IMG/VR virus record: IMGVR_UViG_3300009181_000033
Location: 186,001 to 250,000 of that record
Direction: 5' to 3' (one strand)
DNA from: a virus
Length of the DNA stretch: 64,000 nt
Shown piece by piece: positions 1 to 64,000 of this stretch. Under the pieces are notes generated by a model. It was not told where the DNA came from, did no database searches, and saw only the letters and a program-made list of their open reading frames with translations. The position numbers and the translations under genes are program-made. Position 1 is the stretch's first letter; every line of letters starts with the position of its first letter.

Positions 1-2580
1 TCTGGTCGTTTAGGTCGATGTTCTTCGGATCCATGTGCTTATCAAACCAAGCACGAACCTGTGCGAAAGTCGGATTCTCGATACCTTCACGGCGCTGGAG
101 GATGAGCGAAATGCATCGCTCAATAATCCTCAAGGTTTCAAGGCCAAGGAGGTCGAACTTAATCCAACCGAGCTCCTCAAGGTGCTTGGCAGCCATGCCT
201 TCGGCCCATGGAGTCTGAGGCTCGCCCCTCGCAAGAATCAGAGGCATCCTTTCTGCGATGTTTTCAGAAACAATGACTCCTCCAGCATGGCGACCCAAGG
301 ACCTGTTCTGTCGAAAGAGAATCTTGATGGGATCGGCAACCTCGGGATGAGCCGCAATGAAGTTCTGGAGGGACTTCGAATATTGAATGGCGTCCTCGTA
401 AGAGAGGACGAAGCTGTTCTTGTCATGTCCTGGCTTGAAGATGACCTTTTTGACATCATCCTCGATCGGTGCCATGGCAGCGTTGACCTCCTCGAATGGA
501 ATTCCATAGAACTTAGAAATGTCCTTGATGAGGCTCTTCAGCTTGAAGGTGTTGTAATTGGAGATCGGAATGACATTCTCGTTGCCAAAGTTCTTTCGGA
601 GCAACTCAATCAACCTGTCTCGGTCGGAGATATCACTATCGATATCAGGGAATCCTGAATTGTGTGTCAGCGTCCAATTTGTTCCTGATGTAGAAACCCA
701 AAAAGTGTGATCTTCATCAACTTCAATGTCAATCAAATTGACATCATTCTCATGATCAATGATCTCGATCTTGTTGATCTTTGTAGGCTCTTGTTGAACA
801 AAGAAATTATCCATTGGCAGTATGTGCTGTGCTTGAACTTCAATTTGTTTGCCTTCCCTTAGGACTAACCAAATATGATTTGGTGAACATTCGAAAATAT
901 TAGAGCTCACATGAAGTCTGTATGTTTTCTTAGAGTTAGAATTAAATTTCTTTTTGATTTTTCGAGGAACTAAAGAACCCCCAACAACAACATCACCTTC
1001 AACTAGCTCTTCGATTTTTTTATGCCCGCTCGGTGTTTTCACCAAAGTCCCAGGCAAAAGACATCGATGGGGATTCATGAATCTCTCGAAAGGAAGATCA
1101 TATTCGATAGGATCGAGGTTGGTAATGCCAAGGACGTATGCAACGAGAGCACCAGCAGCAGAGCCACGACCAGGACCAATCAACATGTTTTCCCTGGCGA
1201 TGTCGAGAATCTTTTTCATGGTCAAGAAGTAATTGGAGAACTTCTTGTCCTTGATGATCTTCAGCTCGTACTTGAGTCGATCGATGTATTCCTGCTTGTC
1301 CTCCAAACCTCGCCAAACAAGACCCTTCTTGCAAGCCTCGACTAGAGCCTTGTCTTCAGTTAGTCCCTCAGGAATGGCATAGGAAGGCAGCTTCATGGAT
1401 CGATCAGGGTGTGCCTCCTGCAGCTCATTATGAACGATGTCGTGTGTCCTCTCGATTGCATCACAAACAATCGTATCATCATAGAAGGACATTCCTTCTG
1501 TTGTCTTACGATAGGTGTCCCAAAGCTGTGTGGCATTCTTGGGATAAAGCTCACACTTTAGATCTTCTACGGTTTGAGGAAGATCCTTGGGATTGAAACT
1601 CTGATAGTTCAACCACCCAAGCTTCTTATAGATCTCCCTCTCCCGCCAGTGCTCAGGTCGAGAATAGTGAGAGTCACAAGTGACAACAAGGCGGTCAGTC
1701 AAGGAATTTCGCTTGGCAAATTCGATGATCGCGCGGTTGGCAAGGTGCTGCGCTGACAGCTTGTTAAACTGAATCTCGAGACAGACGTTTTCCTTACCAA
1801 CCGCATCAGAGAGTCGATCGTAGGTGTTGCCCATGGAATTGAGCACCTTTTCCATGAGAGACTGATCGTTGAGCAAGTCATGCTTCAGATCATCGAATGG
1901 AATCTTCTGGAGCTGCTCAAAGATATCGTAACAAAGTGGGCCACCAAGGCATGCTGTGCTCACCATAAGGTGGCCACCCTTGGCAGCTTCCTTCAACATG
2001 GAATAGTCGACCCTGGGGAAACGATAGAAGCCCTCCAGATACCCTCTAGAAACGAGGTGAAATAGTCTCTGCAATCCCACAGATGTTTTTGGAAGAACGA
2101 CCAGATGATGACGTCGCTTCACCGGATCGTTATATTTGCCGGACTTGGTCTCGTCCTCGTTCTCGATTGTGAGAGTGGAATCCTCGGTGCCAACGTCGAC
2201 AGTTTCGTCGTTGCCATCGACAACGGCAACGATAGGAGTGACAATGGATTCATCCTTGACGGGCTTCGTCTTAGACTTTTCCAAGTCTCTCTGCCATTGT
2301 GAGAGATCAGGGTGAACATACATCTCACAGCCATTGATGACCTTAAAGTTCTTACCTGCTTTCTTCAGTTTTTCTGAATAGAGATAGGCGTAACCATAAC
2401 CGTTCATTTGTCCATGGTCGGTCAAGGACCAGGCATCCATGCCGTTCTCCATGACGAAATCCATGTGATCTTGAGGGAAATCCATTCCATCAAAGGTCGT
2501 TACGAGAATCCGCTGTGCCCATGCATTCCAGCGAATCTGGTTGGCATGGACACGGGATTCTTTTTTCCTCCTGTGTTCAT
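1..2580 (-). CDS. dnaE: DNA polymerase III alpha subunit (C family), partial at window edge, intein-containing, with a frame break near the start
   Basis: Replicative C-family polymerase. Reading leftward, the product opens with a PHP-domain motif MHGHSGFS (residues 19-26), continues through SLTDHGQMNGYGYAYL, RRHHLVVLPKTS, LVSRGYLEGFYRFPRVDY, HLMVSTACLGGPL and IGPGRGSAAGALVAYVLG, and reaches the palm active-site motif FPDIDSD just after a mini-intein (659-1063). The frame is open to base 1, so the C-terminal part lies outside the window. I place the start at the ATG at 2580 because it supplies the PHP histidines; in that frame a TAA follows at 2500-2502 and the polymerase frame resumes at TFDGMDFPQDHMDF, so five bases (TAACG, 2498-2502) interrupt an otherwise continuous alignment. 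This may be a real disruption, recoding or a sequence error. A homing endonuclease gene sits immediately upstream. Family assignment is secure; expression of an intact product is uncertain. Confidence 0.85.
659..1063 (-). other. contiguous mini-intein (135 aa) inside dnaE
   Basis: In-frame protein insertion between the extein sequences PFERFMNPHR and SGFPDIDSD. It begins with Cys (CLLPGTLVKTPSGHKKIEEL, block A), has a block-B-like segment FECSPNHIWLV, and ends DHTFWVSTSGTNWTLTHN followed by Ser, matching intein blocks F and G with terminal His-Asn and a +1 Ser nucleophile. At 135 residues there is no room for an endonuclease domain, so it should splice without homing activity. It sits a few residues before the catalytic aspartates of the polymerase, so an unspliced product would be inactive. 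Confidence 0.9.
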
Positions 2581-2592
2581 ATTTCCTTTTCC

Positions 2593-3519
2593 TTATTTAC
2601 CTTCCCAGAGTGGGATGAGGTTTTTATACCTTACCTTAAGGTCTTCGTATTTTGCACCATCGATTAGTTCTATTTTGACATCTGGGTGATCCTGATTCAG
2701 GAGTGAAAGTTTTTCTTCACAAATTTTTGTCATTCGGCCCTTTAGTTCATAATAGACCCCTTCGCACAAAAAGTCTGGGGTGTATATTTTGCCATTCGAA
2801 AGCAAAAAAGAAGTTGGCTCGTATTCCCATGATTTGCCGCAATAATTCAAAATTCTGGCAAAATTTGCCTCCCAACAGCTTCTAAAATAAGCGTCATTCA
2901 AATCGTGTCGTGTTCCTCCCCTTGCCGACGTGTAATGAGTTTCTCTTTTGGTTCGAACTCTTTTTGAAGCAGAAATGCTCATTTTTAGCCGAGCATCATC
3001 AGACGGTTTCCTGCCTTTGTGTAAAGATGAAGCAAATTCCCGACCACGGCGTGTTTTTGACCAGTGTTCTTCACCGTGGTTTTTTATGCTAGTTTGTTTG
3101 ATCTTTTCAGGAATGGTTCCATTCGCCCACAGCTTCTTCACAGATTCGGAAATTTTTTGACGAACTTCATCAGTGAATGGATTCCATCCCGACTCGTATT
3201 TTTTCAATAACGCATTTGACAATTTTTCGTTTTGCAAAGATGTTCTGGAATAAGAACCGTTATTTTTACGTGTTTCAACCATGGAAGAAAGAACACAGTC
3301 CAAGCATTTCATGACTTCTTTCTTCTTTGAAGTGTCAAAAAAAGAGCTGCCGCACTTAAGGCAAGTTTTCTCCACTGATTCGTGCTCAGTGTATCTGGTT
3401 CTTGCTCTCAATGCATAAGAGCACTTTGTGGAACACGTTCTTTTATCCGGTACCGACAATTTCTTTTTTTCATACTGAAACTCAGTGTTACAAACTTCGC
3501 ATTTTTTTATCAAAAGCAT
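2593..3519 (-). CDS. homing endonuclease, PD-(D/E)xK-like with N-terminal zinc ribbons
   Basis: Free-standing mobile nuclease. The ATG at 3519 is chosen over an upstream in-frame codon because it has a strong GGAGGT ribosome site seven bases away. The N-terminal ~90 residues carry two Cys pairs (CEVC, then CLKC and CLDC) typical of zinc ribbons; the middle has short repeated segments of the NUMOD type (HKGRKPSDDARLKMS); the C-terminal ~100 residues hold SCWEANFARILNYCGKSWEY, YTPDF and YYELKG, an arrangement seen in PD-(D/E)xK homing nucleases. The nuclease at 16.6 kb shares this C-terminal pattern. It lies directly before dnaE, whose reading frame is broken close to its start. Confidence 0.75.
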   Translation of the reverse strand: MLLIKKCEVCNTEFQYEKKKLSVPDKRTCSTKCSYALRARTRYTEHESVEKTCLKCGSSFFDTSKKKEVMKCLDCVLSSMVETRKNNGSYSRTSLQNEKLSNALLKKYESGWNPFTDEVRQKISESVKKLWANGTIPEKIKQTSIKNHGEEHWSKTRRGREFASSLHKGRKPSDDARLKMSISASKRVRTKRETHYTSARGGTRHDLNDAYFRSCWEANFARILNYCGKSWEYEPTSFLLSNGKIYTPDFLCEGVYYELKGRMTKICEEKLSLLNQDHPDVKIELIDGAKYEDLKVRYKNLIPLWEGK

Positions 3520-3600
3520 TGCATCAACCTCCAAACATAAATATGCCTTGGGCCAACACAAACACACTGGGTATTCAATATTTAGATTAATTCGCCGAAG

Positions 3601-3972
3601 TCAGTAACCGTTTTCAATTCTTTCGATGTTGACTTTGCCCTTCTTTATGTAAGCCTCGTAGAGCTCATCCACAGAAATCCCACTTGAAATTACAATCTCG
3701 AAGAAATAGTGGAGAGTATCGACCAGCTCCTCGACATAATGTTCCTTATCAAACTCGGATAACTCAGTGGCACGATGATCCTTTGAATTCCTCAGCAATA
3801 GATTTGCTTCAAATAATTCGTGCATGCATTCATGTGTGATTCCTTTTAGGAACTTCTGCCCGGCCTTGGAGGTTGGATCCACGGGAAAATCAGGAAAATT
3901 TCGCTTCTTCTGAAGAAGTCGCATAAAATCTTTCTGCTGAACATACATGCTTTCTAGTTTGTCTTTGCTCAT
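3601..3972 (-). CDS. all-alpha NTP pyrophosphatase, dUTPase_2/MazG-like
   Basis: Small (123 aa) predicted helical nucleotide pyrophosphatase. The signature is two acidic helices, THECMHELFEANLLL and HYVEELVDTLHYFFEI, giving the ExxE and ExxD metal-binding pairs of dimeric dUTPase/MazG enzymes. Such phage enzymes remove dUTP or other noncanonical nucleotides. A trimeric dUTPase of unrelated fold is encoded at 23.9 kb, so the two would be redundant unless this one prefers another nucleotide. No Shine-Dalgarno precedes the ATG; instead TAGAAT ends six bases upstream of it. Confidence 0.65.
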   Translation of the reverse strand: MSKDKLESMYVQQKDFMRLLQKKRNFPDFPVDPTSKAGQKFLKGITHECMHELFEANLLLRNSKDHRATELSEFDKEHYVEELVDTLHYFFEIVISSGISVDELYEAYIKKGKVNIERIENGY

Positions 3973-3978
3973 GCTGAT

Positions 3979-3984
3979 ATTCTA
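3979..3984 (-). promoter_or_regulatory. -10-like hexamer TAGAAT, 6 nt before start codon
   Basis: The hexamer is separated from the ATG at 3972 by exactly six bases and there is no Shine-Dalgarno, so a transcript from it would begin at or next to the start codon. It is one of a set of similar sites in this window. Confidence 0.4.
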
Positions 3985-4002
3985 AAAACCAACTCATCAA
4001 AT

Positions 4003-4962
4003 TTACATTGTTACAATTTCAGATAAATAATCGATTGTTTTTTGCAAGCCTTCGTCCAGTTGAACCTTTGGCTCCCATCCTAGCAAATTTTTGGCCAATG
4101 TTATATCAGGTTTTCTTTGCAGGGGGTCATCGGCTGGCAGCGCTTTATGCTCTATTTCACAACCAAATTTTTGTTGAATTTTCAAGGCAAGTTCTTTGAT
4201 GGTAAATTCATTTGGATTTCCAATGTTAATTGGTCCGCCAGGGTTTTTTGGCAATGCAGCCAACTTTAAAATTCCATCTATAAGATCATCAACATAGCAG
4301 AAAGACCTCGTCTGTTGCCCCTCTCCATATATCGTCAATGGTTGCTTTTTTAGTGCTTGGCTTATGAAGTTAGTAATTACTCTTCCGTCGTCAGGATCCA
4401 TGTGGGGACCATATGTGTTGAATATCCTAACGAGCCTAGCATCAATTCCATGCTTGTTAAAGTAATCATAACAAAGGGCCTCTGCAGCGCGCTTGCCTTC
4501 ATCATAACAAGATCTGGGGCCATATGAATTCACATGTCCCCTGTAGGTCTCTGGCTGTGGAGAAACAGAAGGATCTCCATAGACTTCTGAGGTCGATGAA
4601 TGAACTACAACCGTGCTTGAATCTGCACACTTTAGAACATTATTCGTGCCAACAACACATGTGAGGGTCGTTTCGATAGGAATGCTTTGATATCTCGGAG
4701 GAGAAGCAGGACAAGCAAAGTTATAGATGACATCAAGTCGTATGTTTGAAAAATATGAAGGAAACTTTGGGGAGCATATGTCATCAGAGATGAAATAATA
4801 GTGTCCGTTGTTGTTATTTAATAAATCCCTATGATGTCTTGAAAGAGGATTAGAAGAAGAAAAGTTGTCAACACCATAGACCCTATCACCTTGGTTGACA
4901 TGATGTCTTACTAGGTGACTGCCCAAAAACCCTGCTGCTCCGGTGACCAAAACGTGTTTCAT
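4003..4962 (-). CDS. UDP-glucuronate decarboxylase-like NAD-dependent sugar epimerase/dehydratase
   Basis: Extended short-chain dehydrogenase acting on nucleotide sugars, 319 aa. The NAD-binding glycine motif is GAAGFLGSH (residues 8-16). The family signature of UDP-glucuronate decarboxylase (UDP-xylose synthase) is visible: ACPASPPRYQ, HSSTSEVYGDP, catalytic YDEGKR, and RIFNTYGPHMDPDDGRVITN. Enzymes of this family convert UDP-glucuronate to UDP-xylose or a 4-keto pentose, used in surface glycans or glycosylation. In a phage it could supply a sugar for modification of virion protein, DNA or host surface; nothing nearby identifies the acceptor. Shine-Dalgarno GGAGAG precedes the ATG. The gene follows a DNA methylase by 14 bases in the same direction. 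Confidence 0.85.
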   Translation of the reverse strand: MKHVLVTGAAGFLGSHLVRHHVNQGDRVYGVDNFSSSNPLSRHHRDLLNNNNGHYYFISDDICSPKFPSYFSNIRLDVIYNFACPASPPRYQSIPIETTLTCVVGTNNVLKCADSSTVVVHSSTSEVYGDPSVSPQPETYRGHVNSYGPRSCYDEGKRAAEALCYDYFNKHGIDARLVRIFNTYGPHMDPDDGRVITNFISQALKKQPLTIYGEGQQTRSFCYVDDLIDGILKLAALPKNPGGPINIGNPNEFTIKELALKIQQKFGCEIEHKALPADDPLQRKPDITLAKNLLGWEPKVQLDEGLQKTIDYLSEIVTM

Positions 4963-4976
4963 CGCTCTCCAATATG

Positions 4977-5726
4977 CTATGCTTGTTCTGGCCAGTTAAT
5001 ATAAGACACATATTCACAATGGTCAACTGTCCCGCCTCTTCTTAGGTTGGGAACTTTTCTCCTGGCCACAAATTCCCACTTGTAAGGGAATATGTTGGAC
5101 GCACCATCACCATATGTCATAATAATTGGATTGCTTGTGCTTCTTATTAAATCCAAGGTGTCGGTGGCAACGTATGTTTTTTCATGATTCTTCTTGTGTT
5201 TTTCAACATATCCGCCGACCGTGTTGATGTAAGGTGGATCAACAAATAACATGTCACCATCTTGGTGCTTGTAGTCGTTGGCACTTCCATGTATGACTTC
5301 AATGTCCTTCAAGCGTGACAAACAAGCTATGGTCTGTTCTATTGGCAGATTAAATTGAGGATATATCTTCCAGGAGTTCAGCTGCCCTACGACAACGCCT
5401 GTCACATTGATTCTGACGTATGTCTGTGGGCCAATCTCTAATTTCATCAGCCTAACATCAGGCTTTATTATTTCGGAATTTTCTCGCTTAAATGCTCTAA
5501 ATTGATCGTCAAATTCCTTCAGCTCAACAGCTGAGCTTTTTTGCAACCACTTCCACATTTCTACTATGTCACCATTTGCCTCATAACCTAAGCCTGGCAA
5601 ATCTGTTGAGAGGAGATAGGCACCTGATCCAAGATATGGCTCAACAACTCTTTTCGTCCCAGCTAGAGGCTTCCTATAATGTTTAACGTAACGTTGTTTG
5701 TTACCGCTGTAACGAAAAAGTCTCAT
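4977..5726 (-). CDS. DNA adenine N6-methyltransferase, Dam/D12 class
   Basis: 249 aa. The SAM-binding motif I is EPYLGSGAYLL (residues ~29-39) and the catalytic motif IV is DPPY (in MLFVDPPYINTVGGY); N-terminal RYSGNKQRYVKHY matches the opening motif of D12-class enzymes. It would methylate adenine in a specific site, most likely protecting phage DNA from host restriction or marking it. It starts an apparent two-gene unit with the sugar enzyme downstream (AGGAG ribosome site), and is divergent from the Cys-rich plus-strand gene at 5797; the ~70 bases between them must hold both 5' control regions. The recognition sequence cannot be read from the protein. Confidence 0.88.
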   Translation of the reverse strand: MRLFRYSGNKQRYVKHYRKPLAGTKRVVEPYLGSGAYLLSTDLPGLGYEANGDIVEMWKWLQKSSAVELKEFDDQFRAFKRENSEIIKPDVRLMKLEIGPQTYVRINVTGVVVGQLNSWKIYPQFNLPIEQTIACLSRLKDIEVIHGSANDYKHQDGDMLFVDPPYINTVGGYVEKHKKNHEKTYVATDTLDLIRSTSNPIIMTYGDGASNIFPYKWEFVARRKVPNLRRGGTVDHCEYVSYINWPEQA

Positions 5727-5796
5727 ATTTTGCTCCTAAGCAATAAAACAAATGATACAATAAAACTATATATAGTACAGCACTTAGGGACTAAAA

Positions 5797-6336
5797 ATGA
5801 ATAGAATAGCTAAAAAACTATATGAAACCTTCGGAGAACCGATTGGCAGCTATGCAGGAGAAGCGCCGGTGGGTGTTCGAAATGAAGGCGGACCTTGCCC
5901 GGACTGTGGAATGATGCCAATTGCTGGAAGGTGCGGTTGTGAAGCTGATTCGAGCGGTGTCTGTTCGAAGTGTGGAATGATGCCGCTAGATGGAATATGT
6001 GAGTGTTATAGTAGTGGTCGACACGTCAACGAATCATCTTGTGTTTGCGGTGGCAATGGAATGAAACAAGGTGCATCTTGCGAATGCGGAATGAGAGAAA
6101 TGGAAACATGCAGCCAGTGCGGTGGCATGGTTGAAGACGGAATGTGTGAGTGTGGTGGAGGAATGTACGAAACCAAAAAAAAAGGGCCGTCCAAGAAGAC
6201 AGCCCAAAAAATTCTCCGTGGAACGAAGACATTCAAAGATAAAATAAAAAAAGTTTCCAGCTGGGCGGATGATCCTGAAGCTGCCGCAGCCTGGATGATG
6301 AAGAAGGCCACCGGAAAGTGGCCTTCAGAAAAATAA
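5797..6336 (+). CDS. Cys-rich zinc-ribbon repeat protein, unknown function
   Basis: One of only three plus-strand genes. The 179-aa product has four repeated Cys units in residues ~33-125: CPDCGMMPIAGRCGC, CSKCGMMPLDGICEC, CVCGGNGMKQGASCECG and CSQCGGMVEDGMCECGG. The CxxCG...CxC spacing suggests each unit binds one zinc. The C-terminal third is basic and helical (KTAQKILRGTKTFKDKIKK) and could bind nucleic acid. A weak AGGG ribosome site precedes the ATG and TATATATAG lies in the divergent intergenic space as a possible -10. The neighbouring minus-strand protein (6339-7265) has a related Cys cluster. I do not recognise a family. Confidence 0.75.
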   Translation: MNRIAKKLYETFGEPIGSYAGEAPVGVRNEGGPCPDCGMMPIAGRCGCEADSSGVCSKCGMMPLDGICECYSSGRHVNESSCVCGGNGMKQGASCECGMREMETCSQCGGMVEDGMCECGGGMYETKKKGPSKKTAQKILRGTKTFKDKIKKVSSWADDPEAAAAWMMKKATGKWPSEK

Positions 6337-6338
6337 TC

Positions 6339-7265
6339 TTAGAGTATAGCGAAGGCCGCATCCAGCTCTTGTGGTTGGTATAAGCCGGCCAAGTTGTCTT
6401 CGATATATTGGCGAGATTCTTCAGACGCCAGATCAACACCCATTTCTTGGGCTGCTCCAATGAAATCAAAACACTTGGAAATGAAGTTTGCAATCACTTC
6501 AGGTCCAGAGCCACTAGGAGGCGGCACAGCCATTCTGCCACCTAGCGTAGCAAATCTCCTTATTGGTGTTTCTGAGACAAATCCCCAATCACCACTCATC
6601 CAAGCGTTCATTTCTTCAGAAGTGATCCTAGCATGTGCCTCGTTCATCAATCCGCCACGACTTCCCCTAGATTCCTGTGTTGCCATAATTTCAGGTTGCA
6701 CAACGCCAACACCAGCATGTGAATGTCCAGAAGACCTCATTGCCTCATCTCCAGCAAGATAATCCTTGACATGCTCGAGGTCGGTATGAGCCGAAGCCAC
6801 AAGATCTTGAACCCAACCAGGAAGCTGATCTCCGGCATCTAGAAGTTCACAAATGGTCTTGGCCATTTCCTTGATGTCGTACATGCGAGATTTAATCATG
6901 TATCCTTCATCATCCATTGGGTGCCCTGATTCATAACCATGAAGGAAGCGCTGGGGATCTTTTTCTCCCTTGGCAAGGGAAACTTCTTCCTTGATAATAC
7001 GACGGAGTTGAAGCGGAGAGAGTTTTGCTATTTTTCCTTCTGGCACAACTGGGGATTTTTGTGACTTTACCCAGCAATTAGTGCAAACATCAGGCATGTC
7101 GTCTGAAGCTCCTTGACACCAGCAAGCCTCTTGACCGCAAGACGTACACATAAAAGTTTCATCTTTGCCGTAGACACAGTCTTCTGTGTGTTGTTCGGGA
7201 ATATTCGAAACAAGTGCCATTTCTTCTTTAATAATCTTGTGGAGTTGTGATACTGTTAGCTTCAT
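6339..7265 (-). CDS. unknown protein with two copies of a putative capsid-targeting peptide
   Basis: 308 aa, no recognised enzyme fold. Residues 1-16 (MKLTVSQLHKIIKEEM) and again near residues 80-96 (SPLQLRRIIKEEVSLAKG) carry the L-x-x-I-I-K-E-E peptide shared by several proteins in this window. Between them is a Cys cluster (CTSCGQEACWC, then CTNCW) that looks zinc-binding and resembles the adjacent Cys-rich protein. The remainder is mixed and acidic. It overlaps the start of the Dps-like gene upstream by four bases (ATGA-type coupling), so the two are probably co-translated. The I-K-E pattern matches the (L/I)xE cleavage rule of T4-type prohead proteases, suggesting packaging into the head followed by trimming; this is inference. 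Confidence 0.65.
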   Translation of the reverse strand: MKLTVSQLHKIIKEEMALVSNIPEQHTEDCVYGKDETFMCTSCGQEACWCQGASDDMPDVCTNCWVKSQKSPVVPEGKIAKLSPLQLRRIIKEEVSLAKGEKDPQRFLHGYESGHPMDDEGYMIKSRMYDIKEMAKTICELLDAGDQLPGWVQDLVASAHTDLEHVKDYLAGDEAMRSSGHSHAGVGVVQPEIMATQESRGSRGGLMNEAHARITSEEMNAWMSGDWGFVSETPIRRFATLGGRMAVPPPSGSGPEVIANFISKCFDFIGAAQEMGVDLASEESRQYIEDNLAGLYQPQELDAAFAIL

Positions 7266-7813
7266 TGCTGTAAAACCCTTTGCTTTAGCAAGTAAACATG
7301 TCCTTCATGACGATCTTCAATGCCTTGAAGCATATTGTCCAGACCACGGGTGAGAGTTCCACACTCCTTGAGGCAGTCTGCCAAGTGAGCCATTACCTTC
7401 AAGAAGTTCATTTCAGCAAGATAGGATCGCTTTGCAAGCTCGGCAGGTGAAGGCATGGTAGTTGTCATGCCATAGTTCTTGACCAATTTCATGACCTGTG
7501 ATGTAGTCAACATAAGATCAACATTGGCGGTTGAACCAAGGCCAATTGCCTTTTCTGCCACCGTGTCTATGTCTTCGATTGTTTCCTCATATAATTTAGA
7601 GAACAATAAGTGATCCCCATAGAACGGATCACCCTTTGTTACCCAGTGGTGATTTTGATGAACAAGGGCCAAGAACTTAAGATAAACGAGAGCAACAGAT
7701 AACTGGGGGTATGGCGTCGAACCCCACTCTGAAATAAAATTGTCGGTAACAATATTAAGATTTGGCTCAACAACAATGGCCATCTCGAATGTTTCTGAAA
7801 GTCTTCTCTTCAT
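7262..7813 (-). CDS. dps: Dps-like ferritin-fold protein
   Basis: 183 aa from the ATG at 7813, which overlaps the stop of the preceding gene (TGATG) and has GGAG upstream. The segment LALVHQNHHWVTKGDPFYGD followed by LYEETIEDIDTVAEKAIGLG matches the Dps ferroxidase region: a His-containing helix, then W-x-x-x-G-x-x-F-x-x-x-H, then E/D-rich helix. Dps proteins form 12-mers that bind iron, detoxify peroxide and coat DNA. In this phage the gene lies among proteins with capsid-signal-like peptides, which raises the possibility of virion-associated DNA protection, although this protein itself lacks the peptide. Family confidence is good, exact metal ligands were not verified by alignment. Confidence 0.75.
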   Translation of the reverse strand: MKRRLSETFEMAIVVEPNLNIVTDNFISEWGSTPYPQLSVALVYLKFLALVHQNHHWVTKGDPFYGDHLLFSKLYEETIEDIDTVAEKAIGLGSTANVDLMLTTSQVMKLVKNYGMTTTMPSPAELAKRSYLAEMNFLKVMAHLADCLKECGTLTRGLDNMLQGIEDRHEGHVYLLKQRVLQQ

Positions 7814-8964
7814 CACTTTAGCTCCATATTAAACCCAATGAGATTGATTGCTCCGGGATGGGGTGACCAGGAAAGCTTATATGGTTCGCCCGCCATCCTC
7901 TGCTGTGTGTTCCAAGAATCAACGTATTTATCCAATACAGTTTCAACCCTGGAATTAAAGGTAACGCCCTGGGGCAGCCTTCCAAGAACAGGAATCTGTG
8001 TCTCTTTATTGTTGCCTTCGCCAATCAAGTATTTCTTAATTCCTGCAGGCACTGTGGACTTCTTAATCCCAAACACATTTTCGGCTTTCTTGACGTAGTC
8101 CCTACTTGACAATCTGTTCTCGACCAAGGAAGAAATGGGATCATTAACATCTTCTTCGATGATGGGCATTACAGCCTCTTCAAGATATGAACCTCTACGT
8201 AACCTATTCGCCAAAGAGAACAATGAGCCTTCTCCAAGAATTGCTTCTTCACGCTCTTCGATGCAATCGTAAATTGCATCCAATAGTTTTTGACGATCAA
8301 TCTTTGCATTGGAGACAGCGGCATAGCCAGCAGAAAACCTGGTTGCCAAGGCCTCTTCCCACTGACCTTCTAAATTAGCTCCATAATCAGAGCAAAGCTT
8401 GTGAGCAATTCTCTTGTACCATTCAACCGTGTGCTCCTCTTCTTTGGGACCCTTGGCCGCATCACCCATGAGTTCACCATTCATGTCAAACGGATCTGTT
8501 ACGGGCTTTGGATCGGGAAGGCCTGCCTCTTGAAGTCTCTTGTTTTTTGCAATTAAACGAAGTGCATCATCTCCTGGATAGCGCCTGACTGACTCCTGTA
8601 CAAGGGAGTGTGGGAGACGCTTTGCAGCTGCACATCTCACCACAGAATCATTGTCGCCCAAAAATTTAACGACATGTTTCTCCGGCAAAAGCCTAGCAAC
8701 AAGCTTTCTCACATCAGGGTGTACGCTGTTGGCAACCTCCAAAAGGGTTGATAATTTAAAAGAACCTTGACGCGGAAATCTGCCGGTTCCCTCGAGGAGA
8801 TCCAAGTGTTCGTTGAAACACTTTACCAAATAACGATGACTGCCAGTCAGGGTGACAGCAGGGCCTAGAACTCTAAACATCTCATCACGAAGATTGTTTA
8901 AAGACTTTTCTTCTTTTATAGTCGTCTTAGCGACGGTCTGTAGCTCTCTAAGCTTCAGTTGCAT
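7813..8964 (-). CDS. unknown 383-aa protein, possible internal virion protein
   Basis: No recognised fold. The N-terminus (MQLKLRELQTVAKTTIKEE) is a variant of the peptide shared by several proteins here, ending in the I-K-E-E pattern. The middle contains helical leucine-rich segments (LLEVANSVHPDVRKLVARLL, DSVVRCAAAKRLP) reminiscent of HEAT-like repeats. A GGAGG ribosome site lies about 13 bases before the ATG and a TACTTA box about 20 bases before it. First gene of a coupled three-gene unit with dps and the 308-aa protein. Confidence 0.6.
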   Translation of the reverse strand: MQLKLRELQTVAKTTIKEEKSLNNLRDEMFRVLGPAVTLTGSHRYLVKCFNEHLDLLEGTGRFPRQGSFKLSTLLEVANSVHPDVRKLVARLLPEKHVVKFLGDNDSVVRCAAAKRLPHSLVQESVRRYPGDDALRLIAKNKRLQEAGLPDPKPVTDPFDMNGELMGDAAKGPKEEEHTVEWYKRIAHKLCSDYGANLEGQWEEALATRFSAGYAAVSNAKIDRQKLLDAIYDCIEEREEAILGEGSLFSLANRLRRGSYLEEAVMPIIEEDVNDPISSLVENRLSSRDYVKKAENVFGIKKSTVPAGIKKYLIGEGNNKETQIPVLGRLPQGVTFNSRVETVLDKYVDSWNTQQRMAGEPYKLSWSPHPGAINLIGFNMELK

Positions 8965-9024
8965 AATTGGCTGAACTCCTCCGAATAAGTATTATGATAT
9001 TACACAATTTAGAAAAAACAGCAA

Positions 9025-9213
9025 TTATTCGCTTGTTAATTTCATGTCTTTTGCCCATTTACGTATTTTTTTCTTCACGTCATCCGGAACATAGACACTC
9101 TTTTGGATAAAAGCAGGATCATTCAATAGTTCAATTTCATAATCTTCTTCAGGGTGTGAGCCGCCCAGACTTTCCCGTATCATCTTTCGAAGCTGTCCAA
9201 TTGTTATTTGCAT
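9025..9213 (-). CDS. small protein with capsid-targeting-like N-terminus
   Basis: 62 aa from the ATG at 9213; an in-frame TTG just before it is less likely. The first 18 residues, MQITIGQLRKMIRESLGG, match the shared peptide, with I-R-E followed by Ser as a possible protease site. The rest is charged (VYVDDPVKKK-like basic end region) and unassigned. There is no Shine-Dalgarno: TATTTA ends four bases before the ATG. Confidence 0.55.
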   Translation of the reverse strand: MQITIGQLRKMIRESLGGSHPEEDYEIELLNDPAFIQKSVYVPDDVKKKIRKWAKDMKLTSE

Positions 9214-9217
9214 CAAA

Positions 9218-9223
9218 TAAATA
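9218..9223 (-). promoter_or_regulatory. TAYTTA box (TATTTA), 4 nt before start codon
   Basis: Reads TATTTA on the coding strand, followed by TTTG and the ATG at 9213 with no ribosome-binding site. The same box at similar spacing precedes the genes starting at 14833, 27521, 61960 and 62875. Confidence 0.4.
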
Positions 9224-9748
9224 TCATGGATTTAAAAAGAAATTGTCCCAATCGTTGTGCCAATTCAAAGTTTTTGAATTTTCCCAAAAATGCGCGACCT
9301 TGGGTTCAGTTGGATTCTTTTTTAGTGACATTCCTGTTTCAGAAAGAGACCTGTGTCCTTTTTGTGAATTGCATCTCTTACAAGAAGCCACACAGTTTTT
9401 CCAAGATGTTGTTCCACCTTTGCACCGTGGAACGACATGATCGACAGTTATTGAAACCCAATCCAATTTGGCAAAGCAATATTGGCACTGCCAATTATCT
9501 CGATTAAAAAGAACTCTCTTTCTAAATCGAGGTGCGGAATATCTTCTATTTACTCTTTCAAGAAGTCTAACAGTAACTGGAACGGCATAGCTTTTTGTCG
9601 AAGTTGTTAATTGATCATCCCAAAAACTTGGATTTTCTCCTGTCGAAATAACCTCGGCACGGCCCTTGAATAATAAATTAAGGGCTCTTATTCCACTTAC
9701 AAAGTTTAGTGGCATCCAGTCTGAATTGAGAAGAAGAACCTTTTTCAT
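9224..9748 (-). CDS. HNH endonuclease
   Basis: 174 aa. The HNH core is CQYC (residues ~93-96), then VSITVDHVVPRCKGGTTSW with the catalytic His in DHVVP, then CKRCNSQKG, so two zinc CxxC pairs frame the ββα-metal site. The N-terminal half (LLLNSDWMPLNFVSGIRALN) matches a common HNH family found in phages and cyanobacteria. It may be a free-standing homing nuclease or a packaging-linked nicking enzyme; no terminase is nearby, favouring the former. TATAAG lies seven bases before the ATG and no Shine-Dalgarno is present. Confidence 0.82.
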   Translation of the reverse strand: MKKVLLLNSDWMPLNFVSGIRALNLLFKGRAEVISTGENPSFWDDQLTTSTKSYAVPVTVRLLERVNRRYSAPRFRKRVLFNRDNWQCQYCFAKLDWVSITVDHVVPRCKGGTTSWKNCVASCKRCNSQKGHRSLSETGMSLKKNPTEPKVAHFWENSKTLNWHNDWDNFFLNP

Positions 9749-9802
9749 GGCAACACTTATAAATTAAGTATTGAAATCAAGTATACTCAATGCTATTTTG
9801 AT

Positions 9803-10201
9803 TCAATCCAAACAAATTGGACACAAAGTACGTATCCAACCATCATTCGTTTTCTTTCCTGGTGACCCACAATTCTCACACGTTTTATTGGAGAGAGATT
9901 CTGCCAATCTAGTCATGGCGTAAATTTCTTCATCCCCGCCGTAATAATAGAAACTAAGACCACCAAATTTTTCCTTGACCTGAACAGCTGTTACCTGAAG
10001 CTCTTCCTTTTCCTCAGGGAGTAGGTCTTTCTTTCTATCAATGTGACTTTGAATGCAACCACACAAGGAATCAATAATGTTGAACCAGCCATCTCCGCAT
10101 TCAAATCCCCACCATCTACCTGGATTTCCTGGAGGAGTTCTTTTCAAATTAAAAATGAGTGGATACTTGTTGCAAAGTTGCTCTTCTTTTTCGGGACTCA
10201 T
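9803..10201 (-). CDS. conserved phage protein with C-terminal zinc ribbon
   Basis: 132 aa from the ATG at 10201; an in-frame TTG 15 bases upstream is not needed. The pattern GDGWFNIIDSLCGCI, VKEKFGGLSFYYYGGD and CENCGSPGKKTNDGWIRTLC with final CPICLD is a recurrent phage and prophage protein of unknown function, with four Cys probably binding zinc. No Shine-Dalgarno; TATCAT ends six bases before the ATG. Confidence 0.65.
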   Translation of the reverse strand: MSPEKEEQLCNKYPLIFNLKRTPPGNPGRWWGFECGDGWFNIIDSLCGCIQSHIDRKKDLLPEEKEELQVTAVQVKEKFGGLSFYYYGGDEEIYAMTRLAESLSNKTCENCGSPGKKTNDGWIRTLCPICLD

Positions 10202-10207
10202 GGCTAC

Positions 10208-10213
10208 ATGATA
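10208..10213 (-). promoter_or_regulatory. -10-like hexamer TATCAT, 6 nt before start codon
   Basis: TTG-TATCAT-GTAGCC-ATG on the coding strand. The six-base spacing places the expected transcription start at the A of the ATG at 10201, and no ribosome site is present. Confidence 0.4.
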
Positions 10214-10256
10214 CAACTAAAATCAACAAGTATCCACTAATTTTTGAAGTATGTTT

Positions 10257-11189
10257 TTACTTGATCTGAATGGATTCGAGCTCGTCAAGAGTTATGAGGA
10301 CATTCATGAGCGACTCGGCCTCCTCATCTTTGATACCCAGGGACTTTTGTAGATCTTCAAGAAAATCCCCAAATTTCTTCTTAGCTTTTTCAACCCTGGG
10401 GTCGGCCTTCTCGCTTTCTTCCCTGAGCAATCCTGCTAGCTTTTGCCAACGTTCGACAAGAACAACGGGACGTTCACTCTGTGTTCTCTTGCTGCGAAGA
10501 GAACTTTGCACAGCTCTGAGAATATCAGCAGCGGTCGGTCGACCTCCTCCTTCAGCTTGCATATGCTTGTTTTGAAGAAGCCAATCAATGACCTTTGTCG
10601 CTAATCCAGGATCAGCTTTTGCCTGTTTTGCAACGGCCGCAGCAAGGACCTTCGAAGCCTTGGGAACATCAACTTTCTTTTCAGATGCTTGCTCTTTAGC
10701 TTTTTCTGCATCTTGCCCAGAAGCTTCCGCTGCTGCGGCCGCAATTGTTGGAACGGCTTCTTCTTGTTTGCTTGGATCAATAGGAGTACCTGGCTTGATG
10801 CCTGATCCCCCTGCTTTTCCTTCGTCAGTGCCAGCATCATTGTTGGGCTTTGCGTTAGCGATCTCCGCGGCAGCTGGGGCTCCAGCACCGTCAAGAACAC
10901 CCTTCAAAAACAGGGCAACATCCCCATCAGAAATGCCGGCCTTTTGAGCAACGCCCTTTAATTCCTCCACTCCCTTAGTTATGTCATTCTTTGCAGAGTC
11001 AAATTGTCTCTGGTGAGCCTTGTCAGCAATCGCTTTGCCCAGGCTTTTGCCTACATCAACTCCACCACCAAGCCAGCTCTTGACTTTGTCCAAAAATCCA
11101 ACTTCAACGAGCTGTTGACGTTGGAGAGATGTTATGTTTCCCTCTAGCATAAATTGATAAAGTTTGTAATCTAAAGCTGCCTTGTTCAT
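10257..11189 (-). CDS. Ala-rich unknown protein with WQKLAG motif
   Basis: 310 aa, no recognised fold. Low-complexity Ala/Lys/Glu-rich middle (residues ~90-200), probably helical or disordered. Near residue 245 it has VLVERWQKLAGLLREE, almost identical to the C-terminus of the protein at 60636-61619 (VVVERWQKLAGIIK), and this segment again ends in an L-R-E-E pattern. The N-terminus LYQFMLEGN also fits an L-x-E-G protease site. These shared peptides suggest a common destination, possibly the head interior. Ribosome site GAGGAAATA precedes the ATG and a TATTTA box lies further upstream. Confidence 0.6.
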   Translation of the reverse strand: MNKAALDYKLYQFMLEGNITSLQRQQLVEVGFLDKVKSWLGGGVDVGKSLGKAIADKAHQRQFDSAKNDITKGVEELKGVAQKAGISDGDVALFLKGVLDGAGAPAAAEIANAKPNNDAGTDEGKAGGSGIKPGTPIDPSKQEEAVPTIAAAAAEASGQDAEKAKEQASEKKVDVPKASKVLAAAVAKQAKADPGLATKVIDWLLQNKHMQAEGGGRPTAADILRAVQSSLRSKRTQSERPVVLVERWQKLAGLLREESEKADPRVEKAKKKFGDFLEDLQKSLGIKDEEAESLMNVLITLDELESIQIK

Positions 11190-11232
11190 TATTTCCTCTT
11201 AAGCAATGTGCATAATAAATATGTGTCAAAAG

Positions 11233-11263
11233 CAAAACGGCAACCACATTGGTTGCCGTTTTG
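11233..11263 (-). terminator. hairpin terminator after the Hsp20 gene
   Basis: Perfect 13-bp stem (CAAAACGGCAACC paired with GGTTGCCGTTTTG) around a 5-base loop, lying 5 bases past the Hsp20 stop codon in the direction of transcription and followed by a T-rich run. It separates hsp20 from the 310-aa gene. Confidence 0.8.
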
Positions 11264-11267
11264 TATT

Positions 11268-11660
11268 TCATTTAATTTTTACTTCTACAACTTTAGAGGG
11301 AGGCTGTTTTAATTTATGAAACTTAAGGGTTAACACACCGTCTTCCAAAGATGCATCAACCGTATCGGGATCAAAATCCTTTGACAACTGATAAGAATAT
11401 TTAAAATTTTCTCCACGAATTTTACCGCTAATCTTAATGTCCCTCCCAAAGGTTTGAACCGAAAGATCCTTGGCCTTAAGACCTGGAACGTCTATAGACA
11501 AATCCAATTCATTTTCTGTGGTATTAACCCTGTACGCTGTCGAGCTAGCGTACGCTTTCATGGAATTGGATCCGTAAAGATCATTATCAAAAATCTTAAA
11601 AAGATCGATGAAGTTTCTAGAATTCGTCAGCATTGTATCGTAATCATACTTGGTTAACAT
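11268..11660 (-). CDS. small heat shock protein, Hsp20/alpha-crystallin
   Basis: 130 aa. The alpha-crystallin domain covers residues ~40-128: AYRVNTTENELDLSIDVPGL, KDLSVQTFGRDIKISGK and the conserved SLEDGVLTLKF near the end. Hsp20 proteins are ATP-independent chaperones forming oligomers that hold unfolded protein; several large aquatic phages carry one, where it is thought to help virion assembly. TTAGGAG lies before the ATG, and a strong hairpin terminator follows, so it can be the last gene of its transcript. Confidence 0.9.
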   Translation of the reverse strand: MLTKYDYDTMLTNSRNFIDLFKIFDNDLYGSNSMKAYASSTAYRVNTTENELDLSIDVPGLKAKDLSVQTFGRDIKISGKIRGENFKYSYQLSKDFDPDTVDASLEDGVLTLKFHKLKQPPSKVVEVKIK

Positions 11661-11754
11661 TGTTAATTCTCCTAATATTGTTTTTGAGGTTCCATTGCCT
11701 CATGTTGACATGATAATCACAGTTGCCTTAATGGAAACCCCTGCTGTGCGTTTT

Positions 11755-11829
11755 TTATTCATCTTTCATAAAAACAAATCTGACAACGAACATTAGACAA
11801 GCAAAAGTAAAAATAACAAATTTCAACAT
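11755..11829 (-). CDS. possible 24-aa membrane peptide
   Basis: Short open frame, MLKFVIFTFACLMFVVRFVF then MKDE, almost entirely hydrophobic and able to span a membrane once. It begins two bases after the stop of the 84-aa gene upstream (TGACAATG), suggesting translational coupling, but has no ribosome site of its own. It may be chance. Confidence 0.3.
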   Translation of the reverse strand: MLKFVIFTFACLMFVVRFVFMKDE

Positions 11830-11831
11830 TG

Positions 11832-12086
11832 TCAAAAGACTATTTCGTTCGAAAACAAAGATTGCTTCTCTTTCTGCTTGTCCTCAGCTTCCTTAAGGTA
11901 TTTTTCATGCATCTTTTCGACAGAAGCAACATATTCTGGGTCGAGCGACATCGAACCTGTGTTCTCGGGGTCTTGAACTAACCTAACTTGCCTCAATAGA
12001 TCTGCGCCATCAACACCAAAAATAACCGCCTCCTGAAAAATCTGTATCATTCTCATCGCAACATCATCTGATATTTTATAGTTCAT
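11832..12086 (-). CDS. small hypothetical protein
   Basis: 84 aa, unassigned. Residues 1-40 are amphipathic (DDVAMRMIQIFQEAVIFGVD), the C-terminal half is strongly charged and helical (EKMHEKYLKEAEDKQKEKQS), consistent with a short coiled coil. AAGGAA ribosome site before the ATG. It follows tmk by 12 bases and looks like part of the thyX-glutamine synthetase-tmk run. Confidence 0.6.
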   Translation of the reverse strand: MNYKISDDVAMRMIQIFQEAVIFGVDGADLLRQVRLVQDPENTGSMSLDPEYVASVEKMHEKYLKEAEDKQKEKQSLFSNEIVF

Positions 12087-12098
12087 TTTTATTTCCTT

Positions 12099-12692
12099 TC
12101 AAATTGGTGTAATCCTACAAGTTCTCAATATTCTGCGTATCTCATTAAATAAAATTTCTTTATCCATGCCAGTTCCATCAACAACATGAGAATCCTTGGG
12201 GTTATCATTTGACCACTCGGCATAAAGTTTACGAACTTTATCTTGAAGAATAGCGTCAGACTCATAAACGTCTTCAGATTCATGTTTGTAAGGTTGACCA
12301 AGCAACATGATGGTGAAATCAGGTTTTCTCAATAGCCTGTATAGGTTCGAACAATACTTTTCCTCGAGGCCTTCTGCAGTCCCATAAATAACCGAAGAAA
12401 GGCTCCACCGATCAAAGATAATAAAATCGTAATCATGTTCAATTTGGGTCAATTTCATGGTTTGAAAAATCCACTTATTGAAAAAATTAAACATTTGAAA
12501 TAGCCTAGGAAAAGTTTTTGCCAGTCCACTTTTCAACATCCAATAAATTGATCTATAAAAAGGACCGTTATTTATTGGAGCTTCAATGACAATCGCTTTT
12601 TTTCCTATGCTTTCTATGTACTCTTTTAGTAATTGTGACTGTGTTGCTTTACCGCATCTATCAGCACCTTCAAAAGCGATTATTTTTGACAT
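12099..12692 (-). CDS. tmk: thymidylate kinase
   Basis: dTMP kinase, 197 aa from the ATG at 12692, chosen over an upstream in-frame codon because GGAGG lies five bases before it. The P-loop is FEGADRCGKATQ (residues ~7-18), and the DR motif is FIIFDRWSLSS. It phosphorylates dTMP to dTDP, the step after ThyX. The P-loop has Cys-Gly-Lys-Ala in place of the usual Gly-Lys-Ser. It follows the glutamine synthetase gene directly and precedes a small hypothetical gene. Confidence 0.85.
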   Translation of the reverse strand: MSKIIAFEGADRCGKATQSQLLKEYIESIGKKAIVIEAPINNGPFYRSIYWMLKSGLAKTFPRLFQMFNFFNKWIFQTMKLTQIEHDYDFIIFDRWSLSSVIYGTAEGLEEKYCSNLYRLLRKPDFTIMLLGQPYKHESEDVYESDAILQDKVRKLYAEWSNDNPKDSHVVDGTGMDKEILFNEIRRILRTCRITPI

Positions 12693-12704
12693 AATGTCCT
12701 CCAA

Positions 12705-13724
12705 TTAAAGACAAACGGTCTCCAAAATGAGCCTTGTCACAACATATGGATCTGCATTTGCACAAGGTCTTCTGTCTTCAAGATATCCTCTTCCTGACTG
12801 AACAACGTGCAGGGGGATTCTAATTGATGCTCCTCTATCAGAGATTCCATAACGAAATTCCCTATAAGAACACGTCTCATGATGGCCTGTTAGCCTGGAT
12901 TCAATCCCATGGCCATAATTTTCAATATGGAGATCATGTGTTTCTTTGAGCTTATTACAGGCTTCATAAATGTAATCAAGGCCGCCGCTCATTCTCATTT
13001 TGTTTGTTGAAAAATTTGTGTGAGCTCCGGCTCCGTTTAACTCAGCAACCGGCTTAGGATCCAGCTTGACAGTAATGCCATGCTTTTCACCTAATCGATA
13101 GAGAATCCACCTAGAAAGAATGAGGCCGTCCGAAACCTCAAGAGGATCTACAGCTCCAACTTGATACTCCCATTGACCCGGCATGACTTCAGAATTAATT
13201 CCGCAAATAGGTAGTCCCACATCAATACATGCTTGCATGTGTTCCTCGACTAATTCTCGACCAAAGACTTCATCAGAGCCCACTCCGCAATAAAAAGGAC
13301 CTTGATTAGGCGGATAACCACCTGTGGGCCAACCAAAGGGTCGACCATCCTTAAACATCGTATACTCTTGCTCAATGCCAAAAAGAGGTTCAAGTTGCTT
13401 AGTCTTTTCAACCACATCACGTAAAGCTGCCCTTGTGTTTGTAACATGAGGTTTGTTATTTGAATCATAAACCTCACAAAGAACGAGATAACAATAAGCT
13501 CCGCTCACAAACCTGGTGGGATCTTCCACAAACTTGACTGGCCTTAGAATACAATCACTCTTGTCACCGGTTGCCTGGCCAGTAGATGAACCATCAAATG
13601 TCCACTCCGGAAAATGAGAGAGTGCTACTTGCTCCCCTTCAAATGAAAAAATCTTTGTCTTGCTACGTAGCTTCTGGGTAGGTGTGGTTCCATCATTCCA
13701 AATATATTCGGCAACAATCTTCAT
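12705..13724 (-). CDS. glutamine synthetase, type II (eukaryotic-like)
   Basis: 339 aa. All GSII landmarks are present: AEYIWNDG and LRSKTKIF at the N-terminus, WTFDGSSTGQA, LFGIEQEYTMF, GINSEVMPGQWEYQVG, NGAGAHTNFST, HGIESRLTGHHET, RYGISDRGASIRIP and YLEDRRPCANADPYVV. The metal-ligand glutamates and the ATP and glutamate binding motifs look intact. It ligates ammonia to glutamate. In a phage this is an unusual auxiliary gene; it may sustain nitrogen supply for nucleotide synthesis or serve a ligation reaction on another substrate. It is flanked by thyX and tmk in one direction, with ATAGGAG ribosome site. Identity is strong, the physiological role is inference. Confidence 0.93.
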   Translation of the reverse strand: MKIVAEYIWNDGTTPTQKLRSKTKIFSFEGEQVALSHFPEWTFDGSSTGQATGDKSDCILRPVKFVEDPTRFVSGAYCYLVLCEVYDSNNKPHVTNTRAALRDVVEKTKQLEPLFGIEQEYTMFKDGRPFGWPTGGYPPNQGPFYCGVGSDEVFGRELVEEHMQACIDVGLPICGINSEVMPGQWEYQVGAVDPLEVSDGLILSRWILYRLGEKHGITVKLDPKPVAELNGAGAHTNFSTNKMRMSGGLDYIYEACNKLKETHDLHIENYGHGIESRLTGHHETCSYREFRYGISDRGASIRIPLHVVQSGRGYLEDRRPCANADPYVVTRLILETVCL

Positions 13725-13786
13725 ACTTTCTCCTATAGTTTCTCTACATACTACTGCATCACATCAATGATGTTTCTATTTTATTC

Positions 13787-14443
13787 TCACTCAAATGGAG
13801 GACGAAGCACTCCGTCTTTCGTGAAACCAAATGCCTCGAGGGTGTTCTTGAATACGCCCAAGTCTATCACTTGCTGCAGCATTCTCTCTGCCAAATCCCT
13901 AATTTCTACTTGGGCATGAGTGGAATACCTGAGCTTGACGAAGTGCGCAAATGACCTGAAGTTAAACATCACGTCTGCCGTAATCTGATTTCCATAAGGA
14001 AGATAAAATCTGGCAGATTCCTTTGCTCTCTTCCTAGGAATGCCCTTCTCGACCAACCTGCTGAGCGTCTCGTGGTATCTCTGGAGACATCCCTCCATAT
14101 GCTCGATGTACCTCTCCTGTTCCTCACCATCCCAATCAGTCGGCACATAGTACTTGTCATCCTTCAATTCTTTGTACCTAGCTGACTCGGCGTTGATGGA
14201 AGTGCCAATCCTGTGTTTAAGAAGATGAATGTGGCTGGCCAATTCTGTTGTTACTAAAAAATGCAAAGAAGATTTTTCAAAAACAGTGTGATGTTCATTC
14301 TCAGCTAACATTTTCAACAATGAAGGAATTCTGTTGCTTTTTTCTTCTGTTAAGTCTCTTGAAGTAGAAGTCCATGCAGAAAGTGCATGAGTTTCGTCGG
14401 AGCCATAGTGACCAATTAATTCTACTTTATTATCGTAAGACAT
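13787..14443 (-). CDS. thyX: FAD-dependent thymidylate synthase
   Basis: 218 aa. The ThyX signature RHRxxSxNExSxRY appears as KHRIGTSINAESARY (residues ~77-91), with Lys replacing the first Arg. Other family features are YGSDETHALSAWTSTSRD at the start and RFYLPYGNQI with FNFRSFAHFVKLR later. It methylates dUMP using folate and FADH2, feeding tmk. There is no Shine-Dalgarno; TAGTAT ends six bases before the ATG, with TG one base upstream of it (extended -10). Confidence 0.93.
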   Translation of the reverse strand: MSYDNKVELIGHYGSDETHALSAWTSTSRDLTEEKSNRIPSLLKMLAENEHHTVFEKSSLHFLVTTELASHIHLLKHRIGTSINAESARYKELKDDKYYVPTDWDGEEQERYIEHMEGCLQRYHETLSRLVEKGIPRKRAKESARFYLPYGNQITADVMFNFRSFAHFVKLRYSTHAQVEIRDLAERMLQQVIDLGVFKNTLEAFGFTKDGVLRPPFE

Positions 14444-14449
14444 GTCTCA

Positions 14450-14455
14450 ATACTA
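14450..14455 (-). promoter_or_regulatory. extended -10-like element TAGTAT, 6 nt before thyX start
   Basis: The coding strand reads TGTAGTAT-TGAGAC-ATG. With a normal -10 to +1 distance the mRNA would start at the thyX ATG. Confidence 0.45.
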
Positions 14456-14487
14456 CACCAAGACATTAAAAATAGACAAAAGAAAAA

Positions 14488-14511
14488 GCACGGATGAAAA
14501 ACCATCCGTGC
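14488..14511 (-). terminator. hairpin terminator after the 98-aa gene
   Basis: Perfect 9-bp stem GCACGGATG / CATCCGTGC with a 6-base loop, followed on the minus strand by TTTTTCTTTT. It lies 26 bases past the stop of the 98-aa gene and before thyX. Confidence 0.8.
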
Positions 14512-14536
14512 CCAAAAAAATGCCAATTCTTTTTAT

Positions 14537-14833
14537 TCAGGTTCCTCTTAAATAGTCTTGAAGCTTTTGCTCCATCAATTCCTTCATTTCAATTTCCATC
14601 TCTTCCAAGACCAAATTCATGTGCCCCAACAATTCTCTTTGACTTGTGGGGTTGGGAGAAATGAGTTGAGCATGAATTTTTAAATGTTTCTTTAGATCAG
14701 AACATGCATCACTAGCGATATTAGAAAGAACAAAATCAGGAATGCCACGGGCATAATCCTCCTTGAGGAGACTAAAAATCTCTGAAGAGATAAATTCCTT
14801 GAGGGAGACTTTTTGTCCGTGGCTCTTTTTCAT
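14537..14833 (-). CDS. small helical protein with capsid-signal-like N-terminus
   Basis: 98 aa, unassigned. The N-terminus contains SLKEFISSEIFSLLKED, which resembles T4 capsid-targeting peptides (K-x-x-E-F-I-x-E) more closely than the other proteins in this window do, with L-K-E as a possible cleavage site. The rest is helical and acidic (LVLEEMEIEMKELMEQKL). TACTTA lies five bases before the ATG with no ribosome site, and a terminator follows, so it is a single-gene transcription unit. Confidence 0.6.
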   Translation of the reverse strand: MKKSHGQKVSLKEFISSEIFSLLKEDYARGIPDFVLSNIASDACSDLKKHLKIHAQLISPNPTSQRELLGHMNLVLEEMEIEMKELMEQKLQDYLRGT

Positions 14834-14838
14834 GATAT

Positions 14839-14844
14839 TAAGTA
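14839..14844 (-). promoter_or_regulatory. TAYTTA box (TACTTA), 5 nt before start codon
   Basis: The coding strand reads GTGCAA-TACTTA-ATATC-ATG. Same box and spacing class as the other capsid-signal genes. Confidence 0.4.
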
Positions 14845-14861
14845 TTGCACAGACTGATTAA

Positions 14862-16607
14862 TCAACCACATTTTGAAGTGCCACATGAAGAACACGTAAC
14901 GCACCCCTCCTTATAGACCAATCCTTCGACCCCACAAGAAGCACACTTCTTATCTGAAGTTGAAATTGTTCCATCAGGAATGTGACATTTCAAAACCCTG
15001 GCAATGACCTTGGAGAAGCTTCCCATATCGCTGTGCTTATCCTTTTGTAGCTGCTCCACAAGATATTGAATAGGGACTCCATGCCTGAGAGATAGAGAAA
15101 GTGTCCTTGTGAAAGCACCATGCAAGGGATTTGCGAATAGCTCAACTACATCCTTGAAGATGAGATTGTCGTCTTCACCCACAGGAATAGAAAGATTATA
15201 AGTTGAAACGCCGTCTCGCTTACCATTCTTAATGAGTGTTCCATTTTTCACCTTCTTAGGAACTTCAACGTGGGAGGAAAGGCCGCAGAACAACTCATAA
15301 GGCTTATCATCCAGCTTGCCAACCAAAACCAGATATGTCTCGGGACCATTAGAGCCCTTAAGATTAATCCTGTGAATATCACATGGAAGTTCCTTTGGTC
15401 TCTTTGGTGCATGATGCTCAGCCATCTTCTGGGGCTGACCATCTATGGTAGTTTCCTTGGGGGTGTCCTGGACTAGAACGCCTGTCCTGCAGCCATCGCG
15501 ATAGACTGTAAATCCTTTGCAGCCTGATTCCCAGGCTTTCATGTAAACATCTGCAACGACCTCACGAGAAACATCATTTGGCAGGTTACAAGTTTTTGAG
15601 ATCGCATGACAAACCCATCGCTGGGCGACTGATTGGAGCTTGACAGACATTGGCCAATCAACATCATTCGATGTTGCCTTCCAATAAGGTGAATTCTCCA
15701 CCTTGTCTTCCCCTCCAGTAACATCCATCCACTTCTTGAAACCATGGTGATAAACTTTATACTCTTGCCACTTATCGCCCAAATGATCAACAAAGTCGAC
15801 CCTTGAATCCACATCAGCAGAAGTTATCTTCTTGCGGCGCTTATAGGAAAGAAGATAAGCAGGCTCGATGCCGCTGGTAGTTTGAGTAAGACAAGAAACA
15901 GAGCCTGCAGGCGCTGTTGTTGTCAAAGCAATATTTCTTCGACCATATTTCTTCCAATTATCCACAATGGAAGCATCAGCCTCCATTATCCTCTGAAGGA
16001 AAGAGCTCTTGGTCTCAGCCTCCCACTCGTAAGCTGGGAATGAACCTCGATCCTTCGCCATGTCCACAGAAGAACGATAGGCTGAAAGAGTAAGGGTCTT
16101 ATAAATCTTCTCTGTTAGATCAACGGAGTCCTGAGAGCCATACCTGACATTCAGTGAAGCGATTGCATCACCAAGACCTGTGATTCCAAGCCCAGTCCTT
16201 CGAGCACCAGATGCCGCATCCTTAATCTTAGTCCAAAGATTAATTTCTGCTCTCTTCACATCAGCGCTCTCAGGATCTTCACTGATCTTATTCAGGATGG
16301 CATCAACAGCTTCAATCTCAAGATCAACGAGATCGTCCATTAGCTTTTGAGCCTTCTTAGAAACATCCGTGAACCTCTCGTAATCAAAGACAGGGTTGCT
16401 GCTAAAGGGTTCCTTAACAAACTTCGTAAGATTGACAAGCAAAAGTCGACATGAATCGTAGGGACTGAGGATCAACTCAGCGCAATTATGAACCAAAAGA
16501 CCATTCGCAAAAAAATTATGAACATCATCTACAGTGAGATCATAAACATCTTCGTTGTCAACGTTTTCAATAGTATCAATTTCATCCCAAAACGCTTGTT
16601 CAATCAT
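14862..16607 (-). CDS. nrdJ: class II ribonucleotide reductase, C-terminal fragment with C-half of split intein 2
   Basis: 581 aa. Residues 1-41 are the C-terminal half of a split intein ending VHNFFANGLLVHN; the extein starts at Cys42 in CAELILSPYDSCRLLLVN. Joined to the preceding piece ending STNP it recreates the class II active-site motif NPC-A-E, so the +1 Cys of the intein is also the catalytic thiyl cysteine. Later motifs are GLGITGLGDAIASL, TTTAPAGSVS and TSGIEPAYLLSY. The C-terminus is a zinc ribbon (CASCGVEGLVY, CVTCSSCG). It reduces ribonucleotides using adenosylcobalamin. Its ATG overlaps the stop of the homing endonuclease upstream by eight bases. Confidence 0.93.
   Translation of the reverse strand: MIEQAFWDEIDTIENVDNEDVYDLTVDDVHNFFANGLLVHNCAELILSPYDSCRLLLVNLTKFVKEPFSSNPVFDYERFTDVSKKAQKLMDDLVDLEIEAVDAILNKISEDPESADVKRAEINLWTKIKDAASGARRTGLGITGLGDAIASLNVRYGSQDSVDLTEKIYKTLTLSAYRSSVDMAKDRGSFPAYEWEAETKSSFLQRIMEADASIVDNWKKYGRRNIALTTTAPAGSVSCLTQTTSGIEPAYLLSYKRRKKITSADVDSRVDFVDHLGDKWQEYKVYHHGFKKWMDVTGGEDKVENSPYWKATSNDVDWPMSVKLQSVAQRWVCHAISKTCNLPNDVSREVVADVYMKAWESGCKGFTVYRDGCRTGVLVQDTPKETTIDGQPQKMAEHHAPKRPKELPCDIHRINLKGSNGPETYLVLVGKLDDKPYELFCGLSSHVEVPKKVKNGTLIKNGKRDGVSTYNLSIPVGEDDNLIFKDVVELFANPLHGAFTRTLSLSLRHGVPIQYLVEQLQKDKHSDMGSFSKVIARVLKCHIPDGTISTSDKKCASCGVEGLVYKEGCVTCSSCGTSKCG
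16485..16607 (-). other. C-half of split intein 2 in nrdJ (41 aa)
   Basis: Starts with its own ATG and ends in HN before Cys. Block F is VYDLTVDDVHNFFANG and block G is LLVHN. It pairs with the N-half at 17459-17746. The +1 residue is the reductase catalytic Cys. Confidence 0.9.
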
Positions 16608-17403
16608 GATTTTTAATCTCCAAGTTTCTATTCGCTTTCCATTCTTTCAACGCGGCACTCATGTTTATTCCCAAACCTTCGAGTTCGACCAACGTTAATA
16701 ACACTGAGTTAATTTCAGAATATTCTTTTTTGAACTGTTCAAACTTATCGATTCTTTCCAAAGAACCGTTCGACCATTTCGATTTAATCTCTATTATCCT
16801 TTTCAAGGAATTATTTTCATATACAAAAAAGTCCGGTCTATAATATCGACCATCAGACAAGAGATAACTTCTGCACTCGACATCCCAAATTATATTCTTT
16901 TCATCTAGCCATTTTGCATATGCATATTCCCACGAACTTCTTAACCAAACATATTTAGAATGAGATTTATTGAAATGCCAGCCACAAAGATGATGTGTGT
17001 TGTTTTTGTCTCTATCAATTAATTTGCCAGTCCAATCCCTCCAGGGATTGGTTGGACCGCTGGCATTTTTTGATCTAATTTTTTTTAAATTTTCTGTCAC
17101 ACATGATCTTCCAGTCCTCTGGCTAATGTTAAGTGATTTAAAGATGGTACGTAATCGAGTGTAAGAAACGTTTCCTATCTCTTTTGACAACAACTTAAAT
17201 CCCATTCCACATTCACCATAAAGATAATTTAGATTTGAAATCAACTTGGGACAATCTGGATTGTCCTTGTCAATATAAAAGCTAGCTGTCATGTTTCCAT
17301 TTCTCGATTTAAATTTTCTTTTTTGTTTATCGCAAGCAATGATATGAATCAGCTGTCTTGTTTCTTCAATGAGTTCTTTATTTTCAATTACAATTTGATA
17401 CAT
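16600..17403 (-). CDS. homing endonuclease, PD-(D/E)xK-like, in nrdJ gap 2
   Basis: 267 aa from the ATG at 17403. The C-terminal half carries YVWLRSSWEYAYAKWLDE, YYRPDFFVYENN and RIIEIKSKWSNG, the pattern D-x(n)-E-x-K seen also in the nuclease upstream of dnaE (2593-3519). The N-terminal half resembles a DNA-binding region but lacks zinc pairs. It sits exactly between the two halves of split intein 2, so it is the mobility function of that intein detached into its own gene. Its ribosome site AGGGG and ATG are inside the 3' arm of a perfect hairpin (17401-17448). Confidence 0.78.
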   Translation of the reverse strand: MYQIVIENKELIEETRQLIHIIACDKQKRKFKSRNGNMTASFYIDKDNPDCPKLISNLNYLYGECGMGFKLLSKEIGNVSYTRLRTIFKSLNISQRTGRSCVTENLKKIRSKNASGPTNPWRDWTGKLIDRDKNNTHHLCGWHFNKSHSKYVWLRSSWEYAYAKWLDEKNIIWDVECRSYLLSDGRYYRPDFFVYENNSLKRIIEIKSKWSNGSLERIDKFEQFKKEYSEINSVLLTLVELEGLGINMSAALKEWKANRNLEIKNHD

Positions 17404-17448
17404 CACTAACCCCTACCAATCATAAGTATGGAGCAGGGGTTAGTGATG
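17401..17448 (-). promoter_or_regulatory. hairpin enclosing the RBS and start codon of the homing endonuclease
   Basis: Perfect 14-bp inverted repeat CATCACTAACCCCT / AGGGGTTAGTGATG with a 20-base loop. On the minus strand the 3' arm contains the AGGGG ribosome site and the ATG at 17403. In a read-through transcript from nrdJ the start would be sequestered; a transcript starting inside the loop (TACTTA is there) would leave it free. This resembles translational silencing of T4 intron endonucleases. It could also act as a terminator after the middle nrdJ fragment. Confidence 0.7.
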
Positions 17449-17458
17449 ATCATTTATT

Positions 17459-17746
17459 TCATAACGAAAGAATTTTATCTTCCTTCGTGAGATTACCAGC
17501 TTCAACCCACCCGCGCTGAGTATAGACTCTATGATCTGGCGTTAGTTTAATTTTCTTTCCTGACTTTGTTGTTATCTGCAGAATCTTGGCATTGTCTTTG
17601 GTTTTGAAAGCAATTGCAGGTTTAATTACAATTTCATTGGTTTCAATGTCAAAGGCTTGAACATAGAAATTCGCCTTGTTGTCTGACAATTCTTTTACTG
17701 TTTTTGGTCCTGCATTTGTTCGAACAATTGTGTCACCTGTAACACA
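17459..17746 (-). other. N-half of split intein 2 in nrdJ (95 aa)
   Basis: Starts with Cys after the extein STNP; block A CVTGDTIVRTNAGPKTVKEL and block B LTPDHRVYTQRGW are visible. It ends at a stop codon rather than continuing into an endonuclease domain. Confidence 0.9.
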
Positions 17747-18205
17747 TGGGTTTGTTGAAACATTTCCATAACCTTTATGCTCATAAACCTGGGTTGGAGT
17801 CATCTTCTTAACGGTATCCCAGAAGAGCAACCCCGGCTCGGCAGATGTCCATGCTGAATCAATAATTTGATTCCAGAGCTCACGAGCCTTGACAACCTTG
17901 GTGATCTTGGCTTCTGTAACAGGAACATCGACTGGCCATTGAAGAGTGAAGTCAGAATCATTCTTAACACAATTCATGAAATCATCGGAGAGGCGCACAG
18001 AAATGTTCGCTCCTGTGACTTTGGTAAGATCACGCTTAATATTGACGAATGTCTCCACTTCAGGATGACTACAATTGGAAGTGTAAAACCCATTTGCAAG
18101 AATTCGATGTGTGTCCTTGACCGTAAAGTCATATGTGGTTGATTTTCCGGCCGGAGAAATCCTCTTGATCTTTGATGTTGTCTTTTGAACGTTAGTGACT
18201 TCCAT
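17459..18205 (-). CDS. nrdJ: class II ribonucleotide reductase, middle fragment flanked by intein halves
   Basis: 248 aa with three parts. Residues 1-44 are the C-half of split intein 1 (ending HRILANGFYTSN), residues 45-153 are reductase extein (CSHPEVETFVNIKRDLTKV ... GYGNVSTNP), and residues 154-248 are the N-half of split intein 2 (CVTGDTIVRTNAGPKTVKEL ...). To yield a reductase the protein must be trans-spliced at both ends. GGGAG lies seven bases before the ATG, and the start overlaps the stop of the upstream homing endonuclease by 14 bases. Its terminal boundary is followed by the hairpin at 17401-17448. Confidence 0.93.
   Translation of the reverse strand: MEVTNVQKTTSKIKRISPAGKSTTYDFTVKDTHRILANGFYTSNCSHPEVETFVNIKRDLTKVTGANISVRLSDDFMNCVKNDSDFTLQWPVDVPVTEAKITKVVKARELWNQIIDSAWTSAEPGLLFWDTVKKMTPTQVYEHKGYGNVSTNPCVTGDTIVRTNAGPKTVKELSDNKANFYVQAFDIETNEIVIKPAIAFKTKDNAKILQITTKSGKKIKLTPDHRVYTQRGWVEAGNLTKEDKILSL
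18074..18205 (-). other. C-half of split intein 1 in nrdJ (44 aa)
   Basis: Block F is TYDFTVKDTHRILANGF and the terminus is YTSN followed by Cys. The penultimate residue is Ser rather than the usual His, which may alter Asn cyclisation. Pairs with the N-half at 19164-19475. Confidence 0.85.
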
Positions 18206-19151
18206 TTGTAATCTCCCTAATCTTTTCTACGCAAAATTCCCAGTTATTGTTTATGTCATGTTCCCAAAAGAAAAAATACTTATAACCATTTTCTTTTGCC
18301 AGTCTTTCCTTGATTTTGTCATCAAGTTGTTTCATGACTTGATGTTCCCTGAGCGGTTTCTTACCGTCTCCCCAGAAAGCTGGATTTCCATGCCAAAAAT
18401 CCCCATGGGCCTCTATCACTGTCTTTGAATCCCTCAAAAGAAAGTCATATTGTCTTTGTGCCAATATGAAGCTGTATTTGTAATTTACATTGATTTCTTT
18501 TAGAAAATTTTCTATTTTTTGTTCAATTGAAGTTTTTCGAAAGAGTTCTTTGTGAAATTGATTTCTGGTTGCATTTCGAATCTTTTCTATCGTTTCCAAG
18601 CTGTATATTCCAGTTTTATCCTTATTCCATGGGATATACTTTCTATCAAAAATATTATCGTTGTGTTTTTTTGTTAAGATTCTCTTATCTCTGATTTGTT
18701 CGTAATTTTCTGATTTACACCAGTGAGTCTTTTTGACTGAATCATTTCTTTGAGATAACTTAATTGCGTAACAAGTGTCGGAACAAGTTCCAATTTTTTG
18801 TTTTGATCTTTTGCATTTTGCATTGCAAATCGAACAAAGTCTCCAAGACTTTTCTTCTTTCTTTAAAAGCTTGGATGCTCTTTTGACTTGATGAAGCTCT
18901 TCTGGCGTATACTTCTCTACCGTTATCTTCCTTCTTGATATCTTGGCCGTCTCCCATACTGCCTTAAATTCATACTTGTTTTCAAAAAGTTCGTGAAGTC
19001 TTTGGTTGTTTATATTAAGGGCACGAACAAGCCCTGCCGGAGAACTCATCTTAAATTCATTAACAGTTTTTCCACGATAAAAGACTGTCTCCGGCAACTC
19101 AAAATAAAGAGTCGTGGTTGTTTCATTCAACAATCTCAGGATGATTGACAT
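18192..19151 (-). CDS. homing endonuclease, Vsr-like (EDxHD type), in nrdJ gap 1
   Basis: 319 aa. The C-terminal ~110 residues match the Vsr-fold nuclease described for fractured genes with split inteins: QRQYDFLLRDSKTVIEAHGD then FWHGNP, a spaced K-rich helix, and GYKYFFFWEHDINNNWEF. The middle has a Cys cluster (CSICNAKC, CSDTC) that probably binds zinc. It occupies the gap between the halves of split intein 1 and overlaps the next nrdJ fragment by 14 bases. There is no clear ribosome site; TACTTA ends six bases before the ATG. It belongs to a different nuclease type from the one in gap 2. Confidence 0.82.
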   Translation of the reverse strand: MSIILRLLNETTTTLYFELPETVFYRGKTVNEFKMSSPAGLVRALNINNQRLHELFENKYEFKAVWETAKISRRKITVEKYTPEELHQVKRASKLLKKEEKSWRLCSICNAKCKRSKQKIGTCSDTCYAIKLSQRNDSVKKTHWCKSENYEQIRDKRILTKKHNDNIFDRKYIPWNKDKTGIYSLETIEKIRNATRNQFHKELFRKTSIEQKIENFLKEINVNYKYSFILAQRQYDFLLRDSKTVIEAHGDFWHGNPAFWGDGKKPLREHQVMKQLDDKIKERLAKENGYKYFFFWEHDINNNWEFCVEKIREITNGSH

Positions 19152-19157
19152 GAAACA

Positions 19158-19163
19158 TAAGTA
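19158..19163 (-). promoter_or_regulatory. TAYTTA box (TACTTA), 6 nt before homing endonuclease start
   Basis: The coding strand reads TACTTA-TGTTTC-ATG, immediately after the stop of the N-terminal nrdJ fragment, so this endonuclease may have its own promoter. Confidence 0.4.
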
Positions 19164-19475
19164 TCACCGCTCTTTAAAACTGACATCATAAAAAACAAGT
19201 TCTTCTTTATCAACATCAATATCCTTGATTTGTTTAAGGTACTCTTCGCCTGTCTCGATGTTTTTTACAACAAATTTGTGTGTTGCCGTGACCTTGATGA
19301 TTTTGCCATTTTCAGCTTCAACCTCATAAATTTCACTGTCTTCAAATTTTTGATACGCTTCAATTTCCTTCCAGCCTTCATGGGTCCAAATTTTCCCATT
19401 AAATTTGTTGTCAACAACATCGTCAATTCTTTTCCAACCTTGGTCTGTTAGTACCAAGGTAGAACCTTCAAAGCA
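19164..19475 (-). other. N-half of split intein 1 in nrdJ (103 aa)
   Basis: Begins with Cys after MLTIE. Block A CFEGSTLVLTDQGWKRIDD and block B VTATHKFVVKN are visible. Terminates at TGA just before the endonuclease gene. Confidence 0.9.
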
Positions 19476-20030
19476 TTCAATGGTGAGCATGAGTGCTCCT
19501 CGACGACCACCTTGGGCAACCTCACGGCAAGTATTTGAAAATCTTTCCATGAAGACACCAATGCCATCTGTTGTGCCGGCAGCATTTGCAGTGTGCATGC
19601 CCTTGGGACGAATTGTGGAAATGTCAAAACCGACACCTCCACGACGCTTCATGATCTGAGCCTGCTCCTGGTCTGTGAACAGGATTCCACCATAGGAATC
19701 TTGAGGAGAAGCAATTACGAAACAATTGGATAGAGATTGAAGCTTGTACTCGTTTCCAATTGCCGACATGGGGGAACCCTGAGGAACAACTTCCCATGAA
19801 GACAACATGTCATAAATCTCACCTTCAGTCAATGGATTAGGATACTTGGACTCGATTCTGGCGAACTCCTTTGCAAGACGACGGTGCATATCGCTTGGAG
19901 TCTTCTCAAGCAAGGAACCCTCGGCATTTCTGAGAGCGTACTTCGAAATGAAGACGGAAGCTGCCAATTCATCTCCATTGAAATACTTGAGTGATGCTTC
20001 GTATGCCTCTTCTTTTGTGTATGTGTTCAT
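19164..20030 (-). CDS. nrdJ: class II ribonucleotide reductase, N-terminal fragment with N-half of split intein 1
   Basis: 288 aa. Residues 1-185 are the reductase N-terminus with LQSLSNCFVIASP (first redox Cys), RRGGVGFDISTIRPKG and GGRRGALMLTIE; residues 186-288 are the N-half of split intein 1 starting CFEGSTLVLTDQGWKRIDD. The extein resumes in the middle fragment with CSHPEVETF. With the other two fragments it makes a complete class II reductase (about 834 extein residues by addition). Ribosome site AGGAAAG precedes the ATG; it follows the helicase gene by about 40 bases. Confidence 0.93.
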   Translation of the reverse strand: MNTYTKEEAYEASLKYFNGDELAASVFISKYALRNAEGSLLEKTPSDMHRRLAKEFARIESKYPNPLTEGEIYDMLSSWEVVPQGSPMSAIGNEYKLQSLSNCFVIASPQDSYGGILFTDQEQAQIMKRRGGVGFDISTIRPKGMHTANAAGTTDGIGVFMERFSNTCREVAQGGRRGALMLTIECFEGSTLVLTDQGWKRIDDVVDNKFNGKIWTHEGWKEIEAYQKFEDSEIYEVEAENGKIIKVTATHKFVVKNIETGEEYLKQIKDIDVDKEELVFYDVSFKER

Positions 20031-20068
20031 ATCGATTCTTTCCTAAACGATGGGTCAAGGGTCAATAA

Positions 20069-21514
20069 CTATACGATGCTCGAGTGAGATTCACTCATTC
20101 CATTTAAAGAATTTTTCTTTGAAGAGAACTCCCCTTTGAGCTCCTTCCATTTTGCTCTCAGGGCCTGCTTTTGTGTTTCCTCATCAGAAGCCGTGACTGT
20201 CTCTGGGGCATCGGCTGTTCCAACAATTTCAAACATACTCTTGGCGGTATTCATCTTGATTGGATAAACCAAGCCGTCCCTTCCTGCTCGATTCTTTGCA
20301 ACATAAAGTCTCCCCCACCCAGAAGCCTTCTCATGAGGGCGTCTAGATACAGAGACAATAACATCACAAATCATAGCTTTGCCATAAGCTTCTGACATAT
20401 TTGTCATGTCGATTACTTCGCTATTGGCGCCTTCTTTGTTCGACTGTGATGCTGTCCAAATCGGTATTCCAATCTCCATCGCTAGCCCACGCAACTCTTC
20501 ATAAACAAGTTTAAGCTCATGTCTTAGAGAATCGAACTGCCGTGATGACCTCATGATGTCTGCATAATCAATAATAACAAGATCAGGTTTGAATCCTTTT
20601 AAGTCAAGTCTTTCTATGTGTGACTTGATGGTGTAAATGGAAGCTGTGTTTGTGGGATATTCCTTGATGTAAAGTCGACCAAGGTTCATGTCCTTATATT
20701 TGGCAACAACTTCATCTTTGCGATCCATAACCTCGTTCGAATCTATGTCGCAAAGATTGGAATCGTATCGAATACCGACGGCTGTTTCGGAAAGCTCAAA
20801 GGTGTAGTGAAGAACATTCTTACCTTCACGAAGAGCATTAGCACCAATCATAGTCAGCCAGTGAGACTTGCCGCTGCCGCTGGCACCAACGACACAGAGA
20901 AGTTCGCCCTTACCACTGCCTCCATTTAAGATTTCCTTCTTGTCCAGCTCGGCAAGTCTTGTGGGAATAGTGTCACGCTTTAGCTTGGTGAAGCGTGCAT
21001 CCATTTCATTGAAAAAGTCATGGCCGACGGATGGAGCTGTGCCGACTTGAACAGCCTTCTTGATTGTCTCTACGATAGATTCATACTTGTTTTCCTGCAT
21101 CTGGTCGACGGCAGACTCAAGAGCCTTCTTCAGAGCTTGCTTCCTGCAAAACTCTAGAGACTTGTCCTTGACGTACTGGAGATCGCCGGGATCGGGATTT
21201 GTCCTCATTCTCTGAAGGTAATCAACGATTTGATCACGCAAAATGAGATCGGTGCCGGCCTTGAGATCGTCTTTGATGATGGTAACAAGGAGCTGTAGAG
21301 TTGGGAATACCTTGTACTTCTTTGAATAGGAAAAATATCTGTCGGCCAAGAACTTGAGATAGTTGAGCTCAAAATATGAGACGTCAACAACTTCCATCAT
21401 CTGCTCGGCCCATTTATGATCGGTCAATAAAGCCTGTCCAAGCTTTTCTTGGAACGACTTACCAAATTGGCCGAATGAAACACCATTTGAATTTACGCGA
21501 TCATTTTCTGACAT
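20069..21514 (-). CDS. replicative DNA helicase, DnaB/gp41 type
   Basis: 481 aa. The RecA-like motor domain covers residues ~190-450: Walker A VVGASGSGKSHWLTMI, HYTFELSE, Walker B KPDLVIIDYADIMRSS, and IPIWTASQSNKEG with a downstream arginine-finger-like GLVYPIKMNTAK region. The N-terminal ~180 residues are helical, as in DnaB-family primase-interacting domains. It would unwind DNA at the fork with the dnaE or A-family polymerase. The start overlaps the stop of the FEN nuclease (TAATG) and has GGAG before it. Confidence 0.9.
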   Translation of the reverse strand: MSENDRVNSNGVSFGQFGKSFQEKLGQALLTDHKWAEQMMEVVDVSYFELNYLKFLADRYFSYSKKYKVFPTLQLLVTIIKDDLKAGTDLILRDQIVDYLQRMRTNPDPGDLQYVKDKSLEFCRKQALKKALESAVDQMQENKYESIVETIKKAVQVGTAPSVGHDFFNEMDARFTKLKRDTIPTRLAELDKKEILNGGSGKGELLCVVGASGSGKSHWLTMIGANALREGKNVLHYTFELSETAVGIRYDSNLCDIDSNEVMDRKDEVVAKYKDMNLGRLYIKEYPTNTASIYTIKSHIERLDLKGFKPDLVIIDYADIMRSSRQFDSLRHELKLVYEELRGLAMEIGIPIWTASQSNKEGANSEVIDMTNMSEAYGKAMICDVIVSVSRRPHEKASGWGRLYVAKNRAGRDGLVYPIKMNTAKSMFEIVGTADAPETVTASDEETQKQALRAKWKELKGEFSSKKNSLNGMSESHSSIV

Positions 21515-22485
21515 TAGTTTTTCTCCGAAAGGAACTTAACACCCTCAACACACGACAAATCATAAAAGAAACCTTCAGTGTCGAAGTCATTAATTCCTTC
21601 CTTGACAAGATGCTTAATTAAACCCATTTTATCAACCTTTGGCACAAATGTACTAACTACATTTTCTACCTTCATTACTTGATCAGCCGAAAGCATGCTG
21701 CCATCCAAGTGCACCAGCTTCCAATTCCTCCTGATTTCATCCGCAGACTCAACAACCTTCTTGTAGGAGGAATTCTCCGAAGAATGACTGGCAGCATAAT
21801 CTATCAACTCTTGTAAAAGTATTTCCCTATCTCCTCCCAAAAATGGGAACTTAGTCGCAGTTGTCTTGAAGCCAAATCCTTTTATTCCTGGAATGTTGTC
21901 CGACACATCGCCACAGAGGCACTTTGCCAAAGCGAAATTGTGAGGTTTGACCCTAAATTCTTCGAATATGTCGTCGGGGACGATTAACTTCCTCTTATGC
22001 AGTGAATAAATCTTCGTGCTGTCATTCAACAACTGATACATGTCCTTATCAGAGGAAACGATGATCTTTTGCTGGTCGCCCAATGGTCCTCTGCAAAGAT
22101 ATGACACAACATCATCTCCTTCACAATCAGACACATAAATCTGACAGACAGGAATGGTTTTTAGCGCAGCCAGCAAACTGAAGAGCTGATATTGCTTATT
22201 CTCGTCCGTGTCAGGTATGTCGTCCTGATAGAAGCGATTGAGCTTCTCTGGCTTTTTATTCATCTTGTACTCAGGATATATTTTTCTGCGCCTTTGGGAA
22301 CCTCCACCTTCCCAGGCAACATACACCTTGGACGGCTGAAATTCCCGACACAGCCTCTGTAACGTCTTCATGAAGCCTACGCAACCTCCCATTTGATGAC
22401 CGTGGGACGACATTTGTGGATAGGCAGAGTATGACCTCACGAAAAGGTTGTAACCATCGATAATAAAAACGGGACGGTCGCTCAT
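21514..22485 (-). CDS. 5'-3' exonuclease / FEN family
   Basis: 323 aa. Metal and DNA-binding motifs of the flap endonuclease family: VFIIDGYNLFVRSY at the N-terminus, VAWEGGGSQRRRKIYPEYK, YVSDCEGDDVVSYL, IVSSDKDMYQLL, and the helix-hairpin-helix GDVSDNIPGIKGFG. It would remove RNA primers or process 5' flaps during replication, like T4 RNase H. The ATG lies inside a perfect 15-bp hairpin (22473-22514) and has no Shine-Dalgarno, so translation initiation is likely controlled by that structure. Confidence 0.9.
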   Translation of the reverse strand: MSDRPVFIIDGYNLFVRSYSAYPQMSSHGHQMGGCVGFMKTLQRLCREFQPSKVYVAWEGGGSQRRRKIYPEYKMNKKPEKLNRFYQDDIPDTDENKQYQLFSLLAALKTIPVCQIYVSDCEGDDVVSYLCRGPLGDQQKIIVSSDKDMYQLLNDSTKIYSLHKRKLIVPDDIFEEFRVKPHNFALAKCLCGDVSDNIPGIKGFGFKTTATKFPFLGGDREILLQELIDYAASHSSENSSYKKVVESADEIRRNWKLVHLDGSMLSADQVMKVENVVSTFVPKVDKMGLIKHLVKEGINDFDTEGFFYDLSCVEGVKFLSEKN

Positions 22486-22514
22486 GGGTTCAAATTATTC
22501 CATGAGCGACCGTC
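22473..22514 (-). promoter_or_regulatory. perfect hairpin containing the FEN start codon
   Basis: 15-bp perfect inverted repeat GACGGTCGCTCATGG / CCATGAGCGACCGTC with a 12-base loop. It starts about 18 bases past the stop of the actin-like gene, and its 3' arm on the minus strand contains the FEN ATG and its first codons. It may terminate the upstream transcript, hide the FEN start, or both. Confidence 0.75.
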
Positions 22515-22531
22515 AGTACAACAATCAATTT

Positions 22532-23533
22532 TTAAAGAATTTGAGATGCGATTAAGCAACCTCTGGCGACCGCATGGAGTGGATCCGACGCTTGACGCAC
22601 TATTTTCACAGGTAATGGAAAACCATTTTCTTTTAATTTCTTTTCAAAGTGAGTCACAAAACCTTTCGCCTTGGTCGTACCACCGGCAATAACAACCGGC
22701 AGGGGATCCTTAAATTTGGGTAGAGACTTATGGTCTTGCATTGCAGCAACCAATTGTTTAGCGGTATAGTCAATCAATCTATCATAATAGGTTGCGACAG
22801 CCGAAAGAACCTGGTTTTCATTCTGTTTTCCAACGGCAAAATCACCATTTTCTTTCTCAGCCTGAACAACCGAGTCGGTCTCGCCTGTGGCCACGGCAGA
22901 CATTCTATCAACCCAATCCCCGCTCTTTGTTGTTGAAAATTTTGTAATAGGTTCTCCGGCAAGCATCACACAAACATTAACCATACCGGCACCCCAAGAC
23001 AGAGCAACACCCGTGTATTCGTCATCAGAGAGCTCCGAGTAACAGAGGGCCTCGGCCTCATTAATTGATCTAGAATCGTAACCATTCTCTTCAAGGATCT
23101 TTTTTACAACATCCTCGTGATAACCGACATCAAAATCATCGTCTTCCTGATCAACAGGTTGTGCAGGAACACAAAACACAAGTTTTTCGCCTTTTTTCGC
23201 TGCCTTACCGGCAACTTCTTTCAAAATATATGAGAGGATTCTCCTAGCGTCTTTTTCCTTGGAAGAAACTACACCGCGATACATTGGCCTCTTTGCCGAA
23301 TCATTCCTTTCAACGGCTTTTTCAATTGCATCCTTTCCTAAGATGATGAAAGAACCGTCTGAATCCTTCACGTAATTTTTGCCTGCAAGACCTTTTTCTA
23401 TCATTTTTGTAGCGATAGGAGTAGATGGTTTGATGATGTAAAAAGCATCCCTGAAATCTTTATATTCAACGCCACCATCTGTCTCCGACGCTAAAACTAT
23501 AAAAGAAGTTCCAACATCCAATCCTTTAGACAT
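22532..23533 (-). CDS. actin/Hsp70-superfamily ATPase (ParM-like)
   Basis: 333 aa. Phosphate-1 motif SKGLDVGTSFIVLAS (residues 2-16), phosphate-2 motif TGVALSWGAGMVNVCVM (near residue 175) and adenosine motif PVVIAGGTTKAKGFVTHF (near residue 285) define the actin-like ATPase fold. Prokaryotic members polymerise into filaments moving plasmids or organising replication. It is downstream of a small membrane-anchored protein and in line with replication genes, which suggests a role in positioning replicating phage DNA; it could alternatively be a chaperone-like ATPase. Ribosome site AAAGGG. Confidence 0.82.
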   Translation of the reverse strand: MSKGLDVGTSFIVLASETDGGVEYKDFRDAFYIIKPSTPIATKMIEKGLAGKNYVKDSDGSFIILGKDAIEKAVERNDSAKRPMYRGVVSSKEKDARRILSYILKEVAGKAAKKGEKLVFCVPAQPVDQEDDDFDVGYHEDVVKKILEENGYDSRSINEAEALCYSELSDDEYTGVALSWGAGMVNVCVMLAGEPITKFSTTKSGDWVDRMSAVATGETDSVVQAEKENGDFAVGKQNENQVLSAVATYYDRLIDYTAKQLVAAMQDHKSLPKFKDPLPVVIAGGTTKAKGFVTHFEKKLKENGFPLPVKIVRQASDPLHAVARGCLIASQIL

Positions 23534-23540
23534 AAAAAAA

Positions 23541-23843
23541 TTAACCCTTTCGATTTTTTAATCTTGATAACTTATCAGCAGCACTAAGTATGTCATCACT
23601 AGATTTCGTCACAGTTCCCAGCTTTTCACTCGGGGCATCGAAAGAATCAGTGGACACATTCGTTACAAATTTTCTATCGTCTATTTCTATTTTTGGTTTT
23701 TCTAATTTTTCTCTTCCCTTGGGTGGCGAAAATGAAATTAGGGGATTGTCGACTTGGGTATTTTCTTTTCGCAAATAAGATATGACTATATCAAATCTGC
23801 CCACAGCATAACCAAGCACAAAACCAGTAAAGAAACAAAACAT
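23541..23843 (-). CDS. small membrane-anchored protein upstream of the actin-like ATPase
   Basis: About 100 aa. One N-terminal membrane segment (FCFFTGFVLGYAVGRF), then a charged cytoplasmic tail with no recognised domain. I start at the ATG at 23843; an in-frame TTG nine bases earlier with AGGTGA before it is also possible. It lies 14 bases after dut and 8 bases before the actin-like gene, so it may be that protein's membrane partner. Confidence 0.65.
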   Translation of the reverse strand: MFCFFTGFVLGYAVGRFDIVISYLRKENTQVDNPLISFSPPKGREKLEKPKIEIDDRKFVTNVSTDSFDAPSEKLGTVTKSSDDILSAADKLSRLKNRKG

Positions 23844-23856
23844 TAATTCCAAAACT

Positions 23857-24312
23857 TCACCTCACTCCCGTGCTGCCAAACCCACCAATGCCCCTATCAG
23901 TGTCAGACAGCTTTTCACTTTTCAAGAAAGCCACCCTAATGACTTCGCTAAAAACAAGTTGAGCAATCCTGTCGCCTTTTTTTATAAAGAAGTCTTGGGC
24001 GCTTGTGTTGTAAAGAATGACCTTGATCTCACCAGTATAGTCGCTATCAATTGTTCCCGGGCTATTGAGAACAGTGATACCGTGCTTTGCCGCTAATCCA
24101 CTTCGAGGTCTTACCTGGCCCTCAAGCCCTTCCGGAATCTCAAGTCTGAGACCTGTTCCAATGAGACAACTGGCACCGGCAGGAACATTCGAATCTTCAC
24201 TGGCTCTCAGATCACATCCGGATGCCCCTTTTGTTGCGTAATGTGGAAGCAATGTATCGTCTTCAATAATATAACCAACAAATGCTAGCCTGGTGTCACT
24301 CATCTGTGTCAT
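23857..24312 (-). CDS. dut: trimeric dUTPase
   Basis: 151 aa from the ATG at 24312, which has GGAGGA before it. All five conserved motifs are present: ASGCDLRA (1), RPRSGLAAK (2), GTIDSDYTGEI (3), GDRIAQLV (4) and RGIGGFGSTG (5). It hydrolyses dUTP to dUMP, which feeds ThyX and keeps uracil out of DNA. It overlaps the end of the C-terminal recA fragment by 17 bases. Confidence 0.95.
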   Translation of the reverse strand: MTQMSDTRLAFVGYIIEDDTLLPHYATKGASGCDLRASEDSNVPAGASCLIGTGLRLEIPEGLEGQVRPRSGLAAKHGITVLNSPGTIDSDYTGEIKVILYNTSAQDFFIKKGDRIAQLVFSEVIRVAFLKSEKLSDTDRGIGGFGSTGVR

Positions 24313-25249
24313 ATTCCTCCTCCTCGTTATTCTCAGTAGCACTGGCACCTGTGTTTATGATGAGAGCTTCATCGACGGCCATCATCACATACTTGTGGTA
24401 CTTTTCGTCCTTCATTACGCTAGCGAACTCAGCCTTATAGAATTTCTTCTCTGCAACGACCTCGCCAGTTTTTTCGTCCGTAACGGTGAGCTCCTTCCAA
24501 GCACCTTCACCCGAAATATTCACCCTAACACCGTTACGAACAACGCCTTTGTTTTCCTTACAATACGACTTTACCTCGTCGAAGAGGTACTCGCCTTCGA
24601 CAATTCCCTTGCCAAATATAATGTCGAATTCACACTTGCGGAACGGTGCTGCAACCTTATTCTTCTTGATAGTAACCGTGGTATGAATTCCAATTACGTT
24701 GCCGGCCTTGTCCTTCACTGGATTACCACTACCAAGAGATATCCTCACTGAAGAATGGAAAGGAATTGCCTTTCCACCGGGTGTTACAGTGGGGTCACCG
24801 TACATGGTATTGTGGGAAAGAATTCCATTTGAGAAATAAGAATGTGAATTCTCGACTTCAATATCAAGAATGTCTGTTTGCTGATTTAAATGAACAATTT
24901 TAGCATATGTCCACCCAAGATCCTGATGAAAGAATTGAACATTTTCACAATCAACTAAAGCTATCGCTTCAACCCAGTGGGGCTTTGAACCACCAACACA
25001 AACCCAAAATCTATGAAGAGGAGAAACATTAAGATTGAACTCTTCAATTCTATAAATGTCAGTACAAGACTTTCTGACTATGTTTTTGATCAATTCCCAG
25101 CCCTTGTTGCCATAAGAATCCTGGGTAAAAACTTCGTAACCATGGTTCTCAACATTAACCGGTTCATCAAAGGGCATTTCTTCATAAGAAGAGCCCATAC
25201 TTTCAAATAGCTTAGAAATCGAAATTTGTTCTTGATTCGTGTAGCTCAT
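24296..25249 (-). CDS. recA: RecA/UvsX recombinase, C-terminal fragment with large C-half of an atypical split intein
   Basis: 317 aa. Residues 1-147 are intein: block B FNLNVSPLHRFWVCV, and block F/G DILDIEVENSHSYFSNG then ILSHN. The extein starts at Thr148 with TMYGDPTVTPGGKAIPFHSS, which continues the RecA sequence ending NQIREKIG in the N-terminal fragment. The rest is the RecA C-terminal core and an acidic tail (NNEEEEYDTDE). With only 15 intein residues on the N-side, this C-half contains nearly the whole splicing domain. The start overlaps the end of a homing endonuclease remnant. Confidence 0.92.
   Translation of the reverse strand: MSYTNQEQISISKLFESMGSSYEEMPFDEPVNVENHGYEVFTQDSYGNKGWELIKNIVRKSCTDIYRIEEFNLNVSPLHRFWVCVGGSKPHWVEAIALVDCENVQFFHQDLGWTYAKIVHLNQQTDILDIEVENSHSYFSNGILSHNTMYGDPTVTPGGKAIPFHSSVRISLGSGNPVKDKAGNVIGIHTTVTIKKNKVAAPFRKCEFDIIFGKGIVEGEYLFDEVKSYCKENKGVVRNGVRVNISGEGAWKELTVTDEKTGEVVAEKKFYKAEFASVMKDEKYHKYVMMAVDEALIINTGASATENNEEEEYDTDE
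24809..25249 (-). other. C-half of atypical split intein in recA (147 aa)
   Basis: Begins at its own ATG, carries blocks B, F and G, and ends SHN before a +1 Thr. Its size and the very short partner are like the AceL-TerL type of atypically split inteins, rather than the usual ~100 + ~40 arrangement seen in nrdJ here. Confidence 0.88.
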
Positions 25250-25439
25250 ATTCTCTTATCTTTCCCAAAATCCAATCTTTGGAATTGGAGTCTTTCTTTC
25301 TGATATCGTTTTCCCACACAGTGATCAATTTGTATCCTTTAATTTTAGCGCAAGATTTTTTTGCAAAATCCCTTCGCATTAGCTTCTTTTGCATGTAAAG
25401 CATTTCTTTTCCATGCAAATAAGCATCAATCAAGTTTGA
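25212..25439 (-). pseudogene. remnant of a Vsr-like homing endonuclease in the recA gap
   Basis: The frame continues directly after the recA N-fragment stop as SNLIDAYLHGKEMLYMQKKL and then KSCAKIKGYKLITVWENDIR, matching the C-terminal part of the Vsr-like nuclease at 18192-19151 (GYKYFFFWEHDI). The catalytic IEAHGD-FWHG region is missing, so most of the gene has been deleted. It marks a homing endonuclease that once filled the gap between the intein halves. Confidence 0.75.
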
Positions 25440-25487
25440 TTATGCCACCCTTTTTCTCACAGTTAGTTGAGTGCTTGGGCCAACACA
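25440..25487 (-). other. N-half of atypical split intein in recA (15 aa)
   Basis: Cys1 followed by VGPSTQLTVRKRVA and a TAA stop. Only block A is present. The C-half at 24809-25249 supplies all other blocks. Confidence 0.85.
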
Positions 25488-26171
25488 ACCAATTTTTTCT
25501 CGAATTTGATTAAGGCAGAGAAGAGTGACGTTGTTCTGACCAATGACTCCGGTGATCTTGCGCATGCCTTTTGAGATAACTCGGGCCTGCAGACCGATCG
25601 TATTGTCTTCATATTCACCGTCAAGCTCGGCCTTGGGTGAAGTGGCTGCGACCGAATCCCAAATAACAAGAATAGGAATGTTCTTGTCCAGGACTTGTTT
25701 GGCTTTGAGAATAGTCGACTCAATAATTGAGAAGACTTCCTCGGTCATATGAGAATCACAATAAACGAATCTCTTCTTCACGTCGATGCCCATGTCGGCA
25801 AGCTTCTGGACAGGCGTGGCATTCTCCGTGTCGATGTATACAACCAGCCCACCCATTGCTTGGGTGACTGCTGCAGCGTGATAAGCCAAGTGCGACTTAC
25901 CGCAAGAAGGAGGGCCTGAAATTTCAATAATCCTCCCTTCTGGATATCCTCCAGATGTCGTGTTCCTGATTGCATAATTTAGCTGAATGGAGCCCGTATC
26001 AATCCAGCGCTTCACAACAGTTGGTGCATCCATTTCGGAGAGATTGAAGGCAATCCTTGAGCCAAATTCCTTGTTGATGGACGATATGAGGTCCTTCATC
26101 ATGTCGTCAACATCGCCTTTTTTAGTAAGCTGAAATCCCTCAGGGTCTACTGTTTTTTCTTTTTTTGCCAT
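25440..26171 (-). CDS. recA: RecA/UvsX recombinase, N-terminal fragment ending in a 15-residue N-intein
   Basis: 243 aa. Walker A is SGPPSCGKSHLAYH (residues ~85-98), Walker B is ILVIWDSVAA, and the C-terminal extein is LLCLNQIREKIG (to residue 228). It then enters CVGPSTQLTVRKRVA and stops. Joined to the C-fragment it gives the canonical RecA sequence around the L2 loop. It forms filaments on ssDNA for recombination-dependent replication and repair. GAGGA ribosome site before the ATG, and a GC-rich terminator separates it from the ssDNA-binding protein gene. Confidence 0.93.
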   Translation of the reverse strand: MAKKEKTVDPEGFQLTKKGDVDDMMKDLISSINKEFGSRIAFNLSEMDAPTVVKRWIDTGSIQLNYAIRNTTSGGYPEGRIIEISGPPSCGKSHLAYHAAAVTQAMGGLVVYIDTENATPVQKLADMGIDVKKRFVYCDSHMTEEVFSIIESTILKAKQVLDKNIPILVIWDSVAATSPKAELDGEYEDNTIGLQARVISKGMRKITGVIGQNNVTLLCLNQIREKIGCVGPSTQLTVRKRVA

Positions 26172-26203
26172 TTTTCCTCAAAAATATTTTATTCAAAACG
26201 AAC

Positions 26204-26226
26204 GGGGCGGGTTCTTCGCCCGCCCC
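26204..26226 (-). terminator. GC-rich hairpin terminator after the ssDNA-binding protein gene
   Basis: 8-bp perfect GC stem GGGGCGGG / CCCGCCCC with a 7-base loop, just past the stop at 26234 in the direction of transcription and followed by GTTCGTTTTG. Confidence 0.8.
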
Positions 26227-26233
26227 TTCACTC

Positions 26234-27085
26234 TCACTCGTCGTCCATTAGCTCTGCGAAAGCGTCGTCAAGCGATTGTTTCTTTGTGCTTGGCTTTGCC
26301 GCAACTGGCTCTGACTTCTTTGGTGCTGGCACCTTTTTCTCGGTCGGCTTCAGCTCAGCAGCAAGATTATCGAGCTCATCAGAAGAAGTTGGTCCACGTG
26401 ATGTTCCGGCATTCGTGTCCTCAGAAGCTGTGTCACCACTTAGCCAGCTATTGAGAACTGCCTCGATCTCAGAAGGAGACTTGATGGGATACATATCGTC
26501 AATATTTGGAATCGACTCAAGCCACTTAGAGCTCACTGAATGATCATCATGTAGCTTCGTCGGCCTCCGGGCCGGATCGACCATCGTATCCATGAACTGC
26601 TTTCCTGGTGCCTGAGACAGCGTCACCTTTAGATCAAAGCCTTCAGCAGGTGAGAGAATGTCTCCAACCTCTTCGTCAAGGAAGAAGCTCAACATCCTCT
26701 GGTAAACAATCTTACCGAAGGACCAAACAAGAACACCTTGATCCTCCTGACCACGGACAATGACTGGGGCATAACATCGCATCTTGGGAGCGAGCTTCTT
26801 AGCAAGAACCCTGTCATCAGGCTTGCCACTGCTGTAAAGTTTGCGAATCAGATCATGGATAGGATCTGGCTTTCCAAACTGATTGGGTGCAAGGATGCCC
26901 TTATTCTCACCAAGGTAATAGAACCACCTCTCGAGGAAAGGCTGTCCGTCACCTGAATTCTTCCAAGGGAGACACCGAATCTTGTGCTCTCCAACCTTCG
27001 GCTTCCACATCTGGACCGAAGACGTCCTCTTGACACCGCTTAGCTCCGCAACACGACGCTTAATTGCCTCTAGATCAATAGCCAT
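26234..27085 (-). CDS. single-stranded DNA-binding protein, gp32-like
   Basis: 283 aa from the ATG at 27085 (AGGAAT before it). The N-terminus MAIDLEAIKRRVAELSG, the core HKIRCLPWKNSGDGQPFLER and the long disordered Lys/Pro/Ser linker ending in the acidic tail DDAFAELMDDE fit phage ssDNA-binding proteins that use an acidic tip to recruit partners. Its position directly before recA matches T4-like replication clusters. I could not see the zinc ligands of T4 gp32, so it may belong to a zinc-free branch. Confidence 0.75.
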   Translation of the reverse strand: MAIDLEAIKRRVAELSGVKRTSSVQMWKPKVGEHKIRCLPWKNSGDGQPFLERWFYYLGENKGILAPNQFGKPDPIHDLIRKLYSSGKPDDRVLAKKLAPKMRCYAPVIVRGQEDQGVLVWSFGKIVYQRMLSFFLDEEVGDILSPAEGFDLKVTLSQAPGKQFMDTMVDPARRPTKLHDDHSVSSKWLESIPNIDDMYPIKSPSEIEAVLNSWLSGDTASEDTNAGTSRGPTSSDELDNLAAELKPTEKKVPAPKKSEPVAAKPSTKKQSLDDAFAELMDDE

Positions 27086-27140
27086 ATTCCTATTCCTTAT
27101 CCTTATCCGCTGCAAAAATAAAGACTACACATCACCGCAC

Positions 27141-27156
27141 CATGCGATATCGCATG
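27141..27156. repeat. 16-bp perfect palindrome
   Basis: CATGCGATATCGCATG is fully self-complementary and sits in the 120-base gap between the 94-aa gene and the ssDNA-binding protein gene. It could be an operator or a cruciform; its role is unknown. Confidence 0.6.
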
Positions 27157-27236
27157 CAGTCATTATTTACTTCCTCATCCTACTGTGCCGCTTTGCAGTT
27201 TGTCTAAACTGCCCTGCTTGTTTTTTCACAAGTGAA

Positions 27237-27521
27237 TTACTTCCATGTGACGAAGTTCTTCTTTTTCTTCTTCAGCTTGCCACCAGGAGAAACAGGATCT
27301 TTGCCCATGTCCTCAGCACCAGCACCAAGCGGACCTGTGAAACCAGCAACGCCGCCGGCAACGCTCATTTCATCCACTTCCTCTTCCTTGTCCTTGGTTT
27401 TTTCTTCCGAGTCCTTTGATTTCCGATTTGACTTTGATGGAATTAGCTGGTTTGGCGCACGGGGATTGTTGATCTCCGTGGCCAAAATCTCAGCTATGTA
27501 TTTCCTAAGCACTTCGTTCAT
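27237..27521 (-). CDS. small disordered protein with capsid-signal-like N-terminus
   Basis: 94 aa. The N-terminus MNEVLRKYIAEILATEI is a variant of the shared peptide, with I-A-E as a possible cleavage site. Residues ~25-50 are lysine and glutamate rich, followed by VAGGVAGFTGPLGAG, a Gly-rich segment, and a basic tail (GGKLKKKKKNF). The composition suits an internal DNA-associated head protein. TATTTA ends five bases before the ATG with no ribosome site. Confidence 0.6.
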   Translation of the reverse strand: MNEVLRKYIAEILATEINNPRAPNQLIPSKSNRKSKDSEEKTKDKEEEVDEMSVAGGVAGFTGPLGAGAEDMGKDPVSPGGKLKKKKKNFVTWK

Positions 27522-27526
27522 GGAAA

Positions 27527-27532
27527 TAAATA
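27527..27532 (-). promoter_or_regulatory. TAYTTA box (TATTTA), 5 nt before start codon
   Basis: The coding strand reads GAA-TATTTA-TTTCC-ATG. The same GAATATTTATTT sequence and spacing precedes the gene at 61960. Confidence 0.45.
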
Positions 27533-27537
27533 TTCGC

Positions 27538-28131
27538 TCAAGCCAAAAGTCCCTTTTCTTGTTTCGTAGAAATAAGATCCGCGATGTGAACGATGTCTGC
27601 CAACATGGGCTCCTTCATCTTATAAGGAGCATTCTCATCTGCATACTGTCCATCATTGAGCTTAATCGACAACCACTCATCCTGAGACAGCTTGAGGCCA
27701 AAATGTTGACACAACCAAACTCCACGATCAGGTACAGTCATGTACATGATCTCCTTGTTGTGCTTATACATCTCACCAAGTTTGTCACGGTGCCAATCGG
27801 AATCCTGAGGAACGTAGTAATCATTCTCATGATCGCCCACCTTTCCAAGGTCGTGAAGAAGACAACCAATGATCAAAGACTCCTTTGAAACTTGCCAAGA
27901 AAATGACTTAACCAGCCTCATTGCATTCATGAGAACGCGGAGCGAATGGTCAACCAGGCCGCCAGGCTCAGCCAGGTGAAAATCTTTGCGTGAACTGGCG
28001 GGACACAAAGCAAGGCGCTCGCCGAGGTGGTCAACCAGAGCGAGCGCAGCTTCAGATCGATCTCCCAACTTCTCCATGAAAGAACGATACTTGTCAAAAT
28101 TAGATGCAATGTCTTCAGGTGATAGGCTCAT
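27538..28131 (-). CDS. HD-domain phosphohydrolase
   Basis: 197 aa. The metal-binding HD pattern is GGLVDHSLRVLMNA (first His), GCLLHDLGKVGDHEND (HD pair) and a later DIVHIADLIS. Family members hydrolyse nucleotides, cyclic dinucleotides or signalling phosphates. In a phage it could process nucleotides or counter host defence signalling; the substrate cannot be deduced. TATCAT lies seven bases before the ATG, without a ribosome site. Confidence 0.8.
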   Translation of the reverse strand: MSLSPEDIASNFDKYRSFMEKLGDRSEAALALVDHLGERLALCPASSRKDFHLAEPGGLVDHSLRVLMNAMRLVKSFSWQVSKESLIIGCLLHDLGKVGDHENDYYVPQDSDWHRDKLGEMYKHNKEIMYMTVPDRGVWLCQHFGLKLSQDEWLSIKLNDGQYADENAPYKMKEPMLADIVHIADLISTKQEKGLLA

Positions 28132-28164
28132 GCAACATATGATATTATGTCACTTAAAGAATGT

Positions 28165-28416
28165 TCAATAGCTTCCATATGAAGAGCCAGAATAGCTGTC
28201 GGAATATTGATCAGCTGGCGCACTGTCGCCACTTTTCTTTAAGGAACTCTCGTACTTTGAACCACTTACAGGCCCATAATATTCCTCGTTGCCCATATCG
28301 TCTGTCAAATACAGATCGTCTCCCCTGCGAACGATCCTTGATCCGGAATATTCCAGCAGGGTCTTGGAAACTTCTTCTCTGATGATTCTTCTTAGTTGAT
28401 TGATCGAAATTCGCAT
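28165..28416 (-). CDS. small Ser/Tyr/Gly-rich protein with capsid-signal-like N-terminus
   Basis: 83 aa. The first 18 residues MRISINQLRRIIREEVSK are the clearest example of the shared peptide. The rest is low complexity, ending in a Tyr/Ser/Gly-rich tail (YSDSYSGSSYGSY) that should be disordered. An extended -10 (TGGTATAAT) lies nine bases before the ATG, with no ribosome site. Confidence 0.6.
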   Translation of the reverse strand: MRISINQLRRIIREEVSKTLLEYSGSRIVRRGDDLYLTDDMGNEEYYGPVSGSKYESSLKKSGDSAPADQYSDSYSGSSYGSY

Positions 28417-28425
28417 GGCATATGT

Positions 28426-28431
28426 ATTATA
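28426..28431 (-). promoter_or_regulatory. extended -10 promoter TGGTATAAT near start codon
   Basis: A perfect TATAAT hexamer with TG one base upstream, nine bases before the ATG at 28416. The leader would be only about two bases long. Confidence 0.5.
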
Positions 28432-29629
28432 CCAACTCGAACTTTAAAGGAAAACGACATTCATATCCAGGGACTTCAATACTGCTTAATTCCTTGACTG
28501 ATTTCACCTTGTCGCCCCTAACATCAAGAATGATAGCATCGTGCAAAACGAATAATGGCCTGACACCATCTGTCCCAAGTGTCTGAACGACAGAATCAAA
28601 GCCCAGCATCGCCACATCGACACCCGTAGACTGGGCAAAAGTATTGATCAACAGATTATCGTTTCCTTCCTCGAGAAACAATGGTCGACCAAATCGATTC
28701 GTCAACTTCCCTTTAGATCGAAGTTCTTCCTTGAGTCTTGAACGCAAATCAGAGAGTCGGAAGTGTTCACCAATCAAATTAATGAATCGATCAACTTTTT
28801 CCTCCTGGACTTGGAGTCTGGCAATGAGGGCATTTCTCGAGATGCCATAAAGCTCGGCGATCACTGCAGTCTTCACCACATCACGAGAAACAGTGCCGCC
28901 AAACAATGCCTTGGAAATTTCTTCATAGAGATCCTCAGCAGGGGAAGACTTGCCGGCCTCTGCCAAGACCACCCTGACCTCGAGGGCACGAAAGTCAAGA
29001 GAACAAATAACACCATCTTCGAAGGCCGACTTCAACATGTTGCGACACTCTTTCTTTAGCGTCAACATATTGGGCCCATCCTCGACTGTCAAGCGACCGG
29101 TCCTCGTGCCGAATCGGTTATAAACGACCGGGCGTGCATAACCTGTCCGACCAGGCTTGAAGCTCTCTATCACCTGCGAATTCTGTTGAGACTCTGTGGA
29201 CAATTGCGTCCACCGCGAAACGTCTATCTTTGTAGGCTTCAAACTCCCAAGGAGTCGACTTCCTGCTGTCCAGGCAGCGTCATAGTAGTCGAAGGGTAGC
29301 TCCGAAAATACAGATGAGGTTTCATGCACAAGATTTTTAAAGTATTTTTGGTAGACATCGTGCGGCACCGCATGCTGCCACATGACAGGAAGATGGGAGC
29401 CAGATGTGACTATCGACATAGATTTGATATACTTTTCTGGTAGACCGGGCAGCTCAATGTTCAACAGCCTAAGGAGCGTGTCCATGCACCTTGAAGTGGA
29501 TGTCGACTTATATTCGCCCGAAAGGTGCCAAGACCCACGGGGGACAGAGTCAGACCACTGAAAACCACTTTCGATCACTAAATGCCTGGACGAACCAAGG
29601 ACCTTTGAATCGATGCAAAACTGGGACAT
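28427..29629 (-). CDS. A-family DNA polymerase, polymerase domain only
   Basis: 400 aa. Motif A is SLDFRALEVRVVLAEAG (in place of DYSQIELR, catalytic Asp kept), motif B is RDVVKTAVIAELYG with the invariant Arg, Lys and Tyr-Gly, and motif C is FVLHDAIILDV (His-Asp kept, Glu replaced by Ala). RTGRLTVEDGPNML precedes motif A as in Pol I. There is no 3'-5' or 5'-3' exonuclease domain, and the protein is shorter than most family A phage polymerases. A C-family dnaE is also encoded, so this may be a repair or primer-extension enzyme. Confidence 0.82.
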   Translation of the reverse strand: MSQFCIDSKVLGSSRHLVIESGFQWSDSVPRGSWHLSGEYKSTSTSRCMDTLLRLLNIELPGLPEKYIKSMSIVTSGSHLPVMWQHAVPHDVYQKYFKNLVHETSSVFSELPFDYYDAAWTAGSRLLGSLKPTKIDVSRWTQLSTESQQNSQVIESFKPGRTGYARPVVYNRFGTRTGRLTVEDGPNMLTLKKECRNMLKSAFEDGVICSLDFRALEVRVVLAEAGKSSPAEDLYEEISKALFGGTVSRDVVKTAVIAELYGISRNALIARLQVQEEKVDRFINLIGEHFRLSDLRSRLKEELRSKGKLTNRFGRPLFLEEGNDNLLINTFAQSTGVDVAMLGFDSVVQTLGTDGVRPLFVLHDAIILDVRGDKVKSVKELSSIEVPGYECRFPLKFELV

Positions 29630-29713
29630 TTTTAAGATGATAATCCGCCTAGAAGCAAATTGACACCCTTAACCCAAAAATGATTTGACCACAATAAACC
29701 ACAATGAAATTTA

Positions 29714-32700
29714 TCAGCCACCCCCGCCAGCAGGAGCAGCAGCTTGCGGTTTCGGCCCCTGAGACTTTTTACTTGCTGCTGCTATTTCGGCAAGGCGCTG
29801 GGCGACTTCACCCTTCACAACGGCGGTGATTTCGGGAGCTGATTGGAATTTGCCGTAGCCATCGGTGTATGCTAGCGTCCAGGATGTCTCAAATCGTCCG
29901 GGGGCTATTGTATGCGAAATTTGAGTTGTCGTATAAAGGTTGTCGAGCGTTGTTCCGGTCCCAAGGTCAACAAAATACTGTTGGTACATTTGAGCAATTG
30001 GACATCCAAGCGTCGTCATGGAGAGCTGTGCAGGAACAACCCTCAAGGGTAAACCATTCGGGTCTTCAAGTCCCGCACCTTCTCCACCCCCCCCTGCTGT
30101 GGCACCCTTTTGTGCATTGATTATGTTCGCGGCAGCTATCAATCCGTCAGTTTTTGATGACAACGTTATGTTCTTTACGAGAGTGCCATTTGTTCCGACG
30201 ACAATATTGGGAGCCTGTGACTTGACAAATTTCCTGATTTCCGCGGCAGAGGAAGGTCCCTTAGATATCACGTACTTTCTTCCATAAGGATTCTCCACCA
30301 CCTTGAGCGCTCCCTCGACCTCTTTGTTTACTTCGGTCACCATCTGACTTGCTGCATCGACGGCGGCGGTCTTGCCTTTCTTGTTGGGAGTTGATGGATA
30401 TTTTTCCTTTAAAAATTTCTCAATTGGTTCGGAGTTTATCTCACCAATCTCCCAGCCGGTGTCGGTTTTCATCAATTTGGTCAAGAGGTTATAGGGGGAA
30501 TGTTGTTTATCATATATGTGCACCCTCTTTATCAGCCCCTCAGTTTTACTTTCTTCTTCGGCGATGGTCTTGCGCGATTTTTTAATCTTATCGTAAACAT
30601 TGCCACTGCTGGAATTTTTTGAGCTTGATTCAACAACCATTTCTATGATGGGCCTCTTGAGAGAACCGTACTTTGCGCACCAATCTGTCATGACTGATTC
30701 GTATTGTTTCGTTTCCTTCTTTTTCATCTCACCTTTGTCGGATATTTTATACGGCTCATAGGCATTATACATGCCATAGCCCGGGCTCCTGTTGTCAGCA
30801 AATTGGTTTTCTATCACCAGTCCCATGAATGCCTCAATGGTGAGGGGACCATTTGAATTTTTCACCAAATTCAAATATCCATTCATGAGCCTGTGGGTGT
30901 CGATGGGAAACTCAGCTATGGAATGTCCGCTGACGGGGCCACACTCTTCATTGAGGCCATAAAAGATGACCTGCAGCTCATCGCAATGTTGTAACATTGC
31001 AGGCGCAACAAATTTCATAAATAACTTTCCAAATGAAATTATCCTTGGGACGTTAAAGTCTGTTTTACCCACGATGAGGCCTCTGGCTGCAGCGTCATTT
31101 ATTGCACTTTGATAAATGTTTGCGGACAAGACGGAGCCGCCGACCTTGGCGTCAGTGAATTTATCTATCGCACTGGTGAGATCTTCATTAAAATATCCCT
31201 TCGCGCTCCGAACGCTGTCCGCAAGGAAGGGGTCTTCTAAAACTCCGGTGCCCTCCTGGAGCTTTGACATGAAATCGCTTTGTATTTGTTTGGTGAAAGC
31301 TTTCGTTTTTTCCTTTATATCCTTGATGTTGTTCTCCAGGGCTGTGGCATCTTCGGTGGAGATCTTGCCTCCCTTTTTAAGAGAGTCGACTGTTTTCGTA
31401 ATGAGATTGTCATATCCCGAAAAGTCGCTGGCCGGGAGGTCTAGCATCACTCCGCGACGAGAGGCATCGATGAGCTGAGTCGTTTTTAAGTCGGCCTGGA
31501 GCTCGACACTCCCTTCCGGCAAGTTGGCAGTGAGTCCCTGCACAGCAACAGCAAGTTGCTGCAGGGCTTTCCTTTGGGTTTCAGCCTGACCACCATCAAT
31601 GGTTGCTTGGTGAGCTTCCCGGATGCCTTTGCTCACCATCTCGAGAGTGAGAGAGGCCTGGTCGCCCCCGCCAAAGCTAAATTGAGTGTTGGATATCATC
31701 CAACAGTCCGTCTTAATCATGTTCTGATTTATAAACTTTGAATAATGGTCTTCGCTCTCATCCGTCGTCCTGGGTGCCAACCAGCCTGACGTCGTCCACA
31801 CCGTGACATCGCTAAACCCGTTGGCTCCCTTAATAAAAGGAGCCAATTCAGAGAGCCTGGACTTGTCGTGAATCTTTAGTTTTAGAGTACCTTTTTTGTG
31901 AATTAAGGCTCCGGCGCCGGCATTCATGTACTGTATCAGCATGTCCTCTATGGAAGCGAATGGCAAAAATGGCTTCGGTTTTACGAGCCTTTTGTACACA
32001 CCGCCACCGCCCAGATAGTCCATGTTCGTCAGCGTCTGAGGCATGAAAAACATCTCTGGTCCCATGTAAAGCGTATCCCTTTGGTTATCACCTTGTCCGG
32101 GCGACATTTGCAGCATCGCCTTGTCCGCCTCCGTGATTGGGATGTTTTTTTGTGTGGTGTCGGCGCCGCCGTCGCTCGAGCCTAACAAAAATCTGATCAT
32201 ATTGGGCGTGTTTATGGACTTCGAGTTGGCCTGGAGGAGCCCGGCAGGATGGTGCATTTCAAATTCAACTTTAAGATAAGGGATCATCCTGGAAGGCATG
32301 ATGCTCGGCATGTAATTCAGGAAAAGCTGCACGGCATCGGTCCCAGACACCGCAGGGGTAATGCGTGGGCAGGACGTCACAAAAGCGGAAAGCTTCTTGT
32401 TTTTAAGGGGGCCATCCAAGGTGATGATCCCATTGAGATCATCGACAGTTTTTGTTGTCGTCTTTTTTCCCTTTTCAGGCTTCTCGAGCTTCCAGTAGTC
32501 TTCGTCCCCGAAGGAAATCTTGTCTTCATTGAGCGATATCACGTGAAATGATTTTTTCAACTCTCCTTGTTTCTTGGGGTCTCTGACCCCCTCATAATGT
32601 TGTTCTATCCCTTTTTTCACTTTCGAATATGCGGCAACTTCCCCTTGGGGGTTGCAGAGCAGTCCCAGGATTAATTCTTCGATGTCCTGTGCGTTCGACG

Positions 32701-32785
32701 CATCCACCACACCACCTGAGTTCATAACCAAGGCCTTGGGGGTCATCATCGCATATATGTCAAGAAGGCTGTTATTGATTGTCAT
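29714..32785 (-). CDS. large virion protein, probable baseplate hub component
   Basis: 1023 aa. The C-terminal ~120 residues contain QMYQQYFVDLGTGTTLDNLY and ISHTIAPGRFETSWTLAYTD, a pattern typical of the hub (gp27/gpD-like) proteins of contractile tails. Ends in a Pro/Ala/Gly-rich tail (PQAAAPAGGGG). Its start overlaps the stop of the LysM baseplate gene (TAATG), and it is the last gene of the tail block. Hub role is inferred from that motif and position; the remaining ~900 residues are unassigned. Confidence 0.65.
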   Translation of the reverse strand: MTINNSLLDIYAMMTPKALVMNSGGVVDASNAQDIEELILGLLCNPQGEVAAYSKVKKGIEQHYEGVRDPKKQGELKKSFHVISLNEDKISFGDEDYWKLEKPEKGKKTTTKTVDDLNGIITLDGPLKNKKLSAFVTSCPRITPAVSGTDAVQLFLNYMPSIMPSRMIPYLKVEFEMHHPAGLLQANSKSINTPNMIRFLLGSSDGGADTTQKNIPITEADKAMLQMSPGQGDNQRDTLYMGPEMFFMPQTLTNMDYLGGGGVYKRLVKPKPFLPFASIEDMLIQYMNAGAGALIHKKGTLKLKIHDKSRLSELAPFIKGANGFSDVTVWTTSGWLAPRTTDESEDHYSKFINQNMIKTDCWMISNTQFSFGGGDQASLTLEMVSKGIREAHQATIDGGQAETQRKALQQLAVAVQGLTANLPEGSVELQADLKTTQLIDASRRGVMLDLPASDFSGYDNLITKTVDSLKKGGKISTEDATALENNIKDIKEKTKAFTKQIQSDFMSKLQEGTGVLEDPFLADSVRSAKGYFNEDLTSAIDKFTDAKVGGSVLSANIYQSAINDAAARGLIVGKTDFNVPRIISFGKLFMKFVAPAMLQHCDELQVIFYGLNEECGPVSGHSIAEFPIDTHRLMNGYLNLVKNSNGPLTIEAFMGLVIENQFADNRSPGYGMYNAYEPYKISDKGEMKKKETKQYESVMTDWCAKYGSLKRPIIEMVVESSSKNSSSGNVYDKIKKSRKTIAEEESKTEGLIKRVHIYDKQHSPYNLLTKLMKTDTGWEIGEINSEPIEKFLKEKYPSTPNKKGKTAAVDAASQMVTEVNKEVEGALKVVENPYGRKYVISKGPSSAAEIRKFVKSQAPNIVVGTNGTLVKNITLSSKTDGLIAAANIINAQKGATAGGGGEGAGLEDPNGLPLRVVPAQLSMTTLGCPIAQMYQQYFVDLGTGTTLDNLYTTTQISHTIAPGRFETSWTLAYTDGYGKFQSAPEITAVVKGEVAQRLAEIAAASKKSQGPKPQAAAPAGGGG

Positions 32786-33081
32786 TAGCCTACCAGCGCC
32801 TCGATGTCAGATAAATTCAGGACGTTTATTACGGTCCCGGGAGGTACTTGGAGACCCCACCCTATTTCGCTGGCGGCTGCCAAAACCCACCAATAAGAAC
32901 CGTCGCCGTAAAATTTTCCGGCCAGCGTGTCCAACCTGTCGTTGCCTGTCAAAATGACTTGATTTACGGGAATCAATCTCCCGTTTTTCAAAGCTGACCT
33001 CAGCGTTGACAAACACAAAGCAGCTCGCAATTGCTCGCCACCGGCTATCTTGTTTTCTCTCCTGTACCTGCTGAATGCCAT
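32785..33081 (-). CDS. LysM-like baseplate wedge protein (gp53-like)
   Basis: 98 aa. The core GNDRLDTLAGKFYGDGSYWW, VLAAASEIGWGLQVPPGT and VINVLN is a LysM-type repeat found in baseplate wedge proteins. It would join baseplate parts or bind the hub. AGAGG precedes the ATG. It lies between two ~1000-residue virion proteins, with a four-base overlap to the downstream one. Confidence 0.8.
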   Translation of the reverse strand: MAFSRYRRENKIAGGEQLRAALCLSTLRSALKNGRLIPVNQVILTGNDRLDTLAGKFYGDGSYWWVLAAASEIGWGLQVPPGTVINVLNLSDIEALVG

Positions 33082-33083
33082 GT

Positions 33084-36000
33084 TTACCTACCTCTCGGGG
33101 CAAAAGGACCGACTGGATATATTGGTGCACGATTGGTACCCTTGTGATCCAATCCAGGCGTAATGTCGTGTATTGGAGCAAATGATATCGTTATCTTACA
33201 CATTTTTGGAGCCTTTTTTCCTATTTCGTCGGTTTCCCACGTCACCTTGTCCATCCAGTCAAAATTCATGCTTTCTATGAAACCGGCCAAACCCTTGCCG
33301 CCCACAGTCCTAAACGACTTGGCGATCAAATTTCCCTTTCCAGGAGCACTTGGGTCATCGCTCATGAATTCCATGACGCTAGCTCCGTAATCGTCTGGGT
33401 CCGCCTGCGTTTTCATGAACTTTGTAAGCGACGGCTGGGTCAGCGTTATTTGTTTTTTGTTGACAGTTATCGTCTTGCCAATAATTTGTTCCGTAGGAAT
33501 CCCCTTATTACCATATTTTTTGCCCAAGCTGTCCGCGTCTTTGAGGCCAAAGTGGGCCAGCTCGTCGCCATCGGGGAGCTCTATTACACATGTGACAGTG
33601 CTGTCATTATTATTGACAGCTTCAATTTTCAAGACAAGGCCTACGGGAAAAGTCATTGGGGCGACCGTGACGCCAGGCAAGTTCGGAGGAATTGATATGC
33701 TGGTGGCATTAACTCCGTTCATTTTTAGCTCCCCGGTGGGGATGAACTTATAACCGCCGGCAGTGTCAGCAGTATTCTTTAGTTCCTCTATTTTATTTTT
33801 TAGTGCCTCTATATTTAATTTAGATGTGTTGAATTCTTCGCCACCCTTGCCGGCAAATTTGGTGTCGCTGTTTCCGTATCCGAATATTTTTGCCAAATTG
33901 TACCTTGAGTAATTGCTTCTAATCAGGTCTCCTATCCTCACTCTCGTCAGCGGTGATGCGGAAAACTGTTGGCTAAACGGGGCGGTGTACTTATATTCGT
34001 CGGCGCCGGTGCCTTGGGAGATTTGATAACCTTCTGTGAATTGCGGATATATCATCGTTGTTAATTTGTTTATTTTTATCCACATGCTGTCGAAGTCGTT
34101 CTTGGAGAGGGCAGCAACATAAAAAGAAAAAGATATTTTTCTCGATGTGCTCTTGTATATCTTTATGGATTCAACCCTGCCAATCGCGTCGACGTTGTCG
34201 TAGTTCGCGGTAAAATCGTCCGACAGGGAGGCCAAAAACGCGTGGAAGCTGACAATTTCGTTGGTCCTTACATCGTGAAAATAAAATGGAACATACTCGG
34301 AATCCAAATAGTTCTCAAACAACTCCCTTTCTTCACCGCTTATCCTGCCTGTGTCTTCAACCTTGTAGGGCGAGATCTTTTTACCGCCAAGATCCCTAAG
34401 GTTGCTTTGCTCCGAGTTGAGGAGCTTGGGCGCGCCCATGCCGCCAATCAAAATAGAATTTAGGGTTGAATTTGGCAATATAATTCTGTCAATCGCCCTA
34501 TAAGAGGACCAAGCCAAGGCCTGATTTCCGGCTTGGTCCTTGCCCCTGAGGCGACTCTTGGTGACCGCATGGGGACCTGGGCCGGCGTACTCCAGAGAGT
34601 CAATCTTTGAAATTTTTTCGTCGCCTTTTTCGTCCTTGTGTTTGACTCTTTGGGAGGAATTTTCTGACAAGAGTGCGTCTCCGAGCGTGACGAACACGTT
34701 CATCGACCTCATGATCCTGGATTCTCTGAGGACAGATATTATTTCCAGCACCTGCTTGATGACTCCAACGGCGTCGGTAGCTTGGGCCGAGGCGGCGAAG
34801 GAGTCCGCAATAATGAATATTGATCTCATTATAGATCTTAAAACGACCAAATTGTAACCTGGGTTTTGAGAACCATAAATCGCTATTTCACCAACCGCAG
34901 GGATCAATTTTTGAAGCCCAGAAAGGTAGCTAGTTGAAAAACTCTCAAGATCGGGATTGGCACCCAAAAATGTCAATAGACCCAGTACCAAGCAATCACT
35001 GAATGGATAAGCTGGATTATAAAGACCCAGAAGATCCGTCCAGCTGAAAGTTCCTCCCATGATCGCCTTCACAATTCCTCCGGCGGTTAGAACAGAAGCC
35101 GGACCCATGCCCTCTCTCCATCTTCCCATGTCCATGATTCCGGTGGACGGGCTTATAGGCGTAGGTGTAGAGGTAAAGCCTATGGTGAAGAGGGTAAAGA
35201 CCAAGCCCACCGCTAGCGACATTGCGACCACGAGGAGCTGCATTCCTAGGTTCGAAACCCCGCCGAATCTGTCAAAATTGTTGTTGAGGGATCCCCAGGA
35301 GACTGCTGACGGGTTGACCAAAAAGCCTGGGTCAAGGTTGTTGGTCGTTAAATCGGATATGACATTTTTCACCTCGAGCTCGCTGACATTGACTCGAGTT
35401 ACGCCCATCTGTGTCCGGCCTGGCAATATTGCAGTCGCATCGCCAGGAACATTGTTCGCAGCAAACGAACCCAATTCGTAAGATGAGCGGGCCATCAAGA
35501 TGCCGCCAATTTGGGATAGACGTCCGAAAGAAAATTGATAACTTTCGTCCAAGGCCTGGTCAGGTGCTTCTCCCATTTTTAACGTGCGAGGATCGTAAAA
35601 CACATTTTCTTTGAGGTTCCCTTCAGAATTGGTTATTCTGCTCTCAAAAGAGCCTTTTGAAAATCTATTGTTGATTACGGCGCTGCTGTATTTGCCAACA
35701 ACAGGACTGAGTTTAGCATTTATTTCACCCGTGCCTTCAACCAACTGAACGGTCGACAGCACAGAATTGCCATCCTGTGCTGTTTTATCGGCTAAAATTC
35801 CCTTGCCTTTTATGAAAATTTTGGACAGCCCGGCCTTCGCATAGTAGTCGGAGACACTCTTTAGCGTCGTAAATTTCGAACCGTCGACGTTAAAATATTT
35901 CTGTTTGTCAGTGTCAGAGATTTGTGGGCGAACAGGCGATCCATTTTCATCAGTGAGTTTTAATTCTTCTTGATTCGGTACCGCTGGTGTAACCGGATAA

Positions 36001-36230
36001 TAATTCTTTTTTGTTGTGGAGCTTAGGTATGAAGACAACGTTCTTTTCGTCTTCACAGACAAGTCGCCGCCGACATTTGTGTTGATCGAACCTCGATTCC
36101 ACTTGGTTTTACTCACACCGTCATCTTCGACTCCGATGTCGTAATGGTGCAAATTTAATTCGCTATCAGGAAATCCGCCTGTTCCGGTATCAAGTGTTTG
36201 TTGGGGTTGGTTTTCGTCTTTGGACGGCAT
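33084..36230 (-). CDS. large virion protein with a hydrophobic segment, baseplate region
   Basis: 1048 aa, no recognised domain. The first ~200 residues are polar and repetitive in charge; around residue 330-355 is a hydrophobic stretch (LLVVAMSLAVGLVFTLF) long enough to span a membrane, followed by a second weaker one (VLGLLTFLGAN). The C-terminal third looks beta-rich (SFYVAALSKNDFDSMWIKIN, CVIELPDGDELAHFG). It lies between the tape measure and the LysM wedge gene, so it is most likely a baseplate or tail-tip protein. The ATG lacks a strong ribosome site. Confidence 0.6.
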   Translation of the reverse strand: MPSKDENQPQQTLDTGTGGFPDSELNLHHYDIGVEDDGVSKTKWNRGSINTNVGGDLSVKTKRTLSSYLSSTTKKNYYPVTPAVPNQEELKLTDENGSPVRPQISDTDKQKYFNVDGSKFTTLKSVSDYYAKAGLSKIFIKGKGILADKTAQDGNSVLSTVQLVEGTGEINAKLSPVVGKYSSAVINNRFSKGSFESRITNSEGNLKENVFYDPRTLKMGEAPDQALDESYQFSFGRLSQIGGILMARSSYELGSFAANNVPGDATAILPGRTQMGVTRVNVSELEVKNVISDLTTNNLDPGFLVNPSAVSWGSLNNNFDRFGGVSNLGMQLLVVAMSLAVGLVFTLFTIGFTSTPTPISPSTGIMDMGRWREGMGPASVLTAGGIVKAIMGGTFSWTDLLGLYNPAYPFSDCLVLGLLTFLGANPDLESFSTSYLSGLQKLIPAVGEIAIYGSQNPGYNLVVLRSIMRSIFIIADSFAASAQATDAVGVIKQVLEIISVLRESRIMRSMNVFVTLGDALLSENSSQRVKHKDEKGDEKISKIDSLEYAGPGPHAVTKSRLRGKDQAGNQALAWSSYRAIDRIILPNSTLNSILIGGMGAPKLLNSEQSNLRDLGGKKISPYKVEDTGRISGEERELFENYLDSEYVPFYFHDVRTNEIVSFHAFLASLSDDFTANYDNVDAIGRVESIKIYKSTSRKISFSFYVAALSKNDFDSMWIKINKLTTMIYPQFTEGYQISQGTGADEYKYTAPFSQQFSASPLTRVRIGDLIRSNYSRYNLAKIFGYGNSDTKFAGKGGEEFNTSKLNIEALKNKIEELKNTADTAGGYKFIPTGELKMNGVNATSISIPPNLPGVTVAPMTFPVGLVLKIEAVNNNDSTVTCVIELPDGDELAHFGLKDADSLGKKYGNKGIPTEQIIGKTITVNKKQITLTQPSLTKFMKTQADPDDYGASVMEFMSDDPSAPGKGNLIAKSFRTVGGKGLAGFIESMNFDWMDKVTWETDEIGKKAPKMCKITISFAPIHDITPGLDHKGTNRAPIYPVGPFAPRGR

Positions 36231-36244
36231 AAAAAATTATTTCA

Positions 36245-36505
36245 TCACTTCTTGTTTGAATCTTTAGTAATTAAAGACTCGTCTATTTCTCTCAGCTTTT
36301 TTTCATCATTCAAAATTTCCTTATTTTCTCTAATTTTTTGAAAATTAGACAGCATGGCACCGGTCATTGTTGAAACCATTTGACTCACGGTGTCGATGAT
36401 CATCTGTTTTTCTTTTTCATCTTTTGACATTCCCACAACGAGCTTGAACCTCTCGTCCTGCAAAATGGCGTTTACATAGTCTTCTTTGGTTTTTAAGTCG
36501 GACAT
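36245..36505 (-). CDS. small helical protein after the tape measure gene
   Basis: 86 aa, unassigned. Charged and helical with a Met-rich centre (MSKDEKEKQMIID, TVSQMVSTMTGAMLSN) that suggests a short coiled coil. GGATAA ribosome site before the ATG. Position between the tape measure and a baseplate protein suggests a tail assembly role. Confidence 0.55.
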   Translation of the reverse strand: MSDLKTKEDYVNAILQDERFKLVVGMSKDEKEKQMIIDTVSQMVSTMTGAMLSNFQKIRENKEILNDEKKLREIDESLITKDSNKK

Positions 36506-36517
36506 ATTGTTATCCTA

Positions 36518-39500
36518 TCACCCTGAATAGCCTGAGAACCTAGAATTGTTTGAAGAATTTGCATGAATAAACATTGTTTGATTATCCTTTATGGGCATTT
36601 CCTTCTGTTCCAGAAGGAAATTGATTCTATCTCTTATGATCGACCGGTTGTCTTTTATGATCGCACTCTCCACCTTGCCAGTATCCATTGTAACATTAAG
36701 GTTGACAGTCAAGAGAACTTCTTTGCTGCGAACTGTGTAAATGCCACTGCTGCCCAATCCCATTTTACCGGCAAATTCCTCAAGCTTGGTCTTTATGTCA
36801 ACTGAAGTCCCCTTTGCGAGGGCTTCGTCAACCTTTTGGATAGCAGTGACAACTTCCTCGACAGTCTTTATCATGGCAACGGCTTGACCGGGGACTGATG
36901 TCTTAAATTGATCAAAGATCCTCTGCGCGCCGGACACCATGTTCTTAACACTGTCAAGAGTTCGTGGCATGTTATCAATTGCTTTTATGTTATCGAATAG
37001 ACTTACGGCTGGATCGATCCCCTTTTCAACGTCCTTCAGTAGATTTACCACGTCAGGAATAAATGTGCTCTTGACTTGGCTGGATTGGTAACCACCTATC
37101 ACTCCGGAAACATCCTTAAACTTCGTCATCAAAGTATTTATGCTTCTGTTGCCACTGGGTTCCGCCAAGGCCGTAAAGATGAAATTGAGATTTTCCATCG
37201 TTTGAGACAAGAACGCATTTCCTATGCCCATAGGACCATCCTCAAGGTCCTTGGTTGAATTGCTCATTGAGGAAAGAACAGGACCCATTTCTTTAAACAA
37301 ATCGCCCAATTTCTTTATGCCATCAATTGCAGACGTGTCTTTCCCGATGTACTCACCAATTTTCTTGACATAATCCACCAAGAATTTTAAGCTATATTTT
37401 TCTCCCCAAGACGCCCCGGCGAGAGCCGAGAATATTCCCATCACATGTCCGAATGTGTCTTCAAGGAAGGCGTTACTTTTGCCCTTTGAGCCCTTGTCTT
37501 CTATTGAATTTAGGCCACTAGTGATTCCAGAAAATGAAGATCCAATTCCGCTAAGCATCTCACCCAATTTTTTGCTCGTATCAACAAGGGCGGTTCCTTT
37601 CCCCATGTAATCACCGATCTTTTGGAGATAACCAGCCACGTATTTTATGCTATAATATCCATTCCAGGTGTCACCAGCCAGCGCAGACAATATTCCCATC
37701 ACATGTCCGAGTGTGTCTTCAAGGAAGGAGTTACTTTTGCCTTTGTTGCCTGGGTCAGGAATGTCACCAATTATTTTTGAGAGTTCACTTATTTTTCCAA
37801 ATGTTGAAAAAATACTGCTGACAGTTTCAAGTTTGTTCTTAAATTCTTGGCCAGAAGGTATTGTCTTTGTCACAGCCATCATCGAGCTGACCAGCTGAGG
37901 TATGGAATCTTTAACCTTGTCAAAAATATCAGAAATGCTTGGAAAGCTACTGACGACACTTACGATAGCGCCTTGGGCAGCATCAACTTTAATATTTCCT
38001 GCATCCTTAGTTGAAGAAGAAAGCGTGCCGGCTAAGCCAGTTATGGCCTTGATAATTTCTGCAAGAGGTGCCAGGCCTGAAATTTGCTCTGGTTTTAATC
38101 CAGACAAGGAGCTTGTGACAGAACCGATCAACTTTTTCGCAAATGGTAACAGCTTTTCCGTGACGGCACCGAGAACCTTTTCCATGTAAGTTGCAGCCGC
38201 AGTTATTCCAGCCGAATCCACCTCAGCTTGTTTGACACCACCACTCCAAAAGCCAGCACCTGAGACTTTTGTTTTTTGGAATTTTGAAACGTCAGGAGCC
38301 ATGCCCTGTATCAAACCAGTGAGGGCTTGAAAAATGGTCGATATGGCTTGAGCAGACTTTTCTATATTTTCAGCTCTACCAATCTTTGCCATTGCTTCTG
38401 CTATGGCGCGAATGAGAGGAATGACACCCTTCATCATGCTTTCTATATACACGGCTGCTCCGGAGAAACCAGCTCTTAAATTTTCTGATCTCTTGCCAGA
38501 GAGGCTATCAATCCAGCTGGTTGATTCGCCAGCCAATTTTCCAGTAACATCACCTATTTTGCCCATCAGGTCGCCAATTGACTTGATCACTTCAGCAAAA
38601 GCCTTGAGCGGTTCTATTTTATCTGGCGTGATAATTTTCACAGCCACTATGAGCTGTTTTATAACCTGATTTATTCCGCCATTTCCATTTTGGCCATCGA
38701 GAAGCGTCTTGATCATTTCTGTGACCGAGTCTATTTGTTTGGCCTTGTCGGCAGCACTGCCAAAGGCACTAAAGTCCATCGCTTTTATTATGTTAGCAAT
38801 TTTTTGCATTAAATCACCAACAGCATTGACAATCAAAACGAAAGTCTCGGCCTTTATTTTGAGGGCAGCCGGATCTTCCTTAATTTTGCTAAGCGATTCC
38901 ATGATGACCACAGCAGTTGCTGACAACGCCAACACACCAGCAGCCATGGCTGCCATTCCGGCGGCGGCGGCTCCAGCGGCAACACCCATTGAAGAGATTA
39001 TGGCAGCGCCGATCGCAGCGGCTTCCACCAGAATAACACCTACTTTCATGTAAACATTTGAAATAGCCTCCATCATGATTGCGGCTGCCTCGATCGATGC
39101 AGGATTAAAACCTTCAAATGACTTCAGGATGAGCCACGCAGTTCCAACAAGAATAGCAACAGTGGCGGCCATGGTGCCCATTCCAACCGCTACTTCTTTA
39201 AAAGCTTGTTTTATCAATTTTGAAATACCCAGAGCCATTAAGACAATGGTGGCGGCGGCACCATACATGGGGACCATAGCCAAGAACAAAAGTGTTGCCT
39301 TGCCAATGTCTTCTATGGAAACATCTTTGACGACTTTTAATGCAAGAGCAAATGCTCCGATGCCCTCGAGAAGAAGGAACGCCATTCCAGCAAAGACAGT
39401 TAGCAAAGATTGCCACGTGACACCCTGAAGGCCGCTCGCAGCTTTCAAAAAGACGCCCATTGGGATAAACATTCCTGCAACCGCGCCGAAGACAATGGCA

Positions 39501-41974
39501 GCTTTGCCAATGTCTTCTATGGAGACATCCTTCACAACAAGGAGTGCTATTTTAAATGCCCCCAAACCTATCGCGAACACTCCTGCCATTCCGACCAAAA
39601 ATGCGGTTAATTTGCCCCAATCGACTGTGTTTGAAGTCGCATCCTGCATCTTTTTTAGTGTTTCAGGGTCAGGAAGGGAGCTGCTCATCATGGCAGACGG
39701 ACTAGAAGAAACAGGCGCCGCAGCTTTTGCAATTTGTTCGACAGACTTTCCGCCATCAGCTGCGGCTGCATTCTTAGCACCTCCCATCAGGCCGCCAAAC
39801 AAAGCTTTGCCGGCCTTATTAAATAAACCGCCTGACACTGCCCCTATCACGCCACGTAATAAAGCTGGTCCTAGAATTATTGCGGCAGCGCCAGCTATGA
39901 TTGCATGTCCTGTCTTTGTGTGTAAGAGCGCATCTTTCAATTTTTCCCACAGGACTTCTGCAAGCCTGCCCAAGGCAGGCAAGAGTTTGTCTGTGAGACT
40001 GATTATTGCCTTTTCCATGGGAGTCTTTATCGCATTTCCCATGCCAGATGCATTGACGTTTGGAATTTGAGGTTTTTTAATCCAAGCCACCAGCTTATCG
40101 ACCAACCCGGCCAATTCCGTGAACATCCAGTCGGCAATGCCGCCTATTATATTTAAGGCCGCGATACCGAATTCCTTGAATCCCTCAAGGACCTTTTTAC
40201 CTGGGCCGGCACTTTTATCAAAAAAACTAAAAAAGATAGACTTTATTTTTTCAATGACATCGGTAAAGCTCTTTATGTTGCCTTTTTTAAAGTCATCGAC
40301 GACACCGAGTATTTGACCAAACATATCTTTGAATTTTTTTGGATCAAAGAGATCTTTTATGCCACCAAAAATCTGTTTGACACCCGGAAAGAGATCAACA
40401 AAGGCCTTGCCCATCTTTATGCCGAATTCATAAGAGGACCTAAGGGTCTGTCTTATATTACTCATCATCCCCAAAAAGGCCGGTGATGATTTAATACCAA
40501 GCTGTAATCCTTCTATGATGTGAGAGAATATTCCACCGGACGCCCCTGTGCCACCAGACTGAGCTATTCTCTCTATTTGATCAGACAATTTTGACATTGC
40601 GGTGGCCTGATCCATGACGCTGCCTTCCACCTTGTCACCTTCTTTGGTGATTTTCTTCATCATGTCGCCCTGGTCTTTGTTTGCCAACATCGCATCCATT
40701 GTGGCTGCATCCAGGCCGGTAGTTTGCTGAATGAGTTTTCTTTCCTGGTAGGAAAGCTTCGTCATGTCCTTGCCGGTCGCAGCAAATTGCTTGCGAAGTA
40801 TCTCCATCTTCGAAGATGGATCTTGGGCAGACATTATTTCCTGTGCATTAATGTTCGTACCAAATGCTTCGTTCAATTTGGATGTTGATTCGGCGGCAGA
40901 ATCAAAGGTGTCAAATGAATCCATCAACCCAGTCAGCTTATCGATGGAGACACCCAGCTTGTTTGCATAAACGACAGCCGAAGCCAATTCTTTTGTGGAC
41001 AGATGACCGAAGTTCTTGACGTCGGCCATAGCCTTACCCATATCCTTCGATATAACCTTTGCATCCAAGCCGAAAGCCTTGGCCATGCCTAGAGATTGTT
41101 TGGTGATGTCTCCTAAAACATCACCCATTTTGACTCCCATCATATCCGCCTTGCCGGCGATGGTGTTCATCTGTTCTGCGGTGATGCCCAGGCCTTTTTG
41201 GTATGCCAACAGAGCACCGCCATTTTCTTCAAATTCGTTTGCGTGTTTCGCAAACTGTGGGCCCATGCCCTTCGCAACCTCGGTTACGTACTCCATTTTC
41301 TGCGCCAAATTCCCAAATACCCTAAAGGAATTCAAGCCAGTGTCGTTAAAGCCCTTCAGCTCCTTCGAGGTGGAAATAATTGCTTTGGAAGAAACAGAGG
41401 AAAGCGCCCCGAACTCTGTCCTAACCTTTTCGTAAGCAGCGGCCAGCTCATTACCGCCTCCACCAGAAGAAGCCATGTCCATGAGGCCGCCTAAAATTTT
41501 AAACGGTATGGAAAGGATACCCTTTGCAATAGAAAAAAGACCATCTACTACGCCGCCAACTACTCCACCCACGCCTTTCAGTAGTGCAAATAAATTTCTA
41601 AATCCTTGTCCCAGTCCATCAAGAGCTGAAACAGCAACAGTGGCAGCTTGGGTCAATTTGGACTTCATGACCTTGGCCAAGTTTTGCATCACACTTTCGG
41701 TTTTTGTGGTCTGCTTCTCTAGTTTTTGTGCTTCCTTGGTTACACTTTGCCACTTTTCAGGTGAAAAACACTTGTCTGAGGAATCACAAATCTTTGCCAT
41801 GTTTCCGGCCATGGCTTGCATTGAAGCTTGCAACTGAGCAAAGATTTGTATTTGATCGCCCAGGGCCTTGGAAGCCTCCGTGGCAGATTGCTTGACGGCC
41901 TGCATTGACTTAGCAACGCTTTCGGCCGTCTTCGGATCCATATTGTTACCACTTCCGCCTTCATTTCCAGCCAT
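36518..41974 (-). CDS. tape measure protein
   Basis: 1818 aa, the longest gene. Helical throughout, with a hydrophobic region at residues ~690-1035 containing several membrane-like segments (e.g. GHAIIAGAAAIILGPALL, MAAMAAGVLALSATAVVIM). Internal repeats are visible: VVKDVSIEDIGKA twice ~65 residues apart near residues 811 and 876, and FLEDT-x-GHVMGI-x-SALAG units ~87 residues apart near residues 1411 and 1498, with a decayed third copy near 1586. Tape measures set tail length and form a channel in the host membrane. Length implies a tail of several hundred nanometres by the usual ~0.15 nm per residue rule. GGAGGGATG before the ATG. Confidence 0.9.
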   Translation of the reverse strand: MAGNEGGSGNNMDPKTAESVAKSMQAVKQSATEASKALGDQIQIFAQLQASMQAMAGNMAKICDSSDKCFSPEKWQSVTKEAQKLEKQTTKTESVMQNLAKVMKSKLTQAATVAVSALDGLGQGFRNLFALLKGVGGVVGGVVDGLFSIAKGILSIPFKILGGLMDMASSGGGGNELAAAYEKVRTEFGALSSVSSKAIISTSKELKGFNDTGLNSFRVFGNLAQKMEYVTEVAKGMGPQFAKHANEFEENGGALLAYQKGLGITAEQMNTIAGKADMMGVKMGDVLGDITKQSLGMAKAFGLDAKVISKDMGKAMADVKNFGHLSTKELASAVVYANKLGVSIDKLTGLMDSFDTFDSAAESTSKLNEAFGTNINAQEIMSAQDPSSKMEILRKQFAATGKDMTKLSYQERKLIQQTTGLDAATMDAMLANKDQGDMMKKITKEGDKVEGSVMDQATAMSKLSDQIERIAQSGGTGASGGIFSHIIEGLQLGIKSSPAFLGMMSNIRQTLRSSYEFGIKMGKAFVDLFPGVKQIFGGIKDLFDPKKFKDMFGQILGVVDDFKKGNIKSFTDVIEKIKSIFFSFFDKSAGPGKKVLEGFKEFGIAALNIIGGIADWMFTELAGLVDKLVAWIKKPQIPNVNASGMGNAIKTPMEKAIISLTDKLLPALGRLAEVLWEKLKDALLHTKTGHAIIAGAAAIILGPALLRGVIGAVSGGLFNKAGKALFGGLMGGAKNAAAADGGKSVEQIAKAAAPVSSSPSAMMSSSLPDPETLKKMQDATSNTVDWGKLTAFLVGMAGVFAIGLGAFKIALLVVKDVSIEDIGKAAIVFGAVAGMFIPMGVFLKAASGLQGVTWQSLLTVFAGMAFLLLEGIGAFALALKVVKDVSIEDIGKATLLFLAMVPMYGAAATIVLMALGISKLIKQAFKEVAVGMGTMAATVAILVGTAWLILKSFEGFNPASIEAAAIMMEAISNVYMKVGVILVEAAAIGAAIISSMGVAAGAAAAGMAAMAAGVLALSATAVVIMESLSKIKEDPAALKIKAETFVLIVNAVGDLMQKIANIIKAMDFSAFGSAADKAKQIDSVTEMIKTLLDGQNGNGGINQVIKQLIVAVKIITPDKIEPLKAFAEVIKSIGDLMGKIGDVTGKLAGESTSWIDSLSGKRSENLRAGFSGAAVYIESMMKGVIPLIRAIAEAMAKIGRAENIEKSAQAISTIFQALTGLIQGMAPDVSKFQKTKVSGAGFWSGGVKQAEVDSAGITAAATYMEKVLGAVTEKLLPFAKKLIGSVTSSLSGLKPEQISGLAPLAEIIKAITGLAGTLSSSTKDAGNIKVDAAQGAIVSVVSSFPSISDIFDKVKDSIPQLVSSMMAVTKTIPSGQEFKNKLETVSSIFSTFGKISELSKIIGDIPDPGNKGKSNSFLEDTLGHVMGILSALAGDTWNGYYSIKYVAGYLQKIGDYMGKGTALVDTSKKLGEMLSGIGSSFSGITSGLNSIEDKGSKGKSNAFLEDTFGHVMGIFSALAGASWGEKYSLKFLVDYVKKIGEYIGKDTSAIDGIKKLGDLFKEMGPVLSSMSNSTKDLEDGPMGIGNAFLSQTMENLNFIFTALAEPSGNRSINTLMTKFKDVSGVIGGYQSSQVKSTFIPDVVNLLKDVEKGIDPAVSLFDNIKAIDNMPRTLDSVKNMVSGAQRIFDQFKTSVPGQAVAMIKTVEEVVTAIQKVDEALAKGTSVDIKTKLEEFAGKMGLGSSGIYTVRSKEVLLTVNLNVTMDTGKVESAIIKDNRSIIRDRINFLLEQKEMPIKDNQTMFIHANSSNNSRFSGYSG

Positions 41975-42006
41975 GGCCTACATCCCTCCAATGCAAAAAC
42001 TTCAGA

Positions 42007-42309
42007 TCAAAGTGGCCAACGGACCCCAAGGGTCCTTTCAAATTCAGAAGCAGACATTTGCTTGATCCTCAATTTGTCTATGACCGACTGAACAGATGCA
42101 CCTGGTTTCTGTAGTTCATCTTGGAATCTTCTTGACGCCGAAAGCGCATTGGCAACGGCATTAATTTCACTCTCACTGCCTCTCAGCTTGGTATTAACCA
42201 ATTTTCCGGCCAGCCAAGCGCCCAATGACGCCAAGAAAATCTTTCCAGTCAAACTAAGGGAAAACATCCCTTCATTTAATGTGTCATTTTTGTCAGTCTC
42301 GGCGGCCAT
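42007..42309 (-). CDS. small protein with one membrane segment, before the tape measure
   Basis: 100 aa. A hydrophobic stretch GKIFLASLGAWLAG near residues 22-36 may insert in a membrane; the C-terminal half is helical (RFQDELQKPGASVQSVIDKL). TTTAGGAG before the ATG. It lies just upstream of the tape measure, where assembly chaperones are usually encoded. Confidence 0.55.
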   Translation of the reverse strand: MAAETDKNDTLNEGMFSLSLTGKIFLASLGAWLAGKLVNTKLRGSESEINAVANALSASRRFQDELQKPGASVQSVIDKLRIKQMSASEFERTLGVRWPL

Positions 42310-42372
42310 AAAATCTCCTAAAGTGCTAAAGCTCTACAGTAAATAATAGCATTAAGTCAAATTTGACATAAT

Positions 42373-42654
42373 TTATGTAAAACGACGAAGCCTTGAAGGC
42401 GTCTGTTCCCTTGCCATCCCCTGTAGCGCTCGAGTATCAGGAGAATTTTGATGCACGGCGCGAGACTGCGTGTTGCCGCTGTCGTGAGTTCTCTTTAATT
42501 CACGACTAATTCTGTCGATGAACCAGCGCTTGTACGCAACTGGCAGATTTTGAACCTCGCTATAGAGAAATCCACCATAGTAAGTGAGCAAAAACGCCGG
42601 TTCAAGGATCAGCTGTTCTCTATCTTCCGGCCGAAGGCCAAAGAAAGGTGACAC
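42373..42654 (-). CDS. probable tape-measure-chaperone extension, reached by frameshift or its own start
   Basis: 93 aa if started at the GTG at 42654. It overlaps the end of the preceding gene by 35 bases in another frame. The upstream gene ends VTFLWPSAGR while this frame reads VSPFFGLRPEDREQ across the same bases, so a +1 (or -2) shift at ACC-TTT-CTT would fuse them as VTFFGLRPEDREQ. This is the arrangement of the lambda G/GT tape-measure chaperones. The C-terminus is basic (MAREQTPSRLRRFT). Confidence 0.6.
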   Translation of the reverse strand: MSPFFGLRPEDREQLILEPAFLLTYYGGFLYSEVQNLPVAYKRWFIDRISRELKRTHDSGNTQSRAVHQNSPDTRALQGMAREQTPSRLRRFT

Positions 42655-43498
42655 CGAGGGGCATGCTCACCTCCTCACCGTGACCGCATGAATCACAAAC
42701 AGTGTGCTGCTTCATCTCAATTCCAGGCTCATTTTCTTTCACATAATTGCGAAGGGCCAATGAGTCACGGGCAGGCATCGCCTTAACGAATGCAGCAATC
42801 TTTGAGCGATCTTCAATGCCATCGATTGAAATAATTGAATAAAGCAAATTGGTTGTAACATTGGACTCGGCGCCCAACGCCAACTTCTTCTGCTTCTCAT
42901 TCAACATCATGATCTCTTCCTCGTCACGGCCGGTCATGAACTTAAACCTAACAACCTTCTTGCTGTAAGGGAGCAAGAACTCAAATAAATTAACACCAGG
43001 CTGAACAGGCTCAATCTCAAGTCGCTTTATGGGAAGAGAACCAAGATCGAATGAATGCGGTGACTTAATGTTGCACTCAGGGCACTCCATCTCAACCTGA
43101 TACTCAGGTCCATAACCCGTAATTCGAATGGCAGTCATCAAAGCATTTCTATCGCCGCTGAGGAGGTCAAGAGGATTAATTGACCTATCTATCAAACAAG
43201 ACTTAATCAGCTCAGTAACAACTGTCCCTTTCTTCAATAAGGCTCTGGAGGTTAAAATATCTTCCTCCTTGGCAGTCATCGCCTTAATCTCAACGACATC
43301 CATCTCGTAGAGAGACGACCCTTGAGGGTACACCCTCCCAGAAGAAGGAAGCGGCACAACCTCATGAGGTATATCTAATCCAAAATCAGCCTTTACCTTA
43401 TCTGATGCCGACTGTCTCGGCATTCTTGGATCAACGCCCTGTGACATTTGCTGCTGCTGAGAAAAAACTGCATTCTTCTGTTCACGATCTTCTGACAT
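42620..43498 (-). CDS. conserved tail assembly protein, gp26/tape-measure-chaperone-like
   Basis: 292 aa. Core pattern VVPLPSSGRVYPQGSSLYEM, VEIKAMTAKEEDILTSRALL, DLLSGDRNALMTAIRITGYG and a zinc ribbon formed by CPEC and CDSCG is conserved among large myophages at the position before the tape measure. It probably helps assemble or chaperone the tape measure; a structural baseplate role is also possible. AGGAG precedes the ATG. The overlapping next frame may extend it by recoding. Confidence 0.75.
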   Translation of the reverse strand: MSEDREQKNAVFSQQQQMSQGVDPRMPRQSASDKVKADFGLDIPHEVVPLPSSGRVYPQGSSLYEMDVVEIKAMTAKEEDILTSRALLKKGTVVTELIKSCLIDRSINPLDLLSGDRNALMTAIRITGYGPEYQVEMECPECNIKSPHSFDLGSLPIKRLEIEPVQPGVNLFEFLLPYSKKVVRFKFMTGRDEEEIMMLNEKQKKLALGAESNVTTNLLYSIISIDGIEDRSKIAAFVKAMPARDSLALRNYVKENEPGIEMKQHTVCDSCGHGEEVSMPLGVTFLWPSAGR

Positions 43499-43614
43499 GT
43501 GCTAAGTCTCCTGATAACTTATCATATGGCCGCAGCGCAGAAAGTAAACAAATTCAACAAAAAAACATCTTATAATAGTTCACTTACATAATTAAAAAAG
43601 AAATAGGTGCTTAA

Positions 43615-44007
43615 ATGGCTATCAACTACCCTCTACAAGGCGAATTCAACACTTCAGCATATACAATCTCAGCTACTCCCTTTGTGACATCATCAACCAT
43701 CACACTGGGTGAAATAAAAGAAATCAATTTCGGCTACGTATCTAGATTTTTCTCCGTAAAAAACACCTCCCCAGGTACAGTCATATCGGTGGGATTCTCC
43801 ACCAACGGACTCAAACCAAAAAACTCAAACTTCTTCTTCCTCAGCGGCTCACAAGACTCAGGAGCGCTCGAACTCAGGGCAGACAAAATATTCATCTCAG
43901 GCTCAAGCGGAAACTCCATTTTTACCATAACCGCAGGACTAACAACAATAGCATCCAAGTTCGCCACACCCCTCACATCATCAATGGGCTTCACCGGAAT
44001 AGGTTAA
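43615..44007 (+). CDS. small beta-rich virion protein
   Basis: 130 aa, one of three plus-strand genes. The sequence (AYTISATPFVTSSTITLGEI, VSRFFSVKNTSPGT, LELRADKIFISGSSGN, TTIASKFATPLTSSMGF) resembles a recurrent small structural protein of large phages, likely a capsid decoration or tail protein. It has its own ribosome site (AGGTG) and an upstream TATAAT-like element (43571 region), in the divergent gap with the tail assembly gene. It ends in a 4-base overlap with the convergent homing endonuclease. Confidence 0.6.
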   Translation: MAINYPLQGEFNTSAYTISATPFVTSSTITLGEIKEINFGYVSRFFSVKNTSPGTVISVGFSTNGLKPKNSNFFFLSGSQDSGALELRADKIFISGSSGNSIFTITAGLTTIASKFATPLTSSMGFTGIG

Positions 44008-45668
44008 TCACAATTAATTTTCATGAGATAATTTCCACAACCCCAAATCTCAACAACTCCCGACTCTTTGGCAACTTCTTCTTGTGATAGATTACGAATC
44101 TTATCTGCTTTGTATTTAAATCTATTGTAGCGATGACCATAGTCAGTCCACCAAAATCTAGCACCCTTCGGTGACGACTCTAATCGCCAACCGGCAGTCA
44201 AATAGCTTTTGCCGTCGCCAACACGAGCGTCGACATAAGAAATGATGGACTGGAAACCCAAAGATTTTGCTTTCTTAAGCGAAACGGAAGTCAATCTTCC
44301 AATCCATCCACGAATTGTAATTCCTGGAAGACAAGCAGATCTTGCAACCTCTAGGGATAAAATTGCCTTCGAAGCATGAAATGGTTTTCGAAGTGACATG
44401 GCAGCGACAACCCTTCCAGATTCGTCAACGAGCCCAAAACAAGAAAAACACCTGACGTGCCCTTCAAGATGCGACATTTCAAAAAATGCTGCCGCCGTCA
44501 TATTGTCCAATTCCTTGATTTGTAATTTTCTTGCGTCAAGAACCTCGCCAGGCACACCAAGCCTGTGACGTAACATGCCCTCCACAATTTGTCGACGATT
44601 CTTCCATTCGTCTTCGAAAATCATAAAAAATTTGTGTCCGGCAGCCTCAACCGATTTTCGCTTTATTTCATGGTAGTTCCTGTCAGGGATGTTTGAAACC
44701 GAATGCCAATAGAGGCCATTGTATTCGATTGCAAGTTTTTTAGACGGCACGAGGATGTCCACCTCGCGAGGCGCAATTAGGCTTCTGTCAGAGAGAATTG
44801 CATCTGGTGTGATAGATGCAACGAAATTATAAACCTCGATCTGTCCCTTTGATTCTTTGGGCGCGCAAGAAAAACAGATAGGAGATTCCTCCAGCATGGC
44901 AAGACTCTTAAGTTGCTCGGCTCCACATTGCTTGCAAACGAACTTCAAACGATCTATGCGACGTCTCTTGTAATCTTCAATCGATGACAAAAGATGAAAT
45001 CCATCTGCGTGAAAAGCCAGCCTTGCTTCGAGATCTGCGGGCTTTATTCTTCGACCTGCACCTGATTTGTCATAACGTGCCTTTATTTTTTCGGCCGCAG
45101 ACGCAAGTGAAAGGTTTGTTTCTTTCGTGAGCCCTTTGTTCCATGGCACAAGTTCACCAGTTGCAAACATGCTCTTCTTAGTCATAGAAATCTTTTCGGC
45201 AGCTAGCTTCGCCTTTTCCGAATCAGATAAACGCCAATCGACAAAGGAACCTGAGAAATATCCCTTCCTCATCGTATCACCTGTCTTTAAAGACATGTCT
45301 GTGATTTTTTTTGATGTTTCTTTGGTAAGACCTTTGTTCCACACGGCATACGCACCCGACGCGTATGTTTCTGCGCGTTTTGCTGCCATTTCTTGTTGTT
45401 TATCTGGTTTCAGATAAACAGAATCGACTCTCGCATTGTGTCCTCTTGCGTATTTTGAAACGAAACCCCTTTTCCATCCTAACCATGGAATGTCGACATC
45501 ACATGTTGGAGAACACGCACATTTTGGCTGCTTGTCTTCGTTGAAGAGATGAACATAAAAGGACAACACATCCTCCACGTTATGACAATTCTTCAAGTGC
45601 TCAAGAAATCTAATTTCTTGCCCAAAGTCTTTCTCGCATTTCGGACACTTAATACGTTCGTAGGCCAT
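44004..45668 (-). CDS. homing endonuclease, Hef-like, with zinc-finger N-terminus
   Basis: 554 aa from the ATG at 45668. N-terminal C2H2-like zinc finger (CPKCEKDFGQEIRFLEHLKN) and a Cys-rich CACSPTCDVDIPW unit; central NUMOD-type repeats (WNKGLTKET twice); C-terminal nuclease with REVDILVPSKKLAIEYNGLY, WHS and FFMIFEDEWKNR, then a conserved tail ARFWWTDYGHRYNRFKYKAD. The same family occurs at 47189-48844 and 62887-64000. It lies beside the tail tube gene, as do the two others, suggesting targeting of structural genes in related phages. TATATT ends six bases before the ATG without a ribosome site. Confidence 0.82.
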   Translation of the reverse strand: MAYERIKCPKCEKDFGQEIRFLEHLKNCHNVEDVLSFYVHLFNEDKQPKCACSPTCDVDIPWLGWKRGFVSKYARGHNARVDSVYLKPDKQQEMAAKRAETYASGAYAVWNKGLTKETSKKITDMSLKTGDTMRKGYFSGSFVDWRLSDSEKAKLAAEKISMTKKSMFATGELVPWNKGLTKETNLSLASAAEKIKARYDKSGAGRRIKPADLEARLAFHADGFHLLSSIEDYKRRRIDRLKFVCKQCGAEQLKSLAMLEESPICFSCAPKESKGQIEVYNFVASITPDAILSDRSLIAPREVDILVPSKKLAIEYNGLYWHSVSNIPDRNYHEIKRKSVEAAGHKFFMIFEDEWKNRRQIVEGMLRHRLGVPGEVLDARKLQIKELDNMTAAAFFEMSHLEGHVRCFSCFGLVDESGRVVAAMSLRKPFHASKAILSLEVARSACLPGITIRGWIGRLTSVSLKKAKSLGFQSIISYVDARVGDGKSYLTAGWRLESSPKGARFWWTDYGHRYNRFKYKADKIRNLSQEEVAKESGVVEIWGCGNYLMKINCD

Positions 45669-45674
45669 GGCACA

Positions 45675-45680
45675 AATATA
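45675..45680 (-). promoter_or_regulatory. extended -10 TGGTATATT, 6 nt before start codon
   Basis: The coding strand reads TGTGGTATATT-TGTGCC-ATG. The gene at 46515 has the nearly identical GTGGTATATT-TCTACC-ATG, so the element travelled with, or was selected for, both endonucleases. Confidence 0.55.
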
Positions 45681-45717
45681 CCACAGCCTACGAAGTTGTA
45701 TAATCCAGTTGGCAGTG

Positions 45718-46515
45718 TCATTGTGTTGAAAAATGATGGGCATCGTGACATGCAACACACAATACGACACCAGAAACGTCTTGCTTCAAGTGGTAATCTG
45801 ACACCCACTCCGCTATCATCGACTTCCTCTCAAACGAATCACCAGGCTCACCCAGCTCGGCAATCGCGCGGTGCAAGATAGATGCGAATCTCTCCTCGTT
45901 GTGGTGCACCTCCAGGTCCCTCGTTCCTCCACACTTAGAACAACGAAATCCACTCGCTTTCAACTTCGGATACACCCAACTATTGTAAATATGTGATCTA
46001 ACGAGTGGTTGCAAAGCTGAAGTGCCATCCCTCCATTGAGAATGTGCCGAGCCAGTTAACGGCGTGATAATTCCAGTTTGCCATTGATCTCTCATTTTTT
46101 GAGATTTCCTAATCTTTTCGGACGTCGAATTGTAAGCGGCTTCTGAAATTTTTGCAAATACAGGATCATTCTCTTTTGATTTACCACGATTCCAAGGATT
46201 TCTGCTCCACAATCCTTCATCACGACGCTTCTTAAGGCTTTTTTCCTGTGCGCTCTTATTGTGCCCCCAATTATTGTGAACACGTGCTGCATGACCAAGA
46301 ACGTATTCCGAATATCCTTTCTGAAGAGTTACGAATTTCGTTGTCTCACCACAACCACAAGCACAAGTAGGTTCTTTTCCGTCTGGAAAGAATAGCATAC
46401 AATACAGGTCTTTGGTTGGTAGATTGTGTCGCTTTTGACAATGGATCCTCATCGAATCCAATTTAGAAGTTTCATACTCACCGCAAACCGGGCACTTAAA
46501 AGTCGAAGGGTCCAT
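45718..46515 (-). CDS. HNH homing endonuclease sharing the N-terminal domain of its neighbours
   Basis: 265 aa. The first ~80 residues (CPVCGEYETSKLDSMRIHCQ, then CACGCGETTKFVTLQKGYSE) closely match the N-termini of the nucleases at 44004 and 47189, but the C-terminus is an HNH nuclease (CSKCGGTRDLEVHHNEERFA ... LCVACHDAHH) instead of the Hef-like one. This is a domain swap of the catalytic module onto a common DNA-binding head. Extended -10 TGGTATATT precedes the ATG by six bases. Confidence 0.82.
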   Translation of the reverse strand: MDPSTFKCPVCGEYETSKLDSMRIHCQKRHNLPTKDLYCMLFFPDGKEPTCACGCGETTKFVTLQKGYSEYVLGHAARVHNNWGHNKSAQEKSLKKRRDEGLWSRNPWNRGKSKENDPVFAKISEAAYNSTSEKIRKSQKMRDQWQTGIITPLTGSAHSQWRDGTSALQPLVRSHIYNSWVYPKLKASGFRCSKCGGTRDLEVHHNEERFASILHRAIAELGEPGDSFERKSMIAEWVSDYHLKQDVSGVVLCVACHDAHHFSTQ

Positions 46516-46521
46516 GGTAGA

Positions 46522-46527
46522 AATATA
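46522..46527 (-). promoter_or_regulatory. extended -10 TGGTATATT, 6 nt before start codon
   Basis: GTGGTATATT-TCTACC-ATG on the coding strand, predicting a leaderless transcript for the HNH endonuclease. Confidence 0.55.
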
Positions 46528-46584
46528 CCACGAACCCTTGACTTGTATATTTGACTTTCGCTTTTCGATCGTCGAATCGCAGCG

Positions 46585-47073
46585 TCAAAACTGCAAAACA
46601 CAGTTATCAAAGCGGAGAGTCATTGAGATTTCCATGGGACCACCATCCTCATAGGTGACCTCACCGAAATTCGCTTCTGTAATGAAAGCTCCCTTTATAT
46701 CCCATAGCTCAACAACTGTGCCGACTGGGTCTAGGAGTTTGAGTTGGATGTCACGCTTATAGAAGTCGGCGTAGCCGGAGCGGCCGGATACTGATTCGAA
46801 GTGTGTGCGTACCCATTCCATGACCTGTTGTGCTCCGGAGGGAGCGATTGGGTCGTGGAGTGTGACGGCCATTGTGCCGAATGAAGTTTTGCCGGCGAGG
46901 TAGCGGCGGCTGTTGATGAAGGGAACTTCAACTTCTTCGGTGGTGATTGTGGGGCGTGCGGTTGTCTTGATGATATAGGCGTCGATGCCCTCGATCATGA
47001 GAACCCAGCGGTTCTTTCGCTTGGGTTCGAATTTAGCGGGTACCATCGATGCAACGTCTAATGTCTCGGCCAT
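46585..47073 (-). CDS. tail tube protein, gp19-like
   Basis: 162 aa from the ATG at 47073 (AAGGAG before it, preferred over an upstream in-frame codon). Sequence features NRWVLMIEGIDAYIIKTTAR, EVPFINSRRYLAGKTSFGTM, LHDPIAPSGAQQVMEWVRTH and ELWDIKGAFITEANFGEVTY are typical of myophage tube subunits. It polymerises on the tape measure to form the inner tube inside the sheath. It is flanked by homing endonucleases on both sides, separating it from the sheath genes upstream. TATTTA lies further upstream. Confidence 0.88.
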   Translation of the reverse strand: MAETLDVASMVPAKFEPKRKNRWVLMIEGIDAYIIKTTARPTITTEEVEVPFINSRRYLAGKTSFGTMAVTLHDPIAPSGAQQVMEWVRTHFESVSGRSGYADFYKRDIQLKLLDPVGTVVELWDIKGAFITEANFGEVTYEDGGPMEISMTLRFDNCVLQF

Positions 47074-47188
47074 TTTTGTCTCCTTGTTGCCTTTTTTCTC
47101 GGCATTCACTCTTAAATATCAACAAATTATTTTTTTATCATCTTTATTTTTATAGAATAACTATATTCTAGTGGAAAGGCAAGATAAG

Positions 47189-48844
47189 ATGGGTTCCGTT
47201 AAAGGGAGGGAGTTGAGGGTTGCGATATGTCCAATTTGTCGCAATTTTGAGTCAAAAAGGATAACTTTGTTAGAGAAGCACATTGTGGTAGAGCATGGCC
47301 GCGATTTAAAGAGTGTATGGGATGAATTTAATGGTGGGCCTGCTGTGTGTGCATGTGGCTGCGGAGAAGTGACAAAGTGGAGTGGGTGGTGGGGTGGGTA
47401 TTCAAAAGTGTTATCAGGGCACAACGGGTCCATATATTCCATGTACGGCGAGGATGAGGCAAAAAGAATATCAGAAAAAAGAAAAGAATCGCTCCGAGGC
47501 AAGGTATCATGGTCAAAAGGATTAACGGCGGAAAGTGATGAGAGGGTAAAGAAAAGGGCAAAAGCAACCGCTGAAGGTAGAAAGTCTGCATTTGATTCCG
47601 GGAAATTAGAAATATGGAACAAAGGCAAAACCGTAGAAAACGATGAAAGGGTGGCGGCGGGGGCGATCGAGTTAAAAGGGCTGTATGCAAAAGGGACAGT
47701 GGTGCCGTGGGCAAAGGGCCTAAGTAAAAAAACAGACAAAAGAATTGCTGGAATGGCAATTAAGGTCTCAATGGTTCTGAGACAGGAAAAAATAAGAAGG
47801 CACCTCGATGGAATGAAGAGGTTGTCGGTGGAAGAGATTAAGAGGCGTGTGGAGTCTTCTGGTAGGCTTAGGGTGGTGAATGGTCTTGAAAATTACACAA
47901 ACGACGCACAAAAAGCCATCCAGGTGAAATGTTCGAGCTGTGAAGAAGTGTTCTATGGATCTCTTAGATCCTTGCAGTATGGCAAGTGTTTTAAATGTTC
48001 CCCTGGGGGATCGATTGCTCAAGAAAACATTGCGACCTGGTTGGAAGGAGTGGGTTGTGTCGTGAAGAGGAATGATAGGTCGATGCTAGGTGGTTTGGAA
48101 CTGGACATACACGTCCCTGGTGGGAATTTGGCCATTGAATACAATGGTCTTTATTGGCACTCCCACACGCATCGATCATCTAATTATCACGAAAATAAGA
48201 CAAAATTGGCGCGCGAGGCTGGCATAAATTTGATTCACATCTTCGAGGATGAGTGGAGGGATAAGGGTGAGATTATTAAATCAATGATCTGCTCCCGCTT
48301 GGGAATCGACATCAAGTCGATAGGTGCAAGAAGGTGCGTTGTGAAACAAATTGATTCAAGGGCTAGAAAGATTTTCTTTGAAGAAAACCACGTAGATGGT
48401 GATGTGACATCAACTGTTGCGTGGGGATTGTATTTTGGTGAAGACCTAGTTTATGCGATGTCAATCAGGAGACCATTTCATAAAAAAGAAGGAGTGATGG
48501 AGGTTGCAAGATGCGCCGCCAAAAAATTCCACAATGTTCAAGGCGGATTGAGCAGATTGGTCAAGTTGGCCATTCAATGGTGCAAAGAACACGATTACAA
48601 AAACCTAATGACGTATGTTGACACAAGACATGGAGGAATGGGCGAAGGTTATTTGAAGGCAGGTTTTTCAAAAGCTGGACGTACCCCTCCAAGATTTTGG
48701 TGGACAGACTTCGAAAATAGATACAATAGATTTAAATACAAAGCAGATTCCCAAAAAGGCCTCACAGAAGTGGCGGTTGCAGAAGCAGCCGGTGTCGTAA
48801 AAATATGGGGATGTGAAAATATAATTTTCAAAATTGACATTTAG
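47189..48844 (+). CDS. homing endonuclease, Hef-like, plus strand
   Basis: 551 aa from the ATG at 47189 (AAAGG before it; an in-frame GTG at 47171 is an alternative). Zinc-finger head CPICRNFESKRITLLEKHIV, CACGCGEVTKWSGWWGGYS, NUMOD-like repeats (WNKGKTVEND), nuclease core GGLELDIHVPGGNLAIEYNG, LYWHSHT, LIHIFEDEWRDKGEI, and tail PRFWWTDFENRYNRFKYKAD. Closely related to 44004-45668 but in the opposite orientation. It interrupts the sheath-tube gene order between convergent terminators. Confidence 0.85.
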   Translation: MGSVKGRELRVAICPICRNFESKRITLLEKHIVVEHGRDLKSVWDEFNGGPAVCACGCGEVTKWSGWWGGYSKVLSGHNGSIYSMYGEDEAKRISEKRKESLRGKVSWSKGLTAESDERVKKRAKATAEGRKSAFDSGKLEIWNKGKTVENDERVAAGAIELKGLYAKGTVVPWAKGLSKKTDKRIAGMAIKVSMVLRQEKIRRHLDGMKRLSVEEIKRRVESSGRLRVVNGLENYTNDAQKAIQVKCSSCEEVFYGSLRSLQYGKCFKCSPGGSIAQENIATWLEGVGCVVKRNDRSMLGGLELDIHVPGGNLAIEYNGLYWHSHTHRSSNYHENKTKLAREAGINLIHIFEDEWRDKGEIIKSMICSRLGIDIKSIGARRCVVKQIDSRARKIFFEENHVDGDVTSTVAWGLYFGEDLVYAMSIRRPFHKKEGVMEVARCAAKKFHNVQGGLSRLVKLAIQWCKEHDYKNLMTYVDTRHGGMGEGYLKAGFSKAGRTPPRFWWTDFENRYNRFKYKADSQKGLTEVAVAEAAGVVKIWGCENIIFKIDI

Positions 48845-48863
48845 GTGTCATCCAATAGGCAAT

Positions 48864-48919
48864 AAAAAGCCTCCGATAAATGGACTCATATTGATCCATC
48901 TATTTATCGGAGGCTTTTT
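48864..48919. terminator. bidirectional terminator between convergent genes
   Basis: Perfect 18-bp inverted repeat AAAAAGCCTCCGATAAAT / ATTTATCGGAGGCTTTTT with A-tract on one side and T-tract on the other, between the plus-strand endonuclease stop (48844) and the sheath stop (48939). It should terminate both transcripts. Confidence 0.9.
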
Positions 48920-48938
48920 TAGTTATCGTTCTAGGTTC

Positions 48939-51900
48939 TTATTGGACCTGTGCGAGGTTGTTGGCCACGACGAAGTCAAGGCTGACGAACTCGATGCTCT
49001 TCGTGGGTTGCACGAAGATCTTGCCGCGAATGGTGTTGTTCTCGATGTCGTCCTGGGTCGTCGTCGAGGAATCGATGATGACCTTGAATCTCTCGAGACC
49101 GCTGAGGGCTTGGATTCTCTGGAGGCGTGGTGTCACAGAGGCAGAGAAGCGGGCGAGTGTTGCAGCTCTGTTAGGTTCGAACAAGATGGTGTTCGCAATG
49201 TCTCTGACTTGGCGCCTAATCTCGATGAGAAGACGACGGACATTAACGCGATCTAGAGCGGAAGCGGCAACCTGCAGTGTCTTCTGGCCCCAGACGACGA
49301 TGCCGCCGCGAGGATTGGTACCGCTCTGAGCAGAACCTGGGAAGGCGACGATAGGATTGATTGAATTGTCATACAAGGAATCCATGTCCTTTTGCTTGAG
49401 TCTAACTCTTGGCTCGAGGGCTTCTTGTGGAAGTGCACCTCTGGTGAAGCCGGCGGGGGCAAACCAAGGATGACCAACAGCGTCATTCAAGGCCAGGGCT
49501 CCGAGAACGAGAACTGAAGGAGGGGCTTGCACGTTGATTCCCTTTGGATCTCTGTATAAGACATCCGGGAAATACGCTGCGGCGAAGGAGGAGTCGACTG
49601 TGCGATTCTTGAAGTTGTTGATTGTGTTAACAACAGAAGGAATCTGGTCTTCATCCTCAACCTGTTCGTAATTCTCGTCGAGTTGTTCAATGTCCATGAC
49701 GTACATGGCATCGAATCTCTCTTCAACCGCCAAAATGGCCGCATCGGTGACGATCGGCTCTCTTATGCTTGGGATGGCTAGAAGCTGTATGTCCATGTTG
49801 ACAACATTCTTCATGATCTCAATGGCTTTCATGTAGGCCTTGACGTTCGGTCCATTTTCAGCTCCACGGTTGGTTGTGGCGCCCATATCGGCATGAACAG
49901 CTGTATTGTTGATCTCTTCTGAGTCCTTGTCAAAAATATTGACACCGTTGAATCCGCCTTGCATGAAGGTCGTATATTTCACAAATGATTTATTTGTCAA
50001 GAAGTCATCGACCCTTAGGGCTCTTGTTTTATTTGTGTTGTTGGATATGATATTTCCATCCCTCACATAAACTGCGCTCTTCCATTGATTGGAATCTGCG
50101 TCACCTGTGGTGCCAGTGACAACCTGCAGGTGTTCCAAGGAGAACATGTTGTTGCAGAACCTATCGGAATCGACGATGCCGAGCTGTGCTGTGTCCGGTT
50201 GTCCTGAATTGCTCCCGGTTAAGAATCCAGCAAAGTCTGGATAGTATTTGCCGAATGATTTGATTCCATCATTTGGAAGAATGGAGCCATTTTGCCTCAG
50301 GACAGTTTGTGGATGCTCAAATTGAACGCCCCAATAGAATTTGGGTTCAACGTTTTCCTTTGCCGAATCAACATCATTTATTGTTATCTTCTTTCTAAAT
50401 GGTAGCGGAGGTGTGACCACGTGATTGAACACAGAATCGACTGTTAGCACTGCATTCTCTACTGCCTTCAATGAAGAAGAAAGTGGTGACGATCCAGAAG
50501 TGACCAAGTGATCAATTCCCCTGAATCCGATAGGCAACGCGACTGGGTCAACGAATCCATTTTCAACATCGGGGTGAACTTCAACCCTGACGTAATTTGA
50601 TCTGTTCTCGTAGTTTCCTTGTATGACCATCTTTTGAGCAGATTCTTCTCTGTCAAAATCGTAATATGCGTGAATGTCTCCAATCACCTTTGCAATATAA
50701 CGATCAGAAGATGGATCCAGATTTACACCTGAAAATGTCTCATTCGCTATCGTCTTCTTGTCCAAATCCCTGTCATTGAACTCCCTTAGAACAACCGTAA
50801 AGTTGCCGTATTTGTTCATGGGATCATTGGAGGGTGTTAAATTTTCAATTGATATCTTGTATTGATAGGCTGGACCAACACCGTCATCGAGAGCATGGAA
50901 CCTAAAGAGATTAATGGGCTTACCACCAAATTTCTGAGAGATGAACCAAGGCGACTTGGCATGACCAAACCTGTCCTGGAAATTCTCATAATTGGGAACA
51001 ATCCTATTGGGATCAAAGTAGTTCCTGGCAGTTGATCCGGTAACCAAGAACGCCGCCTGTTCTTTGCCGGTGCCAGTTGCACCTGCACCCGCGGTGCTTT
51101 CAACAACAGCCGTCCCTGTCACAGCTGCTAAAACGGGATGGATATCCCAATTCGCATAAAGATAGTGACCAGCTTCTTGTATTTTATTGGGGTCAGTGTT
51201 GAGCACATTAGCAAAATAATTGTTTGAAGTGACGTCAAAAGAAGCTGTTATGATATTAGGATAAGAAGCCGTCAAACCCTGATGTCCGTTTAGGAACATT
51301 GAGAATTCCTGTTTGGGACTGGCGTTGTTGCCAAGGACGACGTCGCCTAATTGCGATCCTTTTATGTTTGCTTGCAAAGCAACCAAAGCAGATCCGGGTT
51401 GTGCTGAAGAAATACCGGCCACCGAGGAAGAGAGCGTTAGGATGACTCCGCTTGGGGCCATTAAAACGCCCCTAACAATAGGAACGGCGGCGGCGTGAGA
51501 CCCTGCAGCTGCGGCAACTGCTGACTTGTAACCTTGTATGCCGGCTTCGCTAAAGACAGTTGAGCCAGCAGATTCTGACATGAAACAACCAAGGAAGTAG
51601 GTTCTTCCCGCAACTCCCAAGTTGTTTGCAAATGGATTTCTCTCTTTCGTTCCAGGGACGCCCGAGAGCGGATTTGGAACATTGTCTCCAACAACGAAAC
51701 CGGCATTGGTGACAGTCCCGTCGTCAGTTCTTTCCCTGCCGTCACCAGTCCCAAGAACCCTGAGATAGGTTACAGCCTGGGCATTCCTTAACCATTCAAA
51801 CACTGCAAGAGGTCCGAATTTTTTGCCGTCTGTTTCACCAAACTTATTGTACCAATCTCCTATCGTGCCGACAGTGACCGGCACGAAGGCGGGCCCATTA

Positions 51901-52013
51901 AGGGCAGTGCCAACAATGCCTGCTGGCGTTCCGACGGGTGCTCGGGCCACTGGACCCGAGATGTCTATCTCTCTTGTTGTTACTCCTGCACTACCGAATT
52001 TCAACTGTGCCAT
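48939..52013 (-). CDS. tail sheath protein (paralogue A)
   Basis: 1024 aa, larger than the ~660 aa of T4 gp18. N-terminus SAGVTTREIDISGPVARAPV, GTPAGIVGTALNGPAFVPV and AVFEWLRNAQAVTYLRVLGT; C-terminal core HPWFAPAGFTRG, NPRGGIVVWGQKTLQ, LDRVNVRRLLIEIRRQV and GKIFVQPTKSIEFVSLDFV. The conserved N and C parts form the contractile layer; the large middle is a surface insertion. GGAGC ribosome site. The gene at 52058 encodes a second sheath in tandem. Confidence 0.93.
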   Translation of the reverse strand: MAQLKFGSAGVTTREIDISGPVARAPVGTPAGIVGTALNGPAFVPVTVGTIGDWYNKFGETDGKKFGPLAVFEWLRNAQAVTYLRVLGTGDGRERTDDGTVTNAGFVVGDNVPNPLSGVPGTKERNPFANNLGVAGRTYFLGCFMSESAGSTVFSEAGIQGYKSAVAAAAGSHAAAVPIVRGVLMAPSGVILTLSSSVAGISSAQPGSALVALQANIKGSQLGDVVLGNNASPKQEFSMFLNGHQGLTASYPNIITASFDVTSNNYFANVLNTDPNKIQEAGHYLYANWDIHPVLAAVTGTAVVESTAGAGATGTGKEQAAFLVTGSTARNYFDPNRIVPNYENFQDRFGHAKSPWFISQKFGGKPINLFRFHALDDGVGPAYQYKISIENLTPSNDPMNKYGNFTVVLREFNDRDLDKKTIANETFSGVNLDPSSDRYIAKVIGDIHAYYDFDREESAQKMVIQGNYENRSNYVRVEVHPDVENGFVDPVALPIGFRGIDHLVTSGSSPLSSSLKAVENAVLTVDSVFNHVVTPPLPFRKKITINDVDSAKENVEPKFYWGVQFEHPQTVLRQNGSILPNDGIKSFGKYYPDFAGFLTGSNSGQPDTAQLGIVDSDRFCNNMFSLEHLQVVTGTTGDADSNQWKSAVYVRDGNIISNNTNKTRALRVDDFLTNKSFVKYTTFMQGGFNGVNIFDKDSEEINNTAVHADMGATTNRGAENGPNVKAYMKAIEIMKNVVNMDIQLLAIPSIREPIVTDAAILAVEERFDAMYVMDIEQLDENYEQVEDEDQIPSVVNTINNFKNRTVDSSFAAAYFPDVLYRDPKGINVQAPPSVLVLGALALNDAVGHPWFAPAGFTRGALPQEALEPRVRLKQKDMDSLYDNSINPIVAFPGSAQSGTNPRGGIVVWGQKTLQVAASALDRVNVRRLLIEIRRQVRDIANTILFEPNRAATLARFSASVTPRLQRIQALSGLERFKVIIDSSTTTQDDIENNTIRGKIFVQPTKSIEFVSLDFVVANNLAQVQ

Positions 52014-52057
52014 TTATTTGCTCCATTGATAGCTAACTATTGTCTACCTAAAAAATT

Positions 52058-55000
52058 TCACACGAACTCAACGCCACTATTTGTAACAATGAAATCAATT
52101 GCGATGAACTCGACAACCCTTGTGGGAACAACGACTATTCTTCCATTCAGGCGATTGAGATCGACATCTTCTTGGGTGTTATTGCTCTCATTCATAACAA
52201 CCTGGAAGGCTTCTACGCCGGCCTGAATTTGAATGAGACCCAACTGGAAAGAAGCATCGGCAACAAACTTATTACGAACGGCTGGCGTGTTTTGCTCGAA
52301 CACTATGTTCTTTGCAATACCGGAAATGATTCTCTTTATCTCCAGCATCAACCTTCTCACGTTGACCCTATCAAGAGCCGAACGATTAATTTGTAGCGTC
52401 TTTTGACCAAAGATAACGAAACCCATCTTGGGGAAAGTGGCTATCGGATTGATGCGTGATTCGTAGAGGCGGTCCCTGTCAGAAACATTTAGTCTCACGC
52501 CGACATTTGTTACGAAGTCCAACGCTGCCCTGTTGAAACCAGCAGGGGCAAACCAAGGATAAGAAACTCTGTCGTTAAAGCCCAAAGCACCCAAGGCAGC
52601 AACTGAGGCCGGAACCCTTACTTTTCTCTTGTTGACGGTGTCATCGACAAAGACATCAGGATAGTATGTCGCAACGTAATTATTGTCAATGGTCCTTGCA
52701 TCAAGTTGATTTGCTGTGCGCACTATGTTTGGTTTGACACTTGAATCATCATAAATGACTGCGTCATCATCGCTATATGAAGGAATGTCCATCACGTGCA
52801 TGGCCATTCCATAATCCCTAACCTTCTGCATGGTTCTGTCATTTATGTATACATCCCTGATACCTGGTATACAGATGATGTTCGTGTTCGCCTCGAGCGG
52901 GTTGGTCATTATGTCAACGGCGGACAAGTAAGAATTAACACCGTTGTTGTCTTCGTTAAAGCCAGACGGATTGACAGTGCCAAAACCTTCTGGATAGAAA
53001 GTTGGTGATGCACCTGAATCGAAAGAAACTGACTTATCATTCAATCGACGAGCGTTTCTATCCAAGAAATTGGTTCCATCAAATCCACCATACATGAAAT
53101 TGGTGAACTTGGCATAAGCGGAGAACCTATTGAATTCAGAGGCGGTCCCTTGGGACAGCAACGTTGCGAAAGTAATTCTGTCTATCTGAGAAGTCCCATC
53201 ATTGTTTAACACGTACGTGCTAGAGTCAAGTTTGGCATTTCTCACGTAGGCTGCCTGCCTCATGTGACTGTTCACCGAACTTGTGAGATCTGTGATTGAA
53301 GAGTTGTAGAACGCGACATTTGCCAATGAGAACTTATTATTGTTCATGTCGTCGGCAAAAGATCCCGTCAACAACGAGTCTAGTTTCGATATTCCAACAA
53401 ACTTGGTAAATGACTCGAGCAGAGAATTTTTCTCTGTGACAAGGTTGGCGTTTAACAACATGTTGTTTTTGACATCATTGGTGACGTCAGAACCAGTGCT
53501 GCTTCTCTCAAACTTAACGCCCCAATAGTAGGCTGGATTTGCTTGCTCTGCAGCACCAGGCTCACCGGTAAACGTTGGGGTTTGTTTCACTTCACCTCTT
53601 GTAACCTTGAACCTAAGGGGGAGAGGTGGGAGGAAAGAACCAGACAGTGATGTTCCGGCAGAAGAAGAACAATGCAGTCTTGAAGCAGAAGGATCGAGAG
53701 CACCATCGTTGGTCAAGGGGCTGGTTTTCAACAACTCTGGACCCCTGAATCCGAACGGAAGAGCGGTGGTTGGAATTTGCTCTTTTTCGTGCTCTTCGCT
53801 CATCTCAATTCTGACGTATCTTGAATTATTTGCATACTTGCCAAGGGCAACGATTCTCTTCTCGTTAGGATCAAGAGAATCAAAGTTATAGAAAACTTTT
53901 CTATCTCCGATCATCTTGGCTATGTAATTTGGAGCCTTTGGATCCAAGGTGACATTTGAAAATTGTTCGAGAACCATAGGGCTCACGTCGGTATCGTTCC
54001 AGTCCCTTATTTGAACATTGAACGTTCCATACTTGTTTGCTTCATTTGCAGACGCCTTGACGTTTGTGATAGAAATCTTGTAAAGGCTGTTTGCATATTG
54101 ACCATCGTCCAACGACTCGAACCTAAAAAGATCGTATTCTTTTGTTCCATACGGTTGTGATATAAAGAATGTGCTCTTGGGCGTGGTGTATCTCGTGTTG
54201 TAAGAACCAAACACCTTGCTAAATGGATTTCCGTGAAGACCGTCAGCGGAAGAACCGCTGAGTATCGCCACAGAGTTTCCTGCATCAACGTATGCAATTG
54301 TGTGATCAACAGCAAAATCTGCGTGTAGATAATGTTGTTCTTGATAGAACTTGTCAGGATCCCTGTTTAGAACCTTGGCAAAATAATCCTTGTCTGTTGG
54401 GTTGAATGAAGCGGTTAAAACCTTCACGCCGGAAAGTCCATCCATTTTTGAGAATGAATCACCTATGGAAGAAGAGATGATGAGTTTAAATTTCCCATCG
54501 GAGTGCATTGGGTGATCGTCGTTATTAACAACCTTCACTGCCACCAAGCTAGAATTGGATCCCGTAACCATGATTCTTGCTGTAGAGGGCGTCATGATGA
54601 GGCCTCTTATCAAGTCGGCAGATGTAGAATTTGTTATGGTGTCATTGTTGGTAAAATCAGCAACTGCAACGTCTTCATTGGGTCCAAACGTATGTTTGGC
54701 AGCCAAAAACTGAACCCTTCCAGTAGTTGAATCGTCCAAAACAAAGCCGGCATTATTGACAACACCTTTTGTCAAAGTATCACTCAGGTGTTGAGCTGTA
54801 GTGTTGGCTCCTGCACCCAGCACCCTGAGATATGTCAAGGATGATCTGTTCTTTAAAAATTCGCAAACCGCGTATGGTCCAAAATGCTTTGGATCAAGAT
54901 TGCCAAAGTTTTGCACAAATTCATTAAAATTTGCTACAGTAAATGGCACAAAGGCGGGGCCTTTGTTTGATGTTCCTATGATTCCTGCAGGGACGCCTAC

Positions 55001-55078
55001 TGGTCCAGATGTCCTGGGTGATGATAAATCTATTTCGCGTTCATAAAAATTTGGCGACTTAAAGGTCTGCTCTGACAT
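52058..55078 (-). CDS. tail sheath protein (paralogue B)
   Basis: 1006 aa. Same framework as paralogue A: FYEREIDLSSPRTSGPVGVP, AGIIGTSNKGPAFVPFTVAN, SYPWFAPAGFNRAAL, FVIFGQKTLQINRSALDRVN, VRRLMLEIKRIISGIAKNIV and GRIVVVPTRVVEFIAIDFIV. The central regions differ strongly from A. AAGGAGATAGG ribosome site, and a TACTTA box about 40 bases upstream of the ATG. Two sheath genes in tandem could give a mixed sheath or alternative tails. Confidence 0.93.
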   Translation of the reverse strand: MSEQTFKSPNFYEREIDLSSPRTSGPVGVPAGIIGTSNKGPAFVPFTVANFNEFVQNFGNLDPKHFGPYAVCEFLKNRSSLTYLRVLGAGANTTAQHLSDTLTKGVVNNAGFVLDDSTTGRVQFLAAKHTFGPNEDVAVADFTNNDTITNSTSADLIRGLIMTPSTARIMVTGSNSSLVAVKVVNNDDHPMHSDGKFKLIISSSIGDSFSKMDGLSGVKVLTASFNPTDKDYFAKVLNRDPDKFYQEQHYLHADFAVDHTIAYVDAGNSVAILSGSSADGLHGNPFSKVFGSYNTRYTTPKSTFFISQPYGTKEYDLFRFESLDDGQYANSLYKISITNVKASANEANKYGTFNVQIRDWNDTDVSPMVLEQFSNVTLDPKAPNYIAKMIGDRKVFYNFDSLDPNEKRIVALGKYANNSRYVRIEMSEEHEKEQIPTTALPFGFRGPELLKTSPLTNDGALDPSASRLHCSSSAGTSLSGSFLPPLPLRFKVTRGEVKQTPTFTGEPGAAEQANPAYYWGVKFERSSTGSDVTNDVKNNMLLNANLVTEKNSLLESFTKFVGISKLDSLLTGSFADDMNNNKFSLANVAFYNSSITDLTSSVNSHMRQAAYVRNAKLDSSTYVLNNDGTSQIDRITFATLLSQGTASEFNRFSAYAKFTNFMYGGFDGTNFLDRNARRLNDKSVSFDSGASPTFYPEGFGTVNPSGFNEDNNGVNSYLSAVDIMTNPLEANTNIICIPGIRDVYINDRTMQKVRDYGMAMHVMDIPSYSDDDAVIYDDSSVKPNIVRTANQLDARTIDNNYVATYYPDVFVDDTVNKRKVRVPASVAALGALGFNDRVSYPWFAPAGFNRAALDFVTNVGVRLNVSDRDRLYESRINPIATFPKMGFVIFGQKTLQINRSALDRVNVRRLMLEIKRIISGIAKNIVFEQNTPAVRNKFVADASFQLGLIQIQAGVEAFQVVMNESNNTQEDVDLNRLNGRIVVVPTRVVEFIAIDFIVTNSGVEFV

Positions 55079-55116
55079 TACCTATCTCCTTAAATGTGGG
55101 CTTTCGCTTCAGAAGA

Positions 55117-55122
55117 TAAGTA
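55117..55122 (-). promoter_or_regulatory. TAYTTA box (TACTTA) upstream of the sheath genes
   Basis: GATAA-TACTTA-TC on the coding strand, 38 bases before the sheath B ATG, in a gene-free gap of 115 bases. Candidate late promoter for the two sheath genes. Confidence 0.4.
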
Positions 55123-55193
55123 TTATCGAAAAGTATAAAAAATAAATTATAACTTGGGACAAACGTTTGCAAACACAACATTTCAAAGAAAAA

Positions 55194-56402
55194 TCATTCT
55201 TTGGAATCACCGGGAAAAACATTTGTGAGTTCTATTTCTAAATCCCCCAGCGAATAATTGTTTTTAGAATAAACTGTTTCTCCATTTGATGATGCGCTTC
55301 TCACCCTATAATTTGAACCAAATATGGAGAGATTGTCGCGAGGAAAAAGCTTCGGTCTTTTTGGATGTATTTCCATGGGGAGCGTAGGATCGTCTGTCCC
55401 CAATTCGTACTGGTCGTCGATAGAATTAGGGTCTTGATCAGCAACCACAGACGGTGAGGCCGTCAATGACTCGAACTTTATAATAGGCGATGAAATATAT
55501 CTTTTTATTGGAATTGGTGAACCGGGAGTCTGGGAAACAAAGAAATAAGCAGGAACGTTGACGTTAAAGGAGTATTTGATGAATCTTTCCTGTTGGGACA
55601 TATCATCAAAATTATTCTCTAATGCGTAAGAACCACCATCGACTGACGCTACAAACCAGTATCCCTTGGGTGTTTCAAGCTTCCAGCCTTGGACTTGGGG
55701 CAAAAATGAAGTTATCACTTTTTCCATTATTTGGTTGGCGTGCTGCATATATTGCGTCCATATTGTTATTTGATATTTTGCAGTGTAGAATTGAGGAGTG
55801 GGCACAACTATTGTTTCTACAATATTATTGTTCAAATAAGGCTGGAGCAATTTGCCATTCATTGCATCTTTTGTGTCCGACAACTCACCTAATCTTCTAT
55901 CCGTTGTCAATTGGGAAGAAGAAACGTGGGTTGAAACTGCTAAATTTTCTTGGTCTTTCAAAAAAAATTTATTTATCAAATTTTGATAATCCCTGTCAGA
56001 CTTGTGTAGTCTCCTGTTGACGGTTATCTCTCCAACACTTTGATTAATTCCACGGGCCGTCATCTCTTCACTGGGTGATTGGGCTAGTTCGGTTCTCATT
56101 ATTGTCAACAAGGGGAGCAAGAGAGTATTGTTCCTGTCCCTAAGAGGTCGACCATTTTTTAACAAAGACCATTTTTCTCCAGCAGCGAAAATAACTGGGA
56201 TTTTTTTCAAGGGTGATGAATCATTGCCTCCGCAGAACGGAGATATTTCTTTTTCAAAAAGATTAAACAGTGCTACGTCGACGTCTTCGACCCCACAAGG
56301 AGGCAAATATAGATCAACACTCCCTTGAGTGGTCTCATACCCTGTGGGCAAAGGGAGCTGACCATTATTTGATTTGCTGCCTGGATTAAACCGAGTTGCC
56401 AT
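55194..56402 (-). CDS. tail sheath stabiliser/completion protein, gp15-like
   Basis: 402 aa. The pattern SVDLYLPPCGVEDVDVALFN, IPVIFAAGEKWSLLKNGRPL, RDRNNTLLLPLLTIMRTELA and EMTARGINQSVGEITVNRRL matches the gp15-like proteins of large myophages that cap the tail and join it to the neck. The position between neck genes and sheath genes agrees. The C-terminal part (LPMEIHPKRPKLFPRDNL) is an extension of unknown role. Confidence 0.75.
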   Translation of the reverse strand: MATRFNPGSKSNNGQLPLPTGYETTQGSVDLYLPPCGVEDVDVALFNLFEKEISPFCGGNDSSPLKKIPVIFAAGEKWSLLKNGRPLRDRNNTLLLPLLTIMRTELAQSPSEEMTARGINQSVGEITVNRRLHKSDRDYQNLINKFFLKDQENLAVSTHVSSSQLTTDRRLGELSDTKDAMNGKLLQPYLNNNIVETIVVPTPQFYTAKYQITIWTQYMQHANQIMEKVITSFLPQVQGWKLETPKGYWFVASVDGGSYALENNFDDMSQQERFIKYSFNVNVPAYFFVSQTPGSPIPIKRYISSPIIKFESLTASPSVVADQDPNSIDDQYELGTDDPTLPMEIHPKRPKLFPRDNLSIFGSNYRVRSASSNGETVYSKNNYSLGDLEIELTNVFPGDSKE

Positions 56403-56409
56403 TTTTCAC

Positions 56410-57078
56410 CTACTCATCATAAAAGGAAGAACCGGCGCCTGTTTGATCTCCCTTATCGGACACTTCTTTGGGACCGGTAATAGGTTTATCAAGCACACCA
56501 TTTTCGATAAGGTCTCTCTTGTCACCAGTGGCTTCTCCGTTTTTATCGATAGACTCGCCTCTTTGTTGAACAAATTCTTTTTGTACAGCATCTGCATCTG
56601 TGTATTTGATGTCTGTTGGCCCAATTGTTGGAGCCTTAAACAGACCTTCACGAGCTTTGATTCCTATTAGTTTGACTCCATCCTTGTGCTCAGGCATACC
56701 GAATATATTGCGCATAAAAACTCGCTCGGTTATCTCATAAAAAACATCCGAAAAAGAAAAGAAGTCACCTATGTTGACATTTATTCCTTTGTCTAAGAGG
56801 TCCCTGTATTGTATGAACGCCTCAATTTTGAATTGGGCATCGATACCGAATTTATCTATTTTTGTATCTGATTGAAAGTTGCTGTCTATTAAACAATCTA
56901 TGGCTATGGGATTGTCGTAGATCTTTTGAAGTGCTTCATTATAGACGCCATGGGATTTTGTTTTCGTCTCAGAAATTGGGTAATAATAAATCTTTTGACC
57001 GACCACATCCTTTATTATTTCCTTAGTTATGTCGGAAATAAAATTCAATTCCCTGGGTGTGATAAATAATCTGGCCAT
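56410..57078 (-). CDS. neck/head-completion protein, gp14-like
   Basis: 222 aa. LNFISDITKEIIKDVVGQ, IYYYPISETKTKSHGVYNEA and AIDCLIDSNFQSDTKIDKFG match neck protein patterns of T4-like and jumbo myophages. The C-terminal ~60 residues are polar and probably disordered. It lies between another neck protein (57082) and the tail completion gene, with GGATAA before the ATG. Confidence 0.65.
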   Translation of the reverse strand: MARLFITPRELNFISDITKEIIKDVVGQKIYYYPISETKTKSHGVYNEALQKIYDNPIAIDCLIDSNFQSDTKIDKFGIDAQFKIEAFIQYRDLLDKGINVNIGDFFSFSDVFYEITERVFMRNIFGMPEHKDGVKLIGIKAREGLFKAPTIGPTDIKYTDADAVQKEFVQQRGESIDKNGEATGDKRDLIENGVLDKPITGPKEVSDKGDQTGAGSSFYDE

Positions 57079-57081
57079 GTT

Positions 57082-58263
57082 TTATCCTATTACGATCCCC
57101 TTGCCCAAAGGCATTGGGATGTACCTTAATTGTTTATTGAGATTTTCGGCGGCGGCCGCATCGGCCTCGAGCAACTTTTGGTGAGTAAGATTTGCCAAAA
57201 ATTCCTTCATTTGAGTTTGAAGCTTGTCCTTTTCTTCTTTTCCTTGAGACAAGAGAGATTCACCGTTTAGCTGCAAATCCGCATTTGGAATCGGGATGGA
57301 TTGAAATTTAGATCGAATTAAACCCAAAAGCTCTTTGCAAAGCGCCAAAGTATACTGCCTTATCCACTGCTTTCCAGGTTGATTAATTGTATTGAAAGGT
57401 ATGTTGTTGAGCGGAAAATTCTGTGGGCCCGAAATTCCAAATATGGAATCGTCAGTTGTGAACGCTGACGGATTATAGGGATTGCCTGGTGGCATAACCT
57501 TGCAATAAAGTCGACCAACCTGCAGGTCCGTCACAGGTATGGGATATATCCTTATATTGCCACCCAGAACCTCATATGAATAATGAGATCTTCTGACCCT
57601 AAAGGCAGATTCTAACATTCCTCTTCTTAAAATGTCTTCAAAGATTGGAAGAACGTAAAAGATAGTTGAATTGACGTAAGACTCATAATTGAAATTTGTT
57701 GCCAAGAAATTAGTGACGTTTGAAGCATTCAACAAAAAATGTTGGGCTGCCAAAGGCTCAACATGAAACAATTCTACTATCTTTAATTTTCCTTTGGAAC
57801 CAGAAGGCAGTGTGTCATATACCACATTTCCTGAGGTCACATCCTTTAGTTCTGTATAGAGATTATAGTCTTGTCTTCCACTTTGAATATCAAAGTAACC
57901 CAAAGTTGCGTTACTCGAGCCACCAACAAAAGCTTCAGTCGCATATGGCTCGGCTTTCCTTAAAAGATATTCAAGAGAGCCTCTGGCATATTTGTTGGTG
58001 AAATCGACTGAGCCGGTCGCTAATCCCAAAACGTTAGTCAACTCTGAAGTTATCTTTGTCTCTAGAACAAGGCGGCTATATTCACAACATGCTTCTTCAA
58101 AGCAAGCCCATATTTCCTTCTTTGTCAATTCGACTGACAGGACGTCATCGCCTAATTTTCTTTTAACAAAGACAACCATTCTGTCTGCTTCACCTTGAAA
58201 GGCGGCGTCTGAATCAAAAAACCCAAATGGCGTCGGAGAAATTGTAGAATTAAAATTAGACAT
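57082..58263 (-). CDS. neck protein, gp13-like
   Basis: 393 aa. Helical N-terminus (LTKKEIWACFEEACCEYSRL), central DYNLYTELKD and VLGGNIRIYPIPVTD, and a C-terminal helix (QYTLALCKELLGLIRSKFQS) match a neck protein conserved in large myophages. It would sit at the portal-tail junction. AGGTG ribosome site; TACTTA box ~20 bases upstream. First gene of the tail operon read leftward. Confidence 0.7.
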   Translation of the reverse strand: MSNFNSTISPTPFGFFDSDAAFQGEADRMVVFVKRKLGDDVLSVELTKKEIWACFEEACCEYSRLVLETKITSELTNVLGLATGSVDFTNKYARGSLEYLLRKAEPYATEAFVGGSSNATLGYFDIQSGRQDYNLYTELKDVTSGNVVYDTLPSGSKGKLKIVELFHVEPLAAQHFLLNASNVTNFLATNFNYESYVNSTIFYVLPIFEDILRRGMLESAFRVRRSHYSYEVLGGNIRIYPIPVTDLQVGRLYCKVMPPGNPYNPSAFTTDDSIFGISGPQNFPLNNIPFNTINQPGKQWIRQYTLALCKELLGLIRSKFQSIPIPNADLQLNGESLLSQGKEEKDKLQTQMKEFLANLTHQKLLEADAAAAENLNKQLRYIPMPLGKGIVIG

Positions 58264-58284
58264 TCTTCACACCTGTCATGTTGA

Positions 58285-58290
58285 TAAGTA
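58285..58290 (-). promoter_or_regulatory. TAYTTA box (TACTTA) upstream of the neck operon
   Basis: CTCA-TACTTA-TCAAC on the coding strand, about 21 bases before the ATG at 58263. Candidate late promoter. Confidence 0.4.
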
Positions 58291-58311
58291 TGAGAAAGAT
58301 TTTAAATTCTA

Positions 58312-58506
58312 TTAAATATCATCAATGATTTCTTTGACAAAGAGACGAAGCAAATTTTCCTTCACGATGTCATCGTCATCGTCGTTTTCTTTGCCGCTTT
58401 TTACTAAAGTAAGACGAGCAGTTGGCGGCAAATAAGCCATTCCACCACCTCGCGAATCACCAAGTTTTCTTTTGATTATATCTCTTCGACTCTTCTTTTT
58501 TGGCAT
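58312..58506 (-). CDS. small basic/acidic protein
   Basis: 64 aa, unassigned. Basic N-terminus (MPKKKSRRDIIKRKLGD), an acidic stretch (ENDDDDDIVKEN) and a C-terminal helix LLRLFVKEIIDDI. The C-terminal helix ends like the shared capsid peptide in reverse position. No ribosome site; TATTTA lies eight bases before the ATG. Confidence 0.5.
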   Translation of the reverse strand: MPKKKSRRDIIKRKLGDSRGGGMAYLPPTARLTLVKSGKENDDDDDIVKENLLRLFVKEIIDDI

Positions 58507-58514
58507 GGCGCCAA

Positions 58515-58520
58515 TAAATA
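58515..58520 (-). promoter_or_regulatory. TAYTTA box (TATTTA), 8 nt before start codon
   Basis: GTAA-TATTTA-TTGGCGCC-ATG on the coding strand; no ribosome site for the 64-aa gene. Confidence 0.35.
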
Positions 58521-58742
58521 TTACATTCCTGCGATTAATGCCTGAACAGCAGTTGAGACTCGTTCCTGCAACTCCCTCGGCAAAGCAGAAAGAAGAACAT
58601 AATTCTCTGCCTTTGTTGTGTCTTGAGGCATTCCACCAGCCATATAATCAGAATTTGTTTTTACAATGGCCCTAATTACCAAAGGCGGTAATCCCACCCT
58701 AGTTGAATAAATCGGTTGATATAAATCTACTTTATTTTCCAT
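58521..58742 (-). CDS. small hypothetical protein
   Basis: 73 aa, unassigned. VDLYQPIYSTRVGLPPLVIR then a helical C-terminus (LPRELQERVSTAVQALI). GAGGATGAA directly before the ATG, and the start is two bases from the stop of the 59-aa gene upstream, so the two are coupled. Confidence 0.55.
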   Translation of the reverse strand: MENKVDLYQPIYSTRVGLPPLVIRAIVKTNSDYMAGGMPQDTTKAENYVLLSALPRELQERVSTAVQALIAGM

Positions 58743-58743
58743 T

Positions 58744-58923
58744 TCATCCTCTGAGGAGATTCTTGTTCTCCATTAATGCCCCATTGATATTATTTAATTG
58801 CCTCTTTAGCTGAACCAATTCTTGTAAAATCAATTGGGTTGGCTCACCTCTATTCTCCAATAGTATCAGATTCTCTTCCAATAACTTTATTTTCTCACAC
58901 AGAATTTCTCTTGTAGCTGACAC
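58744..58923 (-). CDS. 59-aa coiled-coil peptide, GTG start
   Basis: Reads leftward from a GTG at 58923 with GGTGA before it: MSATREILCEKIKLLEENLI continuing as a leucine-rich heptad pattern (LLENRGEPTQLILQELVQL) and ending NINGALMENKNLLRG. It is too short for automatic ORF lists but is well formed, has a ribosome site and abuts the next start codon. Likely a small coiled coil. Confidence 0.6.
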   Translation of the reverse strand: MSATREILCEKIKLLEENLILLENRGEPTQLILQELVQLKRQLNNINGALMENKNLLRG

Positions 58924-58956
58924 TTTATCACCGCCTTTAATCGAGAATGTTTAAAT

Positions 58957-59032
58957 TGGTTGTATAGACAGGAATTGAACCTGCGATCTTCTGGTGTGAA
59001 GCAGACGTAATACCACTTCCCACCCTGCGTCG
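58957..59032 (-). pseudogene. tRNA-like relic, Val(CAC)-type anticodon arm
   Basis: 76 bases ending in an encoded CCA, with a good T-arm (GCAGGTTCAATTCCTGT), a D-arm with weak pairs, and an anticodon arm TCTGC-TTCACAC-CAGA that matches tRNA-Val(CAC) except that one base of the 3' stem is missing. The acceptor halves (CGACGCA and CTATACA) do not pair. It looks like a decayed tRNA gene next to the intact tRNA-Gln. Confidence 0.3.
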
Positions 59033-59148
59033 ATAATTTATATCTTATGAAGATATGTGTTTTTGTATATTTTTTAGTGCAGCGGATGAGAATCGATCCC
59101 ACAAGCAAACCGCACAAGATCGAAAGTTTCCATTAGTTTGTGGCCACA

Positions 59149-59222
59149 TGGTTGGGGTGTAGTGAATCGAACACTAATTCACGGATTCAAAGTCCGTCGT
59201 CTTGCCATTAGACGACACCCCA
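59149..59222 (-). tRNA. tRNA-Gln (anticodon TTG)
   Basis: 74 bases including an encoded CCA. Acceptor TGGGGTG pairs with CACCCCA; D-arm GTCTAATGGCAAGAC; anticodon stem ACGGA / TCCGT around loop CTTTGAA, giving anticodon TTG; T-arm TAGTG-TTCGATT-CACTA. All four stems are intact. It would read CAA codons and may supplement a limiting host tRNA. Confidence 0.93.
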
Positions 59223-59294
59223 GTCTACTTGCCCAATCTTTACGATTGGACCAGAACCAGAAACACATCTATCAAATTTTATTTTTAATAAGGG

Positions 59295-59555
59295 TTACCT
59301 TTGAGGACTTGATTGAAGATTTTGACTCAAGTTCAACCAGTTATTTTGTTCTTTTTGAACCAAATCATTTATCTTTTTTGACTCCTGTTGTGCCCAGGAT
59401 CTATATACTTCCTGCTCCAATTCTTCCTGTTCTTTTTTTAGAGCTGAAAGGATGGGTTTCCTAAATTTATCCAATAAATGCTGTTTGGTATTTGCGTCTC
59501 TAATTAATGTTTCATAAATCTCAAGCATTTCAGATGCCGTGAAGGCCACATTCAT
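59295..59555 (-). CDS. small helical protein
   Basis: 86 aa, unassigned. Strongly helical with Lys/Glu/Gln heptads (ALKKEQEELEQEVYRSWAQQ, KINDLVQKEQNNW), a likely coiled coil. GGTGA before the ATG, which overlaps the stop of the upstream gene by four bases. Confidence 0.55.
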   Translation of the reverse strand: MNVAFTASEMLEIYETLIRDANTKQHLLDKFRKPILSALKKEQEELEQEVYRSWAQQESKKINDLVQKEQNNWLNLSQNLQSSPQR

Positions 59556-60166
59556 TGAGTGTCACCAATTCCATAGGCATAGTCAAGTTTAAATATATTT
59601 GCCCAAGCCTTACATAGTCTCTTATAAGTAAAGACTTCCCAATCTTCACCATCATGAAATTCTATAGTCTTATCAGTTACCTTGATGGTGGTGATCTCTG
59701 GAAGAAGAATTGAGCCTTCATTGATCAAAACATCGACTGCGTTCCTAAAATCTACATCCTCAAACTGAACTGTGACCTTCTCACCAATGGAATTTTTAAC
59801 ATCCTGGGCTGGTAAATCCTGCAAGTCAGAAGCCGGCACTAAAAAGTGATGCTCGATTTTTTCATTATCGGGCTCTTCGACTGCTTCCCTTCCCGTCTCC
59901 TCATCTTCATCTTCATCTTCATCTTCATCTTGATCTTCATCTTCATCTTGATCTTCATCTTCATCTTCATCTTCATCTTGATCTTGATCTTGATCTTGAT
60001 CTTGAGTCTGGCTTGGTCGACAAGCGCTCTCTTCACCGGTTAAAAAAATCTCTATGTTTGACATCATGTTTGATATCTGTTCCTTTGTGGCAGGATCCCA
60101 ATCGCTACCTGAAATCTGAAAGAGAAGAGAGTATAGAAATAGTGACTCGGTTTTGGAAAGATTCAT
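59552..60166 (-). CDS. unknown protein with an Asp/Glu/Gln repeat
   Basis: 204 aa from the ATG at 60166, which has AGGAG seven bases upstream; an earlier in-frame GTG lies inside a terminator hairpin and is unlikely. The centre holds an extended D-Q/D-E repeat encoded by a GATCAAGAT/GAAGAT microsatellite (59900-60006). The flanks are ordinary: a helical N-terminus (TESLFLYSLLFQISGSDWDP) and a C-terminus ending TFKLDYAYGIGDTQ-like. The acidic run may bind basic proteins or DNA-mimic. Confidence 0.6.
   Translation of the reverse strand: MNLSKTESLFLYSLLFQISGSDWDPATKEQISNMMSNIEIFLTGEESACRPSQTQDQDQDQDQDEDEDEDEDQDEDEDQDEDEDEDEDEETGREAVEEPDNEKIEHHFLVPASDLQDLPAQDVKNSIGEKVTVQFEDVDFRNAVDVLINEGSILLPEITTIKVTDKTIEFHDGEDWEVFTYKRLCKAWANIFKLDYAYGIGDTQ
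59900..60006. repeat. 6-base microsatellite (ATCTTC/ATCTTG type)
   Basis: Tandem units of TCATCT and TGATCT read on the plus strand, encoding alternating Asp-Glu and Asp-Gln on the minus strand. Such runs vary in length by slippage. Confidence 0.85.
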
Positions 60167-60184
60167 TAGATGTTCTCCTATAAA

Positions 60185-60212
60185 AAGGACGGGAACTTTC
60201 GTTCCCGTCCTT
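60185..60212 (-). terminator. hairpin terminator after the 89-aa gene
   Basis: Perfect 12-bp stem AAGGACGGGAAC / GTTCCCGTCCTT with a 4-base TTTC loop, 30 bases past the stop of the 89-aa gene, followed by TTTTTATAGG on the minus strand. Confidence 0.8.
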
Positions 60213-60241
60213 GCCACATGTCAAAGCAAAATTAATATATT

Positions 60242-60514
60242 TCAGTGTGACTTCTGTGTAAACTGATAATGCTTCTGTAGTGCCCTATAGATTGTCCTAG
60301 CAGTCCTTCCATCAAATCGATAAGTAATGCCTTCTGGGGTATCAACATACATTGTTGTCGAATCAACCTTTGGATTCGTGCTGACAGCAATGTTAACGCT
60401 ATTATCACTTCGCCTAAAAGTCTCGGTCCTGAAATTGCCTCTTCGATCCTCACGAGTACGAATGGAAGCACTACGATTTTGGCTGACAACGTCGTTGTTC
60501 TTGGTCTTGGACAT
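60242..60514 (-). CDS. small hypothetical protein
   Basis: 90 aa from the ATG at 60514 (AGGAG eight bases before it, preferred to the longer frame). Basic N-terminal half (RSASIRTREDRRGNFRTETF), then a beta-like segment (DSTTMYVDTPEGITYRFDGR) and helix TARTIYRALQKHYQF. Could be a small DNA-binding protein; unassigned. Confidence 0.55.
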   Translation of the reverse strand: MSKTKNNDVVSQNRSASIRTREDRRGNFRTETFRRSDNSVNIAVSTNPKVDSTTMYVDTPEGITYRFDGRTARTIYRALQKHYQFTQKSH

Positions 60515-60585
60515 TTCTATTTCTCCTGGACTTAATCGTCCTTGATGGTTGAACTTTAGTGCACGCACTGTCATATGTTCAAAAA

Positions 60586-60621
60586 AATAAATCGAGCGGC
60601 ATTTCTACCGCTCGATTTATT
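60586..60621 (-). terminator. hairpin terminator after the ParB-fold gene
   Basis: Perfect 14-bp stem AATAAATCGAGCGG / CCGCTCGATTTATT around an 8-base loop, ~15 bases after the stop at 60636, with a run of Ts beyond. Confidence 0.85.
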
Positions 60622-60635
60622 TTCACATCTTCAAA

Positions 60636-61619
60636 TCACTTGATAATTCCAGCCAGCTTCTGCCAACGCTCAACAACAACAGAGCCATCTCTCTGATAGC
60701 CCGAAGTCTGTTGTTTCTTTTTATCTCCCTTTTCACCAGTCAAAGCATTGACTTCGGGTGAATATGGGGGATTGATGTCCATTTTTCCTGATTCAATGTC
60801 TTTCTTCACTGCAGCCAACTCACTTGGCTCGATTGCCGGCATGTCAACCTTGGGCGGCATCCATCCTTCAACAGCCCTAGTGTCTGCTGTGGAGGCCCAA
60901 TTTTCTTTGACATGTTCAGCTGCGGCCTCGAGCGTATCAAACCCATTAGCCTGGAATGCTTTAAGGATTTCTTCAGGCACAGGAAGGAACTTTCCTCCCT
61001 TGGAGGCCATCTCCACAAACTTATCTGCGACAGCTTCTGGTGTGAGTGAATCAAGATCAGTGTCAGAAGGCTTGCCTTTTCCACCGTGAGCAGCTGTCCA
61101 AACATTAAGAACACCAACCAATTGCTTGCCAGGAAGATCAATCTGCAAACCACCGACTGAAGCGCTGGGGTCAACCATCAGGGTGGCTGCCCAGCGATGA
61201 TGGCCGTCCATGATGTGATTGTCATTAGAAATAATGGCCCCCAAATCACCACCAGCTCCGCCGCTGAAGCTTCCCATCTTACCCATCATTTGAATGGCCA
61301 TTCCAACAAATTTGCCAAAGTCCATGGTTGTTTGGGTTGCTCTCAAGCTGTCAGCAGGTGAATTTGTCTGGCCGCCGGAAGCAACATCGTCCTCGGCATC
61401 TTCGTCTTCTAGTCCTTTTGAAGCCAAGGCCTTTGCGATAGAAGGATCAACTTGACTCAGGTTCGTAGGGAAAAGACTAGGGTCAATTTTAGCAGGTGAA
61501 GCATCCTCAAACAACGACAAAAGAGAGCGAGAATGCCCCTTGGGGGAACGTATTTCCTTCAAAGCTTTTCTTGCTTCAGATGCTATCAAATTTCTCAGTT
61601 GTAATTCTGTCAATCTCAT
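60636..61619 (-). CDS. ParB/sulfiredoxin-fold protein with capsid-signal-like N-terminus
   Basis: 327 aa. N-terminal signal-like peptide MRLTELQLRNLIASEARKAL with an L-K-E site just after it; near residue 135 the motif SNDNHIMDGHHRWAATLMV of the ParB-like nuclease/kinase fold; C-terminus VVVERWQKLAGIIK, shared with the protein at 10257-11189. ParB-fold proteins can act as nucleases, kinases or CTPases. Together these suggest an enzyme delivered inside the phage head. It overlaps the start of the 114-aa gene upstream by four bases. Confidence 0.65.
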   Translation of the reverse strand: MRLTELQLRNLIASEARKALKEIRSPKGHSRSLLSLFEDASPAKIDPSLFPTNLSQVDPSIAKALASKGLEDEDAEDDVASGGQTNSPADSLRATQTTMDFGKFVGMAIQMMGKMGSFSGGAGGDLGAIISNDNHIMDGHHRWAATLMVDPSASVGGLQIDLPGKQLVGVLNVWTAAHGGKGKPSDTDLDSLTPEAVADKFVEMASKGGKFLPVPEEILKAFQANGFDTLEAAAEHVKENWASTADTRAVEGWMPPKVDMPAIEPSELAAVKKDIESGKMDINPPYSPEVNALTGEKGDKKKQQTSGYQRDGSVVVERWQKLAGIIK

Positions 61620-61960
61620 TTCTTCTTTTCCTCTCCGTCCTCAGACGAAACCTTCTTCAAAACGTTCATGGCCTTAACAGTGTCCTCCGGAGAAGCCTGC
61701 ATCAGCTTGGCAAAAATATCACCAAACACGGAATTGTCGAGGCTGTTTCTCTTTCCAGCCCGTAGATTGGAAACAGCGGTCTTCAACTTGCCAACATCTG
61801 CTCCCAAAGCGTCTGCCATTTTTTTAATATCAACATTGCCTTCAACATCAGCGGTCTCGCCACCCACCTTTGTTGGGCCGGCCTCAAAAATATTGTGGAG
61901 AGTCATCTTTTGCTTTTCTGATTCAACTAATTTTCTCAAAAGTCTGGCCGTTAATTTCAT
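61616..61960 (-). CDS. small protein with capsid-signal-like N-terminus
   Basis: 114 aa. MKLTARLLRKLVESEKQKM fits the shared peptide with L-V-E-S as the site. The rest is helical and Lys/Asp rich with no recognised domain (VFGDIFAKLMQASPEDTVKA). TATTTA lies five bases before the ATG with no ribosome site; the stop overlaps the next gene, so they form a two-gene unit ended by the terminator at 60586. Confidence 0.6.
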   Translation of the reverse strand: MKLTARLLRKLVESEKQKMTLHNIFEAGPTKVGGETADVEGNVDIKKMADALGADVGKLKTAVSNLRAGKRNSLDNSVFGDIFAKLMQASPEDTVKAMNVLKKVSSEDGEEKKK

Positions 61961-61965
61961 AAAAA

Positions 61966-61971
61966 TAAATA
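61966..61971 (-). promoter_or_regulatory. TAYTTA box (TATTTA), 5 nt before start codon
   Basis: TTGAA-TATTTA-TTTTT-ATG on the coding strand; no ribosome site. Same GAATATTTATTT sequence as at 27527. Confidence 0.45.
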
Positions 61972-61981
61972 TTCAACAAAA

Positions 61982-62329
61982 TTAATTTTTTGGCCCGTGT
62001 GACCCTTTTTTTCGCAGCACCAACGGATTTTCTTTAACCAACCAAAACTCCTTGTCAATGGGCGGATCTTCCCCTTCACGAAACCACATCAACTTTCTAC
62101 CGCCAGTAGATGCATAAACACCTATTATCGTTATGTGCCCCGCGTGGATCAGGTCGTGACAAGAGTGACAGACAATCGCAAGGTTTTCGTTATTGTTGGT
62201 ACAGCGCGGATCACACCTGGGAATTATATGGTGGACATTGAGCGCATCAGGATTTGAAAAGTCACAGATCTCGCAACTATCCTTCAACAGACCTTCCTGT
62301 CCACTCCTCCTACGACTCTTTCGCTTCAT
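61982..62329 (-). CDS. HNH endonuclease (CxxC type)
   Basis: 115 aa from the ATG at 62329 (AGGTGA before it). Core CEICDFSNPDALNVHHIIPR, NENLAIVCHSCHDLIHAGH: two CxxC pairs around the His-His-Asn metal site. It may be a free-standing homing nuclease or a nicking enzyme linked to DNA packaging. It follows the YkgJ-like gene by a short overlap. Confidence 0.8.
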   Translation of the reverse strand: MKRKSRRRSGQEGLLKDSCEICDFSNPDALNVHHIIPRCDPRCTNNNENLAIVCHSCHDLIHAGHITIIGVYASTGGRKLMWFREGEDPPIDKEFWLVKENPLVLRKKGSHGPKN

Positions 62330-62336
62330 GGGAAAA

Positions 62337-62801
62337 TCACCTGCCAGACATTGCAGCCTTAAAAACAAGACTGCCGATCGCATGGTGCCTGCCGTCCACC
62401 TGATAAAAGAGGTTCACGCCCTTCTCCAATGCCCACAGGATTAACCAATTTAATGTCTTAACATCAAGCTTGCTCCTTGCCTCGGCAACCTCGTAATGTG
62501 TCAAATCGGCGCGGGATGGAAGGACTATCTTGGATATAATGACACCCGACAAATCAGGCCTCATCCACTCCGGGAACACATCCGCCTCGACCCTCCAGGA
62601 ACAGTTGTACGACTTGCATGTGTTGGGTCGACCCTCGTAGTCGGTGCACTTTCCACCAGCAAGAAAGAAACAAGGTCGACCAGGATACATCTGGTGCCCC
62701 TTTATATCGGCAGACAACCAGCCCTCACAACAACCCGTGCAAGGACCACAAGCACGAGAAGAATCTTGCAAAACAGGCAATGACGTCACTTTATCTGTCA
62801 T
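62337..62801 (-). CDS. YkgJ-like CxxCxxCC zinc/iron-cluster protein
   Basis: 154 aa. The N-terminal CGPCTGCCEGWLS and later CFFLAGGKCTDY and CKSYNCSW give the eight-Cys pattern of the YkgJ/UPF0153 family, thought to bind zinc or an iron-sulfur cluster; biochemical role unclear. TATGAT ends six bases before the ATG, and the start overlaps the stop of a 25-aa frame. Confidence 0.7.
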   Translation of the reverse strand: MTDKVTSLPVLQDSSRACGPCTGCCEGWLSADIKGHQMYPGRPCFFLAGGKCTDYEGRPNTCKSYNCSWRVEADVFPEWMRPDLSGVIISKIVLPSRADLTHYEVAEARSKLDVKTLNWLILWALEKGVNLFYQVDGRHHAIGSLVFKAAMSGR

Positions 62802-62875
62802 GCCACAATCATATGCGGTATTTCGAACTTGTCGATGGCCTCTCGAATATATTCTTCAAGTAACACTATTGACAT
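62798..62875 (-). CDS. possible 25-aa peptide upstream of the YkgJ-like gene
   Basis: Short frame MSIVLLEEYIREAIDKFEIP then HMIVA, ending in a TGA that overlaps the next ATG (ATGA coupling). TATTTA lies five bases before its ATG at 62875, the spacing seen for the capsid-signal genes, and its sequence resembles their helix. It may be a real small gene or chance. Confidence 0.35.
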   Translation of the reverse strand: MSIVLLEEYIREAIDKFEIPHMIVA

Positions 62876-62880
62876 GACAT

Positions 62881-62886
62881 TAAATA
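62881..62886 (-). promoter_or_regulatory. TAYTTA box (TATTTA), 5 nt before a 25-aa frame
   Basis: GTAG-TATTTA-ATGTC-ATG on the coding strand, right after the stop of the homing endonuclease. Confidence 0.35.
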
Positions 62887-64000
62887 CTACATGCATGTGC
62901 TAATTCTGAATATATGTGATCCACAACCATATATCCTTGAAACTTTCGCTGCAAGGGCAACTTGTCTCTCTGTTAAACCTAGTTGTGCACGATATCTAAA
63001 TCGATCGTAACGTAACTCATTATCTGTGTACCAATAATCAGGTGCTGTGCAACCGACTCTTTCAAAACCAGCAGAAACGTATCCATTGCCAGTTCCAACT
63101 CTTCGATCAACATACGTCATGATCTGCGAATATCCATTCTTGGAAGACCAATCACGAGCCACCTTTAGCAACTTTGATAATCCGCCAGGAACAGACATTC
63201 CCTTCTGTGTACTAAATCTAGCAATCTCAATGGAATTTTCATATTTTCCGCCATGACGAGGCACGCGTAAAGACAAAGCTGCAACGATATTGCCATTTCT
63301 GTCACGCAGACCCCAGCAAACTTTGCTGGGTGTGTAACCAGCAAGATGTGTCGCATTAAAGAACGCTTTCTGTTCTTTCGTAGATAGCTCAATAACTGTG
63401 GTTGACCAAGTCTTACATTTTGAAGGGTGAAATCCTAGCCTATGTTGAATCATTGATTTTATGATGTCTTGCTTGTCACGCCACTCATCTTCAAATATTT
63501 GCAACAAGCTTATACCGACTGATTCAGCCATTTCAGCTTTCACAGAATGGGACTTCTTATCAAATTCTTCAGTGGGCTTGCCTGCTTCACTGTGCCAAAA
63601 CAAACCATGACACTCAATTCCAAATTTTTTAGATGGAACATAAATGTCAATCTCTTTCGGTGATAATGTTTTTCTGTCACCGCTTATTGCGTCCGCAGAT
63701 AAAGAACGAACATACTCAAATACAGATAACTCCCAATTTGATTTGCCGACTGGACAACATCGATAACAACGGCTACCTCTTTCAAACGCCTGCAATGTTT
63801 TTTGTTGTCTCTCTCCGCATTTAAGACACTCGAATGTGAGATATTGCTGCTGCCTTGAATGATATTCATTCAAAGAAGTAATCAGCTTAAACTCAAGTGA
63901 TCTCTCACTAATTCTTTCATTTAATGCCGATGAAAACAGTGTTTTATTTTCCGATATTCTTTTTATAGTCTCTTGTGCGTGACGTTTGCCATAAAAATGG
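62887..64000 (-). CDS. homing endonuclease, Hef-like, truncated at the window edge
   Basis: At least 370 aa; the frame stays open to base 64000, so the N-terminus lies outside. Visible parts are a NUMOD3-like FYGKRHAQETIKRIS at the edge, a Cys cluster (CLKCGERQQKTLQAFERGSR, CYRC), the nuclease core KEIDIYVPSKKFGIECHGLF, WHSEAG, LLQIFEDEWRDKQDIIKSMI, and the family tail PDYWYTDNELRYDRFRYRAQ. Related to 44004-45668 and 47189-48844. Confidence 0.82.
   Translation of the reverse strand, partial: HFYGKRHAQETIKRISENKTLFSSALNERISERSLEFKLITSLNEYHSRQQQYLTFECLKCGERQQKTLQAFERGSRCYRCCPVGKSNWELSVFEYVRSLSADAISGDRKTLSPKEIDIYVPSKKFGIECHGLFWHSEAGKPTEEFDKKSHSVKAEMAESVGISLLQIFEDEWRDKQDIIKSMIQHRLGFHPSKCKTWSTTVIELSTKEQKAFFNATHLAGYTPSKVCWGLRDRNGNIVAALSLRVPRHGGKYENSIEIARFSTQKGMSVPGGLSKLLKVARDWSSKNGYSQIMTYVDRRVGTGNGYVSAGFERVGCTAPDYWYTDNELRYDRFRYRAQLGLTERQVALAAKVSRIYGCGSHIFRISTCM

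What the first reader, a model, noticed from the sequence alone, without database searches (positions are those of the whole stretch)
14862..20030. nrdJ broken into three genes by two different split inteins, each gap filled by a homing endonuclease
The class II reductase is spread over fragments 19164-20030, 17459-18205 and 14862-16607. Each junction has an N-intein of 95-103 residues, a stop, a complete endonuclease gene, then a C-intein of 41-44 residues with its own start. The middle fragment must be trans-spliced at both ends. The endonucleases are of two unrelated types (Vsr-like in gap 1, PD-(D/E)xK-like in gap 2), so the two invasions were independent. Intein 2 sits at the catalytic Cys itself. 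Fractured genes with split inteins are known from metagenomes (Dassa et al. 2009), but a double split with two endonuclease families in one gene looks unusual.
Basis: partly seen in the sequence, partly recalled or inferred. Interest (0 to 1): 0.88.

Follow-up and report, generated by a model that had tools for sequence, protein, structure and literature searches.

The report
Reductase gene split by two inteins
In this large phage the gene for an essential DNA-building enzyme is cut into three separate genes by two different selfish "split inteins", each carrying its own DNA-cutting gene, so the enzyme must be glued together from three proteins at two joints, one of them the catalytic amino acid; relatives show that the two inserts move independently and that the same gene can be cut into as many as four pieces.

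Summary
Confirmed, with corrections. On the minus strand, nrdJ (class II ribonucleotide reductase) lies in three ORFs, separated by two inserts of 1,402 and 1,262 nt. Each insert is N-intein, stop, endonuclease gene, C-intein. The joined exteins give 834 residues tiling the reductase profile 1-87/85-212/212-523; no other large subunit occurs in the 297,894-bp record. Junction 2 is the residue aligned with catalytic Cys322 of 1XJE. In 54 of 77 assessable viral contigs both sites are empty with exactly zero extra bases. Others carry only module 1, only module 2, a contiguous mini-intein at site 2, or an unrelated HNH intein there, so the invasions are separable. HE1 is Vsr/EDxHD-like; HE2 is TnsA-like PD-(D/E)xK. 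Trans-splicing is inferred, not shown.

A new variant of "fractured genes".

The parts
19476..20030 (-). nrdJ extein 1 (185 aa), ends ...RRGALMLTIE
   Evidence: Ribonuc_red_lgN and lgC profile positions 1-87; intein-free relatives
19164..19475 (-). N-intein of split intein 1 (103 aa; Cys1, TxxH block TATH), then stop
   Evidence: Pfam Intein_splicing E=0.003, below cut-off; conserved in L013, L066, L104, L106
18192..19151 (-). HE1, Vsr/EDxHD-type homing endonuclease (319 aa)
   Evidence: profile vs Vsr 1cw0 E=1.5e-4; Pfam Vsr in 5 of 5 members; stop overlaps next start by 14 nt
18074..18205 (-). C-intein of split intein 1 (44 aa, ...ANGFYTSN|C)
   Evidence: 77-98% identical in five site-1 relatives
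17747..18073 (-). nrdJ extein 2 (109 aa), CSHPEV...VSTNP
   Evidence: Ribonuc_red_lgC positions 85-212
17459..17746 (-). N-intein of split intein 2 (95 aa; Cys1, TPDH), then stop
   Evidence: Pfam Intein_splicing 3e-11; joined N2+C2 matches NrdJ-1 intein 8ubs E=1e-19
17401..17450 (-). RNA hairpin that pairs the HE2 Shine-Dalgarno-like AGGGG and start codon; ATACTTAT (17422-17429) within its apical part
   Evidence: z=-7.4; 6 of 13 pairs with compensatory change in 10 sequences; ATACTT is the most enriched leader hexamer
16600..17406 (-). HE2, PD-(D/E)xK-type endonuclease (268 aa; probable start ATG 17403)
   Evidence: AF2 model pLDDT 71.5, best PDB folds 1wdj and TnsA, E 0.03-0.04; RPDFF...EIKSK conserved in 8 relatives
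16485..16607 (-). C-intein of split intein 2 (41 aa, ...ANGLLVHN|C); start overlaps HE2 stop by 8 nt
   Evidence: Pfam Intein_splicing positions 119-155 E=2e-8
14862..16484 (-). nrdJ extein 3 (540 aa); first residue = catalytic Cys (C322 of 1XJE)
   Evidence: alignment; Ribonuc_red_lgC positions 212-523

Best explanation
A class II ribonucleotide reductase of a jumbo phage is made as three polypeptides and assembled by two successive protein trans-splicing reactions. Pair 1 (N1 + C1) joins extein 1 to extein 2; pair 2 (N2 + C2) joins extein 2 to extein 3 and leaves the catalytic Cys as the first residue of extein 3. Without splicing at site 2 the catalytic Cys stays at the C-intein/extein junction of a separate chain. 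Each gap holds a homing endonuclease gene that presumably cuts the matching empty nrdJ site in a co-infecting relative, so the N-intein/endonuclease/C-intein block is copied in as one unit. The two blocks are separate mobile modules that arrived independently. Shown from sequence: anatomy, exact insert borders, conserved splice residues, purifying selection, scattered distribution, empty sites, hairpin. Inferred: splicing, order and orthogonality of the pairs, endonuclease activity and homing, and hairpin control of HE2.
For: Exact tiling of the reductase profile by the three exteins, with no other copy. Junction 2 aligns to Cys322 of 1XJE. Zero-base gaps at both sites in 54 of 77 contigs, and constant insert sizes in the others. 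Single-module relatives: L066 and L105 site 1 only; L006, L014, L111, L114, L115, L117, L120, L121 site 2 only. The same site-2 intein is contiguous (131-133 aa) in L104 and L123-125. Splice-junction residues are invariant in 13 split relatives. pN 0.04-0.4 against pS 0.5-1.1 in all parts, endonucleases included. Extein/intein incongruence: L013 is nearer to the window in exteins, L066/L104 in intein 1. Parsimony needs 5 changes for site 1 and 8 for site 2 on the extein tree, and the window sits among empty-site relatives. Endonuclease identities.
Against: No splicing, cleavage or expression data. Intein 1 is divergent: its Pfam match is below cut-off and the residue before the terminal Asn is Ser, not the usual His. 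Synonymous sites are saturated, so recent transfer cannot be dated. HE2 and especially HE1 structure models rest on three sequences (HE1 pLDDT 60, fold search uninformative). Endonuclease targets are unknown.
Confidence: 0.9

Rival explanations
1. The three chains assemble non-covalently into an active reductase without splicing, as reported for the endonuclease-split NrdA of phage Aeh1; the intein halves are relics.
For: A gene-in-pieces reductase that keeps function is known (cited in PMC10448857 and PMC2988022).
Against: Intein halves are mostly better conserved than exteins 2 and 3 in the same pairs of phages (for window against L066, N1/C1 84/91% and E2/E3 58/63%) and all junction residues are invariant. 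At site 2 the catalytic Cys would be preceded by 41 intein residues.
Confidence: 0.05
2. The interruption is removed at RNA level by a group I or II intron, and the intein-like pieces are incidental.
For: Group I introns exist next to the intein in recA of relatives L150, L154 and L013, one of them with a Vsr-like endonuclease.
Against: No intron family in window 14000-27000 even at E<=1, nor at gathering scores in L162, L104, L066, L006, while the gathering search does find them in L150/L154/L013. Insert borders equal intein borders, not endonuclease borders.
Confidence: 0.02
3. nrdJ is a decaying pseudogene or an assembly artefact.
For: Phage reductase genes with inteins can decay (Campylobacter phage Cpt10, PMC3653736); HE1 of relative L105 is frameshifted.
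Against: All exteins are open, under purifying selection and keep the catalytic Cys motifs. The same stop/restart structure recurs in more than ten independent contigs.
Confidence: 0.02

Closest known systems
Fractured genes with split inteins and Vsr-like endonuclease (Dassa et al. 2009; paper not held in the library, cited through PMC3653736 and PMC10448857)
   Same: Gene broken by a canonically split intein with a free endonuclease ORF in the gap; nrdA and nrdJ among the hosts; HE1 is of the Vsr/EDxHD type.
   Different: Two different modules in one gene, the second with a TnsA-like PD-(D/E)xK endonuclease; relatives have up to three splits. Whether Dassa et al. saw a double split could not be checked.
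NrdJ-1 split intein (PDB 8ubs)
   Same: Intein of a class II reductase used as a split intein; N2+C2 aligns over its length, E=1e-19.
   Different: Only distantly similar; its native exteins, gap endonuclease and insertion point were not available here.
Vsr/EDxHD homing endonucleases (I-Bth0305I)
   Same: HE1 nuclease domain matches Vsr, with invariant E210, D236, H249 and H254.
   Different: Sits between intein halves, not in a group I intron; Pfam score is below the curated cut-off in the window copy.
T4 homing-endonuclease leaders (I-TevI/II/III, mobE; PMC2988022)
   Same: HE2 has a stable hairpin burying Shine-Dalgarno and start codon, with a promoter-like element placed so that an internal transcript would lack the 5' arm.
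   Different: No transcript mapped; motif clear in some relatives only; host element is a split intein.
Atypically split inteins (IntN 15-25 aa; PMC12707363)
   Same: The recA intein in the same window has a 15-aa N part.
   Different: Concerns recA, not nrdJ; here the gap holds an endonuclease stump that is full length in L031.

Membership tests
Class II ribonucleotide reductase (NrdJ) | All-alpha plus barrel domain and catalytic Cys motif NPCxE | tested here: met
   best structure match is B12-dependent reductase 1XJE
Class II ribonucleotide reductase (NrdJ) | Cobalamin dependence | not testable with these tools
   inferred from best match only
Fractured gene with split intein | N-intein at the end of one ORF and C-intein at the start of another, separate in frame | tested here: met
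   inserts of 1402 and 1262 nt
Fractured gene with split intein | Splice nucleophiles Cys1, TxxH, terminal Asn and Cys+1 | tested here: met
   penultimate His replaced by Ser in intein 1
Fractured gene with split intein | Endonuclease ORF in the gap | tested here: met
Fractured gene with split intein | Actual trans-splicing | not testable with these tools
   needs expression or proteomics
EDxHD (Vsr-like) homing endonuclease: HE1 | Vsr-like catalytic domain with conserved E, D, H residues | tested here: met
   Vsr profile score below curated cut-off in window copy
PD-(D/E)xK endonuclease: HE2 | PD...(D/E)xK motif and restriction-endonuclease-like fold | tested here: met
   RPDFF...EIKSK; fold matches TnsA with probability 1.0 but E only 0.04
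Homing endonuclease (HE1, HE2) | Cuts the intein-free allele and drives copying of the insert | tested here: inconclusive
   scattered distribution and incongruence fit; no cleavage data
Group I or II intron | Catalytic intron RNA | tested here: not met
   positive control
T4-type hairpin control of endonuclease | Hairpin over the ribosome-binding site with a late promoter inside | tested here: inconclusive
   hairpin supported; promoter role of ATACTTAT inferred from enrichment

The most novel reading that the evidence does not exclude
In a lineage of jumbo phages, nrdJ is a multi-site docking gene for interchangeable split-intein/endonuclease modules, so one essential enzyme is assembled in nature from three (window, L104) or four (L162) polypeptides by mutually orthogonal trans-splicing pairs, with the endonuclease held back by a start-codon hairpin so that early nrdJ expression is not disturbed.
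Probability: 0.65. Interest if true: 0.78.

Novelty: new variant of a known kind. Interest (0 to 1): 0.66.

Why it matters
It offers natural examples of two- and three-fold tandem protein trans-splicing in one enzyme, hence candidate naturally matched, possibly mutually orthogonal split-intein pairs, which protein engineers now assemble artificially. The comparison set (empty site, contiguous mini-intein, split with endonuclease, split with dead or truncated endonuclease) makes the open question of how contiguous inteins become split directly testable: here the split position coincides with an inserted endonuclease gene, both at the canonical place (nrdJ) and near the N-terminus (recA).

Tried and rejected
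Group I/II intron in the nrdJ gaps: Rfam negative, positive in recA of relatives. Intact second nrdJ: none. Dating transfer by synonymous divergence: saturated. Fold search of HE1: model too poor, matches meaningless. HE2 relatives in the annotated phage collection: none; intein 2 in bacterial genomes: none. Split crAss-phage nrdJ (L156, L158) are two-gene cases interrupted by an ORF; whether by intron or intein was not resolved. Dassa et al. 2009 was not in the paper library, so priority of a double split could not be excluded.
Full report
OBSERVATION. Cutting them at the intein borders gives exteins of 185, 109 and 540 aa, N-inteins of 103 and 95 aa and C-inteins of 44 and 41 aa. The exteins tile the Pfam reductase barrel profile 1-87, 85-212 and 212-523, and no other large-subunit sequence occurs in the 297,894-bp virus record that holds the window. 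The joined protein matches B12-dependent reductase 1XJE; the first residue after junction 2 aligns with Cys322, which from general knowledge is the thiyl-radical cysteine. Both N-inteins start with Cys and have the TxxH block; both C-inteins end in Asn followed by Cys. Intein 1 has Ser instead of His before the Asn. Extein G+C is 0.44-0.47; intein and endonuclease G+C is 0.32-0.40.

NOT AN ARTEFACT. IMG/VR gave 77 other contigs in which both sites can be judged; this set is enriched for inteins because several queries were inteins or their endonucleases. In 54 both sites are empty with exactly zero extra bases. In the 62 assessable contigs fetched with the C-terminal nrdJ piece (which carries C-intein 2), 52 are empty at both. 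Site-1 split inserts are 1401-1483 nt and site-2 split inserts 1257-1264 nt; the window has 1402 and 1262. In every intact split relative the N-intein ends in a stop, an endonuclease ORF follows, and the C-half has its own start, usually overlapping the endonuclease stop by 4 to 17 nt. This repeated structure, from different metagenomes, excludes assembly error.

TWO SEPARATE MODULES. L066 and L105 have module 1 only; L006, L014, L111, L114, L115, L117, L120 and L121 have module 2 only. L013 has module 1 with an unrelated contiguous HNH intein at site 2. L104 and L123-125 have the site-2 intein as a contiguous 131-133 aa mini-intein without endonuclease. L105 has module 1 with a frameshifted endonuclease. 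On an extein tree the window lies inside a supported clade of 23 rows whose other 22 members are empty at both sites; five changes are needed for site 1 and eight for site 2. L013 is closer to the window in exteins (E1/E2/E3 88/72/71%) than L066 (73/58/63%), but L066 is closer in intein 1 (N1/C1 84/91% against 75/80%). This fits horizontal movement. Synonymous sites are saturated, so timing is unknown; nonsynonymous change is low in all parts.

ENDONUCLEASES. HE1: a five-member profile finds Vsr 1cw0 at E=1.5e-4 and all five members hit Pfam Vsr, with invariant E210, D236, H249 and H254. It therefore falls with the EDxHD (Vsr-like) homing endonucleases. HE2: eight members share RPDFF...E(I/V)KS; the predicted nuclease domain resembles TnsA (probability 1.0, E 0.04). 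The two profiles show no relation. Both active-site types are described as similar in a review (PMC3943268), so 'unrelated' should read 'different families'.

MORE THAN TWO. L104 is also doubly split: module 1, plus a third site (SISKT|C...N|CNLPN) with a PD-(D/E)xK-like ORF in the gap. L162 is split three times: module 1, a site at TTAPAG|C...N|SVSTL with a Vsr-like ORF, and the third site with a PD-(D/E)xK-like ORF, giving four nrdJ pieces. L106 has module 1 and runs off its contig inside intein 2. The window is the only complete case with splits at both site 1 and site 2.

HAIRPIN. Between the N2 stop and HE2 lies a hairpin (-33.7 kcal/mol, z -7.4) that pairs AGGGG and the HE2 start codon. 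It is kept in ten sequences with compensatory changes in 6 of 13 pairs, above all shuffles and slid versions. ATACTTAT lies in its upper part. ATACTT is the most over-represented hexamer in this phage's intergenic leaders (12 of 37 occurrences, p 1.4e-7 before correction for the number of hexamers) and ATACTTAT precedes the tail sheath and a head-tail adaptor gene. This is the layout described for T4 I-TevI, I-TevII, I-TevIII and mobE, where the hairpin blocks early translation and a late promoter inside frees it (PMC2988022). The promoter role here is inferred.

MECHANISM. Most likely the three chains are joined by two trans-splicing reactions; the middle chain carries C1 at its N-terminus and N2 at its C-terminus, so the two pairs must not cross-react. 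N1/N2 are 31% and C1/C2 35% identical, compatible with orthogonality but not proof. Non-covalent assembly without splicing is unlikely, since the intein halves are well conserved and the catalytic Cys is itself a splice residue. An RNA-level intron is not detected although Rfam finds group I introns in recA of relatives.

A THIRD FRACTURED GENE. recA in the same window is split by an atypical intein (15-aa N part at the end of 25440-26171, 147-aa C part at the start of 24296-25249). Its gap keeps only a ~65-residue tail of a Vsr-like endonuclease that is full length in L031. The lengths fit the atypically split inteins of PMC12707363 (IntN 15-25 aa).

NOVELTY. Fractured genes with split inteins and Vsr-like endonucleases are known (Dassa et al. 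2009, cited in PMC3653736, PMC10448857; not readable here). A review of phage reductases lists two nrdJ interrupted by inteins in ocean data (PMC3653736). I found no description of one gene split by two or three split inteins in the papers held, but the key paper could not be read, so novelty is stated as a new variant, not as a new kind.

Noticed in passing
window 24296-26171 (-): recA is a third fractured gene: RecA-N (25440-26171) ends in a 15-aa N-intein (CVGPSTQLTVRKRVA), RecA-C (24296-25249) starts with a 147-aa C-intein (...SHN|TMYGDP); an atypically split intein.
   Followed up: yes
window 25240-25439 (-): The recA gap encodes in one frame a ~65-aa tail of a Vsr-like endonuclease (AKIKGYKLITVWENDI...); L031 has a full-length endonuclease (1666-2508) at the same place, so the window copy is a remnant.
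   Followed up: yes
L150 3423-5477; L154 2795-5486: recA of relatives has an atypically split intein followed within a few codons by a group I intron (Rfam RF00028); in L154 the intron holds a Vsr-like endonuclease.
   Followed up: partly
L162 4074-11526: nrdJ in four pieces with three split inteins and three endonuclease ORFs of two types; the neighbouring DnaB gene holds a contiguous intein.
   Followed up: partly
L097 7774-10902 (record 257774-260902, outside the window): Contiguous intein with an HNH-like part in a probable portal protein of the same phage.
   Followed up: no
window 47171-48844 (+), 44004-45770 (-), 62887-63873 (-): Three further probable free-standing homing endonucleases; the first is on the opposite strand among tail genes.
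   Followed up: partly
L066 3568-5095: DnaB helicase C-part begins with a C-intein (...LLSHN|SHFLV) preceded by a Vsr-like ORF: another fractured replication gene.
   Followed up: no
window 17422-17429, 19157-19164, 55116-55123, 58284-58291, 8985-8992 (-): ATACTTAT just upstream of gene starts, incl. HE1, HE2, tail sheath and head-tail adaptor: candidate late promoter element.
   Followed up: partly
junction 1 in L029, L030, L031, L041: Residue +1 at site 1 is Cys in all split alleles but Val in most empty ones; these four empty alleles have Cys, either ready targets or scars of lost inteins.
   Followed up: no
L126 6001-6895: An N2-like N-intein (40%) with stop and a C2-like C-intein match about 500 bp further on, with no reductase match on the locus; host gene not identified.
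   Followed up: no
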